DNA from: Thuidium tamariscinum
Taxonomy: Eukaryota > Streptophyta > Bryopsida > Hypnales > Thuidiaceae
Length of the DNA stretch: 64,000 nt
Assembly: GCA_947034885.2 (NCBI GenBank)
Contig: OX344750.2
Coordinates: 6,182,501-6,246,500 of the forward strand
Direction: 5' to 3'
Below the pieces are notes generated by a model, which saw only the letters and a program-made list of their open reading frames with translations, did no database searches and was not told where the DNA came from. Positions 1-64,000 of the stretch are shown here, in pieces. Numbering within the stretch: position 1 is the first letter of the stretch; each line of letters starts with the position of its first letter. The position numbers were made by a program, and so were the translations under genes.

Positions 1-215
1 TTATTGGCATTTGTGATATTCAATCGGGGTCTTTTTTTAAATAGTTAAATATTTTCAAAAATTACAAAAAAATTAGAAAAAGTGTAGAATAGTTATGAGT
101 ACCTTCCCTATAAAATTTTGAGTCATTTAGAGTTAAAACACAAAAATTATGGCCAAAAAATAAATCATCACATGTTGTGTGATACAAAATCATACAAGTG
201 TTTTTTGCATTCACC
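1..215 (+). mobile_element. 3' part of a GGGTGATTGC-family inverted-repeat element
   Basis: The window opens inside a copy of the ~730-bp element family described at 1118-1850. This stretch matches 46150-46347 in order, including the phrase attatggccaaaaaa. It ends with an inverted terminus (acaagtgttttttgcattcacc) at 194-215. No coding potential is visible. The left end is outside the window. Confidence 0.7.
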
Positions 216-223
216 TATATCAT

Positions 224-884
224 GGATGATTGCAAAAAGCACTTGTCTTATTTTTTGCCCCTAAGTTTTAGATTAGTGGTTTTTTGTTCATAACTTTGGC
301 ATTATATGTCAATTTTACATGAAATTTAAAATGAAGGTATAACTAGTAGTCTTACACGTTCATTGTTTTTATTCATTTTTAATTTATCATTTTATCATTT
401 TTTAATAGCTCCCAATTTGATGTCTACCTTAGTCATTTATGGAGGTTGTAGATATTTATTACTATTTTTGACCTATAAATGTGATTTTGAAACTCAAAAT
501 TACAATACAAATACTATTATCAAAGTTGCACAAGCCTACAAAGAGTTTTTCTAAACCATCTACTTTCCACATGTATTCAAAGTGCACTACATTTGTACAA
601 GTGTATAAAACACAATTTTTTTCTTGTAGATAAAAATGGTTGAGACTTGAGAACAAGCATTTTCAAGTTAGAATATTTTCAATTGTTTTTTCTTAAAACA
701 TAACTTTTAGAGATAAATTTTTCTAAATCTTAATTTTTGTAGCCATACTCATCTCAATACTTTGCAAAATATTTATGTTTTATTCCATTTAAGAAAATTT
801 ATTCCAAAAGTCACAATATTCAATAAAATATCTAAAAATGTCTATTTTGAATAGAAGCCAACAAGCGTTTTTTTGCAATGATTC
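224..884 (+). mobile_element. GGGTGATTGC-family element, diverged subgroup
   Basis: It begins GGATGATTGCAAAAAGCACT and ends with the inverted form gcgtttttttgcaatgattc. Two close relatives lie at 14404-15163 and 44513-45265 with the same internal order. It is non-coding and AT-rich. A clear target duplication is not visible for this subgroup. The short open frames within it look accidental. Confidence 0.7.
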
Positions 885-1117
885 ATTCAATAGATTGGAT
901 AGAGGAAAAAAAAAATTTCATTGTAAATGTAAATATCTCACAATTTATACCAAAGCTTATAAAATTTCTTCCAACATTCTCATGTAGTCATGCAAGATCC
1001 TAATCCTAATATCCTATGGCTAGATATGCAAATTAAAGAAACAAAGTATTTTGCTCAAGATTTGCAATTAAATTGATAGGTTTCGATTGATATTTGGTAT
1101 TCATAATACATAGTCAT
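885..1117. other. AT-rich spacer holding an empty site of the giant transposon
   Basis: The sequence ccaacattctcatgtagtca around 974-993 is the uninterrupted version of the site into which the 17.2-kb element at 15275-32500 inserted. The following gcaagatcctaatcc also matches the right flank of that element. No gene is visible. Confidence 0.7.
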
Positions 1118-1850
1118 GGGTGATTGCAATTTGCAAGAAACACTTGTAGTTTTTTTTGTCCCCTTGACCTTTAGGAGGTAGTTTTTTGCTCATAACTTTT
1201 GCATCTTTTGTTCAATTGACTTGAAACTTGAAATGAAGGTGCCTACAAAAGTTTTACATTTTGTGTAATTTTTTCAATTTAAAAAAAAAAAATTTATTAT
1301 TTTTAAATTGCTTCCAATTGGGTGTCTACTTTGGCCATTTTGGAGGGTTTTAGTCCTATTTTTGACCCAAAAATGAAAATTTTGAGCTGAAAATTGACAT
1401 GCAAGGACCTCACCTAAAGTTACACAAGACCACAAAGAGATTTTTTGAAAATACTATATTATTCAACCTCCACATGTCGTCAAAGTGGTTGACTTTGCGC
1501 AAGTGTGGAGAATAAAATTTATTTTTTCCAAAGATGAAATTTATTGGAAAAGAAATACCTTTACTTGGAGAAAACATGGATTTTTCATTTTCATTTTTCG
1601 AATTTTTTACTATTTTTACCAAATTAGTGAAAAAGAACTATTTTCATTGTATTTTCCATTGTCTATAATATTTAGAGAAAATTTTTCTTAGGTCTGAATT
1701 TCAAGAAACATAATATTCTCATTTCTCTTCAATTTATCCATATTTTTTTTCAATTAAAATTTTTTTATTCCAAAAGTCATAGGACTTGCAAGACTCACGG
1801 ATTTTGAGCCATTTTGAGCCAAAACCGGTAAGTGTTTCTAGCAACCACCC
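1118..1850 (+). mobile_element. Non-autonomous GGGTGATTGC element with TCAT target duplication
   Basis: The element is 733 bp and starts GGGTGATTGCAATTTGCAAG. Its inverted end is gtgtttctagcaaccaccc. It is flanked by the direct repeat TCAT at 1114-1117 and 1851-1854. It is nearly the same length as the copies at 33008-33740 (733 bp) and 42046-42775 (730 bp). There is no transposase coding, so it depends on an enzyme supplied elsewhere. Confidence 0.85.
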
Positions 1851-2828
1851 TCATAGAAATTTTAGAGTTTCAAGTTATAAAATCTAAAAGGTAAAAAATA
1901 ACTGACAAGTTTGCAATATATAGGGTGAGCATACAATAATCAATCATCAAGGCTAGTTTTTTCATTTTTTATGAAATGCCAAAGTAGTGATATAAAATGT
2001 TATAGACTTGGCCCTCCAAATTTCAACATTCATCCACATACTAGATAGAAAATATCACATATCACATGAACATATTTCTAATTTCATCCACAATCCGGCA
2101 ATTTCATCCAAGATTTTCTTACTAATAAGGAGTTTTTTGGCAAAAAAACATCACGTTCTTTGCCTTTTCTTTTTAAACCAAATTATTTTTTTGTGATGTC
2201 ATCTGGCACCAAAAAGCCAGAATAAAAAACAAACCCTGGCAGTTTAATCACTTAATTAATTTTGAGGATAAACATCCAATAGAAATTCTGATTTTTCTGC
2301 ATGGGTGCCTTCGTTAGTTCATTTGAGTAAATGAGTACGTTGTGACTGTGTGTGAGCGATCGCTTGTGAAATGCAATTAGTACAACAATCAGTCAGCAAT
2401 AGAAAGTAAAGCTCATCTGTTCTCCCAACCAATCCCATCTGAGCTAGTGAGCTTTCCATCAGGCAATAGAAACAAATAATCAGTAATCTGTTCAGGAATG
2501 ATCCATTCGAGTTTTTAATAAACAAGCAGTAGGATGCACTTCCACATTTTGAATGAAATCTGTCTCAAACAAATATTTCAAATATTTCATTAAAATGATA
2601 GTATGCCACAAACTTGACATTTTCAGGTTTAAATCATGTGATTTAAATTGTATTCCTCTCCTAGATTTCAAGACTTGAATGGAAAAATGGCGTCAAATTA
2701 CCGCCATTTTAACAAAAGTCTTGAGTTAGGACTCACTGGGCTCTCTAAGGCAAAGAACTAAATGTCAAATTCATGAATTGGTGATATTCCACAAACCAAA
2801 AATTGTTACAGTATTACTACTGTACTAC
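1851..2828. other. AT-rich spacer, no gene seen
   Basis: This stretch is homologous to 46348-46620 and then to pieces at 47388-47454, 48165-48260 and 51230-51390, where other insertions interrupt it. It contains the empty site (gaggataaacatcc, about 2263-2276) for the element at 46622-47387. Open frames are short and uninformative. Confidence 0.6.
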
Positions 2829-3075
2829 ACGTTATGACGTTAAGCACTTGGTTTCCAGTCTCATTCTAAATAATTGATGTAATAACGCATTACAATACTT
2901 GGGAAAGTGCCACGATGCACTGCACCATTGCAGTACTGGAAAGAAAAAGAAACCCGACACGCTTAACACCGAGTTACGACCCTCCCTAAGTGCATATGGA
3001 GAAATTTGTTACCCTTGAGCTACCGCCCTCGGCCAACAATTTCCCCATATGCACTCAGGGAGGGTCATAACCCGT
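2829..3075. mobile_element. Small hairpin element, 3-bp duplication TAC
   Basis: Sequence from 2829 to 3075 is absent from the homologous site near 51380 (ttacactactacactttgg). It is flanked by TAC at 2826-2828 and 3076-3078. The ends are inverted (ACGTTATGAC against GTCATAACCCGT). The right part folds into a long hairpin with arms at about 2970-3010 and 3034-3073, sharing gaccctccct and gtgcatatgg. It is non-coding and may belong to a 3-bp-duplication group such as PIF/Harbinger. Confidence 0.65.
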
Positions 3076-5157
3076 TACTTTGGTTTCGATCAAGTTTCGT
3101 AGATTGAACCGAGCCATTTCAATGCAATGGAATTGATATTGCTAATTCATTGAAAATCAGGTTCAACTTTGAAGCGCGCCGACGTCCATATCCTGGACGA
3201 TGAACAGAGGGCTTCAAGGCGCTGTTTCATCCAATTAACTTCTCATTTATCCAATGTAACACTTGAATCCAGAAAAGACAACCTTCTTTAATGACCAAAT
3301 TCATTAAATTCTGATAAATGATTTATCTGTACAAAGCTATAAGCAAAAATGTGCGAAAATTCTAAAAAGGATTGAGACACTTCAAGGTTAATACTAATAT
3401 AATGTGCCAGAATTAGCTAGAAGTAGAAGATATTTCAGTCAACACATATATAATTATTAATAATTATCTCGATCAATACATGGCACAGTCATCAATATGT
3501 AATTATTGAAAATGCTTGCGTATTCATTGAGGCCAATTTCCTGGTCAATGAAGCTTGATCGAAGGTATTCAAATAATACGCAAGTTTGCCTCGCTCACGC
3601 ATAATTAATTGTGTTTATATCAATGAAAGAAAACAATTAATCAGCTTTTGATCTGAAGATGTTTTTGCAAATACAGCTCTTGGATTTCGATCGAGGAATG
3701 TTCAAATGTACTTGTCTCAGTTCTCAGTCGATCGAGTTGTTGTTAGTTAGAACTACCTATTAGAATGCTTAATTACAAGATCCGTCCAAGAAGTTTGATT
3801 TTCCAGTAGGACCTAAGCTAGACGGGGATATCGATCCAGGACCCAAGGTGCGATGGACTGAAAATTTGGCAACATGCATGAGTCGCAAGCTTGCGAGAAT
3901 TGAAACAAACAAATATTAACTGACAGTCCAGTCAAGATGATTGTCGTCCGAATCTGCGGTTTTGATGCATATAATTGCAGGTGGCGGGTGTGAAGAAGAG
4001 CTCGCACGGGTGCACTTGAATTGGATCATGATTTTGGCACACATACGTATAATGAGTGTTAGTTGAAGTATACCTCACCATTGATTCAAAATTTCAAATT
4101 AACGAGTAAAACAGCAATTAGCTCTGTTCCAATCATTCTAGTGTGTGGAAATGAAATTGTTTAAACATCATTCTAGTTGATTACAGCATGCAGCTAGACC
4201 GTGCCTTTCATTTTGTTAGAGATGTATATAACGGAAATTTTTTAAATATACATGCCAATTTAATTATGGTCATCTTTATGTGGACGTCAAATTAAGTTGA
4301 ATTCGATTTCGTTAGTTAGTGGCTTGTTACAAAGGGGAGTGCCATGATACTTACCGTCGTAGCGTCGCTAGCTGATTCCATGTATTTGGACTAAAAAAGG
4401 ATCACTCCAAATTTCGAGAGGTCCGTGCAAAAGCGTCCGCACTCCGCAGTCCTGGGGTCTTGCACTTAGTAGCTAGGCATGGCGTGATTGGGCATTTATT
4501 TTCAAACTCGATCAATCACGAGGAGTGCAATTCAAACTACGAGTAAACTCCATGACAGCGTGTAGACAGATCACATGGATAGCTAGATGATTGGATAATA
4601 TCTGAAGCATCGAGAATCAAACACTGAAGAAGATTCAAAGAGGAAACAGGTCGACCAGAACTCACATCAAGAACAGCAGTGCAGGTCGCAATGCAGGTGG
4701 GTGGCTGCTGCCCATGACCCACAGTGGCAACAGCCACGCAAATGGCATGAAGAAGTGCGATGAATCAACGTAACTATCGTGGAGACCGCCCTGCGCAAGG
4801 GGGGTACTTTTGAACTACACATATCACGATGCAATTCTATCGTGGGTCTGCACCAATTAAACTGGCATGGGTCCCGGAGCAACCGTCCTAACAGTCATTG
4901 TCATTTCAGAAGCAGTCCGGCCTGACCGGGGTGGCTAGCCCGGAATCATCGATCGATAATCCAATCCATGATCAATCAAGCGCTTGCAACAAGGACTGGA
5001 GCACAGCACGCTAGTGGGGGGTTGGGGGCCGGTTGGGCACGAATCATCCATTCAAGTCATGATCGAGACGCCTGTGACCAGTACCTAGCGAGAGAGAGCC
5101 ACGAAAGAGGAAAAGGAAACAATTATGCATTAAGAATTTCAGGGCCGCTAGGTTACC
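3076..5157. other. BURP1 upstream region, tandem-duplicated
   Basis: From about 3390 (ctaatataatgtgccagaat) this region is homologous to 34037 onward and 51467 onward. The last kilobase before the gene is the best conserved and also GC-richer than the surrounding DNA. Many ATCGAT/GATCGA words occur. No coding region is convincing. Confidence 0.6.
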
Positions 5158-5164
5158 TATAAAT
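5158..5164 (+). promoter_or_regulatory. TATA box of BURP1
   Basis: TATAAAT sits 206 bases before the ATG. It is preserved in the same context (gttacctataaatt) before BURP2 at 36969 and BURP3 at 53152, which supports it as the core promoter. Confidence 0.65.
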
Positions 5165-5363
5165 TGAAGGCCTCTCTACTTTCCCAACCACACTACCTTC
5201 CTTCACTTGCACATCGATCCACTTTGCTAGTCGTCTCTTCAGTGCCCTACGCCTCAGTGGGCTTGTTTTCGATCATATCCTCCTTCAGACTTCAGTTGCC
5301 TGTTCCTACAACATACATACAACGCTAGTTCACGACTTCACGCCCTTCGATTCGTTCTGCAGC

Positions 5364-6641
5364 ATGGCGGAGCAGTGGAACCTGATGGTCGTCTTACAGA
5401 CTCTCTTCATCATGGCCACGGTCATGACTGTAAGTATTTTTTTCACAGTGATTGACAAGCTGCTAGATCGCTAGTTAGGATGTATGCTCTTTAGGATTCG
5501 ACCATAAGGTATCTGCATGCCCTCATTTCATGTAGTTAACAAACCACGCGTGTTCTCGATCGAAGAATGACAAATGAAACTAACTTTGATGCATGTTATC
5601 GAACCAATCATACGATTTGCCTTATTCAATTTAATGACCTGTCCAATGGGTATGCATGTAACGCATCTAGAAAGCTCTTATCGGTCGATTGATCGAGTCC
5701 CAAAGTCGTCAACTAATTTGTTCGTGACTGTGGTCCATTCACTGATCGTAATACTCATTCTCATGCACTGGCAAGGCATGCAGGTGACCGGAGCGAGATC
5801 CATCTCCACAGGTGACCGAACGGACGCGGCCAAAGTGGCGGCAATTTGCAGCTCAAACGGTCTGGTGTGCGTCGACAGCTTCCTCCAAACGATTTCCTCC
5901 AAGGCCACCGGCGTCCAACGCGACCACTCCATCAATACCATCAATGACTTCCAACGAGACTTCTTCTTGGAATCCGCGTTGGTGGTGGGCGGAAAGATGA
6001 CGCTCGACGCAAACCTCCACGATGACGCCCCCAAGTAGGCCTTCTTGACAGCATCCTCCGCCAGCCAGTTGCCCGCACTCACCTCCTCCAACTCCGTGGC
6101 GCTCGTTCGCCACTTCGGCGTGGCCCTCAACAGCGATTTGGCCACGGCCACGGCCACCGCGGCATACTTGTGCGGTTACAGCGCGCTGCCAGGAGAGAAG
6201 ATGACGTGCGCCACCTCCAGCGACGCCGTGGCCAAGTTCGTCTCCTCCGAACTAGGTTCCAAGGTGAAGGTGCTGTCCACCACCAACACGCCGGTGCTCG
6301 CCTCCACCAAGGCCCCCGTCACTATCACGGACTTCCGCAAAGGCTCCGTGGCCGAGGGCCAGAAGATCGTGGTGTGCCACATTGTGAACTTCCCGTCTTC
6401 CCTTTACTATTGCCACCGCGTGATGGGCACCAAAGTGATCCCCGCCACGCTCCAGCCCAACGCCTCCGCCGCCATCCAAGCCGTGGGTGTGTGCCACATC
6501 GACACTTCTTTGTGGCTGAGTACCCACCCGGCCTTCAGCGCGCTCAAAATCCCCCGCGGCGATGAGGCATGCCATTGGCTCGTCAATTCAGACCTAGTCT
6601 TCGTACCCACCTCCGACGACGCCGATGCCCAGATGGAGTGA
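5364..6641 (+). pseudogene. BURP-domain protein gene BURP1, interrupted by an in-frame TAG
   Basis: Two exons are predicted: 5364-5429 (22 codons, GTAAGT donor) and 5784-6641 (CAG acceptor). The product would be a secreted BURP protein. A hydrophobic N-terminus (MAEQWNLMVVLQTLFIMATV) reads as a signal peptide, and the C-terminal BURP domain shows the CH-x10-CH-x25-CH-x24-CH pattern. A stop codon TAG at 6036-6038 replaces the Arg codon CGG found at this place in BURP2 and BURP3, so translation would stop after about 107 residues, before nearly all of the BURP domain. The frame is otherwise open to the TGA at 6639-6641 and closely similar to its relatives, so the loss looks recent. There is also one residue less between the second and third CH pairs than in BURP2. 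The flanking promoter and splice sites remain intact. Confidence 0.85.
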
Positions 6642-8518
6642 TCGAGCTACGAATTCTACCGCTGGCTGCTGATCGAGTACTGCCTTCTGTCAGCGCCATC
6701 AACTTTACGTATTATGTTCGGGGCTGCCTTTTGGCTGGGGGATAGAATCGGCAGCAGTACTGAGAATCATTGCTTCCTATGTTGCGTACTTGCGTACGTG
6801 TGGCGGGAGTGGTGAAGTTTGATATATTAAATTATGTGCGTTCAGTGTGTGTTTTCATCGTCGTCTTTCAGTGTTTGTATTGTGCCCTGTGTGCAAATCC
6901 GTTGCTTTCATCCAAGTAGCGGCCATGGCATGGACGACCTCTTTTCCACAGATCGAGTGACAGGTGGTCAAGATGGAGGTTGCCGAGCCATTGTGCGTCT
7001 GAATGGGTGCGATTGGGATTCATGGAGTCGGCTATACATAGAGCCTTGAAATTAATAATTGTACGTCAATCCATAGGCTTAATTAAAGGAGTCGATAGTC
7101 CTCGCTAGCTGAAAGTTGGGTAGCACTTGGCAAGGATTACTACTCGGAGTTCGACGAATTGAGCCTCCATTGGCACGCAATCATGTACGACTGATGTGAG
7201 TCATCTCGGCCAGAACGATGGCCACACTTTCTGTCCATTTTGTGTGAATAAACAGGCCCCTTTTATTGTACGTTGAACTATCAGTGGCTTCGAATGGAAG
7301 TATGTCAACTGTTGTGGTGTAAAGATGGCCTCTGAAAATATGGATTCACACCTAGAAGATGTAATTTGCATTTAAAATAGTTTGCCTCATGGTCAATTGA
7401 TGTGAAAAATCACAATCGGGAGTTGATGATGTTCCATGGCCAAGCCTGGGTACTTTTGATTCGGAGCTCGTGCTTGATATTTGCTTCAGCTTGAAGAGAG
7501 GCAGCAGTTGATGGAAGATGTCTTCTCGTTTCAGCTACTTGTTATCAGTGACATGCCGTAAACATGCACAAGGTAATGGGCTCCGGGGAAATTGGATCAA
7601 TGAAATTTAAAGTTAGTGCTTGATGAAGTTGCCTGCAATTCCTTCCACACTTCTAGCTCCTGCAACAATACACACATTCAGGAACAGAGTTTACTCCGCC
7701 ATTTATGCTTGGTTCATTTCAAGGTTTACGTCTCTTACAGGCAATTCTGAAGGTGCGGTTATTCTGATTGTGAACAATTTTGTTGACTTACCTACTCATT
7801 ATAGCTTTTAAAGACACTATTAAGGGTGACTACCAAGCATGACAAGAGTAGGAACAGAAGCCATTACTAAAGATTGGAAGACAATATGTACAAGAACGCC
7901 AAGGCCGGGAAGTGTGCCAAATGAACTCAAATTGCAGGTATTAGTGTCTTAAAAATAAGTTCAAATTGTAATCTTCCTTGTCCTCTGAGGTTCAAGAACA
8001 TCCCATCTTTGCCTAACATGTTACTGAAAAACTAACGACCTATCGATCTCCCATGTACAAATATAGTGCCTGCAGTTTGGAGGCAGTATCCACAACTTCC
8101 TTCTCTGCGATGACAAAGCTCCCATTCACGAAGGGAAAAGCACCGTTTTCCAGAATTCATCACCACGTACAACTTCAAAAAAGCTTCAAACAGGGCTCAT
8201 CTCGTCGAGGGAAACCGTTGGCAAGCATTTGTGCACAACGATTTGGGACGACCATCAATGCTGCAAATGTGCCATCACAGCCGTCATCCCTCCTTCTCTG
8301 CCCTCAACACGATCAACATCCTTAAAAATCAATATGAATGCCTTATGCTGACAATTGAATTAGCTCCCTTAAATTAGATCCCTCACATTGGATTCCTTAA
8401 CGGTTGTCCCCCGGCTATGGCCATTCAAAATCCAAACTTCTACACAAACCACCATCCCTTAGAATGAACCTGGCATCAATCTGGGCTCTAAAGTTGAATT
8501 CAAAATTCGTTTGACCTA
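6642..8518. other. BURP1 downstream region, tandem-duplicated
   Basis: This is homologous to 38571-40040 and 54670-55870. A conserved AATAAA at 7247-7252 (tgtgtgaataaac) recurs at 39152 and 55293 and could serve as a poly(A) signal, though it is about 600 bases from the stop codon. The open frames here are not conserved as proteins among the copies. Confidence 0.5.
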
Positions 8519-8882
8519 CAGTATTTCACCCATTTCCAACCCCTTATTTAAGTAATTACACATATGTAGAGTGCAGGTTTTTTGAATGAATTTTTTTTTC
8601 ATGTATAGAAATAGAATTCGGAAGGATGCCATATTCTTCCAAAATTTTATTACACAAATTGTAATTACTAAGAATTTTTTAGTAGAAGATTCTTTTCAAC
8701 CTATAATGGTGATATAGGTTGATTGCAAAATCAACCAAGGGCTAGTTGCATTTATGAGAGCCTTGCAAGTTGCAACCAATCATAATGTGCGACAATTGCT
8801 TTGGGAACTACACCACAACTTCACGGAAAGAAAATGGCCTATTGATTGGAAATGGGGGCGATAAAAAATGGGTGAAATACTC
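8519..8882. mobile_element. TA-flanked miniature element (mariner/Stowaway-like)
   Basis: This 364-bp insertion has inverted ends CAGTATTTCACCCATTT and AAATGGGTGAAATACTC and is flanked by TA (8517-8518 and 8883-8884). The homologous site at about 40036-40050 (gacctatcaggaaatac) lacks it and has one TA. TA duplication is typical of Tc1/mariner-type elements. It is non-coding. Confidence 0.8.
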
Positions 8883-9449
8883 TATAAGGAAATACATTGC
8901 CGGATTTTGAAGGGAAGATATTGCCACTTTCATTTGAATTTTTTTTGTTGTACTTCATCACCCACTACAATAGTAGATCACAACTTCTTCAAAGGCAATA
9001 GATGGTTTTGTTGCTAGAGTATTGAGGGATAATATCTATATATAAAATAGGAGCATCCATTTAAATCAGTGTATTCATTGTTAGACACTAGAAGTCCCTA
9101 AAAGTATCTCCATCCCCATGTTTAATTGTGATTGGTGGGCTTTGATTTTTTAGATTAATTTTGGTGTGAGAATGAAAGCACATTTTCTAGAGTGCAGATT
9201 TGAATGTCTAGAAGAGTTCTACTTTGAAGATTCCCTTTTCAATTGTTAATGTAATAATATTTTTTTTAGAGAAAGGAGCCTTCAATTATAATAAAATTGC
9301 TTAAATTGGTAGTTACGGATGTTGCTACCTTAGACATACCTTATTCAATTCCAGAAGTGACAATAATGTGGTTGTTGGTTCAAGTGCGCTTAATTGTGAA
9401 AAAATGTTTGCTAGAATAAGTTGCAAGCTTACTCAATAAATGAGGTACT
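8883..9449. other. AT-rich spacer, no gene seen
   Basis: This is homologous to roughly 40040-40900 in the second unit with many small differences. The 4-bp duplication TACT of the next element occupies 9446-9449. Nothing coding is visible. Confidence 0.5.
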
Positions 9450-10751
9450 GGGTCATTGCAAGAAACACCGGTCCTATTTTGCGCCACAATGCGAACCACT
9501 TTTTTGTTTTCTACTATAACTTTTGGAGATTAAGTCCAATGAACATGAAATTTTTATTGAACATACCTAACTTGAAGTTTATTAGATCCCTTATTTTTCA
9601 GAAATTAAAAAAAATCATTTTATATTTAAAAAACATTTTCGTTGAGCTGTCACAAAATTACGTTTATGGTTATCAGTACGTTCGCAATGTCTAAATTTAA
9701 TGATTTGAAGACAAAACTTTCATGGGCTATTGTATAGGTGTAAAACCTATAAATTCCAAATGAAAATCTAAAAATATATTTTTTTATGTCCTCCACATGA
9801 GTACAAATTTTTTCCCATGGCACGCAATTTTTGAACACTAATGATGGTTCTAAGATCGTTCTTTTGGTCAAATCTCATTGAAATCAACTTTCCTCCAATG
9901 GCAAATTATTAGTTTTTCTTAAAATTGATTTTACTATTTTTTACAAATTAAAATGTGGAAGTACTAATTTTCATGAGATTTTGCACTTTTTTGGTTTTCC
10001 TACTTAGAGATTTTTCCTATGCCATTAGAGAAATTTTGAACCCTCAAAAAGGCCCTTAGAAATTGACATGCAAAGCTATTTATTGAAGGCTAGAGAAGAT
10101 AGCCTTAGTACACAATATGTGTCGCTACCTTGTGTGAATATTCATCAAGTACTTGTGAATTTGTTGAATAAAGAATTCACTTATTGTACCAAGGACTTGA
10201 ATGACAAAAAGTACCTATTGTTCTATTGTCCAATAAGAAGCATTTCATGGTGCAAACATCATGAGTATGAAGTACCAATGATCTTTTTAAGAAAGAAGTC
10301 TCACTCATTGTACTAAAAACACATGAGTCATTAGTACTTAATTGCACCAAATTTATCCTTCTCCAAATAAAATAATCCCTCAATGTACTTAAAATTTGAA
10401 TGACAAGAAGTACCTAATGTCCCATTATCCAATAAAAAAACATGTACCTTTATAAACATCATGATGTCAAATGGATGGAAATAGGGGAAAAAAATTGTCC
10501 TTTCTTTGACAAATGCACATTTAAATCCAATTGAGGACCCCAATTGAGGCCATTCTAGAGGCCTCTTTGAGGGTTCAAAATTTCTCTAATGCCTTTCCTT
10601 TTTCGGGGATCTTCTTCTTAAAGGTTTATACATGAAACATATTTTTCACTTTTTTTAAAACTTTTTTTTCTAATTTTAAAGTAATTCTGAAAAAAAAAAG
10701 ACTATGTTTGAAAACGCTACGCTTTTTGCACGGTGTTTCTTGCAACAACCC
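9450..10751 (+). mobile_element. GGGTGATTGC-family element carrying a nested insertion
   Basis: It starts GGGTCATTGCAAGAAACAC and ends gtgtttcttgcaacaaccc, flanked by TACT at 9446-9449 and 10752-10755. It is the same subfamily as 33008-33740, which is 733 bp. The extra length is a nested element at 10024-10590. Confidence 0.85.
10024..10590. mobile_element. Nested element with ATTAGAGAAATTTTGAACCC ends
   Basis: This 567-bp insertion sits inside the previous element. Inverted ends ATTAGAGAAATTTTGAACCC and its reverse complement continue for about 30 bases, with the 3-bp repeat GCC at 10021-10023 and 10591-10593. The sister copy near 33588 has a single ACC and no insertion. A second member lies at 50392-50882. 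It is non-coding. Confidence 0.8.
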
Positions 10752-10755
10752 TACT

Positions 10756-13239
10756 TTTCAAATGTTGAACTTGTTCTTTCAAAATACTCATCATGTACAA
10801 TTTGGATGGTCAATCTCTCATCTTGAACCTTTTTAAAATGGTCCATAGTTTTGTTTTGTTTTCCATTGATTTGTTGTCAATTTGCACCAAATTAATGAGT
10901 TTAGCACCAAGCCAATAGAACATAAATAGTAATATCTTCGATGAAATTGCCAAAATAACTTCAAATTAAAAAATCTTGGATGAAATTTCCAAATTGAAAA
11001 AGAAAACATAATTATGGATATATTTTATGTGCTAATGTGATATTTTCTATCTAATATGTAGATGAATATTGAAATTTGGAGCACAACTAAAACATTCAAT
11101 ATTGCCATTGTTGCACTTTATAAAAAAATGACAACAAATCACCTTAACCTCTAAATTACCAAGGCATTTTTTGGCTCTGAAACCACTGAAAACTGCCATT
11201 TCTGTTGCAATCACTCAAGAATCCTAAGAAAACTTTTTTCTTAGAATCTAACCATAGGATCTTGTACTTCACTTGTCTCAAATCATGTGGTAAGAATTTC
11301 ATGAAGTTTGACCGTACGGATTGGAAGATATTAGCATTTGAAGTTGAAAAAAAAAGTTTTTTTCAACTGCGGCATGCAATTTCAGGTGACTTTGACAGCC
11401 ATTTGTGGATTTTTTTTGCATTACACACCATAAAGTTAATATTTTTTATCTTGAACATTTGAGTTGAGAGTTGGGGAAAAAAATTTCAGAATGTCAAAAC
11501 TTGATTTTCACATATAAAAAAATTGTTAAGTAGAAGTAGGTCCAAAGTTGAACAAAATACTAAATTGTTAATAGCCCTTAGATGGAATTAAAAAATCATA
11601 ATTCCAACGGTGGGATTGTTCTTGAAAACAAACTTAACCTTGTCAAAAAAAAAATTGAAAAAAATTGAAAATTGCATTCAAAAATGAATTCTATAAGTTG
11701 TTTTTTGAAGAAGATGCTTAGATTGCCCGAAAAACAAGATTGTCCATAACTTTTTCATTATTAGTCCAAATAGGATGAATCAAAGCTTCAAATGTAGACA
11801 AAAACAAAATCTTTCAGAAAAAAAATTGAAAAGAAACATTTCATTTTTTTGTGGTTTTTTTTTCTGCCCGCCGAATTGCTTTTTTGACTTCAGATGGCAA
11901 AACTTCTGCTCCTAGGCACCGATTGAAAAAAAATTATATTTTTAGAAAGCTGATGTGATTCCCTATCTTCAAAAAAAGTTTTTAAAAATCAGGTCAAAAT
12001 TTCAGGTCACACGAGCCTGCCCGAAATCCCAAGTGTCCCCCGAGGGGACTTTGGGACTTTAGGGGTTAAAATAGTCATAATCCTCACTTATTGGCACTTT
12101 TTTTTACAACCAATGTATTTGAATATCCATAGATATATTAGTTTTACTTCTTATTAGGTTAATATTGTTCCACTTATATTTGAGTTCATTCAACTATTAT
12201 AGAACTTCTCCAAAATAAGAGCTCCAAGATTGGGCTCAAGTCCCCATGCTCAAGAATCTCAAAGAACTTCTTTGATGTATTTATTTGGAATTGGGTCTTA
12301 TGCAAGAGTAGACAATTAATACTCCATCACTTTAGAGAGGTCATTATCTTAGAGAAGTTCACTTTAGAAAAATTCTAGTATAATTATCTATGAAAAATGA
12401 AGGCAATAATAAGCGCATTTCATAAAATATGTACCTAGATTGCTAATTTTGGTGATAGTAAGCTAGTTGACCTTACTAAAGTTAGTTCTTCAAAGTTCAA
12501 ACCTATAGCTAGACTTATCCAATGACCACCATGCCCTAAGTATAATTATTCAATTATTTGAGTATACTAAAGTACAATTCATACTAAAGTAAAAAAAATT
12601 GATGGGTCATTCTTGCAATCATCTAATACAAAAATCTCTTACAAACTAATGTATTGCTCCATTTTTATGAATGAGAGAACAATGTGGAGTACATTGGAAT
12701 TTGTGATTGTAGCATGTACAATTGGGTGAATGTAGCCGAGAAAAAATCATCATTATAGATGTGGCTTCAAAATCCAAATTTTAATGGGTCTAAAATTAAG
12801 ACAAGGGTTTCATGAAAATGTGGCACAAGAATTATTTTATGTTTATGGAGAAAAACACTCATTGACATCACTTGAGGTGGTCCAAAGAATGCATTGCTAT
12901 TTGATACTAGTAGATCGAATTCTACCTCGTAAGGAAATTTTGGAACAAAAAATGGCATTTGAAATACTTCAAGTGAGATACTTTATACTACACAAACTTG
13001 AAGTCCAAATTGAATCTCCTTGTTGAACTAGACTACACATTGAAAAAGGTCAACAATGCAAAAGTAATCTCTACTTTGACATCAATACCACTAATACCAC
13101 TACTATATCTTGTGCCATTGCTAGAGTCAAAATAAAAATAAAAATAATTTTCTAAATTTTAAATCTACAAAAACTTTGAAATCTACTAACTTTCTAGCTT
13201 TCCTAGCGTAGGTTGAAATACCAAAAAACAAAATCTACA
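10756..13239. other. AT-rich duplicated spacer, no gene seen
   Basis: Large parts are homologous to 40900-43980. The second unit carries extra elements at 41246-41986 and 42046-42775, and their empty sites lie near 11075 and 11130 here. Short open frames, such as one around 12784-13026, are also present as diverged frames at 43508-43696 but show no family features. Confidence 0.5.
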
Positions 13240-13740
13240 CATTCTTTTATATGGAGGGCTTTTTCAATAGTACAAACCAAGAATGTAATTGGGGGATGTA
13301 TGGTCTAAGAGATCTCAATGAAACAAACAAACAAAATAAACAATCCATTTTAAGGTATAGACTAGTGTGCCTTGTGTTGTTGACATTACCAAAATCAAAG
13401 TTTTAAAAGTAATTTTCTAATTTTTGAGCACATAAAATTTTAAAATTCAATAACATTCTTATTGTAAGTTGGAATGTGATGAAATCAAGCCCATGCACCC
13501 CTGTATGCAAAGGTCTTTCTAAAAGTATTAAGATTGGCAACCAAAATATAATTAAAAGTAATTTTCTAGTTTTTTAGATTAAAAAATAAATTAAAAAAGT
13601 CATAATTTTCCCTTTGTAGGTCGGAATGCTACAAAACCAAGCCTGTGCACCTTTCTTCACTAAGAACTTTTTGATGATGACTCTCAAGAATGCATCTTGG
13701 GGATGCATGATTTGGGAGATCTCACCATGACAAACAAGCA
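13240..13740 (-). repeat. Diverged, reversed relics of the Helitron-like element
   Basis: Phrases such as ggagatctcaccatgacaaac, gggatgcatg and gaaatcaagcccatgcacccc are reverse-complement relatives of the GC-richer element at 13931-14155. Two or three overlapping relics appear, and one is also present at 43970-44060. Most CG pairs have become TG/CA, as expected for old methylated repeats. Confidence 0.55.
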
Positions 13741-13772
13741 AAATAAAACAAACAAACAAACAAACAAACAAC
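13741..13772. repeat. AAAC microsatellite
   Basis: A short run of caaa/aaac tetranucleotides lies beside the Helitron relics. The homologous site near 44060 has fewer repeats. Confidence 0.7.
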
Positions 13773-13930
13773 ATATCCAATGTCAAAGTCTTGCTATTAT
13801 AATGATGTGTAATATAGTATTTCAATGTCTTCCTTTGGGTGTTATAAACAACAATTAAGAATAATAGTTTCAATTGTTCAAGGCTTTCAAATGTGGCTTA
13901 TTAGTGTCTCTCCATATACATATATATATA

Positions 13931-14155
13931 TATACCCCCCTATGAAGATATGTTGTTTGTTTGTTTGTTACGTTGAGATCTCCCAGACCGTGAGTCCCCC
14001 GGGTGCGTGTTTGGTACCGTTGGAAAGCCCTCGGCAAGGAGGGGTGCATGGGCTTTGATTCATGGTGTTCCAACCTATGGCATGAACGTTATTGAATTTT
14101 GAAGTTTCTATACATTAAAAAAATTAGACCGTGGCAACGGCACGGGCCTCCCTAG
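13931..14155 (+). mobile_element. Short non-autonomous Helitron-like insertion
   Basis: The 3' end has the Helitron pattern: a small hairpin (CCGTG at 14129-14133 pairing with CACGG at 14141-14145) followed by CTAG at 14152-14155 and a flanking T. The second unit shows an empty site at about 44230-44245, where the TA run joins directly to ggggcaatatttacc. The 5' end falls in the TA run, so it is placed only approximately, and a canonical TC start is not clear. It is GC-richer than its surroundings and has no Rep/helicase coding. Confidence 0.65.
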
Positions 14156-14403
14156 TACATATATAGGGGCAATATTTACCAATTTTGATATATAACAGGG
14201 TTTTTTTTTTCAAAATTGTATTTCATTTGTGCTTATAAATATTTGTCATTTTAAGCTTTTTTTTCTTTTTGGAATTTGATCATCAAAAATCCTTAAAGGC
14301 AAAAATCTACCTTGAACTCTTTGTTAAGTGCAAAATAAAATTTTCAATATAAAAATTTGTAGTTTAAAATTACAAGTTTAAGGAATTCAACGTCTTATAT
14401 CAT

Positions 14404-15163
14404 GGATTCAGATTGTAAGAAACACTTGTCTTATTTGTGGCCCTTAGGTCTTATATTAGTGGGGTTTTGTTTGTAACTTTGGCATTTTATGTCAATTTTA
14501 CATAAATTTTAAAATGAGGGTATAAATGGTAGTTATACACATTGATTGTTTTTAAATTCATTTTTAATAAATTATTTTATTATTTTTTAATAGCTCCCAA
14601 TTGGATGTCTACCTTGATCATTTATGGAGGATGTAGACTTTCAATCTTTCAATACTATTTTGGACCTATAAATGTGAATTTGAAACACAAAATTACAAAA
14701 TAAAAACTTATCTCAAAGCTCCAAAAGCTTGCAAGGAGGGTTTCTAAAATCAATTAATAAACCATCCACCTTCTACATGTGCTCAAAATGCACTATGTTT
14801 GTGCAAGTGCATAAAATACAATTTTTTTCCCATATTAGATGAAAATGGTTGAGCTAGAGCAACCATCTTCAAGCTAGAAAAAAATAAATTTTTTATTGAT
14901 TTTTTTTGTATTCTTTACTATTTTCTAATCAATGCGTCTATTATTTTGGTATTTTCAATTGTGCTATTTTTGTTCATAACTTTTAGAGATAAATTTTCTT
15001 AAATTTGAATTTTTGAAGCCATACTCATTTCAATGCTTTGCAAAATATTCATATTTAATTTCATTTAAAAAAAATTATTCCAAAAGTCACAACACTCAAT
15101 AAAATTTCTAAAAATGGCTATTTTGAGTAGAAACCAACAAGTGTTTTTTTTGCTATGATTCAT
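14404..15163 (+). mobile_element. GGGTGATTGC-family element, diverged subgroup
   Basis: This is a close relative of 224-884 and 44513-45265 with the same internal order. Its termini are GGATTCAGATTGTAAGAAAC and aagtgttttttttgctatgat. It is non-coding. Confidence 0.65.
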
Positions 15164-15274
15164 GCTATAGATTGGATACAATGGATAGTAGAAAAAAAAG
15201 TTTCACTATAAATGTAAATATCTTTCAATTTACATGGTCAAAGCTTATAAAATTTCTTCCAACATTCTCATATA

Positions 15275-15300
15275 AGGCCATATTCGTTAAATTGAGAAAA
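15275..15300 (+). repeat. Left terminal inverted repeat of the giant transposon
   Basis: 26 bases match the reverse complement of 32475-32500 without a mismatch. Similarity stops sharply after this point. Confidence 0.9.
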
Positions 15301-15768
15301 AATGGTCATTTTGAGACCTTCAAGCCTCTTCGTTTCAAAGATAAGTTGTTGAAGCCAAAGATAAATATGGGAAGCCTATGTGTACAAAGCAATTATAAAT
15401 TACAAGTTACCTAGAAGGACAGAAGACAACAACAATAAAGAAATTAAGATTGTAGAACGGAATTGAAATTGAGAGAACAAAATGTATGTAACATTTATAG
15501 AAGGTCACTTTACATTGGATGGCATGAACTTCCTAGAGAACCCATGTACATATGAAAGTATATATCTCACATGTTTATGTACTTCACTTCTAGGGGAAGT
15601 GAAATCATGGTAAATGTAATGATTGATGGATGTATATTGTGTATGAATGTAGAGATTATGTGCTCATTCAGAAATGTAGTTTGCAAAAATGGAATTCCTT
15701 TGTGTATACGAATGTCTATTCTATTAATAGCAATGAATGCTTTGGGGTAGCAGACATAATTCTGTCTA
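15301..15768. other. Transposon left subterminal region
   Basis: AT-rich with no convincing gene. It probably holds the 3' untranslated region of the minus-strand gene at 15769-16698. An AAATTGAGAG word at about 15465 repeats part of the terminal repeat. Confidence 0.5.
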
Positions 15769-16698
15769 CTAACCATTGTTCTTAGTTGAAGAGCTACTGT
15801 TTGCGGCCTCCAAAGCTTTGAGCTTAGCCAAGCCTCTAAAGATATCTTCGCGGCGAGAGGGTCTTGGTTGTTTAGCTGCACTATGCACATGACCCCACAT
15901 CCCCATCTTCAACAGTTCGTCGGCCTCCTTTCGCCACTTGCGTTTGCTTCGCAGAAGTTCGTAGCTTGAAAGAGACCTAGAAATTCGAGCTGGAGGCCTT
16001 GACAGTGATGTATTGACAATATTTATGTACAGATCTGCTGCTGCAGTTGACCGTGCGTCGTTCGATCGATGATAGTCTCCAAGAACTGTTCCACGAGAAA
16101 GAGGTACAAGAGAAGATGCAGATTCACCTCTTTGACATTTCGAGGGCAAAGTTTTGGCAATGCCTTCAAGCTGCAAACGTTCACCTGCACTACATGTAGC
16201 AAATGCAACCTTCCTCCTTCGTCCACCTGCAATAGAATCCTCCCCGAGATCATTGTTGAGGCCAACAGCTACATCAGGTGTAGTAGCCAACGACACTACA
16301 TCCTCGCGTCGAGGATCCTCAGAATCTCCTTCCATGTCAACATACAACTTCCTGTGCACAGTCATCTCTGTACAAACAACCGGCGATTGCGATCGCAACC
16401 GACTAGGTGTGGAGGCCGTCCACTTGAAAGGGGATGGTGAACACACGGGAGTCATGACTAGACCCCTACTGGGCGGACTGTCTACTATACCTTCTTCTAC
16501 ATTCCCCTTAGAAAAGTCGATGGCCGCTGAAGCCGCATCCATGGCGGAGCACAATATGATTGGCTTCGAAAAGGCGGATGGGACACAACTCCCTTCATCA
16601 GATTCAGACCTCCTAGAGAGCGTCGCGTCCGATCCAGACATCAAACTCCTTGTAAGTGGCTGAGCTCGTCGAAGCAGGTGCATTACAGATCCATCAAC
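15769..16698 (-). CDS. Unrecognised Ser/Arg-rich protein, last exon
   Basis: An open frame of 309 codons plus stop begins at a good acceptor (cctttcttcag before 16698). The first internal Met candidate (MHLLRRAQPL) follows five codons later, so this may be the complete coding part or only the final exon. The product is rich in Ser, Arg and acidic residues and looks mostly disordered. A more ordered basic C-terminal stretch (SYELLRSKRKWRKEADELLK) lies about 80 residues before the end. I recognise no family. It lies just downstream of the FCP1-like gene on the same strand. Joining the two would break reading phase at the visible splice sites, so I keep it separate. One palindrome variant (16300-16316) is inside this coding sequence. 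Confidence 0.6.
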   Translation of the reverse strand, partial: VDGSVMHLLRRAQPLTRSLMSGSDATLSRRSESDEGSCVPSAFSKPIILCSAMDAASAAIDFSKGNVEEGIVDSPPSRGLVMTPVCSPSPFKWTASTPSRLRSQSPVVCTEMTVHRKLYVDMEGDSEDPRREDVVSLATTPDVAVGLNNDLGEDSIAGGRRRKVAFATCSAGERLQLEGIAKTLPSKCQRGESASSLVPLSRGTVLGDYHRSNDARSTAAADLYINIVNTSLSRPPARISRSLSSYELLRSKRKWRKEADELLKMGMWGHVHSAAKQPRPSRREDIFRGLAKLKALEAANSSSSTKNNG

Positions 16699-16751
16699 CT
16701 GAAGAAAGGATTTCAAAAAAGTCCCTCACATTATCTTCGACCCAAGGATAA
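16300..16751. repeat. Two variant 21-bp palindromes
   Basis: ATCCTCGCGTCGAGGAT at 16300-16316 lies inside the coding sequence for residues EDPRREDV. A degenerate copy at 16731-16751 (arms TTATCTTCGA and CCAAGGATAA) lies just upstream of that exon. Both belong to the transposon-wide palindrome set. Confidence 0.65.
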
Positions 16752-16911
16752 TTACGCAATTGAGTCTTACATCATATCACATAACAATGGGGGCACACAT
16801 TGACATAAAAAATAAGAACTTTATATATTATAAATGAATGACATTTACAGTTTTGTTCACATTCTTATCATGTACAATGATATTTACAACCAAGAGTTTG
16901 CAGAACAATGC

Positions 16912-17916
16912 CTATTTCCTACACGGCTCGAGCTTGATCACTAAATTCATTCCGGGGAGCACAAAACTAGTCCCAAAGTTTTTGGCTGACTCCCTAAATC
17001 CGTCCAAGAGTTCATGAACCCTGTAAGAGGTAGGCGTCACGGGGGATTGACCAATCCGGTTCAAGTCTACATATTCACGCAAGCGTCCTAGCTGGCAGTC
17101 CTCGTGGAGTCGCTTCAACCAAGGCGCAAGAGTTTCCATCAACTCTTTGTCTCCACGTTCATGACGATCCCACGTATCCAAGAAAATCCCGTTTCCGTTC
17201 TCATTGAGAACACTCTTTTGCGGGGAGTCATCAATCAGAATGGTATTATCCATGTTAAAGTGAACGGGATCGTCCGGACATGTGAACAAATGCTCGTTCA
17301 GGACTTTCAAACGCAAAGGCTTAAAAGGGTTCCCACCCTGCACAAGAAAATTTCCTAGAGAAATCTCAATTTTCTTGCAGTTCTCTTGTCCAAGAATGTC
17401 ATAGGGTTGTCTATTGTCTTGGCACAAGAAGGCGACGACGGTCTCTACTGTCATCTTGAGCATAGAGCTCCAGAAAACAACGCGGTTTGAGATCCGGTTC
17501 ACCTCTCTAAGAAATTCCCGCACATTGGGACGAACGAAGACCGCCTTCGACCCAATGAGCGTGGGTTGCCGATCCGAGAACACATTGTCCTCGGGTCGAT
17601 GCGTCTTCTTGCCCTTAAAAGAGGACCTACGCTCGCACTGACAGAGGACTCCATTGAGGTCGAATACAACGTTCAACCAATTCCTCCGCGGTTTGGAAAC
17701 TATCGGGGATACACTCCGCAGCACTCTCTCTCTGCGGCTCCCCGTCACTACCTGATCAAATCAAAAACACGAGAGAGATGGCGTTACCTGTTGAAACGCA
17801 GAACCAGGTGACTCATACAACGCCGAACCCCACTGACCCCCACTAAGCGATCGTAGAGTCCCTCCATTACAGGATAATTTGCGTGCCAATGGATGGTGCA
17901 CTCTAAGTCCTTTGTG
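16912..17916 (-). CDS. FCP1/NLI-interacting-factor type HAD phosphatase-like protein
   Basis: The main exon, 17751-16912, ends in TAG. A probable upstream exon 17916-17788 follows a CAG acceptor, but the 36-bp gap between the two is very short for a plant intron, so the 5' structure is uncertain and no ATG is fixed. The protein shows FCP1-homology signatures: FDLNGVLC (HAD motif I, with the second catalytic Asp replaced by Asn), FVRPNVREFLREVNR, VVFWSSM (motif II region) and ILIDDSPQKSVLNENGNGIF (motif III/IV region). Family members dephosphorylate proteins such as the RNA polymerase II C-terminal domain. The DxN form of motif I would lower or change that activity. It lies inside the transposon as cargo or as an accessory function. 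Confidence 0.7.
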
Positions 17917-18246
17917 CTGGACAAAACATAGACAAAAAATCCATTATACACAATTTTAAATAAAATGCGTACATGATTATTTATTTCCAAGTAATTTATC
18001 ATACATTTGGTAGATTTTTTTGTTGATCTCCATTGGTTCTATACATCTACCAAGACTCTTTTGTCTAAAATCTCATCTATGCTACAAATGGACGATTTAG
18101 GTTGGGAGGTCTGTCGAAGCCACCCACTCACTGACTCTCCAATCCCTCCTGTCAACAAGACGAAATGGTATAAGAGTCTCTTACTACAATGACAAAAGTG
18201 GGATGGAAGGCATAACGAACATCCATCGGAAAGACTTTAGACAGAC
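17917..18246. other. Spacer between two minus-strand transposon genes
   Basis: About 330 bases of moderately AT-rich DNA. It should contain the promoter and 5' exon of the FCP1-like gene and the 3' end of the ParB/methyltransferase-like gene. No palindrome copy or clear TATA box stands out. Confidence 0.4.
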
Positions 18247-21200
18247 TCAAGAAAATTCATAGGGGTCAGATTTTTGAGGAGAAGATACCTGTCCAAATGC
18301 CAGATGCTCGTCGCCGTCTTCATAGCCCTCCCCGTAATCTAGTTGTTCATCATCGTCGTCAAGGGGATTCTGTGACTCAATCGTGAAGGTCGGAACTGGC
18401 GATGACCTCAATGGAGGGACTGGCTCCTCCTGGACCTGATCACCTCCTTTAGATTCAGGGGTCGCATCCGGGTCCACTTCATCCTCAGTCTGAGTCATGG
18501 GATTATCCTCGACTCGAGGATAATCGATCCCTCTGATAACATTGTCCGTTCCAATTGCAGGAGGCTGCATCTTCGTTGTCAGATGAGGCTGAGGATCGTG
18601 GAGAGGTAGAAAGAGGTCCTACGATTCAGACATACATGGACGAACACATTCTCGGATTAGGGGAGAATTATCTTCGCCTCGAAGATAAGTAGGATTGCCA
18701 AGAATTGAAGGCCGTTGTTCAAAGGCATCAGATGAGCATCCGGCTTCGTTGATATCACAATGTACCTGTTGTGATGCCAACGGAATTGCAAGAGCTCCCT
18801 GTTGAGAAAGCTTTTCCTTTAGAATTCGGTTTTCCTCCAGAAGAGCTTCTCTCTCCAGTCTTGCTTGCTCTAACTTCTGAGCGTCTTCTGCTTTCTTCTT
18901 GGCCTTCCGTTCGTCCCGTTCCTTCCAGAAGTCTCGGTTTTCCTTTTTCACTACTACAACTCCCGTAGCAGTCGCGCCTGGAGCACACCCTGCCTCGCTC
19001 TCAATCTGAGGATCGCATTCATTGAGGGGCTTCATTTTGCTCACAGCATCTGACTTCGGTGCGTCACCAAGATCTGCGCCAAATTCAAATCCCTCCAAGT
19101 CTGAATAGGAGTCGCCGTCACTCAGGTCAATGACTTCTTTCCCTGATCTTCTTTCATCCTTTTCAGCTTCTCGGGGCTCCTCTTTCTCCTGCTCCTCATT
19201 TTCTTCCTCCTCATCGGCGGTGTTTTTTGCCTCCATGCCTTGTTCCATTTCTGCATCTGACACTTCATCAGCGATTGCGGTAGATGCAGCATGGTGAACC
19301 TGAACCTGGAAATCCTCCACTGATATCTGAAGATCTCCACTCTGCACAACGTCTCTATTTGTGCCAAACTCGTCAACCCCTAAATTTCCTTGTGGTTGAC
19401 AATTTTCAGCCTCTTTGGTTTCCTTTGGTGTACTCTTCTAATGCGCTTCCGATGGGGAAGAGTTAGAATCAAGTTCTGGTGTACCCAACCGAAGGGGACG
19501 GATATAATTCGCCTGGTACGGCGAATTATCATGCTGGAAGTCGCTGATGTCTGCTCGATCACCATGCTTGACAACTTTCATCAGCATCTCCTTTTTGTGC
19601 CGGTCTTCTACGGCATAGCAGAACATGCCACACAACTGCAAGCGAACGATTCTAATTTAGAAAAACCGAGCAAACAGAATAACACATTGTAGAAATTTTA
19701 CAAAAATAGGAATGACATACATTGACATGTGGTTGATCAAAATGATGCACTATGAATACAACGACAATCTCAAATCCAATGAAAGGAATTATCTTCGAGT
19801 CGAAGATAAATAGAAAGAAGTTGAATGGCAGACTTTAGCAGCCAGGAGAAATTTGGATCCTGCGTACACGCTGAGGACATTCTCTCCTTTCAACCCGAGA
19901 TTCTGGAGGAGGTCGATGTAGAACTCCATCCGTAGTTCGCTCGGATAAACCCTCAGCTTCGCCTCAGTATTGAATCGAATACCAGTGTAGAAAGTGTTTT
20001 CCGTGGTATCGTACACTTTCTTCACTGTCCCGAGCTCTCTTGGTACGCCAGCATCGTCCTTCGAGATGAGGAAAATCAAAGTCACTGGGGCTGGTGCGGT
20101 TCGGCTGACGTTGCTTATTTTCTCGACTTTACATGGAATGTAGGTCGAGAGCCTTATCACATAGTTCTTGAGATGCCTCTCTGCAAAGGATGTAGCTTCC
20201 TTTGTCTCATATGAATTCCCGGGAATCCATAGCCAGACCTCTAGCCCCGTCAAAGTTGGCCTCATGTGGTTAGAGAGGAATCTCAACAAAGGCAACAATG
20301 GGCTAGGATTACTGGAACCAACGTCTGGCTTGGGAAGGTTTCGGAAGTCGATGATCCCCAGAGGAAGACCTCTTAATTGGTAAGGCCAGGTGTGACTCAT
20401 CACAAAAGCCTGGGGATAACACTCGTGCCCTCGAATGTACGCTTCACCATCCGACTGCTCAACCTCTTTCTTCATGTTCAAGAACCTTTTCAGTAGTGGA
20501 TAGACTGTGCGGAGAGGAGTGTCTTTGTAGTCGACAGCTCTCTTTTTCTTCCCTTCGTTTGTAAGGCGCTTTACAAAGAAGTTACTTGGGATCCCGTTTA
20601 GAAGAAAGTCCCACGTTGCCGCCGTGAAGAGGTTCTTGATTTTCCAAGCCCTCCAGACCAAGTCCTTCACGTCTCCATTCTTGTCCTTGAAGTTCAGGGA
20701 CGAGTCAATAGCCATGAACTCCTCGACAATCACTTTCTTCCGCTTGCGCCGCTCTACCCAATCCAAGTGCACCATGTTATCTTCGCAAAGGAACTTAGTC
20801 TTCTTAATCGAGACTTTTGGATACTCTCGATTGCGCCCGGGAGTTCGTCCAAGCAAATGAAGGACATATTCGTGCAGATCTTTATCTGTGAAATGCCCCA
20901 TGTGCTTAAAGAACTCTCGCTTCACTTCATGGGATTGAAGACTAAATGTCTTTGCACTACGATAAGGTTTGCGCGTGCAAGGGTCAATCAATGACCCCTC
21001 CATCTGTTTCTTTAGGAAGTCCTCCCAAAGCTTATAAATATTGTCCGGAAGTGTAATGATTCGGAGTTCGTTCTTGACGTTAGACTCCTTCTTGACGTTG
21101 CTGCCATCCTTATCCGGGTTGATGCTCTGATATCGAAGCAGGACAGCGTCCACGAATTTCTGGAGCAATTACCAAAACAGTCTTAGTGCTTCTCATTAAC

Positions 21201-22767
21201 TAGTGAGACGAGAAGAAAAACTTATGCTATCCTCGAGTCGAAGATGAAAATATAGAAACATTTATCGATACTAGAGGGATGATAAAACAACTTGTGTTAT
21301 CTTCGAGTCGAAGATAAAAGTATGAACAAACTTACCGCGTACGTGGTTGCGTTGAATGTGGATCTGTTGCCTCGCTTCTCTGGTTCGGATTCTATGGCAG
21401 TTGGTCGCTTTGCTGCTCCCCAGATCTGTCTGCAAGAGAAGATCTGGTTCCCCCAGGTTGGCTGACTATGTCGGAGATGGTTCGTCTTGTTATACCAACT
21501 GGATATCTCCGTGAGTTTTTCGGCGTTCAAGGTCCACACAATTGTCGCTTCCCATGTTTGCAACTCCTTTTTTCGTTCCTCACAGACCCCGCCTTGTTGG
21601 AGTTGCTTGGACGCGGTTACACTGTGTTGCCCATTGATGATATAAAAATTCCCATTCTTGATTTCGTCCCAACTTTTGGGACATTCTCTAAGAAGGGCTT
21701 TGTTCTGATCCATTGGTGTGAGGCAAATCGTCTGACGCTGTTTCGCGTCCCCGAGATTAATCAGCTGCTCCCGGACATCGTCAACAATAGTTTTCTCCAA
21801 CTTCCTGATCACATATTTCGGCCTTGCAAGGAAGCATTGGTCGATGGAGACCTCGAACGTCTGCGGCTCAAAAATGAAGCATTCCTTACATTTTTCCCAG
21901 AAACTCTTCTGGTAAATGCCTGCAACCTCAAACTTCTTGATGGGCTCAGCGTCTTTAGTACTCCCCATCAGTACAGTTGTCAAAGCAGAACCAGAGCTAC
22001 CAGCTACTGTTTCTCGCCCTGCCACGCTTGGTTTAGGGCGCTTTGCACTCATCTCCCCGGGTCCAGGTGCTGTGGGTTTCCTCTTCTGAGGTTCAGCGCG
22101 ACCTCGTCCCCTTCCACTACCACGACTGCCTGACGTCCCTCGTCCTGCTGATGGAGTCTGAGTTGGTTGTTGGGACTCCTTCCTCTTCTTAGTCTGTGCA
22201 CGGGAGGAAGTGGGTTGTTTCTCAACGCTTGAGAGTGCATGCTTCTCTAGTCTTCGGAATAGAAGGTTCATGTGCCTCGCCATAGACACAGCGTCATTTT
22301 GTACCCATGGGTGGAATTTCCCGCTCAGCTCATCTCCTAGAGCGTTGTGGCTTCCTTCTTGCAGCGACTTGATGAGCTCGTCGAAGTTGAAGACTGCTCT
22401 TTCATCCTCATCATAGAGGACGATTGAGTGCGTGTGGCTCAGCTCGTCGCCATGGTTGTTGATGGCTTGGAGTGTGACGACAATGAAATGTTTCTGATGT
22501 TCCTCTATCAGAGACACTTTCTCATTGAGATTCCAGGTCACATACAGACCAGAACCTTTCACTTTGTAGCGAAGGTGGACGTAATCCTTAAATCTATTGA
22601 CTCCGAATGTCCAGGAATCAACTACGGACTTAAACTGCCATAGTTCTCCATAGAGGTCTTCCATTTCTGTGATGAAGGATCCATCACCAATCCACATGTT
22701 GAATGGCTCAAGGAAGGGGAGAGTAGCTGAGTAGTCGTACCCGTCGTTGCCCACCATCTTGGACAGT
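18247..22767 (-). CDS. ParB-like/methyltransferase-like fusion with acidic coiled-coil tail
   Basis: Predicted exons in phase: 22767-21336 (GTAAGT donor), 21159-19834, and 19635-18247. The earliest clear Met is at 22757. Counting from it, residues 1-190 are an unrecognised domain. Residues 190-240 are a basic RG-rich linker with nuclear-signal-like KKRK. Residues 315-430 resemble the ParB/sulfiredoxin fold, with FYIINGQHSVTAS in place of the usual G-x-HR-x-A motif. Residues 700-930 resemble an N4/N6 DNA methyltransferase: SHTWPY sits where DPPY is expected, and ENVLSVYAGSKFLLAAK spliced to LCGMFCYAVEDR matches the glycine-motif end. The tail is acidic and coiled-coil. Two TAG codons at 19438-19440 and 18619-18621 interrupt one otherwise open frame, so the tail may be lost, spliced around or decayed. 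A nuclear DNA-binding role is inferred, and catalytic activity is doubtful because both key motifs are altered. Confidence 0.6.
18502..18688. repeat. Two 21-bp palindromes embedded in coding sequence
   Basis: Copies at 18502-18524 (ATTATCCTCGA core) and 18668-18688 lie in the tail frame of the ParB/methyltransferase-like gene, where they encode DYPRVEDNP and TYLRGEDNS. A related but distinct inverted repeat is at 19504-19529 (ATAATTCGCC arms), encoding DNSPYQANY. Confidence 0.75.
19789..19809. repeat. 21-bp palindrome in an intron
   Basis: A perfect copy (arms TTATCTTCGA and TCGAAGATAA) in the intron between exons 21159-19834 and 19635-18247. Confidence 0.9.
21228..21317. repeat. Two 21-bp palindromes in one intron
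   Basis: An imperfect copy at 21228-21246 and a perfect one at 21297-21317, both inside the intron 21160-21335. The intron is under 180 bases, so palindromes make up about a quarter of it. Confidence 0.9.
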
Positions 22768-22813
22768 CTGTACAGTAATCCAGAAGCTCATGATCATCAA
22801 TACTCATAGAAAC

Positions 22814-23228
22814 TTATCTTCGACTCGAGGATAATTTTCTCTACTCAATTTATCATGAGGAGCTACACTACAATGAAGGAAATTTAGATGATCTATCGTT
22901 TTACATTTTTCCAGTCATGAATGGTTTCATATTTCTTTACTTCTGTTCTTGAATGGAAATACTTGAAAGCATACACGCTCTAGAAACTACAGACGTCTCC
23001 GGAATTTGTATCGTAATGTTACATTATCTTCGAGCCGAAGATGATTCTATAGTAGAAGGAAGTTGTGTTATATATTTGTGCTTGTATTCTTTGTAGGAAT
23101 ATCTGGTTGGCGTTATAATTAATTTGCTTTAGTAAGCGAGGTTTGCTTTCTGGTAACTGAGATTTAGATTCTTTGCCTTAAGTGCAAAACGGTCTATCGA
23201 CTTGTGGTTATCTTCGATTCGAAGATAA
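22814..23228. repeat. Three 21-bp palindromes upstream of the ParB-like exon
   Basis: Copies at 22814-22834, 23024-23044 and 23208-23228 are spaced about 200 bases apart. They lie in the presumed long intron between 23591 and 22767. The last is perfect and extends to 23 bases (GTTATC...GATAAC). Confidence 0.9.
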
Positions 23229-23364
23229 CTTTAAGGTGGAGGGTTAGTTGTTTTCCGTTCTGAGGAATTCTCGAGTGTACTGGTCATACTCATGGGAGCT
23301 ATGATTAATGTTAGGCAAGGTTATCAAGAATAAGGTTTATTAGAGCTGCATTTGGGCAGCTGGA

Positions 23365-23424
23365 ATGCTACTTTTATCTTCGCGTCGAAGATAAATATCT
23401 TCGACGCGAAGATAAAAGTAGCAT
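23365..23424. repeat. Dimer of palindromes forming a 60-bp perfect cruciform
   Basis: Two palindrome units (23374-23394 and 23395-23415) are arranged so that the whole 60 bases form 29-base inverted arms (23365-23393 and 23396-23424) separated by two A residues. No mismatches are seen in the arms. Confidence 0.92.
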
Positions 23425-23590
23425 GCAATAAGCAAAGTTCTGAGGGACTTGAACTACTTTTTCTGTAGGCTGAATCGTATTCAACAGTTGCACTGGTACT
23501 AAACCCTAATCCAGTGTGTTACTGTTGCTTTTCTGTGCATTTTTGTGTGTTCTGAGAAGTTAGAAATAAAATGAAGTGGAATGAACTTAC

Positions 23591-23949
23591 CTGCCAATTT
23601 CCTGCTTATGAGTTATCTGGTTTTGAGTTTGATGTGGAAGGCACTCTTGAACTTCAAGCTCTCTGGCGCCTGCATTACACACTGCAACTATGAGTACTTC
23701 TGTGTGAAGAATGTGACCACACTCGTGGAGTTCACGGAGGCCAACAGAGCAAAAAAACAACAGACCAATACCACAACTGAATCAAAGACAGTGTGCACTT
23801 CAGTATCACAGTAATCTCTGGAAGAAGACCGTCTGATGATCGTCCTTCCAGAATCCCTAAAACCCTAAACCCTAAGGTGCAGCATTACCCAAATTAGAAA
23901 TTAAAAACGAAAAGAATGCATTGAACGCAAGGAGGGGCTAGGGTTTACC
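23591..23949 (-). CDS. Candidate upstream exons of the ParB/methyltransferase-like gene
   Basis: Two open pieces on the minus strand fit in phase with the main gene. One ends at a GTAAAC donor at 23949 and reads LRTVEQAADLCRRFAFE. The other, 23721-23591, ends at a GTAAGT donor and reads CGHILHTEVLIVAVCNAGAR and onward to QEIG. Joining the second to exon 22767 gives QEIGRLSKMVGNDGYDYS. No ATG is visible in the first piece, whose frame is open only from 24026, so the true start is unknown. If these are untranslated, the protein begins at 22757. Confidence 0.4.
23858..23875. promoter_or_regulatory. Telo-box-like repeat
   Basis: aaaaccctaaaccctaa resembles the plant telo-box, which is common near transcription starts of plant genes. 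It lies in the putative first intron of the ParB-like gene. It is too short to be telomeric DNA. Confidence 0.4.
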
Positions 23950-24420
23950 TCAAAAGCAAAGCGCCTACAAAGATCTGCCGCTTGCTCAACAGTACGAAGC
24001 GTGAACCAAATGAAGACGATGACACTTCACAAGACAGAAAGTGCGCTCCAACCACGCGCTCCAACCAAGCGCTCCAACCAAACTCGAGAAATGACAAAAG
24101 TGGAGAAATGTGCGCAAAGGCCCAGATCAAAAACACCAGCGCGCCGGCAAATTTGTGTGCACAGCACTCACGCAATGCCGCACCCACCTCCGCCTCAAAA
24201 GATGAAACACAAACTTCACTAACAGAAGTGAAACAGAAGAGAACAAAACACAAACACGCGAAGCAGCACAAACACGCACAAGCGGCAATCACAATTCAGA
24301 GAAAATGGGAGCCACGACGATGTCGTGGTAAACCCTCGCGGCCACCGAAGGAGAACTTCGCGGGACCCTATAACCGCGGGAGTGGAGAGTCGGTACCCGT
24401 GCCCGAGACCTATAGCTGTA
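23950..24420 (-). promoter_or_regulatory. GC-rich island, likely 5' region of the minus-strand gene
   Basis: Base composition rises sharply here against AT-rich DNA on both sides. Open frames occur on both strands (for example plus 23982-24425), but their residue patterns look like compositional by-products. The position just upstream of the first candidate exon suggests a promoter/leader. No TATA box is clear. Confidence 0.4.
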
Positions 24421-27191
24421 TGTGATGGTGTTCTCAAAACAAGTTCAAGGTTTTTAGCCAAATGTTCATTTTTGGAAGATTTTTTCTGAATTTACAGTGA
24501 GGACATGAAGAAATTATGTAGCAATTGAGCGAAATTTAGCCAATTTTGGGATCACTGGTGTGTACCCCTTAATGGGTGTAGGGTTAAACCTAGAAAGTGT
24601 TTATCAAAAAATCACCATTTAACCCTTCAACGATTATGGGGTCACGAAGAAAACCATCTTTTATGCAACCATGGGAATCATTGGACATGTGAAATTCAAA
24701 AGTGCGCATTTGAAGTCAAGTATTTGTAGAAGATCTTTATTTTTTAATTGTATCTCTGTGGATGAGTGCCTGTAGTTTGCTCCTGCACTGCAGAATGTAC
24801 TCTCATTCTTTGACCATAGAACACCTTTGATGTTGTTTACGGTTTAGGGCATTCAGCCACTTCTAAAGATTAAAAGGCTTTTGCTGGCTACATTTCACTT
24901 TGGTTTTAAAGAAGGGATCAAATTACATTTCGTATCTTTCTTTGAAAATAACTTTATTCAATGACTATTCATTAAGGGAAAAAAATTATCTTCTTTCTTA
25001 GATCTTCTTGATGTCTTCCAACTATCTAGATAATTTTTATACTCTAATTGTTTTTTTATAATTTGAAGTTTAGTTGTACTAATATTGGGCCATATATAGT
25101 TCTTGCATTGCAATTCCCTTAGCTCAATGAAGAAGGGTTGGTGACCTTATAAATCCTACACATGAAATACCTGTGACATCATCTAATTATATCTAATAAA
25201 ACTAATATTCTTTTAAGATGAATATGTACCTTTGCTTCTGAAAGTAGACAATTCATTATAATTAAGTCTTTCATTTTATTTTATTTAAAAAAAAATTAAA
25301 GTACTTGCTGCCTTTATAAAGTTTTAGAAAGGTGCTCCTTTATATTAAAGCTATTTTTTTTAATTAATTGAATTTAAACTTCATACTGATTAGATGCAAT
25401 TTTGCAAAAAAAGAAAATCCTAATTCTTTTGTTTAAAGGCAATTGTTTGGAAAGAGAATGATTCTAACAATTTTGTACCAAAGAAGGTATTCCACATAAT
25501 TATATAGTGACAAACTAAGAAGTAAAAATTGTGCCTGGGCTTAGGGTGGCAATTGTAAATACTTTGTTTGAATGCACAATTTGACCTTTGATTATATTCA
25601 AACGGTTATTCACTTATTGTCCTTGTTAGCTTGTAGATATCTTATTGTTGTTGTTTTTTTTCATCAAAAAAGAAACATTTAATAAAGGCTATTAGTAATT
25701 TTCTTCTTCATATCATTTGTTCTTTGAGTATTTCCAAACTTATTGAGGTTTTTTTTGTCTTTGTTTTAGGGTACACTATAATCTTGTACTTTGTATGTTT
25801 TTGGGACTCTAAACAAATAGAAGCTATTGGGATTTGACTTTCTTTGCAAATGATTAGTATTAATGATACCACCGTAAACATGAACTACAAAATAATGTAG
25901 GAACTATAACAATTTAGAAGAAATAAAAATTCATACTTTTAGAAACTAAATTTGCAGGTATTCTTTAGGTTCAATCTCAAACATTTTACTTTCAATTACT
26001 CTTGACTGATGTTATTTAACAATGTAAGTTTTTAATATAAACTTCAATACTTATATGCAACAGTAGAAGAAAAGGTACATTTGGCTTGTAAAGATCGTTT
26101 TTACGAAATCATTGCTTATATTAAAGAGATATTTATTTTTGACATGTATGTAAATTTCACACTATAAAATATCTTCTCGCCACACAAGGGGTAATTATGA
26201 AATATAGTGAGGGATATATACCTTTGCTTGGAAAAAATAGTCTGTGAGCTGTACTTAGGACTTTCTATTGTAATACTTGTGATTTATTTTTGAACTATTC
26301 ATGTCTAAAGGATCAATTCATTTACAACCAATACAAGTTGTTTGAGTTCAGAAGGAGGCTTCTAGGAATTGTAAGGTCCCTCATGAATTCCTTGAGATTT
26401 AGGAATTTGAATTAGGGAATGATGTTATATTATTTTCTATTTAAAATTTTCAGCTAATCCTATACATTAAAAAAAATTAAGTGCATATTAATTTTATAAT
26501 TGGCATTGTGTACCTAAAGATTTATTTTTGAACTCCTAGGTGATTTTAGTGAACAACGTTGTAATTACAGAATACAAAGAGGACAAGTGGCCATCTTTAA
26601 TGAGGTCATTTAATGATTCAAAAGATATTATGTAACTACCATTTGTAAGCAATGTGTTTTTATTGGTGGCCAAGTATTTTACATGTTTAGGGTGGATTTT
26701 TTCTCCGTATGAACTTGGAAGGTAATGCTTCCTGCACATTTTTTTTTGAATCCCACCTATTTTCTTCTAACGTTTAGAGATTATAGTAAACGTCATCTTC
26801 TGCATCCTTTTTTTGGTAAAGTTAATTGATTCTATATATATTTCTTGGTTTAGGCCACCTAGTGTTAGGATTAGGGTTTAGGCAATAAATGGATAGCGAA
26901 ATTCTTGAAGTACTAATGTAATGTAGATCCTAAATTTGAAATGTAAGCCTCGAACCTTAAATTTGTAACTCCAAAACTATATTCTATACTTTATACGTGG
27001 AATTAAAAAAATCTTCCATATTAAATTTCTAGTAAAATAATTACATACATTTTGTTCAAAATTTGCATTGCCACATGCATTATCCCTTGTCCACATTTTG
27101 TTTTCAGAATGAGTGGTTTTGAAGAAAAAGAGAAAACGTCAAATTTAGAGATAACTATATGATGTGATGAATTCCAATTGTGGAAGAGCAT
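24421..27191. other. AT-rich central non-coding stretch of the transposon
   Basis: No gene is supported over about 2.8 kb. Near 24520-24560, the phrase gcgaaatttagccaatttt matches the right end of the hAT-like element at 47455-47825, so a relic of that family probably sits at about 24430-24560. No palindrome copies were seen in this stretch, in contrast to both sides. Confidence 0.5.
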
Positions 27192-27195
27192 TTAA

Positions 27196-27466
27196 GGTAG
27201 GTACACCCAAAAGCGCCACTTATTCATACTGAGCCTACTTCCTGCTATTAATTAGTTCAAATTTTTATGTAGTCTTGTTGGCAAGTGAAAGCATGTTCCA
27301 ACGCACCAAAGAACGCAGGATTTGGATACCGTATGCAAAAGTTATTAATAGTCAAAGTCTGTTTCTAAAAGCGCCATCTACAGTTTGGATACATGACTGA
27401 TTTTGGAAATGTATGTGCACTGTAGATGGCGCTTTTAGGAACAGGGCGCTTTTGGGTGTACCCACC
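27196..27466. mobile_element. TTAA-flanked miniature element with nested inverted repeat
   Basis: The 22-base inverted ends begin GGTAGGTACACCCAAAAGCG and are flanked by TTAA at 27192-27195 and 27467-27470, a duplication typical of piggyBac-like elements. A second, inner inverted repeat (AAAAGCGCCATCTACAGT at 27367-27384, inverted at 27419-27436) reuses the AAAAGCGCC word. It is non-coding and inserted inside the giant transposon. Confidence 0.75.
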
Positions 27467-27689
27467 TTAACAGTAAATTCCGTGGCCCGGAAGAAATGAT
27501 GGCTATCAGAGAAGCCTTCAAGTGAAATTCCCCTATTTATATGCTAAAGTGATCGACAAATTCTAAGATTCCAGTTCAATTAATATAAAGTTGTTGAGTA
27601 GGTTTCGTCAGCACCTTATAAAGGAGGGTAAGAATGTCAACTCCCCTTGAACCCCGCAGGTGCTTCTCCCCTGAGTCCGGGAAAACTTG

Positions 27690-27900
27690 AAAGTTTGAAA
27701 TCTCACTACCTTTGCCGCTCGTTTCATCCCGCCACTTCATTTGCATCGTCTCTCTCCCAGTGAGCACCACTCTTTCATTTCTTCCTCCGCTCGCCGCCTT
27801 CCTCTATCTTCATTCCGCCGCTGCCTTGCAACATTGCATCGCTTTCTTCTAGTTGACAGCTGCATTAGCGTGTCCACAGGTCTATTGTGCTTGGGTTCTT
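27690..27900 (+). other. Candidate 5' untranslated exon of the DUF7869 gene
   Basis: A GC-richer, pyrimidine-rich stretch typical of a plant leader precedes a GTAAGT donor at 27901. The matching acceptor (cttgcgcag) lies at 29052, one base before the ATG. If correct, the leader intron is about 1.15 kb and contains five palindromes. Confidence 0.45.
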
Positions 27901-28246
27901 GTAAGTTGAAGTACCTGATGTTAACTTTGTTGTAGTTTGTGATTCATATTTCATGTCCTGTCTGAATTCCAATGCATAAGCTTTGGCTATGTCGTAGTAG
28001 AGATGCATCCACAGTTGTGTTTGGTCACAGTTTCGATGAGTATGTCTTCTTTATCAATGTTTTAGTTTGTGCAATTATGTACTTCCCTTCAATTTTGATG
28101 TTTCAGTCAGTGTAATAGTCTTCTTCTACGGTATGCTGTACACATTGCGATTAGTGGAGCGCGAATTTTGCGCCGTAAAATTCGGAGCGGAGCCTTCTGT
28201 ACGCTGATTTCCGCGAAGAATAAAGAATTTGGGGTCACCCTGTACA

Positions 28247-29014
28247 TTATCTTCGAGTCGAAGATAATATTTTCAGTATTCTGTATTCGAGCATAATCAT
28301 GGTCAATAAGGGTGTTTTCTCGAACTTACAGATAATAACTAACATCCAAGATTTCGAGCCGATTAAATACATGGCAATTTTATATGGAGACCTTGGGTCT
28401 CAAAATAAGAATTATCTTCGATTCGAAGATAATTATACAACTTAATGTTCCATATGGAATAAGAATATAATGGGCAAGGTCATTCACAGATGTTTCTAAT
28501 AGATTTCAAAATTCTAACGCCTTCGAGAGTATTTGTTCTCAAATTACAGATATTACCGAACAAATAAATGTTGCCTTAAGTAATATGAAGCATAATTTTT
28601 CTCTTGAGATTTATTTTGGAGTATTATCTTCGACTCGAAGATATATCAACCATTCCAATTGTTGAAGTGATGAAGTGTCCGTAGGGTAGATTCGTTCGGA
28701 GTTATAACTAACCATTATAAAGAACTTACGCAGTCGTGATTAGAATTATTGGGTCCAGTAGAGATCCACATTTTATATTATCTTCGAATCGCAGATAAAT
28801 GTGAAGGTGAAAAATAGGCTCTTAATGAACGGAAAAACACAATAGAAGCTGATGTGTAGGTCCTATACGGATTGTTGTAATGTCAGGTACTCTGTTTTAT
28901 CTATTTTCTCATGAATAGGGATAATTCTTTCTATTCATTAATTTTGATCATGATATGTCATTGGCCCTGCTTGTGAGTGATGTTTAGAATACTTTATCTT
29001 CGAATTGAAGATAT
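28247..29014. repeat. Five 21-bp palindromes before the DUF7869 gene
   Basis: Copies lie at 28247-28267 (perfect), 28412-28432 (perfect, extended by AA/TT), 28624-28644, 28778-28798 (one arm mismatch) and 28994-29014. Spacing is about 150-220 bases, similar to the set at 22814-23228. The last is only 40 bases from the ATG. Confidence 0.92.
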
Positions 29015-29053
29015 CCTTTTCTGTATAAGTAATAAGGTTTCATCTTGCGCAGA

Positions 29054-31900
29054 ATGGAGACTTCAAGTGCGAATGAGTTTGCAGTTCCGCTGCTAGCCTT
29101 ACCAGATGGTGTAGCTGCCTGCGAGGGTATCCCTCGATCTTCTTGGGTTACAAAAGGGGTAACCCTTACAAACGAAGCTGGGGTGGAGGTTGCAAGAGCG
29201 ATTTGCCACAGCGTTGATGCCAACCTTGTCATCGACATGTATGGAAATCCTCTCGGAGACGATCATGTTGCAGTTCAGATTGCACAGTCATTGAGTGAAC
29301 ATGACGTTCCATTCTCTTGGATGTGGTCAATGCGGTCTTGGCACATTTCAAGGGTCTTCCTCAGAGGTGCAAGCCTATTCGATCACGATCAAACTCATAT
29401 ATTCAAGACTGCTGTAAGTGCATCTACACGTCGTGCTCGAACAGGTGTTCGTTCCTATGAAAGTTCGCATGAGAAGAAGGAGCCGGAAAATCTTCCCAAA
29501 AAAGAATCCCTTCTTATAACGCGAGCCATTACCGAGGTTTCGACGATGCTGTGCTGTCGACAGAATTGTTTGCAACCATTTCCTCGGGGGGAGATTCAAG
29601 CCATACGTTCTCAGCTTTACGTTCATGGTGGTGTGTACAATCGTCAATCATGTTTGCTTGGTGTACACAAGCAAGTTCATCATGACTCAAATGGAAGAGA
29701 GATGATCACTTTGGCATCTCGAGAAGTTTGTCCTACTGCTTGGTGCATCATTCATGGAGTTCACAAATCTACCTTCTATAGGTATAGACAGCAAGCAAGA
29801 AGTGATAAACAACCAGGGCATCATGGCAATCTTGGTTTGAAGAAGCCTAGGACGCATACACTACAGGCCACTGCTACCCTTCGACTCGTTCTTGATAGGA
29901 GCGCTGACCAAATGCCACACAAATCAAGGACTCTCCAATCAGGAGAGAAAGTTCCTTCAATGGTTCTTCCTTCAGCTTTCCGCTGGAGTGAAACATTGCC
30001 CGAGATTAATAGCGTGAATTCATCATTCCAATTGCAGCATGTTTCAACAAGTGGATTGAGCAACATCCGTCGCATTTCATTTCCAGAATATGCTCCGAAG
30101 GCTCGTGGTGACAGTTTTGCTCGTTGTGGGCAATGTGACAGATTGAAGCAACTAAGGAACACTTGTACTCCACGGTCTCATGCTCAAGAAGTGTGGACTA
30201 AAAAATTGAAAGTGCACCTTGCAGGGCAGCAAGCGCATCGAGAGTTGTATTATGCAAACCGCATGATGTCTGAGAGAAGTCCAGAGAAGATGTTGACTAT
30301 AATCCACGACAAAATGGATCATTCTAAAACGGCTTCTCCACATTACTCTCACAAGAACAAAGGGACTGATTCTTTTATGAAGATGCCAGTTGCAGTTACG
30401 GGCATGATTGCTCATGGACATGGAGATGTTCAATATGCACACTATGGGTTGGATATCTTCCCCACAGATTCTAATCATACAGTTGGATCCATTGCAAAGT
30501 TGTTACGTGATTTAGAGTCTGAGCCTAAAGTCTCATCGCGGAAGTTGTTTGTGAAGGATGATCCTATTCATCCTTTATCTCTAGCTATTCTAGAAGGCTC
30601 AGAGATGTATGAAGATTCCCTTGCTCCTCCTCCTCAAGAGGTTATTCAACCTCAATGTCTTCCTCCAGTATTGACTCTCCAACTTGACAATGCCTCAGGG
30701 GACAACAAAAAGCGTTGGGTTTTCGCATTTTGTTCTCTTCTTGTTCATAGAGCTATATTTCGCGAAATATACATCAATTTCCTTATTGTTGGACATACTC
30801 ATGAAGATATTGATGCTCTTTTTGGTCGATGGAGTACCAAATTAAAGACTAATGACTACCCTACAATTCCAAGGTTGATGAAGTCCTTCATGGATTGCGA
30901 AACACAACCTGTGATTCCACATTTCATTGAAGAGGTTCCCGATTTCAAAGGGTTTGTAGAAGGGTACTTGCATACAGGTGATGATTCACTACAGGGGCAT
31001 TCTCAAGCTCAACAATTCAAATTTTATAAGGACTCTAACGGATGGCCGTTGATGCAATATAAAATTCTTTGTACTGATAGTGATTGGTTGCCAAGGGAAG
31101 GTGGAGGGATTCGTTTGTGGAAGGAGACAGCAGATGGTCACCCTAAAGTTCCTAGAGGTAGTCCTCAGCCTTTGGCTCCGCACGTTATGCGTTGCTTTGA
31201 TGAGGTTTCGAAGGGTTTAGATGGCTACATTGATTTGTGGGGTGCAATGGCCAATCAAGACTTGTCAGGAGAATTTCGGAGAAAGATTGAGCCAGTGAAG
31301 AAGTATTGGGAAGGTGTGGCAAATGCATTGCTTGAACCACTTGTGAGACGTGAGACCTTGCGAGATGGATTTTGGCCAAATTCAATCATCTCCACTGAGG
31401 AAGTGGATCAATACCACGATGACGGTACAGTGCGTGAAGAATTTGCAGAAGATGCACCCTTTGTTGGTCATAGACGTGATCATCCACTTCCTTCATTTCG
31501 TGTTGGTCGTGATGTTTATGCAGAATATTTTGTTGCTGTACGTCCTGCTGATGGTGATCTTCGTCCATTTTGGCTTGCACGGGCATTGACAAACCCTAAT
31601 CCAGATCCTGTGCATGTCAATTTCATTCAACTCCAATATTGGACACCTACATCTTTTCAACACATTGATGAGGGCACCTACAATGGCTGGGATACAAAAC
31701 AAGGGAATTCTTGGTGCGAAGATAAAGCTATATCTTCAAGTTGGGCACACACAGATTGCATCATGACTGGTTGGAAGCCACGTGTGAGAGCAGGGACTTC
31801 AGATCCAAGGATCAAAATTCCCAAAACCCAAATTGATATCATCAAGGCATCAGTGCATGCTTACATGCTCAATGAAGGCAACAATGGATCATCGGCGTGA
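29054..31900 (+). CDS. DUF7869-domain protein, candidate transposase
   Basis: A single exon of 948 residues; the ATG directly follows an AG acceptor. Visible features in order: a Cys cluster CCRQNC (167-172); a helix-turn-helix-like segment REVCPTAWCIIHGVHKSTFY (224-243); CGQC with a further Cys (358-371); then the DUF7869 core, with IIHDKMDHSKT (D419, D422), LTLQLDNASGDNKKR (D545) and VGHTHEDIDALF (E584, D585, D587). The order and spacing of acidic residues fit an RNase-H-like DDE nuclease. That is my inference, as the family is formally of unknown function. It is the only long intact gene in the element and the natural candidate for mobilising it. A proline/acidic C-terminal region (780-948) has no recognised motif. 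A partial palindrome-like sequence (gcgaagataaagctatatcttc) lies in its 3' part near 31717. Confidence 0.8.
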   Translation: METSSANEFAVPLLALPDGVAACEGIPRSSWVTKGVTLTNEAGVEVARAICHSVDANLVIDMYGNPLGDDHVAVQIAQSLSEHDVPFSWMWSMRSWHISRVFLRGASLFDHDQTHIFKTAVSASTRRARTGVRSYESSHEKKEPENLPKKESLLITRAITEVSTMLCCRQNCLQPFPRGEIQAIRSQLYVHGGVYNRQSCLLGVHKQVHHDSNGREMITLASREVCPTAWCIIHGVHKSTFYRYRQQARSDKQPGHHGNLGLKKPRTHTLQATATLRLVLDRSADQMPHKSRTLQSGEKVPSMVLPSAFRWSETLPEINSVNSSFQLQHVSTSGLSNIRRISFPEYAPKARGDSFARCGQCDRLKQLRNTCTPRSHAQEVWTKKLKVHLAGQQAHRELYYANRMMSERSPEKMLTIIHDKMDHSKTASPHYSHKNKGTDSFMKMPVAVTGMIAHGHGDVQYAHYGLDIFPTDSNHTVGSIAKLLRDLESEPKVSSRKLFVKDDPIHPLSLAILEGSEMYEDSLAPPPQEVIQPQCLPPVLTLQLDNASGDNKKRWVFAFCSLLVHRAIFREIYINFLIVGHTHEDIDALFGRWSTKLKTNDYPTIPRLMKSFMDCETQPVIPHFIEEVPDFKGFVEGYLHTGDDSLQGHSQAQQFKFYKDSNGWPLMQYKILCTDSDWLPREGGGIRLWKETADGHPKVPRGSPQPLAPHVMRCFDEVSKGLDGYIDLWGAMANQDLSGEFRRKIEPVKKYWEGVANALLEPLVRRETLRDGFWPNSIISTEEVDQYHDDGTVREEFAEDAPFVGHRRDHPLPSFRVGRDVYAEYFVAVRPADGDLRPFWLARALTNPNPDPVHVNFIQLQYWTPTSFQHIDEGTYNGWDTKQGNSWCEDKAISSSWAHTDCIMTGWKPRVRAGTSDPRIKIPKTQIDIIKASVHAYMLNEGNNGSSA

Positions 31901-32474
31901 AGATTTTTAGTTTAGAGATATAGAAGTCGAATAGCTATTATCAGCAGATTGTAGTTGGTTTTAAATATATTAAAAAAAGTAACCAAAAAAAAAGTTTGCT
32001 AATAGTTTTATAAGTTCAAATGCTATTTTCTATATTGTCTTTGGAAATAATAGAAAAAAACTATTAAAAATAAATAAGTAGGAAAAAATACTTAGAATTT
32101 GTTTGCAAATTTATTTTTGGATTATTGTATTGACCACATTTTTGAAATCAAATGTCATGGATGTTGTTCATTTTAATACATTTGTATTGTTATTGTCTAT
32201 GGTACATTGAGCATTTTCTAGATTCTTTGTTATATTTTCATTATTTTAATATTTTGTATTTAAGATTGAATATTATTGTATATTTTACAATATTGAATTC
32301 TAAATTTCCTACTTCTACTCGATATTGAATGTATCTTCTAATCCAATTCATTTCTTCCTTTCATTATTTTTTGATGAATTTGGCATGTTTTTGTCTCAAT
32401 TTAATAAATTGTCTCAAATTAATGACTACTTCTTCTTTCTAAATTTAGGATCATGATTAAAATGAGACCCCACA
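31901..32474. other. Transposon right subterminal region
   Basis: AT-rich, no gene. It probably contains the 3' untranslated region of the DUF7869 gene. TCTCAATTT and TCTCAAATT words at about 32394 and 32411 repeat part of the terminal inverted repeat. Confidence 0.5.
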
Positions 32475-32500
32475 TTTTCTCAATTTAACGAATATGGCCT
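32475..32500 (-). repeat. Right terminal inverted repeat of the giant transposon
   Basis: The exact reverse complement of 15275-15300, followed by the TATA duplication at 32501-32504. Confidence 0.9.
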
Positions 32501-32754
32501 TATATAGCCATGTAAGATCCTAATCCTAATTTATCCTATGGATAGGTACGCAAATTAAAGAAACAAAGTATTTTGTTCTTTGCTATAGAATTGATAGGTT
32601 TAGATTCATATTGAATTATTGATTTGGTAAAAAACATAATCATAGACCTTCTAGAGTTTCAAGTTATAAAATCTAGAAGGTAGAAAACAATTTACAAGTT
32701 TGCAATACAAAAAGTGAGTATGCAATCATCAAGGCATTTTTTTTTCATTTTTTA

Positions 32755-34036
32755 GGGTAATTGTAAGAAATATCTGTATTTTTTTTTGCATTTTGCAACA
32801 ATACTCATGACTTCTTTTGGATTACTTTAAAATTACAAAACTAATTTTTAAATTTTTTTTTAAATATGGCTTATGTATACACCTTTAAGACAAAGGTACC
32901 CACAGAAGGAATTGCATAAAAAAATTCTCTAAATAGGAAAATCTGAAAATTGCAAAACTCTGAGAAAATACATATTTTTATGTTTTAATCAGGGAAATAT
33001 AGTAAAAGGGTCATTGCAAAAAACACCAGTCCTATTTCACGTCACAATGAGAACCACTTTTTTGTTGTCTACAATAACTTTTGGAGATTAAGTCCAATGA
33101 ATATGAAATTTTTCTTGAACATACCTAACTTGAAGTTTATTAGATCCCTTATTTTTCAAAAATTAAAAAAATCATTTTATATTTAAAAAACATTTTTGTT
33201 GAGCTATCACAAAATTACATTTATGGTTATCATTATGTTCGCAGTGTCTAAATTTAATGATTTGAACACAAAACTTTCATGGTCTATTTGCATAGGTGTA
33301 AAATCTAAAAATTCCAAATAAAAATCTAAAAATATGTTTTTTTATGTCCTCCACATGAGTACAAATTTTTTCCCGTGGCACGCAATTTTTGAACATTGAT
33401 GATGGTTCTTAGATCGCTCTTTTGGTCAAATCTCATTGAAATCAACTTTCCTCCAATGGCCAATTTTTAGTTTTTCTTAAAATTTATTTTCCTATTTTTT
33501 ACAAATTAAAATGTGGAAGTACTAATTTTCATGAGATTTTGCACTTTTTTGGATTTCCTATTTAGAGATTTTTCCTATACCTTTCGTTTCTAGGATACCT
33601 TCTTCTTAAAGGTTTATACATGAAACATATTTTTCACTTTAAAAATTTTTTTTTTTTCTAATTTTAAATTACTCCTGGAAAAAAAAAAGACTATGTTTGA
33701 AAACGCTATGCTTTTTGCACGGTGTTTCTTGCAACGACCCAAAAATAAGTAAATTAAAAAAATAAAAAGTGAAAATTTGCAACACTTCTATGGAGATGGT
33801 CATTCACCAAAAAACCCACCAAAATAATATTTTATATGTTTCAAAATACAAGCAAAAAGTAGCTCACTTTATAAACTTCTATACCACATAAAATTAACTA
33901 TTTTAAGAAATCCTTCCTCGGAGACCTAGAGTCTTACTAGAAGACCATCTCATCTAAATTTCATCTCAAAATCATTAAAAAAAAAAGGTACTCCTTAGTA
34001 CTAAAAACTATAGACAGTATAGAGTGTGACATTCAA
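32755..34036 (+). mobile_element. GGGTGATTGC-family element, truncated at a duplication junction
   Basis: It begins GGGTAATTGTAAGAAATATC, matching the complete copy at 45613-46347. It is interrupted by the nested element 33008-33740 and stops at 34036 (attcaattggggtc), where BURP2 upstream sequence starts. The missing right end marks a rearrangement breakpoint. Confidence 0.75.
33008..33740 (+). mobile_element. Nested GGGTGATTGC-family element with AAAA duplication
   Basis: A 733-bp element inserted in the previous one, flanked by AAAA at 33004-33007 and 33741-33744. The sister copy at about 45860-45885 (aatattaaaaataagtaaac) shows the intact empty site with a single AAAA. Confidence 0.9.
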
Positions 34037-34413
34037 TTGGGGTCTAATATAATGTACCAGAATTAGCTAGAAGTAGGGGGAAGATATTTCAATTAGCATA
34101 TAATTACTAATAATTATCTCGACCAATCAATGCATGGCACAGTCATCATATAATTATTGAAAATGCATGCTTGCCTATTCATCGAGTCAGACCAATTACT
34201 GGTCAATGAAGCTCGAAGGTAGTTAATTCAAATAATACGCACGTACATGAATTTGCCTCGCTCTTGCGTACGTAATTATATGAATACCAGTGGACGTACG
34301 AAAACTATCAACTTTTGACTTGGAGATGTTTTTGCAATTACAGCTCTTGGATTTTGATCGAGTAATATTCGAAATAATCTGCTTATCGATCTCAATTCTC
34401 AATCGATCGAATA

Positions 34414-34801
34414 AGGGAGAAACACCCATTCCCGTCCCTGTACCTATTCCAGGTTCCTAGAGTGTCACTAAATCTGTCCATAAGCGTTCATTAAAGTGTC
34501 TGATAAGTGTTTAACTCTAATTTGCTGACGCAGTTGTAAGACACATGTATAACTTTCATTCACTGACAACTGATTTCAGCAGAGTTCAGTTTAGGGTACA
34601 CCTATAGGATGGTTCTAGTGGTCTAGGGAGCCAACGCTTTGAAAATTTGTAGAAATTACATACTGATTCCGAAAATTTTAATTTTAATTTTTTAATATTC
34701 ATTATTTTCTCTCGCTAATACTAGAAAAATATCAGTTTTAGAAAAAGATGCCTCCAACCATGCTGAATTCCTTATTGGGACGATTTTGGGTGTTTCCACT
34801 G
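34414..34801. mobile_element. TA-flanked miniature element
   Basis: A 388-bp insertion with inverted ends AGGGAGAAACACCC and GGGTGTTTCCACTG, flanked by TA (34412-34413 and 34802-34803). It is absent from both homologous sites near 3730 and 51715. This suggests a Tc1/mariner-type non-autonomous element. Confidence 0.75.
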
Positions 34802-34803
34802 TA

Positions 34804-35196
34804 TATTGTTGTTAATATTTAGTACTGCCTGATCGAATGCTTACAACATCCGTCGAAGAAGTTCTTCCATTTGTCCAGTAAGACTGAATCTAGGTGAGAA
34901 TCAAGGACCCAAGGTGCGGCCGACTGAAAATTTGGCAACATGCATGAGTCGCAAGCTTGCGGGAATTGAAAAAAACCAAGAACTGGCAGTACGTCCAATC
35001 AAGATGACTGTCGTCCAGTTTCATGCATATAATTGCAGGTGTGATGAAGAGCTCTGTGCGTGCGTGCACCTAATTTAGATGTCACGATTTCAGGGCAAAT
35101 ACTTACAACGATCAATGCCACTTTAGTTGAAGTATACCTTTCCACTCATTCACATTAATGAAAAAATAGCAACTAACTGTGCTTCAATCATACTAG
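34804..35196. other. BURP2 distal upstream region
   Basis: Homologous to 3740-4130 and 51720-52115. No gene is visible. It ends with CTAG at 35193-35196, the target duplication of the next element. Confidence 0.5.
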
Positions 35197-35935
35197 GGGC
35201 AATTGCATGAAACACTTGTACTATTTTCTGTCACATGTCTCATGCTGATTTGTTTTTTGACCATAACTTTTGCATTTTTATTCCAAATGACTCAAGATTT
35301 CTAGAGAAGGTACTCATAACTATCATACAACTTATGTGAATTTTTGATAATTTTAAAAAATGGTTTGATATAAAAATAGTACTAGTGATTGAATGTCACA
35401 ATGTCACATATGACAATTTGGAGTTTTTTAGTACTATGAAATACTTTTTTTTTATGATTTTGAGATGAAATTTGAATGAGATGGTCTTCTAATAGATTTC
35501 TAGCTTTCCACATAAGGATTTTCAAAAATAGTTAATTTTATGTCATGTGGAGGTCTACAAAGAGAGCTTCATTCTACTTGTATTTTGAAACATATAAAAT
35601 ATTATTTTGATAGATTCTTTAGTGAATGACCATTTCCATAAAGTTGTTACAAATGTCCACTTTTAATTTTTTGTATTTACTTAGTTTTACTATTTTTCCC
35701 TAATTAAAACATGAAGGTATGTAATTTCTTGAGGTTTGGCACTTTTCCAGTTCTCCTACTTAAAAAAATTTCCTATACAATTCCTTTTGTAGGTACCTTT
35801 GTCTTAAAGGTATATACATAAGTCATATATATTTTTAAATTAAATTTAAAAAAAAAATTAAATAGTACTACAGAAAAAGTCAAGAATACTGTTGCAAAAC
35901 GCAACAAATAGTACTGCTGTTTCATGCAATCACCC
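35197..35935 (-). mobile_element. GGGTGATTGC-family element with CTAG duplication
   Basis: 739 bp with ends GGGCAATTGCATGAAACAC and tgtttcatgcaatcaccc, flanked by CTAG at 35193-35196 and 35936-35939. Empty sites with one CTAG are visible near 52120 (catactagctgg) and, diverged, near 4140. Confidence 0.9.
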
Positions 35936-35939
35936 CTAG

Positions 35940-36968
35940 CTAGTGGAAATGAAATTGTCCCGACATCATTCTAGTTGATTAAGGCATGCAGACCGTGCCT
36001 TTTGTTTCGTTAGAAATGTCTATAACGGAAAAACTTAAAATATACATGCCAATTTATATATTGTCATCTTAACTTAATTAACCTCGACATCAAATTAAGT
36101 TAAATTTGATTTAGGTAGTTAATGGCTTATTGCGAAGGGGAGTGTCGTGATATATACTTACCGTGCTAGCGTCTTCGTTGGCTGATTCCATGTATTTGGA
36201 CTAAAAGAGGATCACTCCGAAGTCTGCATGATCCGTGCAAAAGCATTGTCAGTCAGTCGTGGGGTCCTGCAGCTGGTAGCTAAACATGACGTGATTGGGC
36301 ATTTAATTTCGAACTCGATCGATTAGGGCGACTGCAATTCACACTACGGATTAAATCTAGAGCAAAATGCAGACAGACCACATGGATAACTAGATAATTG
36401 GATAATATCTCAAGCATCACAAATCAAGCAAGAAGATTCAAAGAGGAGACAGGTCGACCACAACACACATCAGGAACAGCAGTGCAGGTGGGTGGCTGCT
36501 CCCCGTGACCCACAGTGGCAGCAGCACAGGCCAATTGCATGCAGCAATGCAATGAATCAACGGGACTATCGTGCAGACAGCCCTGCACAAGAGGGTTGCT
36601 TTTGACCTAGATCAGTCACGATGCAATTCTATCGTGAGTCTGCAGAAATTAAACTGACATGGGTCCCAGAGCGAAGCTCGCTAACTGCTAAAGAATCGAT
36701 CGTCCTCAGGCACAGTCAGTTGTCAATTCGGAAGCAGTCCTGTCTTGCCCAGGGCGGCTGGCCCGGAATCATCTCTGATCCATGATCAATCAAGCGCCTG
36801 CAGGACGGGAACATAGCACGCTGGCCTAGTGAGGGCCGGCTGGGCACGAATCATCCATTCAAGTCAGGATCGAGATGCCCGAGACAAGTAGTTAGCTAAC
36901 TAGGGAGAGCCATGAAAATAAAAAAGGAAACAGTTATGAATCAAGAATTTTAGGGCGGTTGCGTTACC
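35940..36968. other. BURP2 proximal upstream region
   Basis: Strongly conserved with 4150-5157 and 52130-53151, and richer in GC than the distal repeats. Conservation over about 1 kb in all three copies suggests the duplicated promoter was carried along whole. No coding region is supported. Confidence 0.6.
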
Positions 36969-36975
36969 TATAAAT
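36969..36975 (+). promoter_or_regulatory. TATA box of BURP2
   Basis: TATAAAT in the context conserved with the other two copies, 185 bases before the ATG. Confidence 0.65.
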
Positions 36976-37153
36976 TCAAGGCCTCTCTGCTTTCCCAACC
37001 ACACTGCCTTCCTTCACCTGCATATCCACTTCGATCACTAGTCCTTTCTTCAGTGCACTGCACCTCTCCTCAGTGTGCTAGCCTGTTTTCGATCTCCTTC
37101 AGTTGCCTGTTCCTGCTACTTACACCGCTGCTTCAGGCCCTTCGTTCCGCAGC

Positions 37154-38570
37154 ATGACTGAGCAGTGGAACCTGATGGTCGTCTTACGGACTCTCTTTGT
37201 CATGGCCGCGGTTACGACTGTAAGTAGTCGATCATGCACTCACTGGATTGATCGAATATCATACAACCTGAATTCATTTTATTTTTTTCACAATGATTGA
37301 CAAGTTTCTAGATCGCTAGGATGCATGCATGCCGGTATGTGATAGCTAGCTAGCTGCACTGCATGCTCTTGAAAATTCTGAAAGTATCAGCATGACTGCT
37401 CTCATTTCATGTAGCTAAGAAGCCATGCGTGATCTCGATCGAGGAATGGCGAAGGAAACTAACTTTAATTTGATGCATGTTATCGAACCAGTCATATGAT
37501 TTGGCTGATTCAATTTGCTGATTAACCTCACTTGCAATGATTGCTTACGATATATATACAATGACCTGTCCAATGGGCATGCATGTAAAACAGAAAGCTC
37601 TTATTGGTCGATTGAGTCCCGAAGCTGTCAACTAATTTCTTCGTGGCTGTGTTCCATGCACTGCTCCATTCACTGATCGTGACACTCGTTCTCATGCACC
37701 GGCAAGTAGGTGGCCAGAGCGAGACCCGTCTCCATAGGTGACCCAACGGACGCGGCCAAAGTGGCGGCAATTTGCAGCTCAAACGGTCTGGTGTGCGTAG
37801 ACAGCTTCCTCCAAACGATTTCATCCAAGGCCGCCGTCGTCCACCGTGACCTCTCCATCAAGACCATCAATGACTTCCAACGAGACTTCTTCTTGGAATC
37901 CGAGCTGGTGGTGGGCGGCAAGATGATGCTCGACGCAAACCTCCGCGATGACGCCCCCAAGCGGGCCTTCTTGACGCTGTCCTCCGCCAGCCAGTTGCCC
38001 GCACTCACCTCCTTCAACTCCGGGGCGCTCGTCCGCCACTTCGGCGTGGCTCCCAACAGCGACCTAGCTACGGCCACGGCCACCGCGGCGTACTTGTGTG
38101 GCTACGGTGCGCTGCCAGGAGAGAAGATGACCTGCGCCACCTCCAGCGACGCCGTGGCCAAGTTCGTCTCCTCCGAACTGGGCTCCAAGGTGAAGGTGCT
38201 ATCCACCACCAGCACGCCGGCGCTCGCCTCCGCCAAGGCCCCCGTCACCATCACCGACTTCCGCAAAGGCTCCGTGGCCGAGGGAAAGAAGATTGTGGTG
38301 TGCCACGTTGTGAACTTCCCGTCTTCCCTTTACTACTGCCACCGCGTGACGGGCACCAAGGTGGTCACCGCCACGCTCCAGCCCAGCACTTCCGACGCCG
38401 CCATCCAAGCCGTGGGCGTGTGCCATATCGACACTTCTTTGTGGCTCAGCACCCACCCGGCCTTCAATGCGCTCAATATTCCCCGCGGCGATGAGGCGTG
38501 CCACTGGCTCGTCGATTCTGACCTGGTCTTCGTACCCACCTCTGCCGACACCGACGCCCAACTGGAGTGA
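37154..38570 (+). CDS. BURP-domain protein BURP2
   Basis: Exons 37154-37219 and 37710-38570 give 308 residues. Exon 1 encodes a hydrophobic start (MTEQWNLMVVLRTLFVMAAV) that reads as a signal peptide, so the product is probably secreted or sent to the vacuole/wall. The acceptor is TAG here (CAG in the other copies). The BURP domain begins near FFLESELVVGGKM. It contains CHVVNFPSSLYYCH, then a CH after 26 residues (VCHIDTSLW), then CHWL after 24. The usual variable repeat region between signal peptide and BURP domain is very short (about 60 residues). BURP proteins are plant-specific and are linked to cell wall, seed and stress roles, and some act as copper-dependent peptide cyclases. The specific role here is unknown. 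The coding exon is markedly GC-rich, unlike its flanks. Confidence 0.9.
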
Positions 38571-41245
38571 GCAAGCAACGAATCCTGATGGCTAGAATCA
38601 GTAGCAGTACTGAGAATCGTCTCTTCTTGCAGCGCGTACTTCCGTATGCGCGCGTAGCTGGAGTGGCGAAGTTTGATATTTTAAACTATATGCGTTCAGT
38701 GTGTGCTATGTCTATTTTTTATTGTGATTTCGTCGTCTGTTAGTGTTCGTTAAGTCTTGTGCCTTGTGTGCGAATCCATTACTTTCGTCCAGCGACCATG
38801 GCATGGGCGACCTCCCGCTTTCCACAGATCTACCGAGAGGGGTGGTCAGGATGGAGGTTGCCGAGCCGTTGTGAGACTGAGTGGGTGCGATTGGGATTCG
38901 TGGAGTCGATTAGCTAGAGGGCCTTTGAATGTATTAAAAAATGTACGTCAGTCCGTAGGCTTGTGGGAGTCGAGAGATCCGGGGATAGTCCCTCTTGGCT
39001 GGCTGAAAGTTTGGATAGTGGCAACTGGCAATGATTTCTACTTGGAGTTTCATGATTTCAGCCTCCATTGGCACACAATCATGTATGATGTACTGATGTG
39101 AGTCATCTCGGCCAGATCGATCGATGACCACACTGTCAGTCCGTTTTGTGTGAATAAACTGGCCCCGGCCTTTTATTGTACATTTAACTATCAATGGCGT
39201 CGAATGGAAGTGTGTTGTTGTGACCGTGTAAAGATGGCCTTTGAAAATATGGATTGGTAGCTAGAAACTGTAATTTTCATTTAAAAATAGTTTACCTCGT
39301 GGCCAATATGAAAAATCTCCATCGGGAGTTGATGAGCGAAGCTTGGGTACTTTTGATTCGGAGTTGCCTCGTGCTTAACACGTGCTTCAGCTTGAAGATA
39401 CTTAGGCAGCACTTGACGGAAGATTTCCTCTCGTTTCAGTTGTTTGTTACAGATGACCAACCGCAAACATGCCCAAGGAAATGGGCTCCGGGGAATCTGG
39501 ATCAATGAATTTTGAAGTTGAGCGTTCTTGATGAAGTTGCCGTCGTACTACAATTCCTTCCACATTTCTAGCTCCTGCAACAATTGACACATTTGGGAAC
39601 AAAGTTGACTCCGACATTTAATTATGCGGATTGTACCTTCAAGTGCTGAATGCTACAAGAAAGTTAACACGGGATTGAGGAACTTACAGGTATCATTCAG
39701 CGCTTGGTGGAAACCTTTCCGACTGCTCATATTTCCCTACTCAAATAGATGACTGAGTGCATCCGAAATAGCAATCTCGCATACGTTTCGTGCGGGCACG
39801 GCTTCTCATCATCATGCATGATCGTGTTGCCGTAGTATTTTGTTCTAGATACGCCTTTCAGAGCTCAGAGCTCAGTGGTATATGAGAATTCCGGTATTAG
39901 TAACGGTCATCCGATCGACCTGGAGTTGCTGTTTGCGCCTCTTTTGTAATACGCACAAAATCCGGACTTTCTACACAAACTGCCATGTCCCAGAATAAGC
40001 CAATCTGGGCTCTGAAGTCGAATTTGAAATCCGTTTGACCTATCAGGAAATACATCACCGGATTTTGAAGGGAAGATCCTGCCACTTCCATTTACAATAT
40101 TTTTGGTTGTGCTTCATCGCCACCGCAATAGCAGATCACAACTTCTTCAAAAGGTCAAAGGTGATATTATTGTTGATAGGGCGTGGAGGGGTTAACATCT
40201 GCATAGAAAGTAGGAGCATTCATTTAAATCAGTATATCTATTCAGGGATTTTTTGGGGGTTTTCTTGTGCCAGATTGCACCAGAGAAAATAATCTGGCTA
40301 AAAAATGCCCAAAAAATGTCAAAAAACTTGGAAGAAATTGCTAGACAACTTTGAAATTTAAAAAAATATTAGATGAAATCGTCTGATTGTGAATGAAAAC
40401 CATACTATACATCCAATAAGCGGATGAATGTTACAATTTAGAGCACCACTAATAACATCTTAATAACATTTTATGCTGCCACGTACAATGGCACTTCTTC
40501 AAAAATGAAAAGAAGAGTCTTCTATCCATTGCTTGATAGAAGAAGTGCCTTTAAGTGTCTTCAAGAATACCTTGAAACCATCTCCATGTGTAATTGTAGT
40601 TGGTGGGCTTTGATTTTTTTAGATTTTGGTATGAGAATCAAGACACATTTTTAGAGTGTGGTTAGGGTGCCCAAGGAAGTTCTACTTTGAAGGTTCTTTT
40701 TTCAATTGCTTATACTATAATCATATTTTTTTAATGTAAAATGGTGCCTCCTTTTATGCCAAAATTGCTTAAATTGGTAGTTATAGGTGTTGCTACCTTA
40801 GACATACATTATGGAAATAATAATGATGTGGTTGTTGGTTCAATTGTACTTATTTGTAAACAAATGTTTGTTCGAACAAGTTGCAAGTTGTAGCAATGAA
40901 AGGGGTGCTTTTCAAATGTTGAACTTGTGCTTTCAAAACATTCATCATATGAGATTTGGTTGGTAAGTCACTCATCTTGAACCTTTTCAAGATAGTCTAT
41001 AGTTTGTTTGATTTTTCTATTGATTTGTTGTCAATTTGTACCAAATTAATGGGCTCAATACTAGGCCTTTAGAACATATTAAATAGTAAAATCTTACAAT
41101 TATAGATGACATTGCCAAAAAACTTCAAATTAAAAAAAAATCTTGGATGAAATCCTCAAATTGTAGATGAAAACATAATTATAGATATGCAGTGTGCTAA
41201 TGATTGTAATATTTTCTACCCTAGAATATATGAATGAATGTCAAA
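38571..41245. other. BURP2 downstream region and AT-rich spacer
   Basis: The first 1.4 kb is homologous to the downstream regions of the other copies (AATAAA at 39152-39157). The rest matches 8883-9449 and 10756-11080. It includes the empty site of the TA element (about 40041). No gene is supported. Confidence 0.5.
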
Positions 41246-41986
41246 GAGTGAATGCAAGAAATACTTGTACTATTTTGTATCATACAATATGTGATGATCT
41301 ATTTTTTGTCCATAATTTTTGTGTTTTAATTCTAAGTGAATCAAAATTTATAGAGAAGGTACTTTTGACTATTCTACATTTTGCCTAATTTTTTTGTAAT
41401 TTAAAAAATATTTAACTATTTAAAAATAAACCCCAAATCCCCAATTGAATTATTGAATGTCACAAATGCAAATTTACAGGTTTTTTGTACTATTAAAAAC
41501 CTATTTTTAATGATTTTGAGCTCAAATTTGGATGAAATGGTCTTCTAGCAGACTTACAGCTTTTTAGAAAAGGAATATTTTTTAAAGTTATATTTATGTG
41601 GTGTACAAGTCCACAAAATGAACCTCCTTCTATATTTTTTTGAAACATGTAAAAAATGATTTTGGTGATTTATTTGATGAATAACCATTTCTATAAAGTT
41701 TTTGCAAATGGATAATTTTTATTTTATTTTAAGAAAAAATTCCTATTTTTTGCTAATTAAAACATCAAATTATATATTTTCTTCAGGTTTGATAGTTTTC
41801 AAGTTCTCCTAGGTCTTAGAGATTTTAAAAAAAAAAATTCTTTAGTGGTTTTCTTCATCTTAAAGGTTTTTACATTAGTCATACTTTTAAAAAAACTTAA
41901 AAATCATTTTTTTAATTTTAAAGTACTCCCAAAAAGATTAGCCAAACGCAGCAAATAGTATGTACAAGTGTTTCTTGCATTCACCC
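41246..41986 (-). mobile_element. GGGTGATTGC-family element
   Basis: 741 bp with ends GAGTGAATGCAAGAAATACT and gtttcttgcattcaccc. It is flanked by CAAA/TAAA, an imperfect 4-bp repeat. The homologous site near 11073 (atattgaaatttggag) is empty. Its internal order matches 35197-35935. Confidence 0.8.
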
Positions 41987-42045
41987 TAAAATTATTTGGA
42001 GCACTACTACAACATTTAATATTGCTATTGTTGCATTTTGTATAA

Positions 42046-42775
42046 GGGTGATTGCAAGAAACACTTGTCCTATTTTTTGTCCCCTTGACTTCCAACATGT
42101 AGTTTATTGCTCATAACTTTTGCATCGTTTTCCCTATCAACTTGAAATTTAGAATGAAGGTGCACACAAAAATTTATATGTTGCGTAATTTTTTCAATTC
42201 TTTAAAAATTAGTTTACTATTTTTAAACTGCCCCCAATTGGCTATGTACCTTGGCCATTTTGGGGGGTTTTAGTCCTATTTTTGACCCAAAAATGCAAAT
42301 TTTGAGCTCAAAATTGGCATGCAAGGACCTCAACTAAAGTTACACAACACCACAAAGAGATTTTTTGAAAATACTATATTGTTCAACCTCCACATGTTGT
42401 CAAAGTGACTGACTTTGCGCAAGTGTAGAGAATAGAATTAATTTTTTCCAAAGATGAAATTTGTTGGAAAAGAAAGACCTTTACTTGAAGAAAAAAATGG
42501 ATTTTTCATTTTCACTTTTTGCATTCTTTTACTATTTTTACCAAATTAGTGAAAAAAGAGCTATTTTCATTGTATTTTCCATTGTCTATAACATTTAGAG
42601 AAAAAATTTCTTAGGTCTGAATTTCAAGAGACATAATATTCTCATTTTTGTTTAAAACATCCATAATTTTTTTCAATTTAAAAAAAATAAATTTCAAAGG
42701 GTCATAGGAATCACAAGACTCATTGATTTTGAGCCATTTTGAGCCAAAACCGGTAAGTGTTTCTTGCAACAACCC
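42046..42775 (+). mobile_element. GGGTGATTGC-family element
   Basis: 730 bp, GGGTGATTGCAAGAAACAC to gtgtttcttgcaacaaccc, with flanks ATAA/ACAA. The empty site in the first unit is near 11130 (gcactttataaaaaaatg). It is closely similar to 1118-1850 and, reversed, to 49084-49813. Confidence 0.85.
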
Positions 42776-44512
42776 ACAAAATGAAATAAAAACACCTTGA
42801 GATAGTTACATTCCTCTTTTATTGACAGTTTTGTTTTTTTGCATTGAAGGTACTTGAAAATTTATAGTTATATCAATTTTAGTTTTTATTAGATTGATAT
42901 TGTTCCACTTGTATTTGAGTTCACTCAACTATAATAAAACTTTTCCAAAGTAAGAGCTCCAAGCTTGGGTACAAGTTCCTCTGCTCAAAAATCTCAAAGA
43001 ATTTCTTTGATGTATCTATTTAGAATTGGATCTAATGTAAGATAGGCAATGAATACTCCATTACTTTTAAGATGCCATCATTTTAGAAAAGTTTACTTTA
43101 GAAGAGCTCTAGTATAATTTTCTTTGAAGGCAACAATAAGCACATTGCATAAGAAACCTACTAGATTGCTATTCTTGGTGATAGTAAGCTAGTTGACCTT
43201 ACTAAAGTTAGTTCTTCAAAGTTCAAACCTATAGCTAGACTTATCCAATGACCACCATGCCCTTAGTATAACTATTCAATTATCTGATTATACTAAAGTA
43301 CAATTCATACCAAAGTAAAAAAAACTCGATAGGTCATTCTTGCAATCACCTACTACAAAAATCTCTTACAAACTAATGTATTGCTCCATTTTTATGACTG
43401 AAAGAACAATGTTGAGTACATTGGAATTTGTGATTGTAGCATGTACAATTGGGTGAATGTAGCCGAGAAAGAATCATCATTATAGATGTGGCTTCAAAAT
43501 CCAAATTTTGATGGATCTAAAATTAAGACAAGGGTTTCATGCAAATCTGGCACAAGAATTATTTTATGTTTATGGAGAAAAACACTTATTGACATCACTT
43601 GAGGTGGTCCATATTCCAAAGAATGCATTGCTATTTGATACTAGTAGATTGAATTCTATCTGGTTAGGAAATTTTGGAACAAAAAATGGCATTTGAAATA
43701 CTTCAAGTGAGATACTCTATACTACACAAACTTGAAGTCCAAACTGAATCTCTTTGTTGAGCTAGAATACACATTTAAAAAGGTTACCAATGCAAAAGTA
43801 ATCTCTACTTTGACATCAATATCACTAATACCGCTACTATATTTTGTGCCATTGTTAGAGTCAAAATCAAAGTAAAAATAATTTTCTAATTTTTAAATCC
43901 ACAAAAACTTTGAAATCTAATACCTTTCCTAGTATAGGTTGAAATACTAAAAAACAAAGTCTATACATTCTTTTATGTGTAGGGCTTTTTCAATAGTACA
44001 TATTAATAAGAATGTAACTTGGAGATGCATGGTTTGGGAGATCTCACCATGACAAACAAGCAAAATAAAACGTGCAAACAAACATCATATCTAATGTCAA
44101 AGTGTTGCTATCATAATGATGCATACTATAGTATTTCAATGTCTTCCTTTGGGTGTTATAAACAACAAATAAGAGCAATAGTTTCAATTGTTCAAGGCTT
44201 TCAAATGTGGCATATGAGTGTCCTTCCAAATATATATATATATGGGGGCAATATTTACCAATTTTAATATATAGTAGGGTTTTGTTTTCAAAATTATACT
44301 TCATTTGTGTTTATAAAATTTCTGTCATTTTAAGCTTTTTTTTTAAAAATTTGATCATCTTAAATTCTAAAAGGCAACAATCTACCTTGAATTCTAATAA
44401 AATATAGGCCTGCCCTTATGTATTTGTCTTCTTGGTAAGTACAAAATAAAATTTTCAATATAAAAATTTGTAGTTTAAAATTACAAGTTTAAGAAATTCA
44501 AAGTCTTATATC
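42776..44512. other. Duplicated AT-rich spacer with Helitron empty site
   Basis: Homologous to 12110-14400 without the Helitron insertion, whose empty site is at about 44230-44245. It contains one reversed Helitron relic near 43970-44060. No gene is supported. Confidence 0.5.
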
Positions 44513-45265
44513 ATGGATGACTATAAGAAATGCTTGTCTTATTTTTGGCCCTTAGGTCTTATACTAGTGGTTTTTTGTTTATAACTTTGGCATTGTATGT
44601 CAATTTTACATAAAATTTAAAATGAGGGTATAAGTGGTAGTGTTTGATTGTTCTTAAATTCATTTATAATAAATCATTTTATTATTTTTTAATAGCTCCC
44701 AATTGGATGTCTACCTTGGTCATTTATGGAGGTTGTAGACTTTCAATCTTTCTATGTTATTTTTGAACTATAAATGTGAATCTGAAATACAAAATTACAA
44801 AATAAAAATTCCTCTAAAAGCTCTAGAAGCCTGCAAGGAGGGTTTTTAAAAACAATTAATAAACCATCCACCTTCTACATGTGCTCAAAATGCACTATAT
44901 TTGTGCAAGTACATAAAATACAATTTTTTTCCCATAGATGAAAATGGTTGAGCTAGAGCAAGCATCATCAAGTTAGAAAAACATATTTTTTTATTGATTT
45001 TTTTAATATTCTTTACTATTTTCTAATCAAAGTGTCTATTATTTTGGTATTTTCAATTGTGCTATTTTTGTGCATAACTTTTAGAGATAAATTTTCTTAA
45101 ATTTGAATTTTTGAAGCCATATTCATTTCAATACTTTGCAAAATATTCATATTTTATTTCATTTAAAAAAAATTATTCCAAAAATCACAATACTCAATAA
45201 AATTTCTAAAAATGACTATTTTGAGTAGAAACCAACAAGTGTTATTTTTGCTACCAATGATTCAT
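44513..45265 (+). mobile_element. GGGTGATTGC-family element, diverged subgroup
   Basis: Counterpart of 14404-15163 at the same relative place in the second unit, so it was inserted before the duplication. Non-coding. Confidence 0.65.
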
Positions 45266-45371
45266 GCTATAGATTGGATACATTGGATAGTAGAAAAAAA
45301 GTTTCACTATAAATATAAATATCTTGCAATTTACATGGTTAAAGCTTATAAAATTTCTTCCAACATTCTCA

Positions 45372-45375
45372 TATA
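45372..45375. other. Empty target site of the giant transposon
   Basis: ctcatatagtcatgcaagatcc is uninterrupted here. The TATA is the single copy of the site duplicated on both sides of the element at 15275-32500. Confidence 0.85.
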
Positions 45376-45612
45376 GTCATGCAAGATCCTAATCCTAATA
45401 TCCTATGGCTAGGTATGCAAATTAAAGAAACAAAGTGTTTTGCTCTTTGCTATAGAATTGCTAGGTTTAGATTCATACTAATTTGTTAAAAAACATAATT
45501 ATAGAACTTTTAGAGTTTTAAGTTATAAAATCTAAAAGGTAGAAAATAATTCACAAATTTGCAATACAAAGGGTGAGTATGCAATAATCAAAGCATTTTT
45601 TTTCCTTTTTTA

Positions 45613-46347
45613 GGGTAATTGTAAGAAACACTTGTACTATTTTTTGCATTTTGCAGCACTACTCATGACTTTTTTTGGAATACTTTAAAATTAGAAAACT
45701 AATTTTCTAAATTTTTTAAAAATATGGCTTATGTATATACTTATAAAACAAAGGTATCCATAGAAGGAATTGCATAGAAAATTTTTCTAAATAGGAGAAC
45801 TTGAAAAGTGCCAAACCTTGAGAAAATACATATTTTCATGTTTTTCTCAGGGAAAAATATTAAAAATAAGTAAACGAAAAAAATAAAATGTGGGAATTTG
45901 AAACTCTTCTATAGAATTGGTCATTCACCAAAAAACGCACCACAATAATATTTATATGTTTCAAAATACAAGCACAAAGTAGTTCACTTTATAAACTTCC
46001 ACACCACATAAAATTAAATATTTTAAGGAATCCTTCCTTGGAGACCTAGAATTCTACTAGAAGACCATCTCATCTAAATTTCATCTCAAATTCATTAAAA
46101 GAAAAAGGTAATCCTTAGTACTAAAAAACCCATAAACTACAGAGTGTGATATTCAATCGGGGTTTATTTTTGGATAGAAAATTCTTTTTGAAGATTATGA
46201 AAAAATTAGGGAACGTGTATGATAGGCATGAGTAGCTTTTTTGTAAATCTTGCGTCACTTTAAGCCAAAATACAAAAGTTATGGCCAAAAAAAAATATTA
46301 AGCACATAACATCTAACAAAATAGGAAAAGTGCTTCTTGCAATTTCA
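45613..46347 (+). mobile_element. GGGTGATTGC-family element, complete copy
   Basis: It starts GGGTAATTGTAAGAAACACT and ends near gtgcttcttgcaattt. The first-unit counterpart (32755-34036) is broken by a nested element and a breakpoint. The site without this element is visible near 1960-1985. Non-coding. Confidence 0.7.
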
Positions 46348-46621
46348 TAAATATGAAATGCCAAAGTAGTGATATAAAATGTTATAGTGGTCGTCCACAT
46401 TTCAACATTCATCCACATAATGGATAGAAAATATCACATATCACATCATTACATGAACATGTTTCTAGTTTCATCCACAATCCAACAAATTCATCCAAGA
46501 TATTTTTACTGGTAAGAAGGTTTTTGACAAAAAAATCATGAATGTTCTTTGCCATTTCTTAGCCAAATTATTTTTTGTCGATGCCTGAAATGTGAGCATT
46601 AATCATTTAATTTGAGGATAC

Positions 46622-47387
46622 ACGTGATTGCAAGAAACACTTCACATTTTTGGCTCAAAACGTTGTTTTTGGACATAGTAATGGCAATACTAGAGATCCT
46701 GACAGTACAGTGCATCTGACGCGCGCCTACAAATCTCAACTGTCGATTTCGCGCGCCTATAGATCTCAGCCATTAGTGTAGTACTATGTTATACTATATA
46801 GTACTGTATACTACTATAGACTACTACAAGTACTTCACAGGCCACATGGAGCAGAAAATAGTAGAAAAAGGGTCTGTAGACCTTTTTATTTTTAATAATT
46901 CCAAAAAAAATCAAAAAATTATTTTTAAAAGAATCCATTTTTCTAAATATAATTGTGTTCATATTGCAACAAAAAATTCCTCTAAATTTTTTTTCCCTCT
47001 TTGAAGCATATGTGCAAAGGAAGGTCACTTTGACCTCATGTGGACAATAGATAGTTTGTTATTTTTATAAAAACTCAATGTCAATCCTTGAAATGTTAGT
47101 AGACCTCCAACTTGTCCAATTTGTGGCTTCAAATTCGGATTTTTGAGTCAAAAATTGAACTAAAAACCTCCAAAATGGCCAAGGTAGACAACCAATTGGG
47201 GGCAATTTAAAAATAGTAAACTAATTTTTTTTAAATTTAAAAAATTACACAATATATAAAACTTTTGTGTGCACCTTCATTCTAAATTTCAAGTTGATAG
47301 GGCAAAAGATGCAAAAGATATAAGCAAAAAATACCTGTTGGAGGTCAAAGGGACATGAAATAGGACAAGTGTTTCTTGCAATCACCC
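46622..47387 (-). mobile_element. GGGTGATTGC-family element with ATAC duplication
   Basis: 766 bp flanked by ATAC at 46618-46621 and 47388-47391. The empty site is at about 2263-2276. The left part includes a short GC-rich direct repeat (gcgcgcctayaratctcarc, about 46721-46772) absent from relatives. Confidence 0.85.
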
Positions 47388-47454
47388 ATACACATTCAAT
47401 AAAAAGTCTGATTTTTCTGCATGGGTGACTCCGTTAGTCCATCAAATTGAGTAC

Positions 47455-47825
47455 CAATGTTTCCAGAACTAGTTTATAGAATTTTGTGTAGTATGCTACC
47501 TAGTTTAGGGGATTTGGTATAATTTGCTACCTTCAAGATAAATAAGCATCAACTTTGGCTATCTTGAGAGAAAGTGGCATTAAAAAAATTAGAAAAGAAA
47601 GAATTTTGCAAGTTGTAATGGATAATGGGGGGTACTAATACCCATAACTAACTGTAGAGATGCTAATTCCAATGTAGAATAAGTAACAAATTGGCTATCA
47701 AATTCTATTGGTTGTTGAAATCTCAGCTAAAATTTAATTTTTTTAAGGATTTTTTCCTATAGAGATTTAGCTACTGAAAATTTTAGTAGCAATGGAGCAA
47801 AATTTAGCCAGTTTTGTGAACGCTG
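47455..47825. mobile_element. hAT-like miniature element, 8-bp duplication
   Basis: 371 bp with CA...TG ends (CAATGTTTCCAGAACTAG against the inverse of actggctaaatt...CGCTG), flanked by TTGAGTAC (47447-47454) and TCGAGTAC (47826-47833). The homologous site near 2328-2340 has one copy. 8-bp duplications and CA/TG ends are typical of hAT elements. Confidence 0.7.
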
Positions 47826-47858
47826 TCGAGTACATGTGTATAAGCGATCACTCATAAA

Positions 47859-48156
47859 CTAAGGGAGGACACTTCCCGTTTTTTAATAACCTATGTGCGG
47901 CGGAATATAGGGTACATTTTAATAATCTTAGGTAAAATTTATAAAAAATTTACATATAAAATAGGGGACATTAAAAAGGCAAAGTGTTTTTAAAATAAAA
48001 TGGGAATGATAATATGGCTAATTTTTCCACTTTATGGTAAAATAGGGGCTCTTTTAATGTTGCCAAGTAATGATTACAAGTAATTGATAGCCCCCCTAAA
48101 AATACCCCACTGCCGCACGTGGGTCCCCCAAATATACAAGAAGTGTCCTCCCCGGG
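47859..48156. mobile_element. Second small element with 8-bp duplication
   Basis: 298 bp with inverted ends sharing GGGAGGACACTT, flanked by CTCATAAA (47851-47858) and CTCATGAA (48157-48164). The empty site in the first region is near 2361 (cgcttgtgaaatg). A longer imperfect inverted repeat (gtgcggc) extends inward. It is hAT-like by duplication length. Confidence 0.7.
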
Positions 48157-48267
48157 CTCATGAAATGTAATTGGAATCAGTCAACAATTGAAAGTGAAGT
48201 TCACCCACCCAACCCCAGATTGAGTTAGCTTTCAATCAGACCATGGAAACAAAAAATCACTTAACCC

Positions 48268-49990
48268 TTAACCCTAGAAGGCCCACGGTCATTTTGGATT
48301 CAAAATTTTTTTAGCTTTTGAAGTGCTATAAATCTAAATGTGACTAAGTAATATACATCTTAACCATACAAACTTGTAGTACTTAAGCATCTTGTAGGTG
48401 GCATGGATCAAATTTGAAGTTATTTGACCTCATAGGTTGCAAGATTAAAATGTTTTAGTGTTGAAAAATAATGCTAAAATTTTCCTAAAAACTCATTTAG
48501 AGGTGAAATTTGACTTCTAAACCTAAGCAAATGAAAAAACTTTAAACTATAGAATGATTCAAAATCAGCATACAAACACATTGGTGAAAAAAAATATCAT
48601 TCAATTGACTCAATGCGTTTGCAAAATGGCTTGCAAATGTTAAAAAATAGGTAAGAAAAGTTGCAAAAAACACATCTAGGGCTGAACCTCCTACTAGAAT
48701 GCACCTTAGTCATTGAGAACTTCTTGGATTGATGTGAAATTTTAGCGACACAAACAAGACTAATATGCACAACTTTCCCAAAAAACTTATTGGAATTGAA
48801 CATTGTATGAAGAAGATACAAGTCACCAAAGTTCAGTGAAGTTGCGAAATGGCGGGATTTTGAATTTTGAATTGCTCCCAAACAATCTAAACAACTTGGA
48901 TTGACTTGAAAATTTCACCACAATAAGTCAATAACTAGACTTCAAGGGGAGTAGAATCCAACAAATTTTATTCAAATCAAACATTGGATGAAGGACTGTA
49001 GGAGATACAAGCCCCTGAAGTTGCAGCCATGAAGTGCACTTTGGTGAATCACATTGAACCTTTGTGAACTTCAATTGGCTTCCGAGTCGTTGCAAGAAAC
49101 ACTTATTGATTTTGTCTCAAAATGGCTCAAAATCAGTGAGTCATGTGAGTCCTATGCCCCTTTGAAATAATTTTTTTTTAAATTGAAAAAATATGGATAA
49201 TTTGAAGAGCATTGAGAATATTACGTCTCTTGAAATTCAGACCTAAGAAATTTTTTCTCTAAATGTTATAGACAATGGAAAATACAATGAAAATAGCTCT
49301 TTTTTCACTAATTTGGTAAAAATAGTAAAAGAATTCAAAAAATGAAAATTCAAAAATTAATTTTTCTCACCAAGTAAAGGTCTTTCTTTTACAACAAATT
49401 TCATCTTTGGAAAAAATAAATTCTATTCTCTACACTTGTGCAAAGTCAACCACTTTGATGACATGTGGAGGTTGAACAGTATAGTATTTTTAAAAAATCT
49501 CTTTGTGGTGTTGTGTAACTTTAGGTGAGGTCCTTGCATGCCAATTTTCAGCTCAAAATTTGCATTTTTGGGTCAAAAATAGGACTAAAACCCCCCAAAA
49601 TAGCCAAGGTAGACACCCAATCAGAAGCAGTTTAAAAATAGTAAAATAATTTTGAAAAAATTGAAAAAATTATACAAAATGTAAAACTTTTGTAGGCACC
49701 TTCATTTAAAATTTCAAGTCAATTGAACAAAAGATGAAAAAGTTATGAACAAAAAACTACCTCCTAATGGTCAAGGGGACAATAAAAAGGACAAGTGTTT
49801 CTTGCAATCACCCTTGGACCACACAATCATCACCTCTGACATTGATCTAAAAATTTTACCACACAAACTAGAATAATAGGCGCAAATTTTCCAACAAGTT
49901 TCATTGAATTTGGACATTCGATGCAAAAATTACAGCACTTTGAATTCTATGAGAGGTCACTTTTTGGACCCTTGGGTGGTCTAGGGTTAA
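48268..49990. mobile_element. Element with TTAACCCTAGA ends, carrying a nested insertion
   Basis: Inverted ends TTAACCCTAGA at 48268 and TCTAGGGTTAA ending at 49990, with partial inward similarity (gcccacggtc against gacccttgggt). About 1 kb remains once the nested element at 49084-49813 is removed. No target duplication is clear. Non-coding. Confidence 0.6.
49084..49813 (-). mobile_element. Nested GGGTGATTGC-family element
   Basis: 730 bp in reverse orientation relative to 42046-42775, to which it is very similar. Its right end is gtgtttcttgcaatcaccc. The target duplication is not clean. Confidence 0.8.
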
Positions 49991-50391
49991 AGACGGATCT
50001 ATAACCAATGAGTGTAAGCCTCATCGTCCATCACATAATTTGTTGCCATTTTTAAACTAGATATGTATGAAATTTTTATGTTTATTTTTTAGAGATGAAA
50101 CTACATGTTTTCTTTACTTTGCAAAAATTTTAGACTTTTTGGAAGAAAATTGAGTTTTCAGAGAACTTCTGAAGAAAAGGTGAAGAAAAATCATATCAAA
50201 TGGAAATTGTTCAAAAAATCTAAAAATTTCACCATGGGTGTACATTACAAAGACAAACATTATGGTGAAAACTCAAATCCCGTGTTCCTTCTATAAATAG
50301 AATGCACTAGACATTGAAAATACATCCAAAGTTCAAATAACAATAAAATAATCAATATAACGATTTTTCCCAAAATTTCAATTGGAGTAGC
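49991..50391. other. AT-rich spacer, no gene seen
   Basis: No homologue elsewhere in the window and no coding signal beyond a short chance frame. Confidence 0.4.
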
Positions 50392-50882
50392 ATTAGGAAA
50401 ATTATGAACCCAAGGAATGCCCCCGAGTTTTGGTAGTGCAAGCCTAATTCAAGTGGCCTAGATTGCCCTATAGTCTTGTCCTTCAACTTGACTTGAAACA
50501 TCAATATCTTGTGTGATGTACATATTTGCTAGGACATGTCAATCCAAAAAATATATTGGGAAAAAGATACAATGCGTACTTCACAAGTTATAAAATATTT
50601 AATCATGCTTCAAACTTCTCTTGTTGTACACAATGCATAGGCTCTTCAATTAAATACAAGCTAGCATGGTACCACAAGTCACTTTCATGATGAAGTAGAG
50701 CAACTCTCGGCCAATGGAAGTAGAGGTTCATGTTCCAAGCCATCATGATTGTTAGCATTCCTCTTGAGCGGAAATAGGGGAATTGTCTTGGTCAATAAAT
50801 ATTGAAGTACAATTAAAACAATTAATTGGGGTCTTGAGATTTCATTTTAAGGGGCACTCTTTGGGTTCATAATTTTCCTAAT
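50392..50882. mobile_element. Second element of the ATTAG...GAACCC family
   Basis: 491 bp with inverted ends ATTAGGAAAATTATGAACCC, related to the ends of the nested element at 10024-10590. A 3-bp duplication is not evident. Non-coding. Confidence 0.7.
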
Positions 50883-53151
50883 GAAACTAGAGTGGATGTC
50901 CTTCATTTCATTAGTGGACTAAACTTCAAAAGAAATCTTTTTTGTAAAGAATTTTTAGATTTAGAGCAAGGAGCAACAACTTTCCAAAATACATTGAAAA
51001 TTGCATATTAATTTGGTGACATGTTTTTTTTTGCTAACTTCTCATTCACATGAAGACAAACACTAGCAAGACTAGAAACTCACTACAGTACTCTTCATGA
51101 TCCTCCCTAAAAGATCACAAAAAAGAGGAATGGATGAAAAACTGCTATCAGCCTCCCTCCAGGCCTCCACACAGCCGCACAGCCATCCAAACACGAAAAA
51201 TTGGCGCCCTGGGCGTTACACGGTTAAATAATCAGTGGTCCAGGAGTTTTCAACAAACAAGCAGTACGTAGGACACACCTTCACGTACAATTCGAATGAA
51301 ATCTGTCTCCACGGCAAAGAACTAAACGTCAAATTCGTGAATTGGCGATATTTCACAAACCAAAAATTGTTACACTACTACACTTTGGTTTCAAGCCACG
51401 TAGAATGAACTGTGCCACATAAATGCAATGGAATTAATATCGCCAATTCATTGAAAATCAGGTTACTAATATAATGTGCCAGAATTAGCTTGCTAGAAGT
51501 AAGCGGAAGATATTTCAATCGATCAGTATAGAATTACTAATAATTATCTCGATTTTTTATCGTAACGTAATTGTATGAATACCAGTGGACGTACGAAAAC
51601 AATCAGCTTTTGATCTGGAGATGTTTTTGCAGTTACTTACAGCTCTTGGATTTCGATCGAGTAATATTCAAAATAATCTGCTTAATTATCGATCTCAGTT
51701 CTCAGTCGATCGAATTGTTGTTTATATTTAGTACTAGCTGCCTGATCGAATGCTTACAACATCCGTCCAAGAAGTTCTTCCAGTTATCCAGTAAGACCCA
51801 AGCTAGGCGGGAATCAGAGACCCAAGGTGCGGCGGACTGAAAATTTGGCAACATGCATGAGCCGCAAGCTTGCGGGAATTGAAAAAAACAAACATTAACT
51901 GGAAGTCCAATCCGGATAACTGTCGTACGTCCGGACCCGCGGTTTCGCCCATATAATTGCAGGTGGCGGGCTTGAAGAAGAGCTCTATGCGTGCGCACCG
52001 AATTTGGATGTCAAGATTTTGGCGCACACTTATGACGTTCAGTGCCATTTTAGTTGAAGTATACCTTTCCACTGATTCACATTAATGAAGAAATAGCAAC
52101 TAACTGTGTTCCACCAATCATACTAGCTGGTGGAAATGAAAGTATGAAACTGTCCCGACATCATTCTAGTTGATTAAGGATGCAGACCGTGCCTTTGTTT
52201 CGAGATGTAGATAACGGAAATGTTTTAAATATACATGCCAATTTAAATTTTGTCATCTTAACGTCGACATCAAATTAAGTTAAATCTGATTTATTTAGTT
52301 AATGGCTCACTGCGAAGGGGAGTGTCGTGATATATACTTACCGTACTAGCGTCATCACTGGCTGATTCCATGTATTTGGACTAAAAGAGGATCACTCCAA
52401 AGTCTGCATGATCCGTGCAAAAGCATCGTCAGTCAGTCGTGGGGTCCTGCAGCTGGTAGCTAAACATGACGTGATTGGGTAATTATTTTCAAACTCGATC
52501 GATCAGGACGAGTGCAATTCACACTACGGATTAAATCCAGGGAAAAATGCAGAAAGACCACATGGTTAACTAGATAATTAGATAATATCTGAAGCATCAC
52601 AAATCAAGCAGGAAGATTCAAAGAGGAGACAGGTCGACCACAACTCACATCAAGAACAGCAGTGCAGGTGGGCTGCTCCCCATGACCCACAGCGGCAGCA
52701 GCGCAGGCCAATTGCATGCAGCAATGCAATTAATCAACGTGACTATCGTGCAGACAGCCCTGCGCAAGAGGGTTGCTTTTGACCTAGATCAGTCACGATG
52801 CAATTCTATCGTGAGTCTGCAGCAATCAAACTGACATGGGTCCCAGAGCTCAGCTCGCTAGCTGCTAAAGAATCGATCGTCCTCACAGTCAGTTGTCAAT
52901 TCGTCGGAAGCAGTCCTGTCCTGACCGGGCGGCTGGCCCGGAATCATGGATCAATGATCTGATCCATGATCAATCAAGCGCCTGCAGGACAGGAGCACAG
53001 TACGCTAGTGGCCTAGTGAGGGCCGGCTGGGCACGAATCATCCATTCAAGCCAGGATCGAGACTTAACAAGTAGCTAGCTAGCGAGAGGGAGCCACGAAA
53101 ATAGAAAAAGAAACAATCATGAGTTAAGAATTTCAGGGCGGTTGCGTTACC
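50883..53151. other. Spacer and BURP3 upstream region
   Basis: After about 51230 the sequence matches 2480-3165. At 51467 the next tandem unit starts. Compared with the first unit, about 225 bases (3165-3390) are missing at this join. The last kilobase is the conserved BURP promoter region. No gene is supported. Confidence 0.55.
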
Positions 53152-53158
53152 TATAAAT
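53152..53158 (+). promoter_or_regulatory. TATA box of BURP3
   Basis: TATAAAT in the conserved context, 196 bases before the ATG. Confidence 0.65.
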
Positions 53159-53347
53159 TCAAGGCCTCTCTGCTTTCCCAACCACACTGCCTTCCTTCAC
53201 TCGCATATCGATCCAATTCTCTAGTCGTCTCGCTCTTCAGTGCACTGCGCCTCTCCTCAGTGTGCTTGTTTTCGATCGTATTGTCCTTCAGTTGCCTGTG
53301 CCTGCTACGTACACCGCCGGTTTACGCTCTTCCATTCGTTCCGCAGC

Positions 53348-54669
53348 ATGGCGGAGCAGTGGAACTTGATGGTCATCTTACAAACGCTCTTTATCATGGC
53401 CGCGGTCACGACTGTAAGTATTTTTCTCACAGTGATTGAAAAGCTTCTAGATCACTAGGATGCATGCATGCCCGTTCACTGATCGATAGCTAGCTAGCTG
53501 CACTGCACTGGGCATGCTCTTAAGGATTCGATCAGAAGGTATCTGCATGCTCTCATTTCATGTAGCTAGCAAGCCATGATGCGTGTTCTTGATCGAAGAA
53601 TATATTCGAATGGCAAGAGAAACTGACTTTGATGCGTGCTATCGAATCAGTCATGACTAGGCTTATTGAATTTGCTCTCACTTGGTATCAGTGGCCTGTG
53701 CAATGCATGATTGGTTGGTCGATTGAGTCCCAAAGGTGCAAACTAATTTGTTCGTGACTGTGTTCCATTCACTGATCGTGCTACTCATTCTCATGTACTG
53801 GCATGCAGGTGGCCGGAGCGAGACCCGTCTCCACAGGTGACCCAACGGACGCGGCCAAAGTGGCGGCAATTTGCAGCTCAAACGGTCTGCTGTGTGTAGA
53901 CAGCTTCCTCCAAACGATTTCTTCCAAGGCCGCCGTCGTCCACCGTGACCTCTCCATCAAGACCATCAATGACTTCCAACGAGACTTCTTCTTGGAATCC
54001 GCGTTGGTGGTGGGCGGAAAGATGACGCTCGACGCAAACCTCCGCGATGACGCTCCCAAGCGGGCCTTCTTGACGGCGTCCTCCGCCAGCCAGTTGCCCG
54101 CACTCACCTCCTCCAACTCCCTGGCGCTCGTCCGACACTTCGGCGTGGCTCCCAACAGCGACCTGGCCACGGCCACCGCCACCGCGGCGTACTTGTGCGG
54201 CTACGGCGCGCTGCCGGGAGAGACGATGACCTGTGCCACCTCCAGCGACGCCGTGGCCAAGTTCGTCTCCTCCGAACTGGGCTCCAAGGTGAAGGTGCTG
54301 TCCACCACCAACACGCCGGCGCTCGCCTCCGCCAAGGCCCCCGTCACCATCACGGGCTTCCGCAAAGGCTCCGTGGCCGAGGGTCAGAAGATCGTGGTGT
54401 GCCACGTCGTGAACTTCCCGTCCTCCCTTTACTACTGCCACCGCGTGACGGGAACCAAAGTGATCACCGCCACGCTCCAGCCCAGCACTTCCGACGCCGC
54501 CATCCAAGCCGTGGGCGTGTGCCACATCGACACTTCTTTATGGCTCAGCACCCACCCAGCCTTCAACGCGCTCAACATTCCCCGCGGTGACGAGGCGTGC
54601 CATTGGCTCGTCGATTCTGACTTGGTCTTCGTACCCACCTCTGCCAACGCCGACGCCCACATGGAGTGA
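53348..54669 (+). CDS. BURP-domain protein BURP3
   Basis: Exons 53348-53413 and 53809-54669 give 308 residues. The product closely resembles BURP2, with signal-peptide-like MAEQWNLMVILQTLFIMAAV and all four CH pairs present (CHVVNFPSSLYYCH, VCHIDTSLW, CHWLVDSDL). The splice sites are GTAAGT and CAG. Its promoter and 3' region are the same duplicated cassette. It keeps CGG at the codon that became TAG in BURP1, so it shows the ancestral reading. The C-terminus DLVFVPTS lacks the Trp often found near the end of BURP domains; all three copies share this. Confidence 0.9.
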
Positions 54670-56302
54670 TCGAGCAACGAATTCTACCGCTGGCTGCTGA
54701 TCGAGTACTCTCTTCAGCGCCATCAGCTTCACGTATTGTGTCTGGGGCTGCCTTCTGGCTGAGGGATAGAATCAGCAGCAGCACTGAGAATCGTCGCTTC
54801 CTGCAGCTCGTGTCGGGAGTGGCGAAGTTTGATGTACGTTTTAAGTTATGTGCGTTCAGTGTGTGTGATGTCTGTTTTTTCATCGTGATTTCGTCGTCGT
54901 CTTTCAGTGTTCGTGTTAATTCTAGCTGCCCTGTGTGCGAATCCGTTGCTTTCACCTAGCGGCCATGGCATGGACGACCTCTTTTCCACAGATCGAGTGA
55001 CTGGGGTTGTCAGAAACTCGGGATGGAGGTTGCCGAGCCGTCGTGGGACTGAATGGGAGCAATTGGGATTCGTGGAGTCGAATTAATAAATGTACGTCAG
55101 TCCGTAGGCTTGTGGGAGTCGAGAGATCCGGGGATAGTCCCTCCTGGCTAGCTGAAGGTTGCATAGTGGCAACTGGCAAGGATTTCTACTCGGAGTTTCA
55201 CAATTTCAGCCTCCACTGGCACGCAATCATGTATGACTGATGTGAGTCATCTCGGCCAGATCGATGACCACACTTTCAGTCTGTTTTGTGTGAATAAACT
55301 GGCCCCTTTTATTGTACGTTTAACTATCAATGGCTTCGAATGGAAGTGTGTTGTTGTTGTGTAAAAATAGCCTTTGAAATTATGGAATGACATCTAGAAG
55401 CTGTAATTTGCATTTAAAATAGTTTACCTCGTGGCCAATGTGAAAAATCACAATCGGGAGTTGATGAGCAAAATCTGGGTACTAGCTTATGATTCGGAGC
55501 TCGTGCTTGACATTTGCTTCAGCTTGAAGAGAGGCAGCACTTGACGGGAGATTTCCTCTCGTTTCAGCCATTTGTTACAAGTGACATGCCGCAAACATGT
55601 CCAAGGAAATGGGCTCCGGGGAAATTGGATCAACGAATTTTGAAGTTAGTGCTTGATGAAGTTGCCTGCAATTCCTTCCACATTTCTAGCTACTTTAACA
55701 ATGCACACATTCAGGAACAGAGTTTACTCCCACATTTATACTTGGTTCAGGTCGAGGTTTACGTCTCTTACTGCAATCCGGAAGGTTATTTTGAATGTGG
55801 ACAATTTTGTTGACTTATCTGTCCATCAAAGCTCTTAAAGACACTATTCAGGGTGACTACCAAGCATGACGAGAGTAGGAACAGAAGCCAGCAAGCTCAG
55901 AATCTTTGATGTATAGGAACTATCACCAGGTCCGCTATGAGTATAACAAATAACGCCTGGAAATTACAACATTAAAACCACCCCCATTCTAATGTTTCTC
56001 AAAAATAATCATTTCGGAAGTGCTAAGTGTATAAGTACTAGCAGTCTCGCTTACAGTGGAAGGAATGCCCATGTTGTTCTTGGCGTTGTTAATTATCTGG
56101 TTCAACATCAACCGGCTTCTGGAGACGTGAATCACAATTGATTTGCGGTGAACTTTTGGGCTCAAAATTTCACGTCGGCTGCCTTATGTGATATCATCCC
56201 ACCTAAAGGGGACAATCACTCGGTGCATCCCGAATTCCTTGCTTGCTTGAGCGAACTTGAGCTCCCTTCTCTGTGCCGGCAGAGCCAGTTACCGAATTCG
56301 GC
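54670..56302. other. BURP3 downstream region
   Basis: Homologous to the other downstream regions up to about 55870 (AATAAA at 55293-55298). After that the array similarity ends and single-copy DNA begins. No gene is supported before the minus-strand gene at 56745. Confidence 0.5.
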
Positions 56303-56364
56303 CTATAATTCGGGATACAATTTAGGATACAATTCGGGATACAATTTAGGATACAATTCGGTCT
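56303..56364. repeat. 12-bp minisatellite
   Basis: Five units of ATACAATT plus CGGG or TAGG alternate strictly, giving a 24-bp higher-order period. One frame would read repeated GYNSGYNL, but no gene context supports translation. Confidence 0.8.
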
Positions 56365-56744
56365 AAATTTATCCCGAATTCAAGCTCCTTGCGGGAAGAT
56401 CGACTAGCACAATTTGTGACCAAAAATTTGAGCATAGTTTGATTTTGATATGAATTTTCTTCACTTTCTTCTTACAAAATTCAAAATAACTTCAAATTTT
56501 CACGAAAAGCTCTGATAAATTTATGACTTATATAAGACATACGTTTTCATCTCTCAAAAGTAAATATAAAATTTCAACCATAAACAGTCACAAAATGGGA
56601 ATATACGGAGTGACCACGAAGTTGAGTTTCAAAAAAACCCTTTCACAGGCCCGTCCATTCAGGAGTAATCCCGTCAACAATTTAGTTCAGAGAGTAAATG
56701 AAAACTGCCTTGGGCAGATTCAAAAACATGTCGCATTTCTGTCA

Positions 56745-59700
56745 CTATCTCTTCCCTTTTTTTCTCTCTGGTGTTCCATGAATCTGAGAGGTGTATCCAA
56801 ACTCCTTCCTCTGAAATTCTTCGAAAGCTTCACAGACAGCCTCAACCTAAAACACAGAGAATCAGCTAAATTAGTGCCTAAACGAGGAAACTTGCCACAG
56901 GATCTTAGCAAATAAACTGTGGTTCTATAGGAAACAATTCACGAGTAGCAGAATGAGGCCAAGTGTGAGAGTCACTCTGACCCTGAAGCCGATCCGTTCA
57001 AAAATGAATTATTTATGAAAAAATTTGGTTCTGTAGAAATCGATTTTACGCCTACTTGTCAATTGAACAAAATGAGATGCTCCTAAAAGTAACGATTTTG
57101 GAACTTCATGGAAAAATGAATACATCTTCGGACAAGCTACTTTATATGTTGAACAAGCCAAGAAGCTATAATAATAAAAGAGCCATACATGTTCAGGTTT
57201 CTTGGCATACACCCGAATGATTCTGTCTTGGAAAGCTTCTGGTAGAATGTGGCTGATACGGTCCTGCGGTATGAGGAACTTTTCTGTGCTCTCAAAATCC
57301 TGCTCAAACAGAACTCACAGTAAGAAGCAGGGGACTCGCTTCCTTAAAGTAATGATCTTGAAACTTCATGAAAAATAGGTTTCATGCTCTCCATACATCT
57401 GCACAAGCCTCACTATCAAGTAAATTTACTGCTCGTGAGTTTACCTGGAAGAAGTGAACCCTACAGACAAGCCACCATCAAATAGCACATGAAAAAACCC
57501 ACAAAATACACAGTTATCACCTGATACAGAAGAAAACCAACTTCTGTCCTTCTAAAGTGCTCACTATGCTAATTAGCTGAGACAGCAGTGTCATGATTAG
57601 TTTGAGATAAAAACAAATTGGCTGCAGCCTTGCACTTCACTTTCAAGATTGAGCACCAGTAACAGGCACTTAGAGAAGAAAATTTGGCAAGAGTCATTAA
57701 TCCTACAGTAAATACACAAGACTAACTGACGGTTGTACCTGCTGCTCACAGGATTATCCTTGCCAAGGGTGAAATCAATGCGTGTGGCATGAACAACCAC
57801 GTCATCCTCAGTGAGATTAACACCAGGATTTGTCTGCACATGCAACAAAATATAGATCTCACAAAAGTGACTCAAGAAGTTCTTTACTTAAATTTTTTTT
57901 AAAAAGGAATCGCTCCAAGTTTGAACATCTGGTAATTTCAGAGCTGCCGCTCAATTAAAATGCAAGTTTGCACACATGGGTACTGAAAGCAAAGGCAATT
58001 CTACTTGAGTAACATAAACAAGTTTATAGGAAAATATGGACTGAACAACCCGTTCCAAGCTGTATCTTTCTTTGGAGCATTTCAGTGGAGAACATATTTG
58101 GACGTGAGGTCAAGTGAAATCTAGTAACCATACACCCTTCAATTCTCAACACCACAATATAATTCGTAGTTAAAATTTCATCTCTGAAAACATTATGGTC
58201 CGCCTACCAGTATTAACTTGCTTGAAGATTTTAAACCATATCTGCCTATACCACATACCAGAACGGACTATAAAAACTCACTTGAGAGCAGATGATATCT
58301 TGAGCAGTAACATCCTTGAAATGCTCCAGGTAATCCTTCGGAACAGCATATTCATTGCAAAACTGGAACGCAGAACACAATGCAGTAAAAGATCGTCTTT
58401 GTAAATAAAAACTCCGATTCGCCAACTTCCTACAGATCACTCAAGTGTACACAGAAGGCTGACTCACTACAAACGCACTGCAAACACACTCCACGCGCAC
58501 AAACTACTCTAAAAACTCATCTCCTAACTGTTGTCTAGACATACTAAGCCAATCGGTGTACCTGATATAATTGCCTTCGTCTCATTCGCAAGACGACTTC
58601 ACGGGCTTGTTGCAGTTCAGGTTGCTCCGCAGTCTCGATTGTCTTCAATATAGTGTCATCCAACTGAACACAATACCACAACCCTTGGCGATATAACATC
58701 CAAGTGAATCTTGAGATTGGCATTAACACACATTGGAACAAATGCAAACAAAAATTTGGGGTTCGCCAAAACACTTTTGGAAGTTCATCAATACATACCT
58801 TCCAAAACCTCGAAGGCCCCTCAATGTAAGAGGTTAATTTCAGATAATCATTGGCCAGAAGTAAAGCATCAACCAGCATCAGTTCCAAGGCCTACATTGA
58901 TGACAAAAGCCACTTGACAATTAGGTCATGCCAATTCATCATGTGCAAAACATTAGGAGTTGACTAGCTAGTAAATATTAGACATGTCCAGGGACAAAAA
59001 GTCTAAAGGATTGCAAAGATCGATTTTAGGATATAAGCTCTGTCAGAATAGATCGTAATGCAAAAATTATAAAAACAATTTGATTGGTGTCCAAAATGAA
59101 TTGTGACCAAGTGATTGACTCGTAAGTGAACATGAGGCAGTTTTACGGTTGCATTCTTAGGTAGAAAAGAGCTTTGTTTTGCAATTTCTAAGATTTGTAG
59201 GCGTAAAAAATCATCAAACCTTTTATTCGTATATTCAAAAAATGATCAACGCATTCAAGCTTAATTTATGTACAAAAGAGCACAAAGAGCCCAAAGTAAT
59301 AGTGTTAAAAATTTACAACTACGGGAAGCAATGACAAATCTCTATCAATTGTTTTTCCTTTTTCCTTTTTGACAAACATTGTCAATTATATTTTTAGCCC
59401 ATAATTACAGAATTCACTTTTAAAGATAAACATAAAATTTAGTTTTAAAAATGATTCCAATTCATTTGGCGAAGATAATAAAAGGTTTTTAGAGGTTTGA
59501 CCAGACCAGATCATCATGCTTAACATCTTCTCTTCGATCCAAAATTCAAAAAAATTCAGAAAGTCATATTTCATAGCATATTTAAGTCGTCCCATATAGA
59601 GGCGCTTGGAGGGTAATACTGAACATCCATTGGAGATATATTCTGCAGGGTTGAATAGCTGCTGACACTTTCTCAAAATAATGTGATCCTTATGCTGCCC

Positions 59701-62700
59701 TTCATATTGTGAAGGCTGTTCTATGCATTTACTTTGGCATTTAAAATAAATGCATATAACTTGAACGTTCAACAAACGAAGTGTTCAACATAGAAAGACC
59801 TACCTTTACTTTGGCATGAGTGTAAACTGTGCGACACAAGTCTGCTCTGGTTTGGAATAAACGGTATACAGTGAGCGCTGGTTCCACAAACTCATGTTAG
59901 AAACCAGTTGCAGCACAAGAACACCCTTCTACCAATGATAGAGACTATTTGAAAGAGAAATCATAATTGAAAAGGCTTGAGTTCATGATTTGATAAAACG
60001 GACTTTGAGATTTACCTTCTTTTGCTTTAAAGCAAATTTCATCGTCTATGACCTTCATGTTCTCAATCAACCTGAAAGGAATTCAAGTGTAACCTGTGAA
60101 TGGCGTGTCCTGTTGATGAGGGATGGCTATCATTGCAAAAAACTTGTGTCGTACTGAGAACATTAGACATGTATGTACAAAGGAATAAGGGAAGAAATGA
60201 TTGAAAATTAGATGAGCTACGTAAATAACACGGATAAGCCAAATAGTGGATTGCCCACAGAACAAAAGCTGCAAGCACTGAAATAAACAACCAGACTTAG
60301 AGATAATACATCAATACAAAACGCTGCGGTTGAGATTGTAACCTGTGGTAATCAAAATTCCTTCCAAGGCCACAAGCTCGTGTGTCTCGTTCGATGTAGT
60401 CAAACCTGGAAGGAAGCGAGTACATTAGAACAGTAATTGAATCTCCATAAAACTGGCATAAAATCCCGAAATCCAGAAGAAGGTAACCTGCTTGAAAGAT
60501 AGTGAGTTACGCACTTGTCAACGTCAATTCCATTTCGTCCATTCGCTACAATATCAAAAAGAAATCTCTTATGACCATGCACCTGCTAGTTGCATGATCC
60601 AATTTAGAACAACCCTGCTACTTTGAGTTTCTGCAGATATAAAGCTACCCTCTAATAACTACTATAGCTGCAAGGAAGCACAAAGTAATCTGATAAGATA
60701 TGGGCAAGTATAGGCAAATAAAGTACGCACATAAGATATCAGAACAGGCAATGACACTAATTCCAGATTGAAGGATCCGATTTTCAAATAAAGATGCAAA
60801 CATAGCTTTGACTTATCTTACAACAAGCCACTACCACTGGTGCTAGATATAGATAGAATTGCTCAACCAAAGGCCCCTGCTCGTGATTACAAGTGAACCT
60901 CAGAATTCAGAGCTAGAGCAAATACGGTTTAATTCACCTGAACAGTGGAACCCTTCGGCGCTGCAAGTATCAAGGCCTGCTCAAGATTTCCCTCGATGGC
61001 ATTCAGTATGTCTTCTACCATAGTGAACTCTATTTCATAATGATCTTCTTGCCCCAAAGCAGCATTCATAATCAATACATAAACCCTTCAATAGGAAAAA
61101 ATTCTGAAATATTTGCAACAGAAAAGTCTTCTTACCTGCACTTTCTTCAGGTCAGAGTGATCAATATCGATATGGTGTAAATCAGCAATATACTCTACCA
61201 TATCTGCTGACATCTGTTCATGACTCCTGCAGTAGTATGTCAAAAATAGACAACGAGAGACTCATGCTCAGACCACAAAGTTCCTTCCCTCGTTAAATAC
61301 AACAGCTACCTACAGCTATGACTTATGACAACTGCGCAATACTACTGACAACTAGTTCGAAAAGCACAAGGATCCAATTTATCTTATATTAATAAAAAAG
61401 GTGAAACACAAAGTGACAACGCATACAGAAATAATTAAAAGCCACCAAAAGCACAAAATGATATGAAAAGGAGTAAACCGCACCACTTCAAATTCGGAAG
61501 CGCTCGAGGGAGAAATTCATTGTCAAAGACATGACTAAAAGGTCCATGACCGATATCATGAAGCAGTCCTATGTGTCCATGTACCAGAAGAAGACTACAT
61601 TGTTAATAAGTATGTCATTGTAATGAGTTCATGAACACCACAAGCATGAAACGGTTCAGCAAACATGTTTAATTCTACGTTCACTTTAAATGGCAACCGT
61701 ATAAACTTGACGACTCTCCAATCAGCACAGCCGAGGGAGGAAATCTTCAAAAATACCTTGAATAAACTCTCAATTATGACAATGCAATGTTCTCAGAACC
61801 ACAGCAGTGATCTGTTTCTCCAGTAAAATTTAAACACAGAAGTCTTCCCAACAAATAAGGTCAAATGAGTGTTTGAAATGAACAAGTCGAGTTAAAAGGC
61901 AAATGGTACACTATTACGCACGATTTAGCGGGACTTATTTTCAGAACTGGTTCACCGTATTTTCAATGACTGACCATTCGAATACAAACTGTAAAGAGGC
62001 CCTAAATTACCTGCTAATTTGACGACGCTGAAATCAACAGGCTCCATTTCCAATTCATCACCCTGTGAGCAAAGATAGCAGATCTTAAAGAAACAACAGA
62101 AAATGATATGCAAACTGGACAATTGTGGATCATTTGGACATTTTAAAATGGCACTATTTGAACCAGGAAAACTGCTACAAGCACCAAATATCTGTTCCGT
62201 ACTTTAGCTGAAAGTTCACCTACTATGACGCGAAAAAACCCTCAGAAATCTCGTACATGTCCGGTAGGGAGAGATGATATTTGCAAAAGTATTGACCATT
62301 TACCGACAAGCTCACAAATTGTAAGCATAACTACCATCGGACTGATCTCGCTTACTTGTGATCTCTGCAGGTAGTCCATGACTTCACCCGCAACATGATA
62401 AACTCCGATCGAATGCTCAAGCCGAGAATGCATTGCTCCAGGATAAACATAATGGCAGAGACCTGGATAGAGCGAAGTAACAAACTTCAGACCACAACCA
62501 TTTATGTTGTACTTCGTTTACCAGCTGAGACAGAGAAGACGAGTAAGGAACAAGAGTGCCAGAGGTTAAAGGACATATCTACCTAATTGCTTGACATCCC
62601 GTAACCTGCGTGTTACACAACAGAGACTTAATTAATACACTCTTGCTGCTGTGATCCAGCTAGTCAACGCTTGTTTCTTGATATGCATTGTCAAAAAACG

Positions 62701-63486
62701 CTGGTATCGCACATCAAAACAAGTGGGAGGGAAAAAACAGAAGCTATCGACTGAGAGCACATTTCAAAGACTTCTATTATTTAAAGAAAAAAATACGGAA
62801 AGGTTCGGCTCGTAGACGAAACCTCTGAAATTGCTCGCTGTCCACAAACTTCATACTTAGCTGCAAAATTACAGCAGAATAGCAGATCGTCAGGTAACTC
62901 GCTCGACCAGAACGAAATGTTTTGCTACTATTCAAAGAATCAAGACGCGGACGTCATCTCCCTCTGGCTCATGAGATGTGTTACGTAAATAATCGTGATA
63001 CGCTCTTAGCATTCCTCGTGCAGTTACACGTCTAAGGACGACTCGACTGCTACCTAATTCTGCTATAGTGGAGCTTCTCCCAAGGCTTGATCGGGAAATC
63101 CCTTTTGCAGTATACACAGGCAACCCTACATGTCTCCTGATCAAAAGTCTCAAACCCTAAACCCTTCCAGCGGAGCTTCCCGATTCTACATCTGTCCCCA
63201 TCACGAAATCGTCCCCGAGACTCTCCGACAAATCCTTTTGCTGACCACGAGAGGAATTCCAATTCCCAATACATGTGAGAAATTCAAATTGCTATACACT
63301 AATCTCTTCAATATCTGCTCCCGCCCGTGCACCAAGAAGCAGCATCCACAATTGTCCAGCAAACCAAAGCGCCCTTGGACTTACATCGTCAATGTAGACA
63401 TTCCGATGCACATTGTCGTGGAAAAGCTTGCTGTGCAGCTTCCGCCCGCGGCCTCTGGCGAAGCCATCGTCCAATGAACCTCCCAT
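56745..63486 (-). CDS. SAMHD1/VENOSA4-like dNTP triphosphohydrolase, 19 exons
   Basis: Exons (high to low): 63486-63385, 62860-62823, 62605-62583, 62462-62356, 62062-62011, 61568-61484, 61226-61136, 61027-60938, 60582-60515, 60405-60343, 60071-60016, 59877-59804, 58891-58799, 58663-58562, 58362-58282, 57833-57739, 57460-57445, 57299-57189, 56846-56745. All junctions are GT-AG and in phase; the total is 482 residues, near the usual plant length. HD-domain residues are visible: H66 in MHSRLEHS, H111-D112 in [13 protein letters not shown]138 in WSHEQMS, and the final Asp in IDVDKFDY (216-221). The family hydrolyses dNTPs to nucleosides and triphosphate, controlling dNTP pools. Plant members affect chloroplast development and DNA repair. 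The N-terminus has no SAM domain, as in plant homologues. Exon 57460-57445 is only 16 nt. The ATG choice follows similarity of [12 protein letters not shown] to the family start. Confidence 0.92.
63152..63164. promoter_or_regulatory. Telo-box in the first intron of the SAMHD1-like gene
   Basis: aaaccctaaaccc lies in intron 1. Such motifs are frequent in the 5' regions of plant housekeeping and replication-related genes. Function is inferred only from position. Confidence 0.35.
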
Positions 63487-64000
63487 TCTCCGACGATCAA
63501 CAACCAAAACCTACAGTAATTCTTTGGTTCATGAATCCACGAAGACGACCCGAGAACAGAGCTACAATTCACACGCTGAGATACCTCAGAGCGCCGCTGA
63601 GCATGACAATCCAAACAAGACGCCCACCCAGCCAGTCTCGGACACCGATTAGGGCGGACTTCCATGCAGAGTCGGAAGAGGAAAACAACTGAAGAATTCC
63701 AGAATTGGATTGACGGAGAAATTCCAAACGTCGCACGACGCTAAATCCTCCATTCGAAGTGGACCCAGTAGGGTAAATTTTGGGTTCTCCGGGGTAAAAG
63801 TGAAAAAAAAACCCTCTACTTTGGACCGTGTTCAGGGAATATTCTTGACATCCCGGAATATTTTGGGGTCTGTATGAATTCAAAATTTGTAAAGAAAATT
63901 ATTTGCAAAAAATAAAAAATTCTTGTATTTTCTCTCAAGGTACATTGCCAGAACGTTAAATCCTACCATCAAAGGTGGACCTGGTGGGATAAAATTTGTT
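63487..64000. repeat. Upstream region with a ~215-bp spaced direct repeat
   Basis: The first 250 bases should hold the promoter and leader of the SAMHD1-like gene; no TATA box is clear. From about 63742 (taaatcctccattcgaagtgg) a repeat unit begins and starts again at 63957 (taaatcctaccatcaaaggtgg), running off the window. This could be the start of a satellite or a repeat terminus. Confidence 0.5.

Follow-up and report, generated by a model that had tools for sequence, protein, structure and literature searches.

The 64,000-nucleotide stretch of Thuidium tamariscinum DNA analysed here ("the window") contains a DNA transposon of 17,228 bp at positions 15274-32501. It belongs to a mobile family in which a multi-gene cassette is conserved under purifying selection and in which a 19-bp palindrome, TATCnTCGAnTCGAnGATA, recurs in promoters and introns, a dozen to some thirty times per copy. 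This element-linked palindrome is the new aspect here. As it seems confined to these elements, they may recognise and control DNA of their own. We put at roughly 55% the probability that this transposon is of Sola type and has a module for self-recognition, regulatory or anti-silencing in function, with a DUF7869 protein as the transposase and the product of a large accessory gene (accessory gene 1) as the palindrome binder.

The original prediction of a 17.2-kb DNA transposon with inverted ends and a 4-bp target duplication was correct in substance, and comparing copies moved each end one base outward. The terminal inverted repeats (AAGGCCATATTCGTTAAATTGAGAAAA) are perfect, as claimed, and are 27 bp rather than 26 bp long (15274-15300, forward strand; 32475-32501, reverse strand). 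The target duplication, also placed by copy comparison, is ATAT (15270-15273 and 32502-32505), one base further out than the TATA first proposed. At up to three mismatches the 27-bp end has only these two matches in the window, and 100 shuffles gave none. Uninterrupted sites had been proposed near 45372 and 981, and the flanks do align without the insert at about 45371-45374 (CTCATATAGTC) and at about 982-985 (CTCATGTAGTC; ATGT at the site itself). Neither site is an allele: both are tandem paralogues that have diverged from the flank, with a BLAST identity of about 80-92%.

Is this a solitary insertion? The lack of a second copy was one way in which the prediction could have failed, and it did not occur: the same genome has 428 ends at up to three mismatches, against none for the reversed-pattern control. 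Among the 100 of these ends that were listed, 18 facing pairs lie 15-23 kb apart, the window's included. The complete copies examined (11 in all) are the window copy and 10 of the other 17 pairs. In each of them the 4-bp flanks on the two sides match, and the same ORFs recur with unchanged order and orientation, which is what a search for further copies with the same ends, duplications and gene set had been expected to find. A single-copy insertion is thereby ruled out by the multicopy ends and matching flanks, and TATA is ruled out as a fixed target since the duplications differ in sequence between copies. One copy of a deep clade has both ends with the duplication TGTC, and a 254-bp miniature element is flanked by AAAT. 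The copy at 15.30 Mb on contig C8 is 98.4% identical to the window copy over 17,247 aligned columns and occupies a different target site, CATA; this copy, together with duplications of differing sequence in 11/11 copies, excludes an assembly join. Inverted repeats with target duplications at independent insertions are as expected of a cut-and-paste transposon.

The cassette also persists as sequences diverge. Transposases within the clade differ by 38%, and the deep-clade copy at 27.61 Mb on contig C3 still has five accessory ORFs out of six, their order unchanged; O123 was not detected. Median dN/dS is 0.09-0.53 across the seven sense ORFs, whereas an antisense control gave 1.01. Captured host DNA as the source of the opposite-strand block is ruled out by purifying selection and by the cassette that the copies share. 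More generally, size and gene number are unusual among plant cut-and-paste elements, and might suggest that the insert is no transposon with genes of its own but a captured or segmentally inserted piece of DNA, an endogenous virus or an assembly join. This is very improbable indeed: 4-bp duplications flank all 11 complete copies, the independent insertions refute it, the cassette is conserved across clades, and among the ORFs scanned Pfam matched neither a capsid nor a polymerase. A viral origin was likewise rejected. The evidence thus supports a large multi-gene cut-and-paste transposon.

The estimate of four or more genes was about right: there is one transposase gene, and six ORFs on the opposite strand that we infer to group into about two multi-exon genes. 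The DUF7869 protein (948 aa; 29054-31900, forward strand; PF25273, E 2.5e-46) is encoded by a single open ORF with a median dN/dS of 0.09. Residues D419/D422, D545 and E584-D585 do not vary across an alignment of 13 sequences that includes four with only 28-30% identity. The protein is therefore likely to be a DDD/E transposase with D419 (or D422), D545 and E584/D585 as candidate residues, in keeping with its proposed part in an autonomous system. Structure models of the full protein and of its core were poor (mean pLDDT 33.6 and 46.8), and a PDB fold search returned no significant match that would point to an RNase H fold. Alignments against viral contigs found nothing; elsewhere outside the genome, two equally long contigs catalogued as bacterial MAGs aligned at 21% identity. 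DUF7869 is named in no paper of the literature searched. This Pfam domain of unknown function acquires a well supported candidate role as a transposase.

Accessory gene 1 lies on the reverse strand. Its first exon (O496, 21297-22787; median dN/dS 0.30) has near the C-terminus of its product a motif, NGQHSVTAS, that resembles ParB, in resemblance only, and is followed by a GT..AG intron. The second exon (O459, 19789-21168; median dN/dS 0.29) is methyltransferase-like by eye and lacks the usual catalytic motif. The third (O272 plus O123, 18247-19437) is acidic and of low complexity; it is a single continuous ORF in several other copies and is interrupted in the window copy by a stop codon at 18619-18621. 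Because of this premature stop the window copy may not be fully autonomous. The proposal of an autonomous system accordingly fits the family, which looks autonomous, better than it fits this copy.

The cargo had been labelled ParB/methyltransferase-like, and profiles gave no confirmation. Searching the genome with Pfam ParB_N (PF02195) at E ≤ 10 gave nothing, while 11/14 control genomes gave matches. N6_N4_Mtase (PF01555) gave 43 weak matches in the genome, none over the cut-off and none of the 43 within 5 kb of an O496 locus, and it matched none of five members of group A3. O459 had no Pfam match above its cut-off, an hhalign comparison with SopB found nothing, and PDB profile searches returned nothing relevant. 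A PHROG ParB-like profile matched O496 weakly, in 2/6 relatives (best E 0.022); searches of viral contigs and phages with O496 found nothing. A reference set of plasmid-derived ParB proteins was dropped, as it yielded only close SopB relatives. The label thus rests on motif resemblance and on a published brown-algal parallel taken up below.

The FCP1-like cargo, by contrast in outcome, was borne out. The protein (16912-17760, reverse strand; median dN/dS 0.18) has an FCP1/NIF-like phosphatase domain (PF03031, E 4.1e-17). The catalytic motif of FCP1/NIF phosphatases is DxDx(T/V). In 12/12 aligned copies the first Asp is kept and the second is Asn (FDLN), so that the NIF domain is present without this motif, and the catalytic site presumed for a phosphatase looks degenerate. 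O318 (15769-16725, reverse strand), a protein of unknown family, may be encoded by another exon that follows the NIF one; its median dN/dS is 0.28 and it is 37.5% identical in the deep-clade copy.

The palindrome contains two TCGA tetranucleotides. At up to three mismatches it occurs 16 times in the window (0.03 expected), always inside the element and nowhere in the rest of the window. Five sites lie upstream of the transposase gene (28248-29013; at 28248, 28413, 28625, 28779 and 28995) and five upstream of accessory gene 1 (22815-23414; at 22815, 23025, 23209, 23375 and 23396). Two are in the O496/O459 intron (21228-21316; at 21228 and 21298), one in the intron between O459 and exon 3 (19790-19808), two in exon 3 (18504-18687; at 18504 and 18669) and one, with three mismatches, between the NIF and O318 ORFs (16732-16750). 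All 15 copies checked (11 complete, 4 partial) have the palindrome. When the upstream regions of the window copy were compared with those of the deep clade, every match with E <0.05 contained it.

Genome-wide there are 671 sites at up to one mismatch and none for the reversed pattern. Among 100 sites sampled (the first 50 listed of either of two variants, with contigs C1 and C2 holding almost all of them), 95 are within 10 kb of an element gene and all are within 17 kb, so the palindrome seems to be confined to these elements. Could it nevertheless serve a host factor, or act as an RNA or DNA hairpin (in transcription or small RNA, for example), with no binder encoded by the element? Inverted repeats can fold, and sites occur not only upstream of genes but also in introns. 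Sites for a general host factor would not be expected to lie within 17 kb of element genes in 100/100 cases, however, and the core bases are for the most part close to invariant, not just complementary; we consider both quite improbable. Half-site symmetry, a point against the self-recognition reading, is mixed: positions 5 and 15 are complementary more often than independence predicts (0.574 against 0.401), and positions 9 and 11 are not (0.574 against 0.626).

In 12 copies (the 11 complete ones and one without a left end) 160 of 245 sites immediately precede one or other of the two divergent genes, and none of the 245 is in transposase, NIF or O318 coding sequence, in the termini or in the middle. 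With a looser threshold of four mismatches a few weak matches appear, located within O318 or DUF7869 or close to the left end. A transposase copy at 10.24 Mb on contig C6 keeps the palindromes upstream of the transposase; no cargo was found in the stretch fetched, apart from one marginal O496 match (E 0.005). The sites are therefore not dependent on gene 1 in cis, which, like those weak matches, counts against the self-recognition reading. That copy, and the clustering of sites upstream of the transposase gene in 12/12 copies mapped, would suit palindromes bound by the transposase itself, as transposition enhancers or autoregulatory operators. Most transposases, however, bind near element ends, where 0/245 sites lie, and sites are about equally numerous upstream of gene 1 and occur also in its introns. 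Binding by the transposase is thus unlikely.

A further alternative is self-marking or protection: the gene 1 protein would bind the palindromes and methylate, or once have methylated, the element's DNA. In its favour, a 21.5-kb Sola1 element for which self-marking has been suggested has a ParB/methyltransferase pair on the strand opposite to its transposase (PMC12477816, in the part available), and the palindrome contains two TCGA tetranucleotides. Against this, O459 has no methyltransferase profile match, and in aligned copies, inspected by eye, its DPPY-type motif is replaced by IIDFR, VLDVR or LVDFR and the GxG of motif I is GSK or GAK. Judged by these motifs the catalytic site presumed for a methyltransferase looks degenerate, and we regard methylation as rather unlikely.

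We favour instead the self-recognition module, which may be pictured as follows. The DUF7869 transposase would act on the 27-bp ends and insert the element via a 4-bp staggered cut. The opposite-strand genes would be a conserved accessory cassette and not random cargo. An accessory protein, most probably the one from gene 1 (O496, O459 and exon 3), would bind TATCnTCGAnTCGAnGATA and so switch the element's own transcription or chromatin state sequence-specifically, as VANC proteins do on VANDAL transposons, and the FCP1/NIF-like protein may assist at the transcription step. The role of the transposase, the identity of the binder and the type of effect (activation or anti-silencing, autoregulation or DNA marking) are all predictions from sequence. 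More tentatively, and with considerable doubt, the module might be partition-like: a ParB-like protein on parS-like palindromes, with an FCP1-like and probably non-catalytic partner, would license transcription of all copies in trans and leave host genes untouched. Such a system would be convergent with VANC, would persist across the clade and may extend to algal giant transposons. The literature searched contained no announcement of the element or its palindromes (titles and the starts of abstracts, few subscription papers, with search terms other than the palindrome).

How does the element compare with known systems? KDZ, EnSpm, Maverick/Polinton and Starship elements are likewise very large and often multi-gene, and differ in their transposases or recombinases and in their target duplications; among the ORFs scanned there was no Pfam match to their hallmark genes. 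Giant KDZ and EnSpm elements are named in the available part of PMC12477816. The original prediction placed the termini in no named superfamily, a view that found no support: our best reading, matched on published descriptions, is a giant Sola-type transposon, given the 4-bp duplication, the size above 15 kb and the opposite-strand accessory gene. As far as the available portions of the sources go, Sola elements are defined by a 4-bp target site duplication (PMC10741241), as found in all complete copies examined here, and have terminal inverted repeats and a DDD-type transposase, with AT-rich duplications in Sola2; they are mostly 2-9 kb, sizes above 15 kb are known, and they are reported in the moss Physcomitrella (PMC10741241, PMC3627910). 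The inverted repeats, duplications and size are thus shared, whereas those portions mention neither a conserved cassette of several ORFs nor palindromes for Sola.

A close parallel is Sola1-1_Ec32, a Sola1 transposon of the brown alga Ectocarpus, whose large opposite-strand accessory gene is described as ParB-like plus DNA methyltransferase in the available part of PMC12477816, where palindromes are not mentioned. Both elements are giants in which a large accessory gene and the transposase gene lie on opposite strands. They differ in that profiles found neither ParB N-terminal nor N4C/N6A methyltransferase domains in the moss element, which adds an FCP1/NIF-like gene and O318. If our main reading is true, it suggests a function for the puzzling ParB/methyltransferase-like genes of giant algal transposons.

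VANDALs belong to the Mutator superfamily, and to our knowledge the escape of transposons from silencing by sequence-specific means is known in molecular detail mainly from those of Arabidopsis. Their VANC proteins are anti-silencing factors that recognise a short repeated motif (PMC5735166, PMC10398659, in the parts available); a system of this type has an element protein that binds the motif and takes away DNA methylation. The likeness, drawn by description, lies in a multi-gene transposon, in a short motif, linked to the element, that recurs in introns and ahead of the transposase gene, as found here, and in variable peptide repeats in the binder (here the candidate binder). The difference is that the moss motif is a 19-bp palindrome whose binding is predicted. 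If true, this would be a second such system and would make sequence-specific escape from silencing testable in another plant lineage, with a clear palindrome as target, numerous copies of diverse sequence and a multi-gene cassette that is conserved.

The original prediction of a 17.2-kb DNA transposon with inverted ends and a 4-bp target duplication holds but its boundary needs correction: comparison of copies places each end one base further out, giving perfect 27-bp terminal inverted repeats (15274-15300 and 32475-32501), an element of 17,228 bp and the target duplication ATAT. Within the window the 27-bp end has just those two matches at up to three mismatches (0 in 100 shuffles). The two empty sites claimed earlier were also found: at about 45371 and about 982, diverged tandem paralogues of the flanks run through with no insert. 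The flanks themselves (1-15270 and 32506-64000) are diverged duplications with BURP-domain genes (37710-38570 and 53776-54669; profile E 2.6e-44 and 1.9e-45), which point to a land plant host.

Does the element have relatives? The 363-Mb genome (19 contigs, here C1, C2 and so on; the window is C2:6182501-6246500) has 428 matches to the 26-bp end when as many as three mismatches are allowed, versus 0 for a reversed-pattern control. Among 100 listed of these ends there are 18 facing pairs at 15-23 kb spacing, the window pair counted. Ten copies with near-perfect ends, taken from the other 17 pairs, make up with the window copy a set of 11 complete copies (17.2-18.9 kb), and all 11 have identical 4-bp flanks (TATA, CAAT, ATAT, ATAT, AGTG, TCTT, CATA, TTTT, CTTG and GTTA; ATAT in the window). 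Among the diverged relatives, one deep-clade copy (18,851 bp) has TGTC at its ends, and a 254-bp miniature element (positions 1273-1526 of retrieved stretch L029) has the same kind of ends with the duplication AAAT; one palindrome-like site (see below) lies in its interior. An alignment of 17,247 columns gives 98.4% identity between the window copy and that at C8:15.30 Mb, yet the two lie at different targets, and movement is therefore fairly recent.

A DUF7869 protein of 948 aa is encoded by a single plus-strand ORF near the right end, and the minus strand carries O496, O459, O272, O123, an FCP1/NIF-like ORF (NIF) and O318. Order and orientation of all seven are constant in 11/11 copies. O496, O459 and a third exon (O272 plus O123) probably form one gene, gene 1: its introns are GT..AG (by eye, in two copies), and several of the other copies have O272 and O123 joined in a single open exon. 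Stops are present in many copies, including that in the window. The C3:27.61 Mb deep-clade copy, retrieved without its left end, has a DUF7869 protein 62% identical to the window's and five of the six minus-strand ORFs at 28-48% identity (with just a short match for O272, E 0.002); O123 was not detected in that stretch. Three other diverged copies are less complete in the stretches retrieved. That at C4:0.63 Mb retains O496 and a portion of O459 and is interrupted by a retrotransposon, judging from a visible reverse transcriptase-integrase ORF; that at C6:10.24 Mb has a marginal O496 (E 0.005) as its sole cargo match; and that at C5:27.99 Mb (L035-L036) has O459, O496 and a pair of DUF7869 genes with an element end after each, a nested or tandem insertion.

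Genome-wide, using place lists that are lower bounds (at least 48 scored DUF7869 and at least 86 O496 places), 37/48 DUF7869 places have an O496 up to 25 kb upstream on the other strand, 38/48 have NIF within 30 kb, and 35/48 have both; NIF is within 12 kb downstream at 70 of the 86 O496 places. Contig C11 (17.5 Mb, 4.8% of the genome) has 16/48 DUF7869, 31/86 O496 and 57/138 NIF places among those listed; it may represent a sex chromosome or one rich in heterochromatin.

Median pairwise dN/dS over copies (55 pairs per ORF, less those with synonymous saturation, many of which came from O459, O496 and O272) was: DUF7869, 0.09; NIF, 0.18; O318, 0.28; O459, 0.29; O496, 0.30; O123, 0.36; O272, 0.53. 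An overlapping antisense control ORF gave 1.01 and has stops in 9/10 other copies. The highest single-pair values ran from 0.84 (DUF7869) to 1.47 (O318 and O123). Between the window copy and C8:6.91 Mb, synonymous distance is 0.25-0.31 for NIF, O318 and DUF7869 (O318, 0.25), 0.57-0.70 for O272 and O123, and 0.85-1.02 for O496 and O459; this mosaic divergence suggests exchange of modules by recombination between element lineages.

The DUF7869 protein is the putative transposase. A core alignment of 13 proteins (nine of the element family and four other DUF7869 proteins of this genome that share 28-30% identity with the window's) shows no variation at D419 and D422 (in IIxDxMD), at D545 or at the E584-D585 pair (in VGHTHEDI). 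The spacings in the window protein, about 125 and about 38 residues, give the layout of a DDD/E transposase. Two structure models of the protein were poor, and a PDB fold search with it gave no significant match. With the Pfam DUF7869 model, 150 of 854 candidate places scored in this genome and 0/14 control genomes were positive. A second, more typical DUF7869 family of this genome (stretches L037-L040) has a core identity of 28-30%. In another subfamily the DUF7869 ORF reaches 974 aa (C4:2.00-2.02, C2:19.29-19.35, C11:2.94-2.96 and C11:14.05-14.07 Mb, and others); several of its places have equal profile scores and open ORFs, so the lineage may have been active recently. One of its copies has the duplication TGTC. 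An 8.5-kb contig assigned to two different bacterial MAGs (L043/L044) carries the gene for a DUF7869 protein of 1036 aa (Pfam E 4.9e-21) with an OTU-like N-terminus (by eye), and is possibly a misbinned eukaryotic contig.

A repeat search uncovered a 19-bp palindrome, TATCnTCGAnTCGAnGATA. The window has 16 sites at up to three mismatches from TATCTTCGANTCGAAGATA, every one within the element (0.03 expected from shuffles), and at up to four mismatches each of the 15 copies examined (11 complete and 4 partial ones) has between 12 and 32. Across the genome the palindrome was counted 671 times at up to one mismatch, and its C/G variant 376 times as an exact match; the reversed pattern used as control for the first count gave 0, as did the control for the second. 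When the first 50 listed exact sites of each of two variants were placed (nearly all on C1 and C2), 50/50 and 45/50 were no more than 10 kb from an O496, NIF or DUF7869 place and the remaining five no more than 17 kb; only 0.8% of C1 plus C2 is equally close to such a place.

The sites are regularly placed. Of 245 counted in 12 copies (core at up to two mismatches), the 1.4 kb upstream of the transposase gene hold 86 and the 1.2 kb upstream of gene 1 another 74. Exon 3 and its surroundings account for 53, the O496/O459 junction for 18 and the NIF/O318 junction for seven; the last seven fall inside O496 or O459 matches and, in the window copy and its nearest relative, sit at ORF ends that run on into introns. 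The coding sequences of the transposase, NIF and O318 are free of them, as are the middle region and the termini; at up to four mismatches a few weak matches appear in O318, in DUF7869 and close to the left end. When these upstream regions are compared between the window copy and the deep clade, every match with E <0.05 holds the palindrome, and the best middle-region match is a CCCTAAA-type repeat. Core bases are mostly near-invariant over 291 sites; the variable positions 5 and 15 are complementary at 0.574 versus 0.401 if independent, and positions 9 and 11 have no such excess (0.574 versus 0.626).

What might the palindromes do? Since they are absent from the ends, they are unlikely to be transposase cutting sites. 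The original prediction labeled the cargo ParB/methyltransferase-like; profile searches confirmed neither domain here. The methyltransferase and phosphatase catalytic motifs appear degenerate by eye. Given these two points we would prefer binding and regulation to enzymatic marking, and the best candidate for the binder is the gene 1 product, because a Sola1 element has a ParB/methyltransferase-like protein encoded on its opposite strand, for which binding to, and modification of, its own transposon have been proposed (PMC12477816, in part).

That the element is of an unnamed kind was too strong a claim. Its 4-bp duplication, size above 15 kb and moss host all match those reported for Sola (PMC10741241, in part), and make it a candidate Sola-type element. 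The portions of the literature searched contained no description of a conserved cassette with a NIF-like gene or of element-linked palindromes. In their positions, ahead of the transposase gene and within introns, the palindromes resemble the targets of VANC in VANDAL elements, where this element protein lifts silencing once bound (PMC5735166 and PMC10398659, in part).
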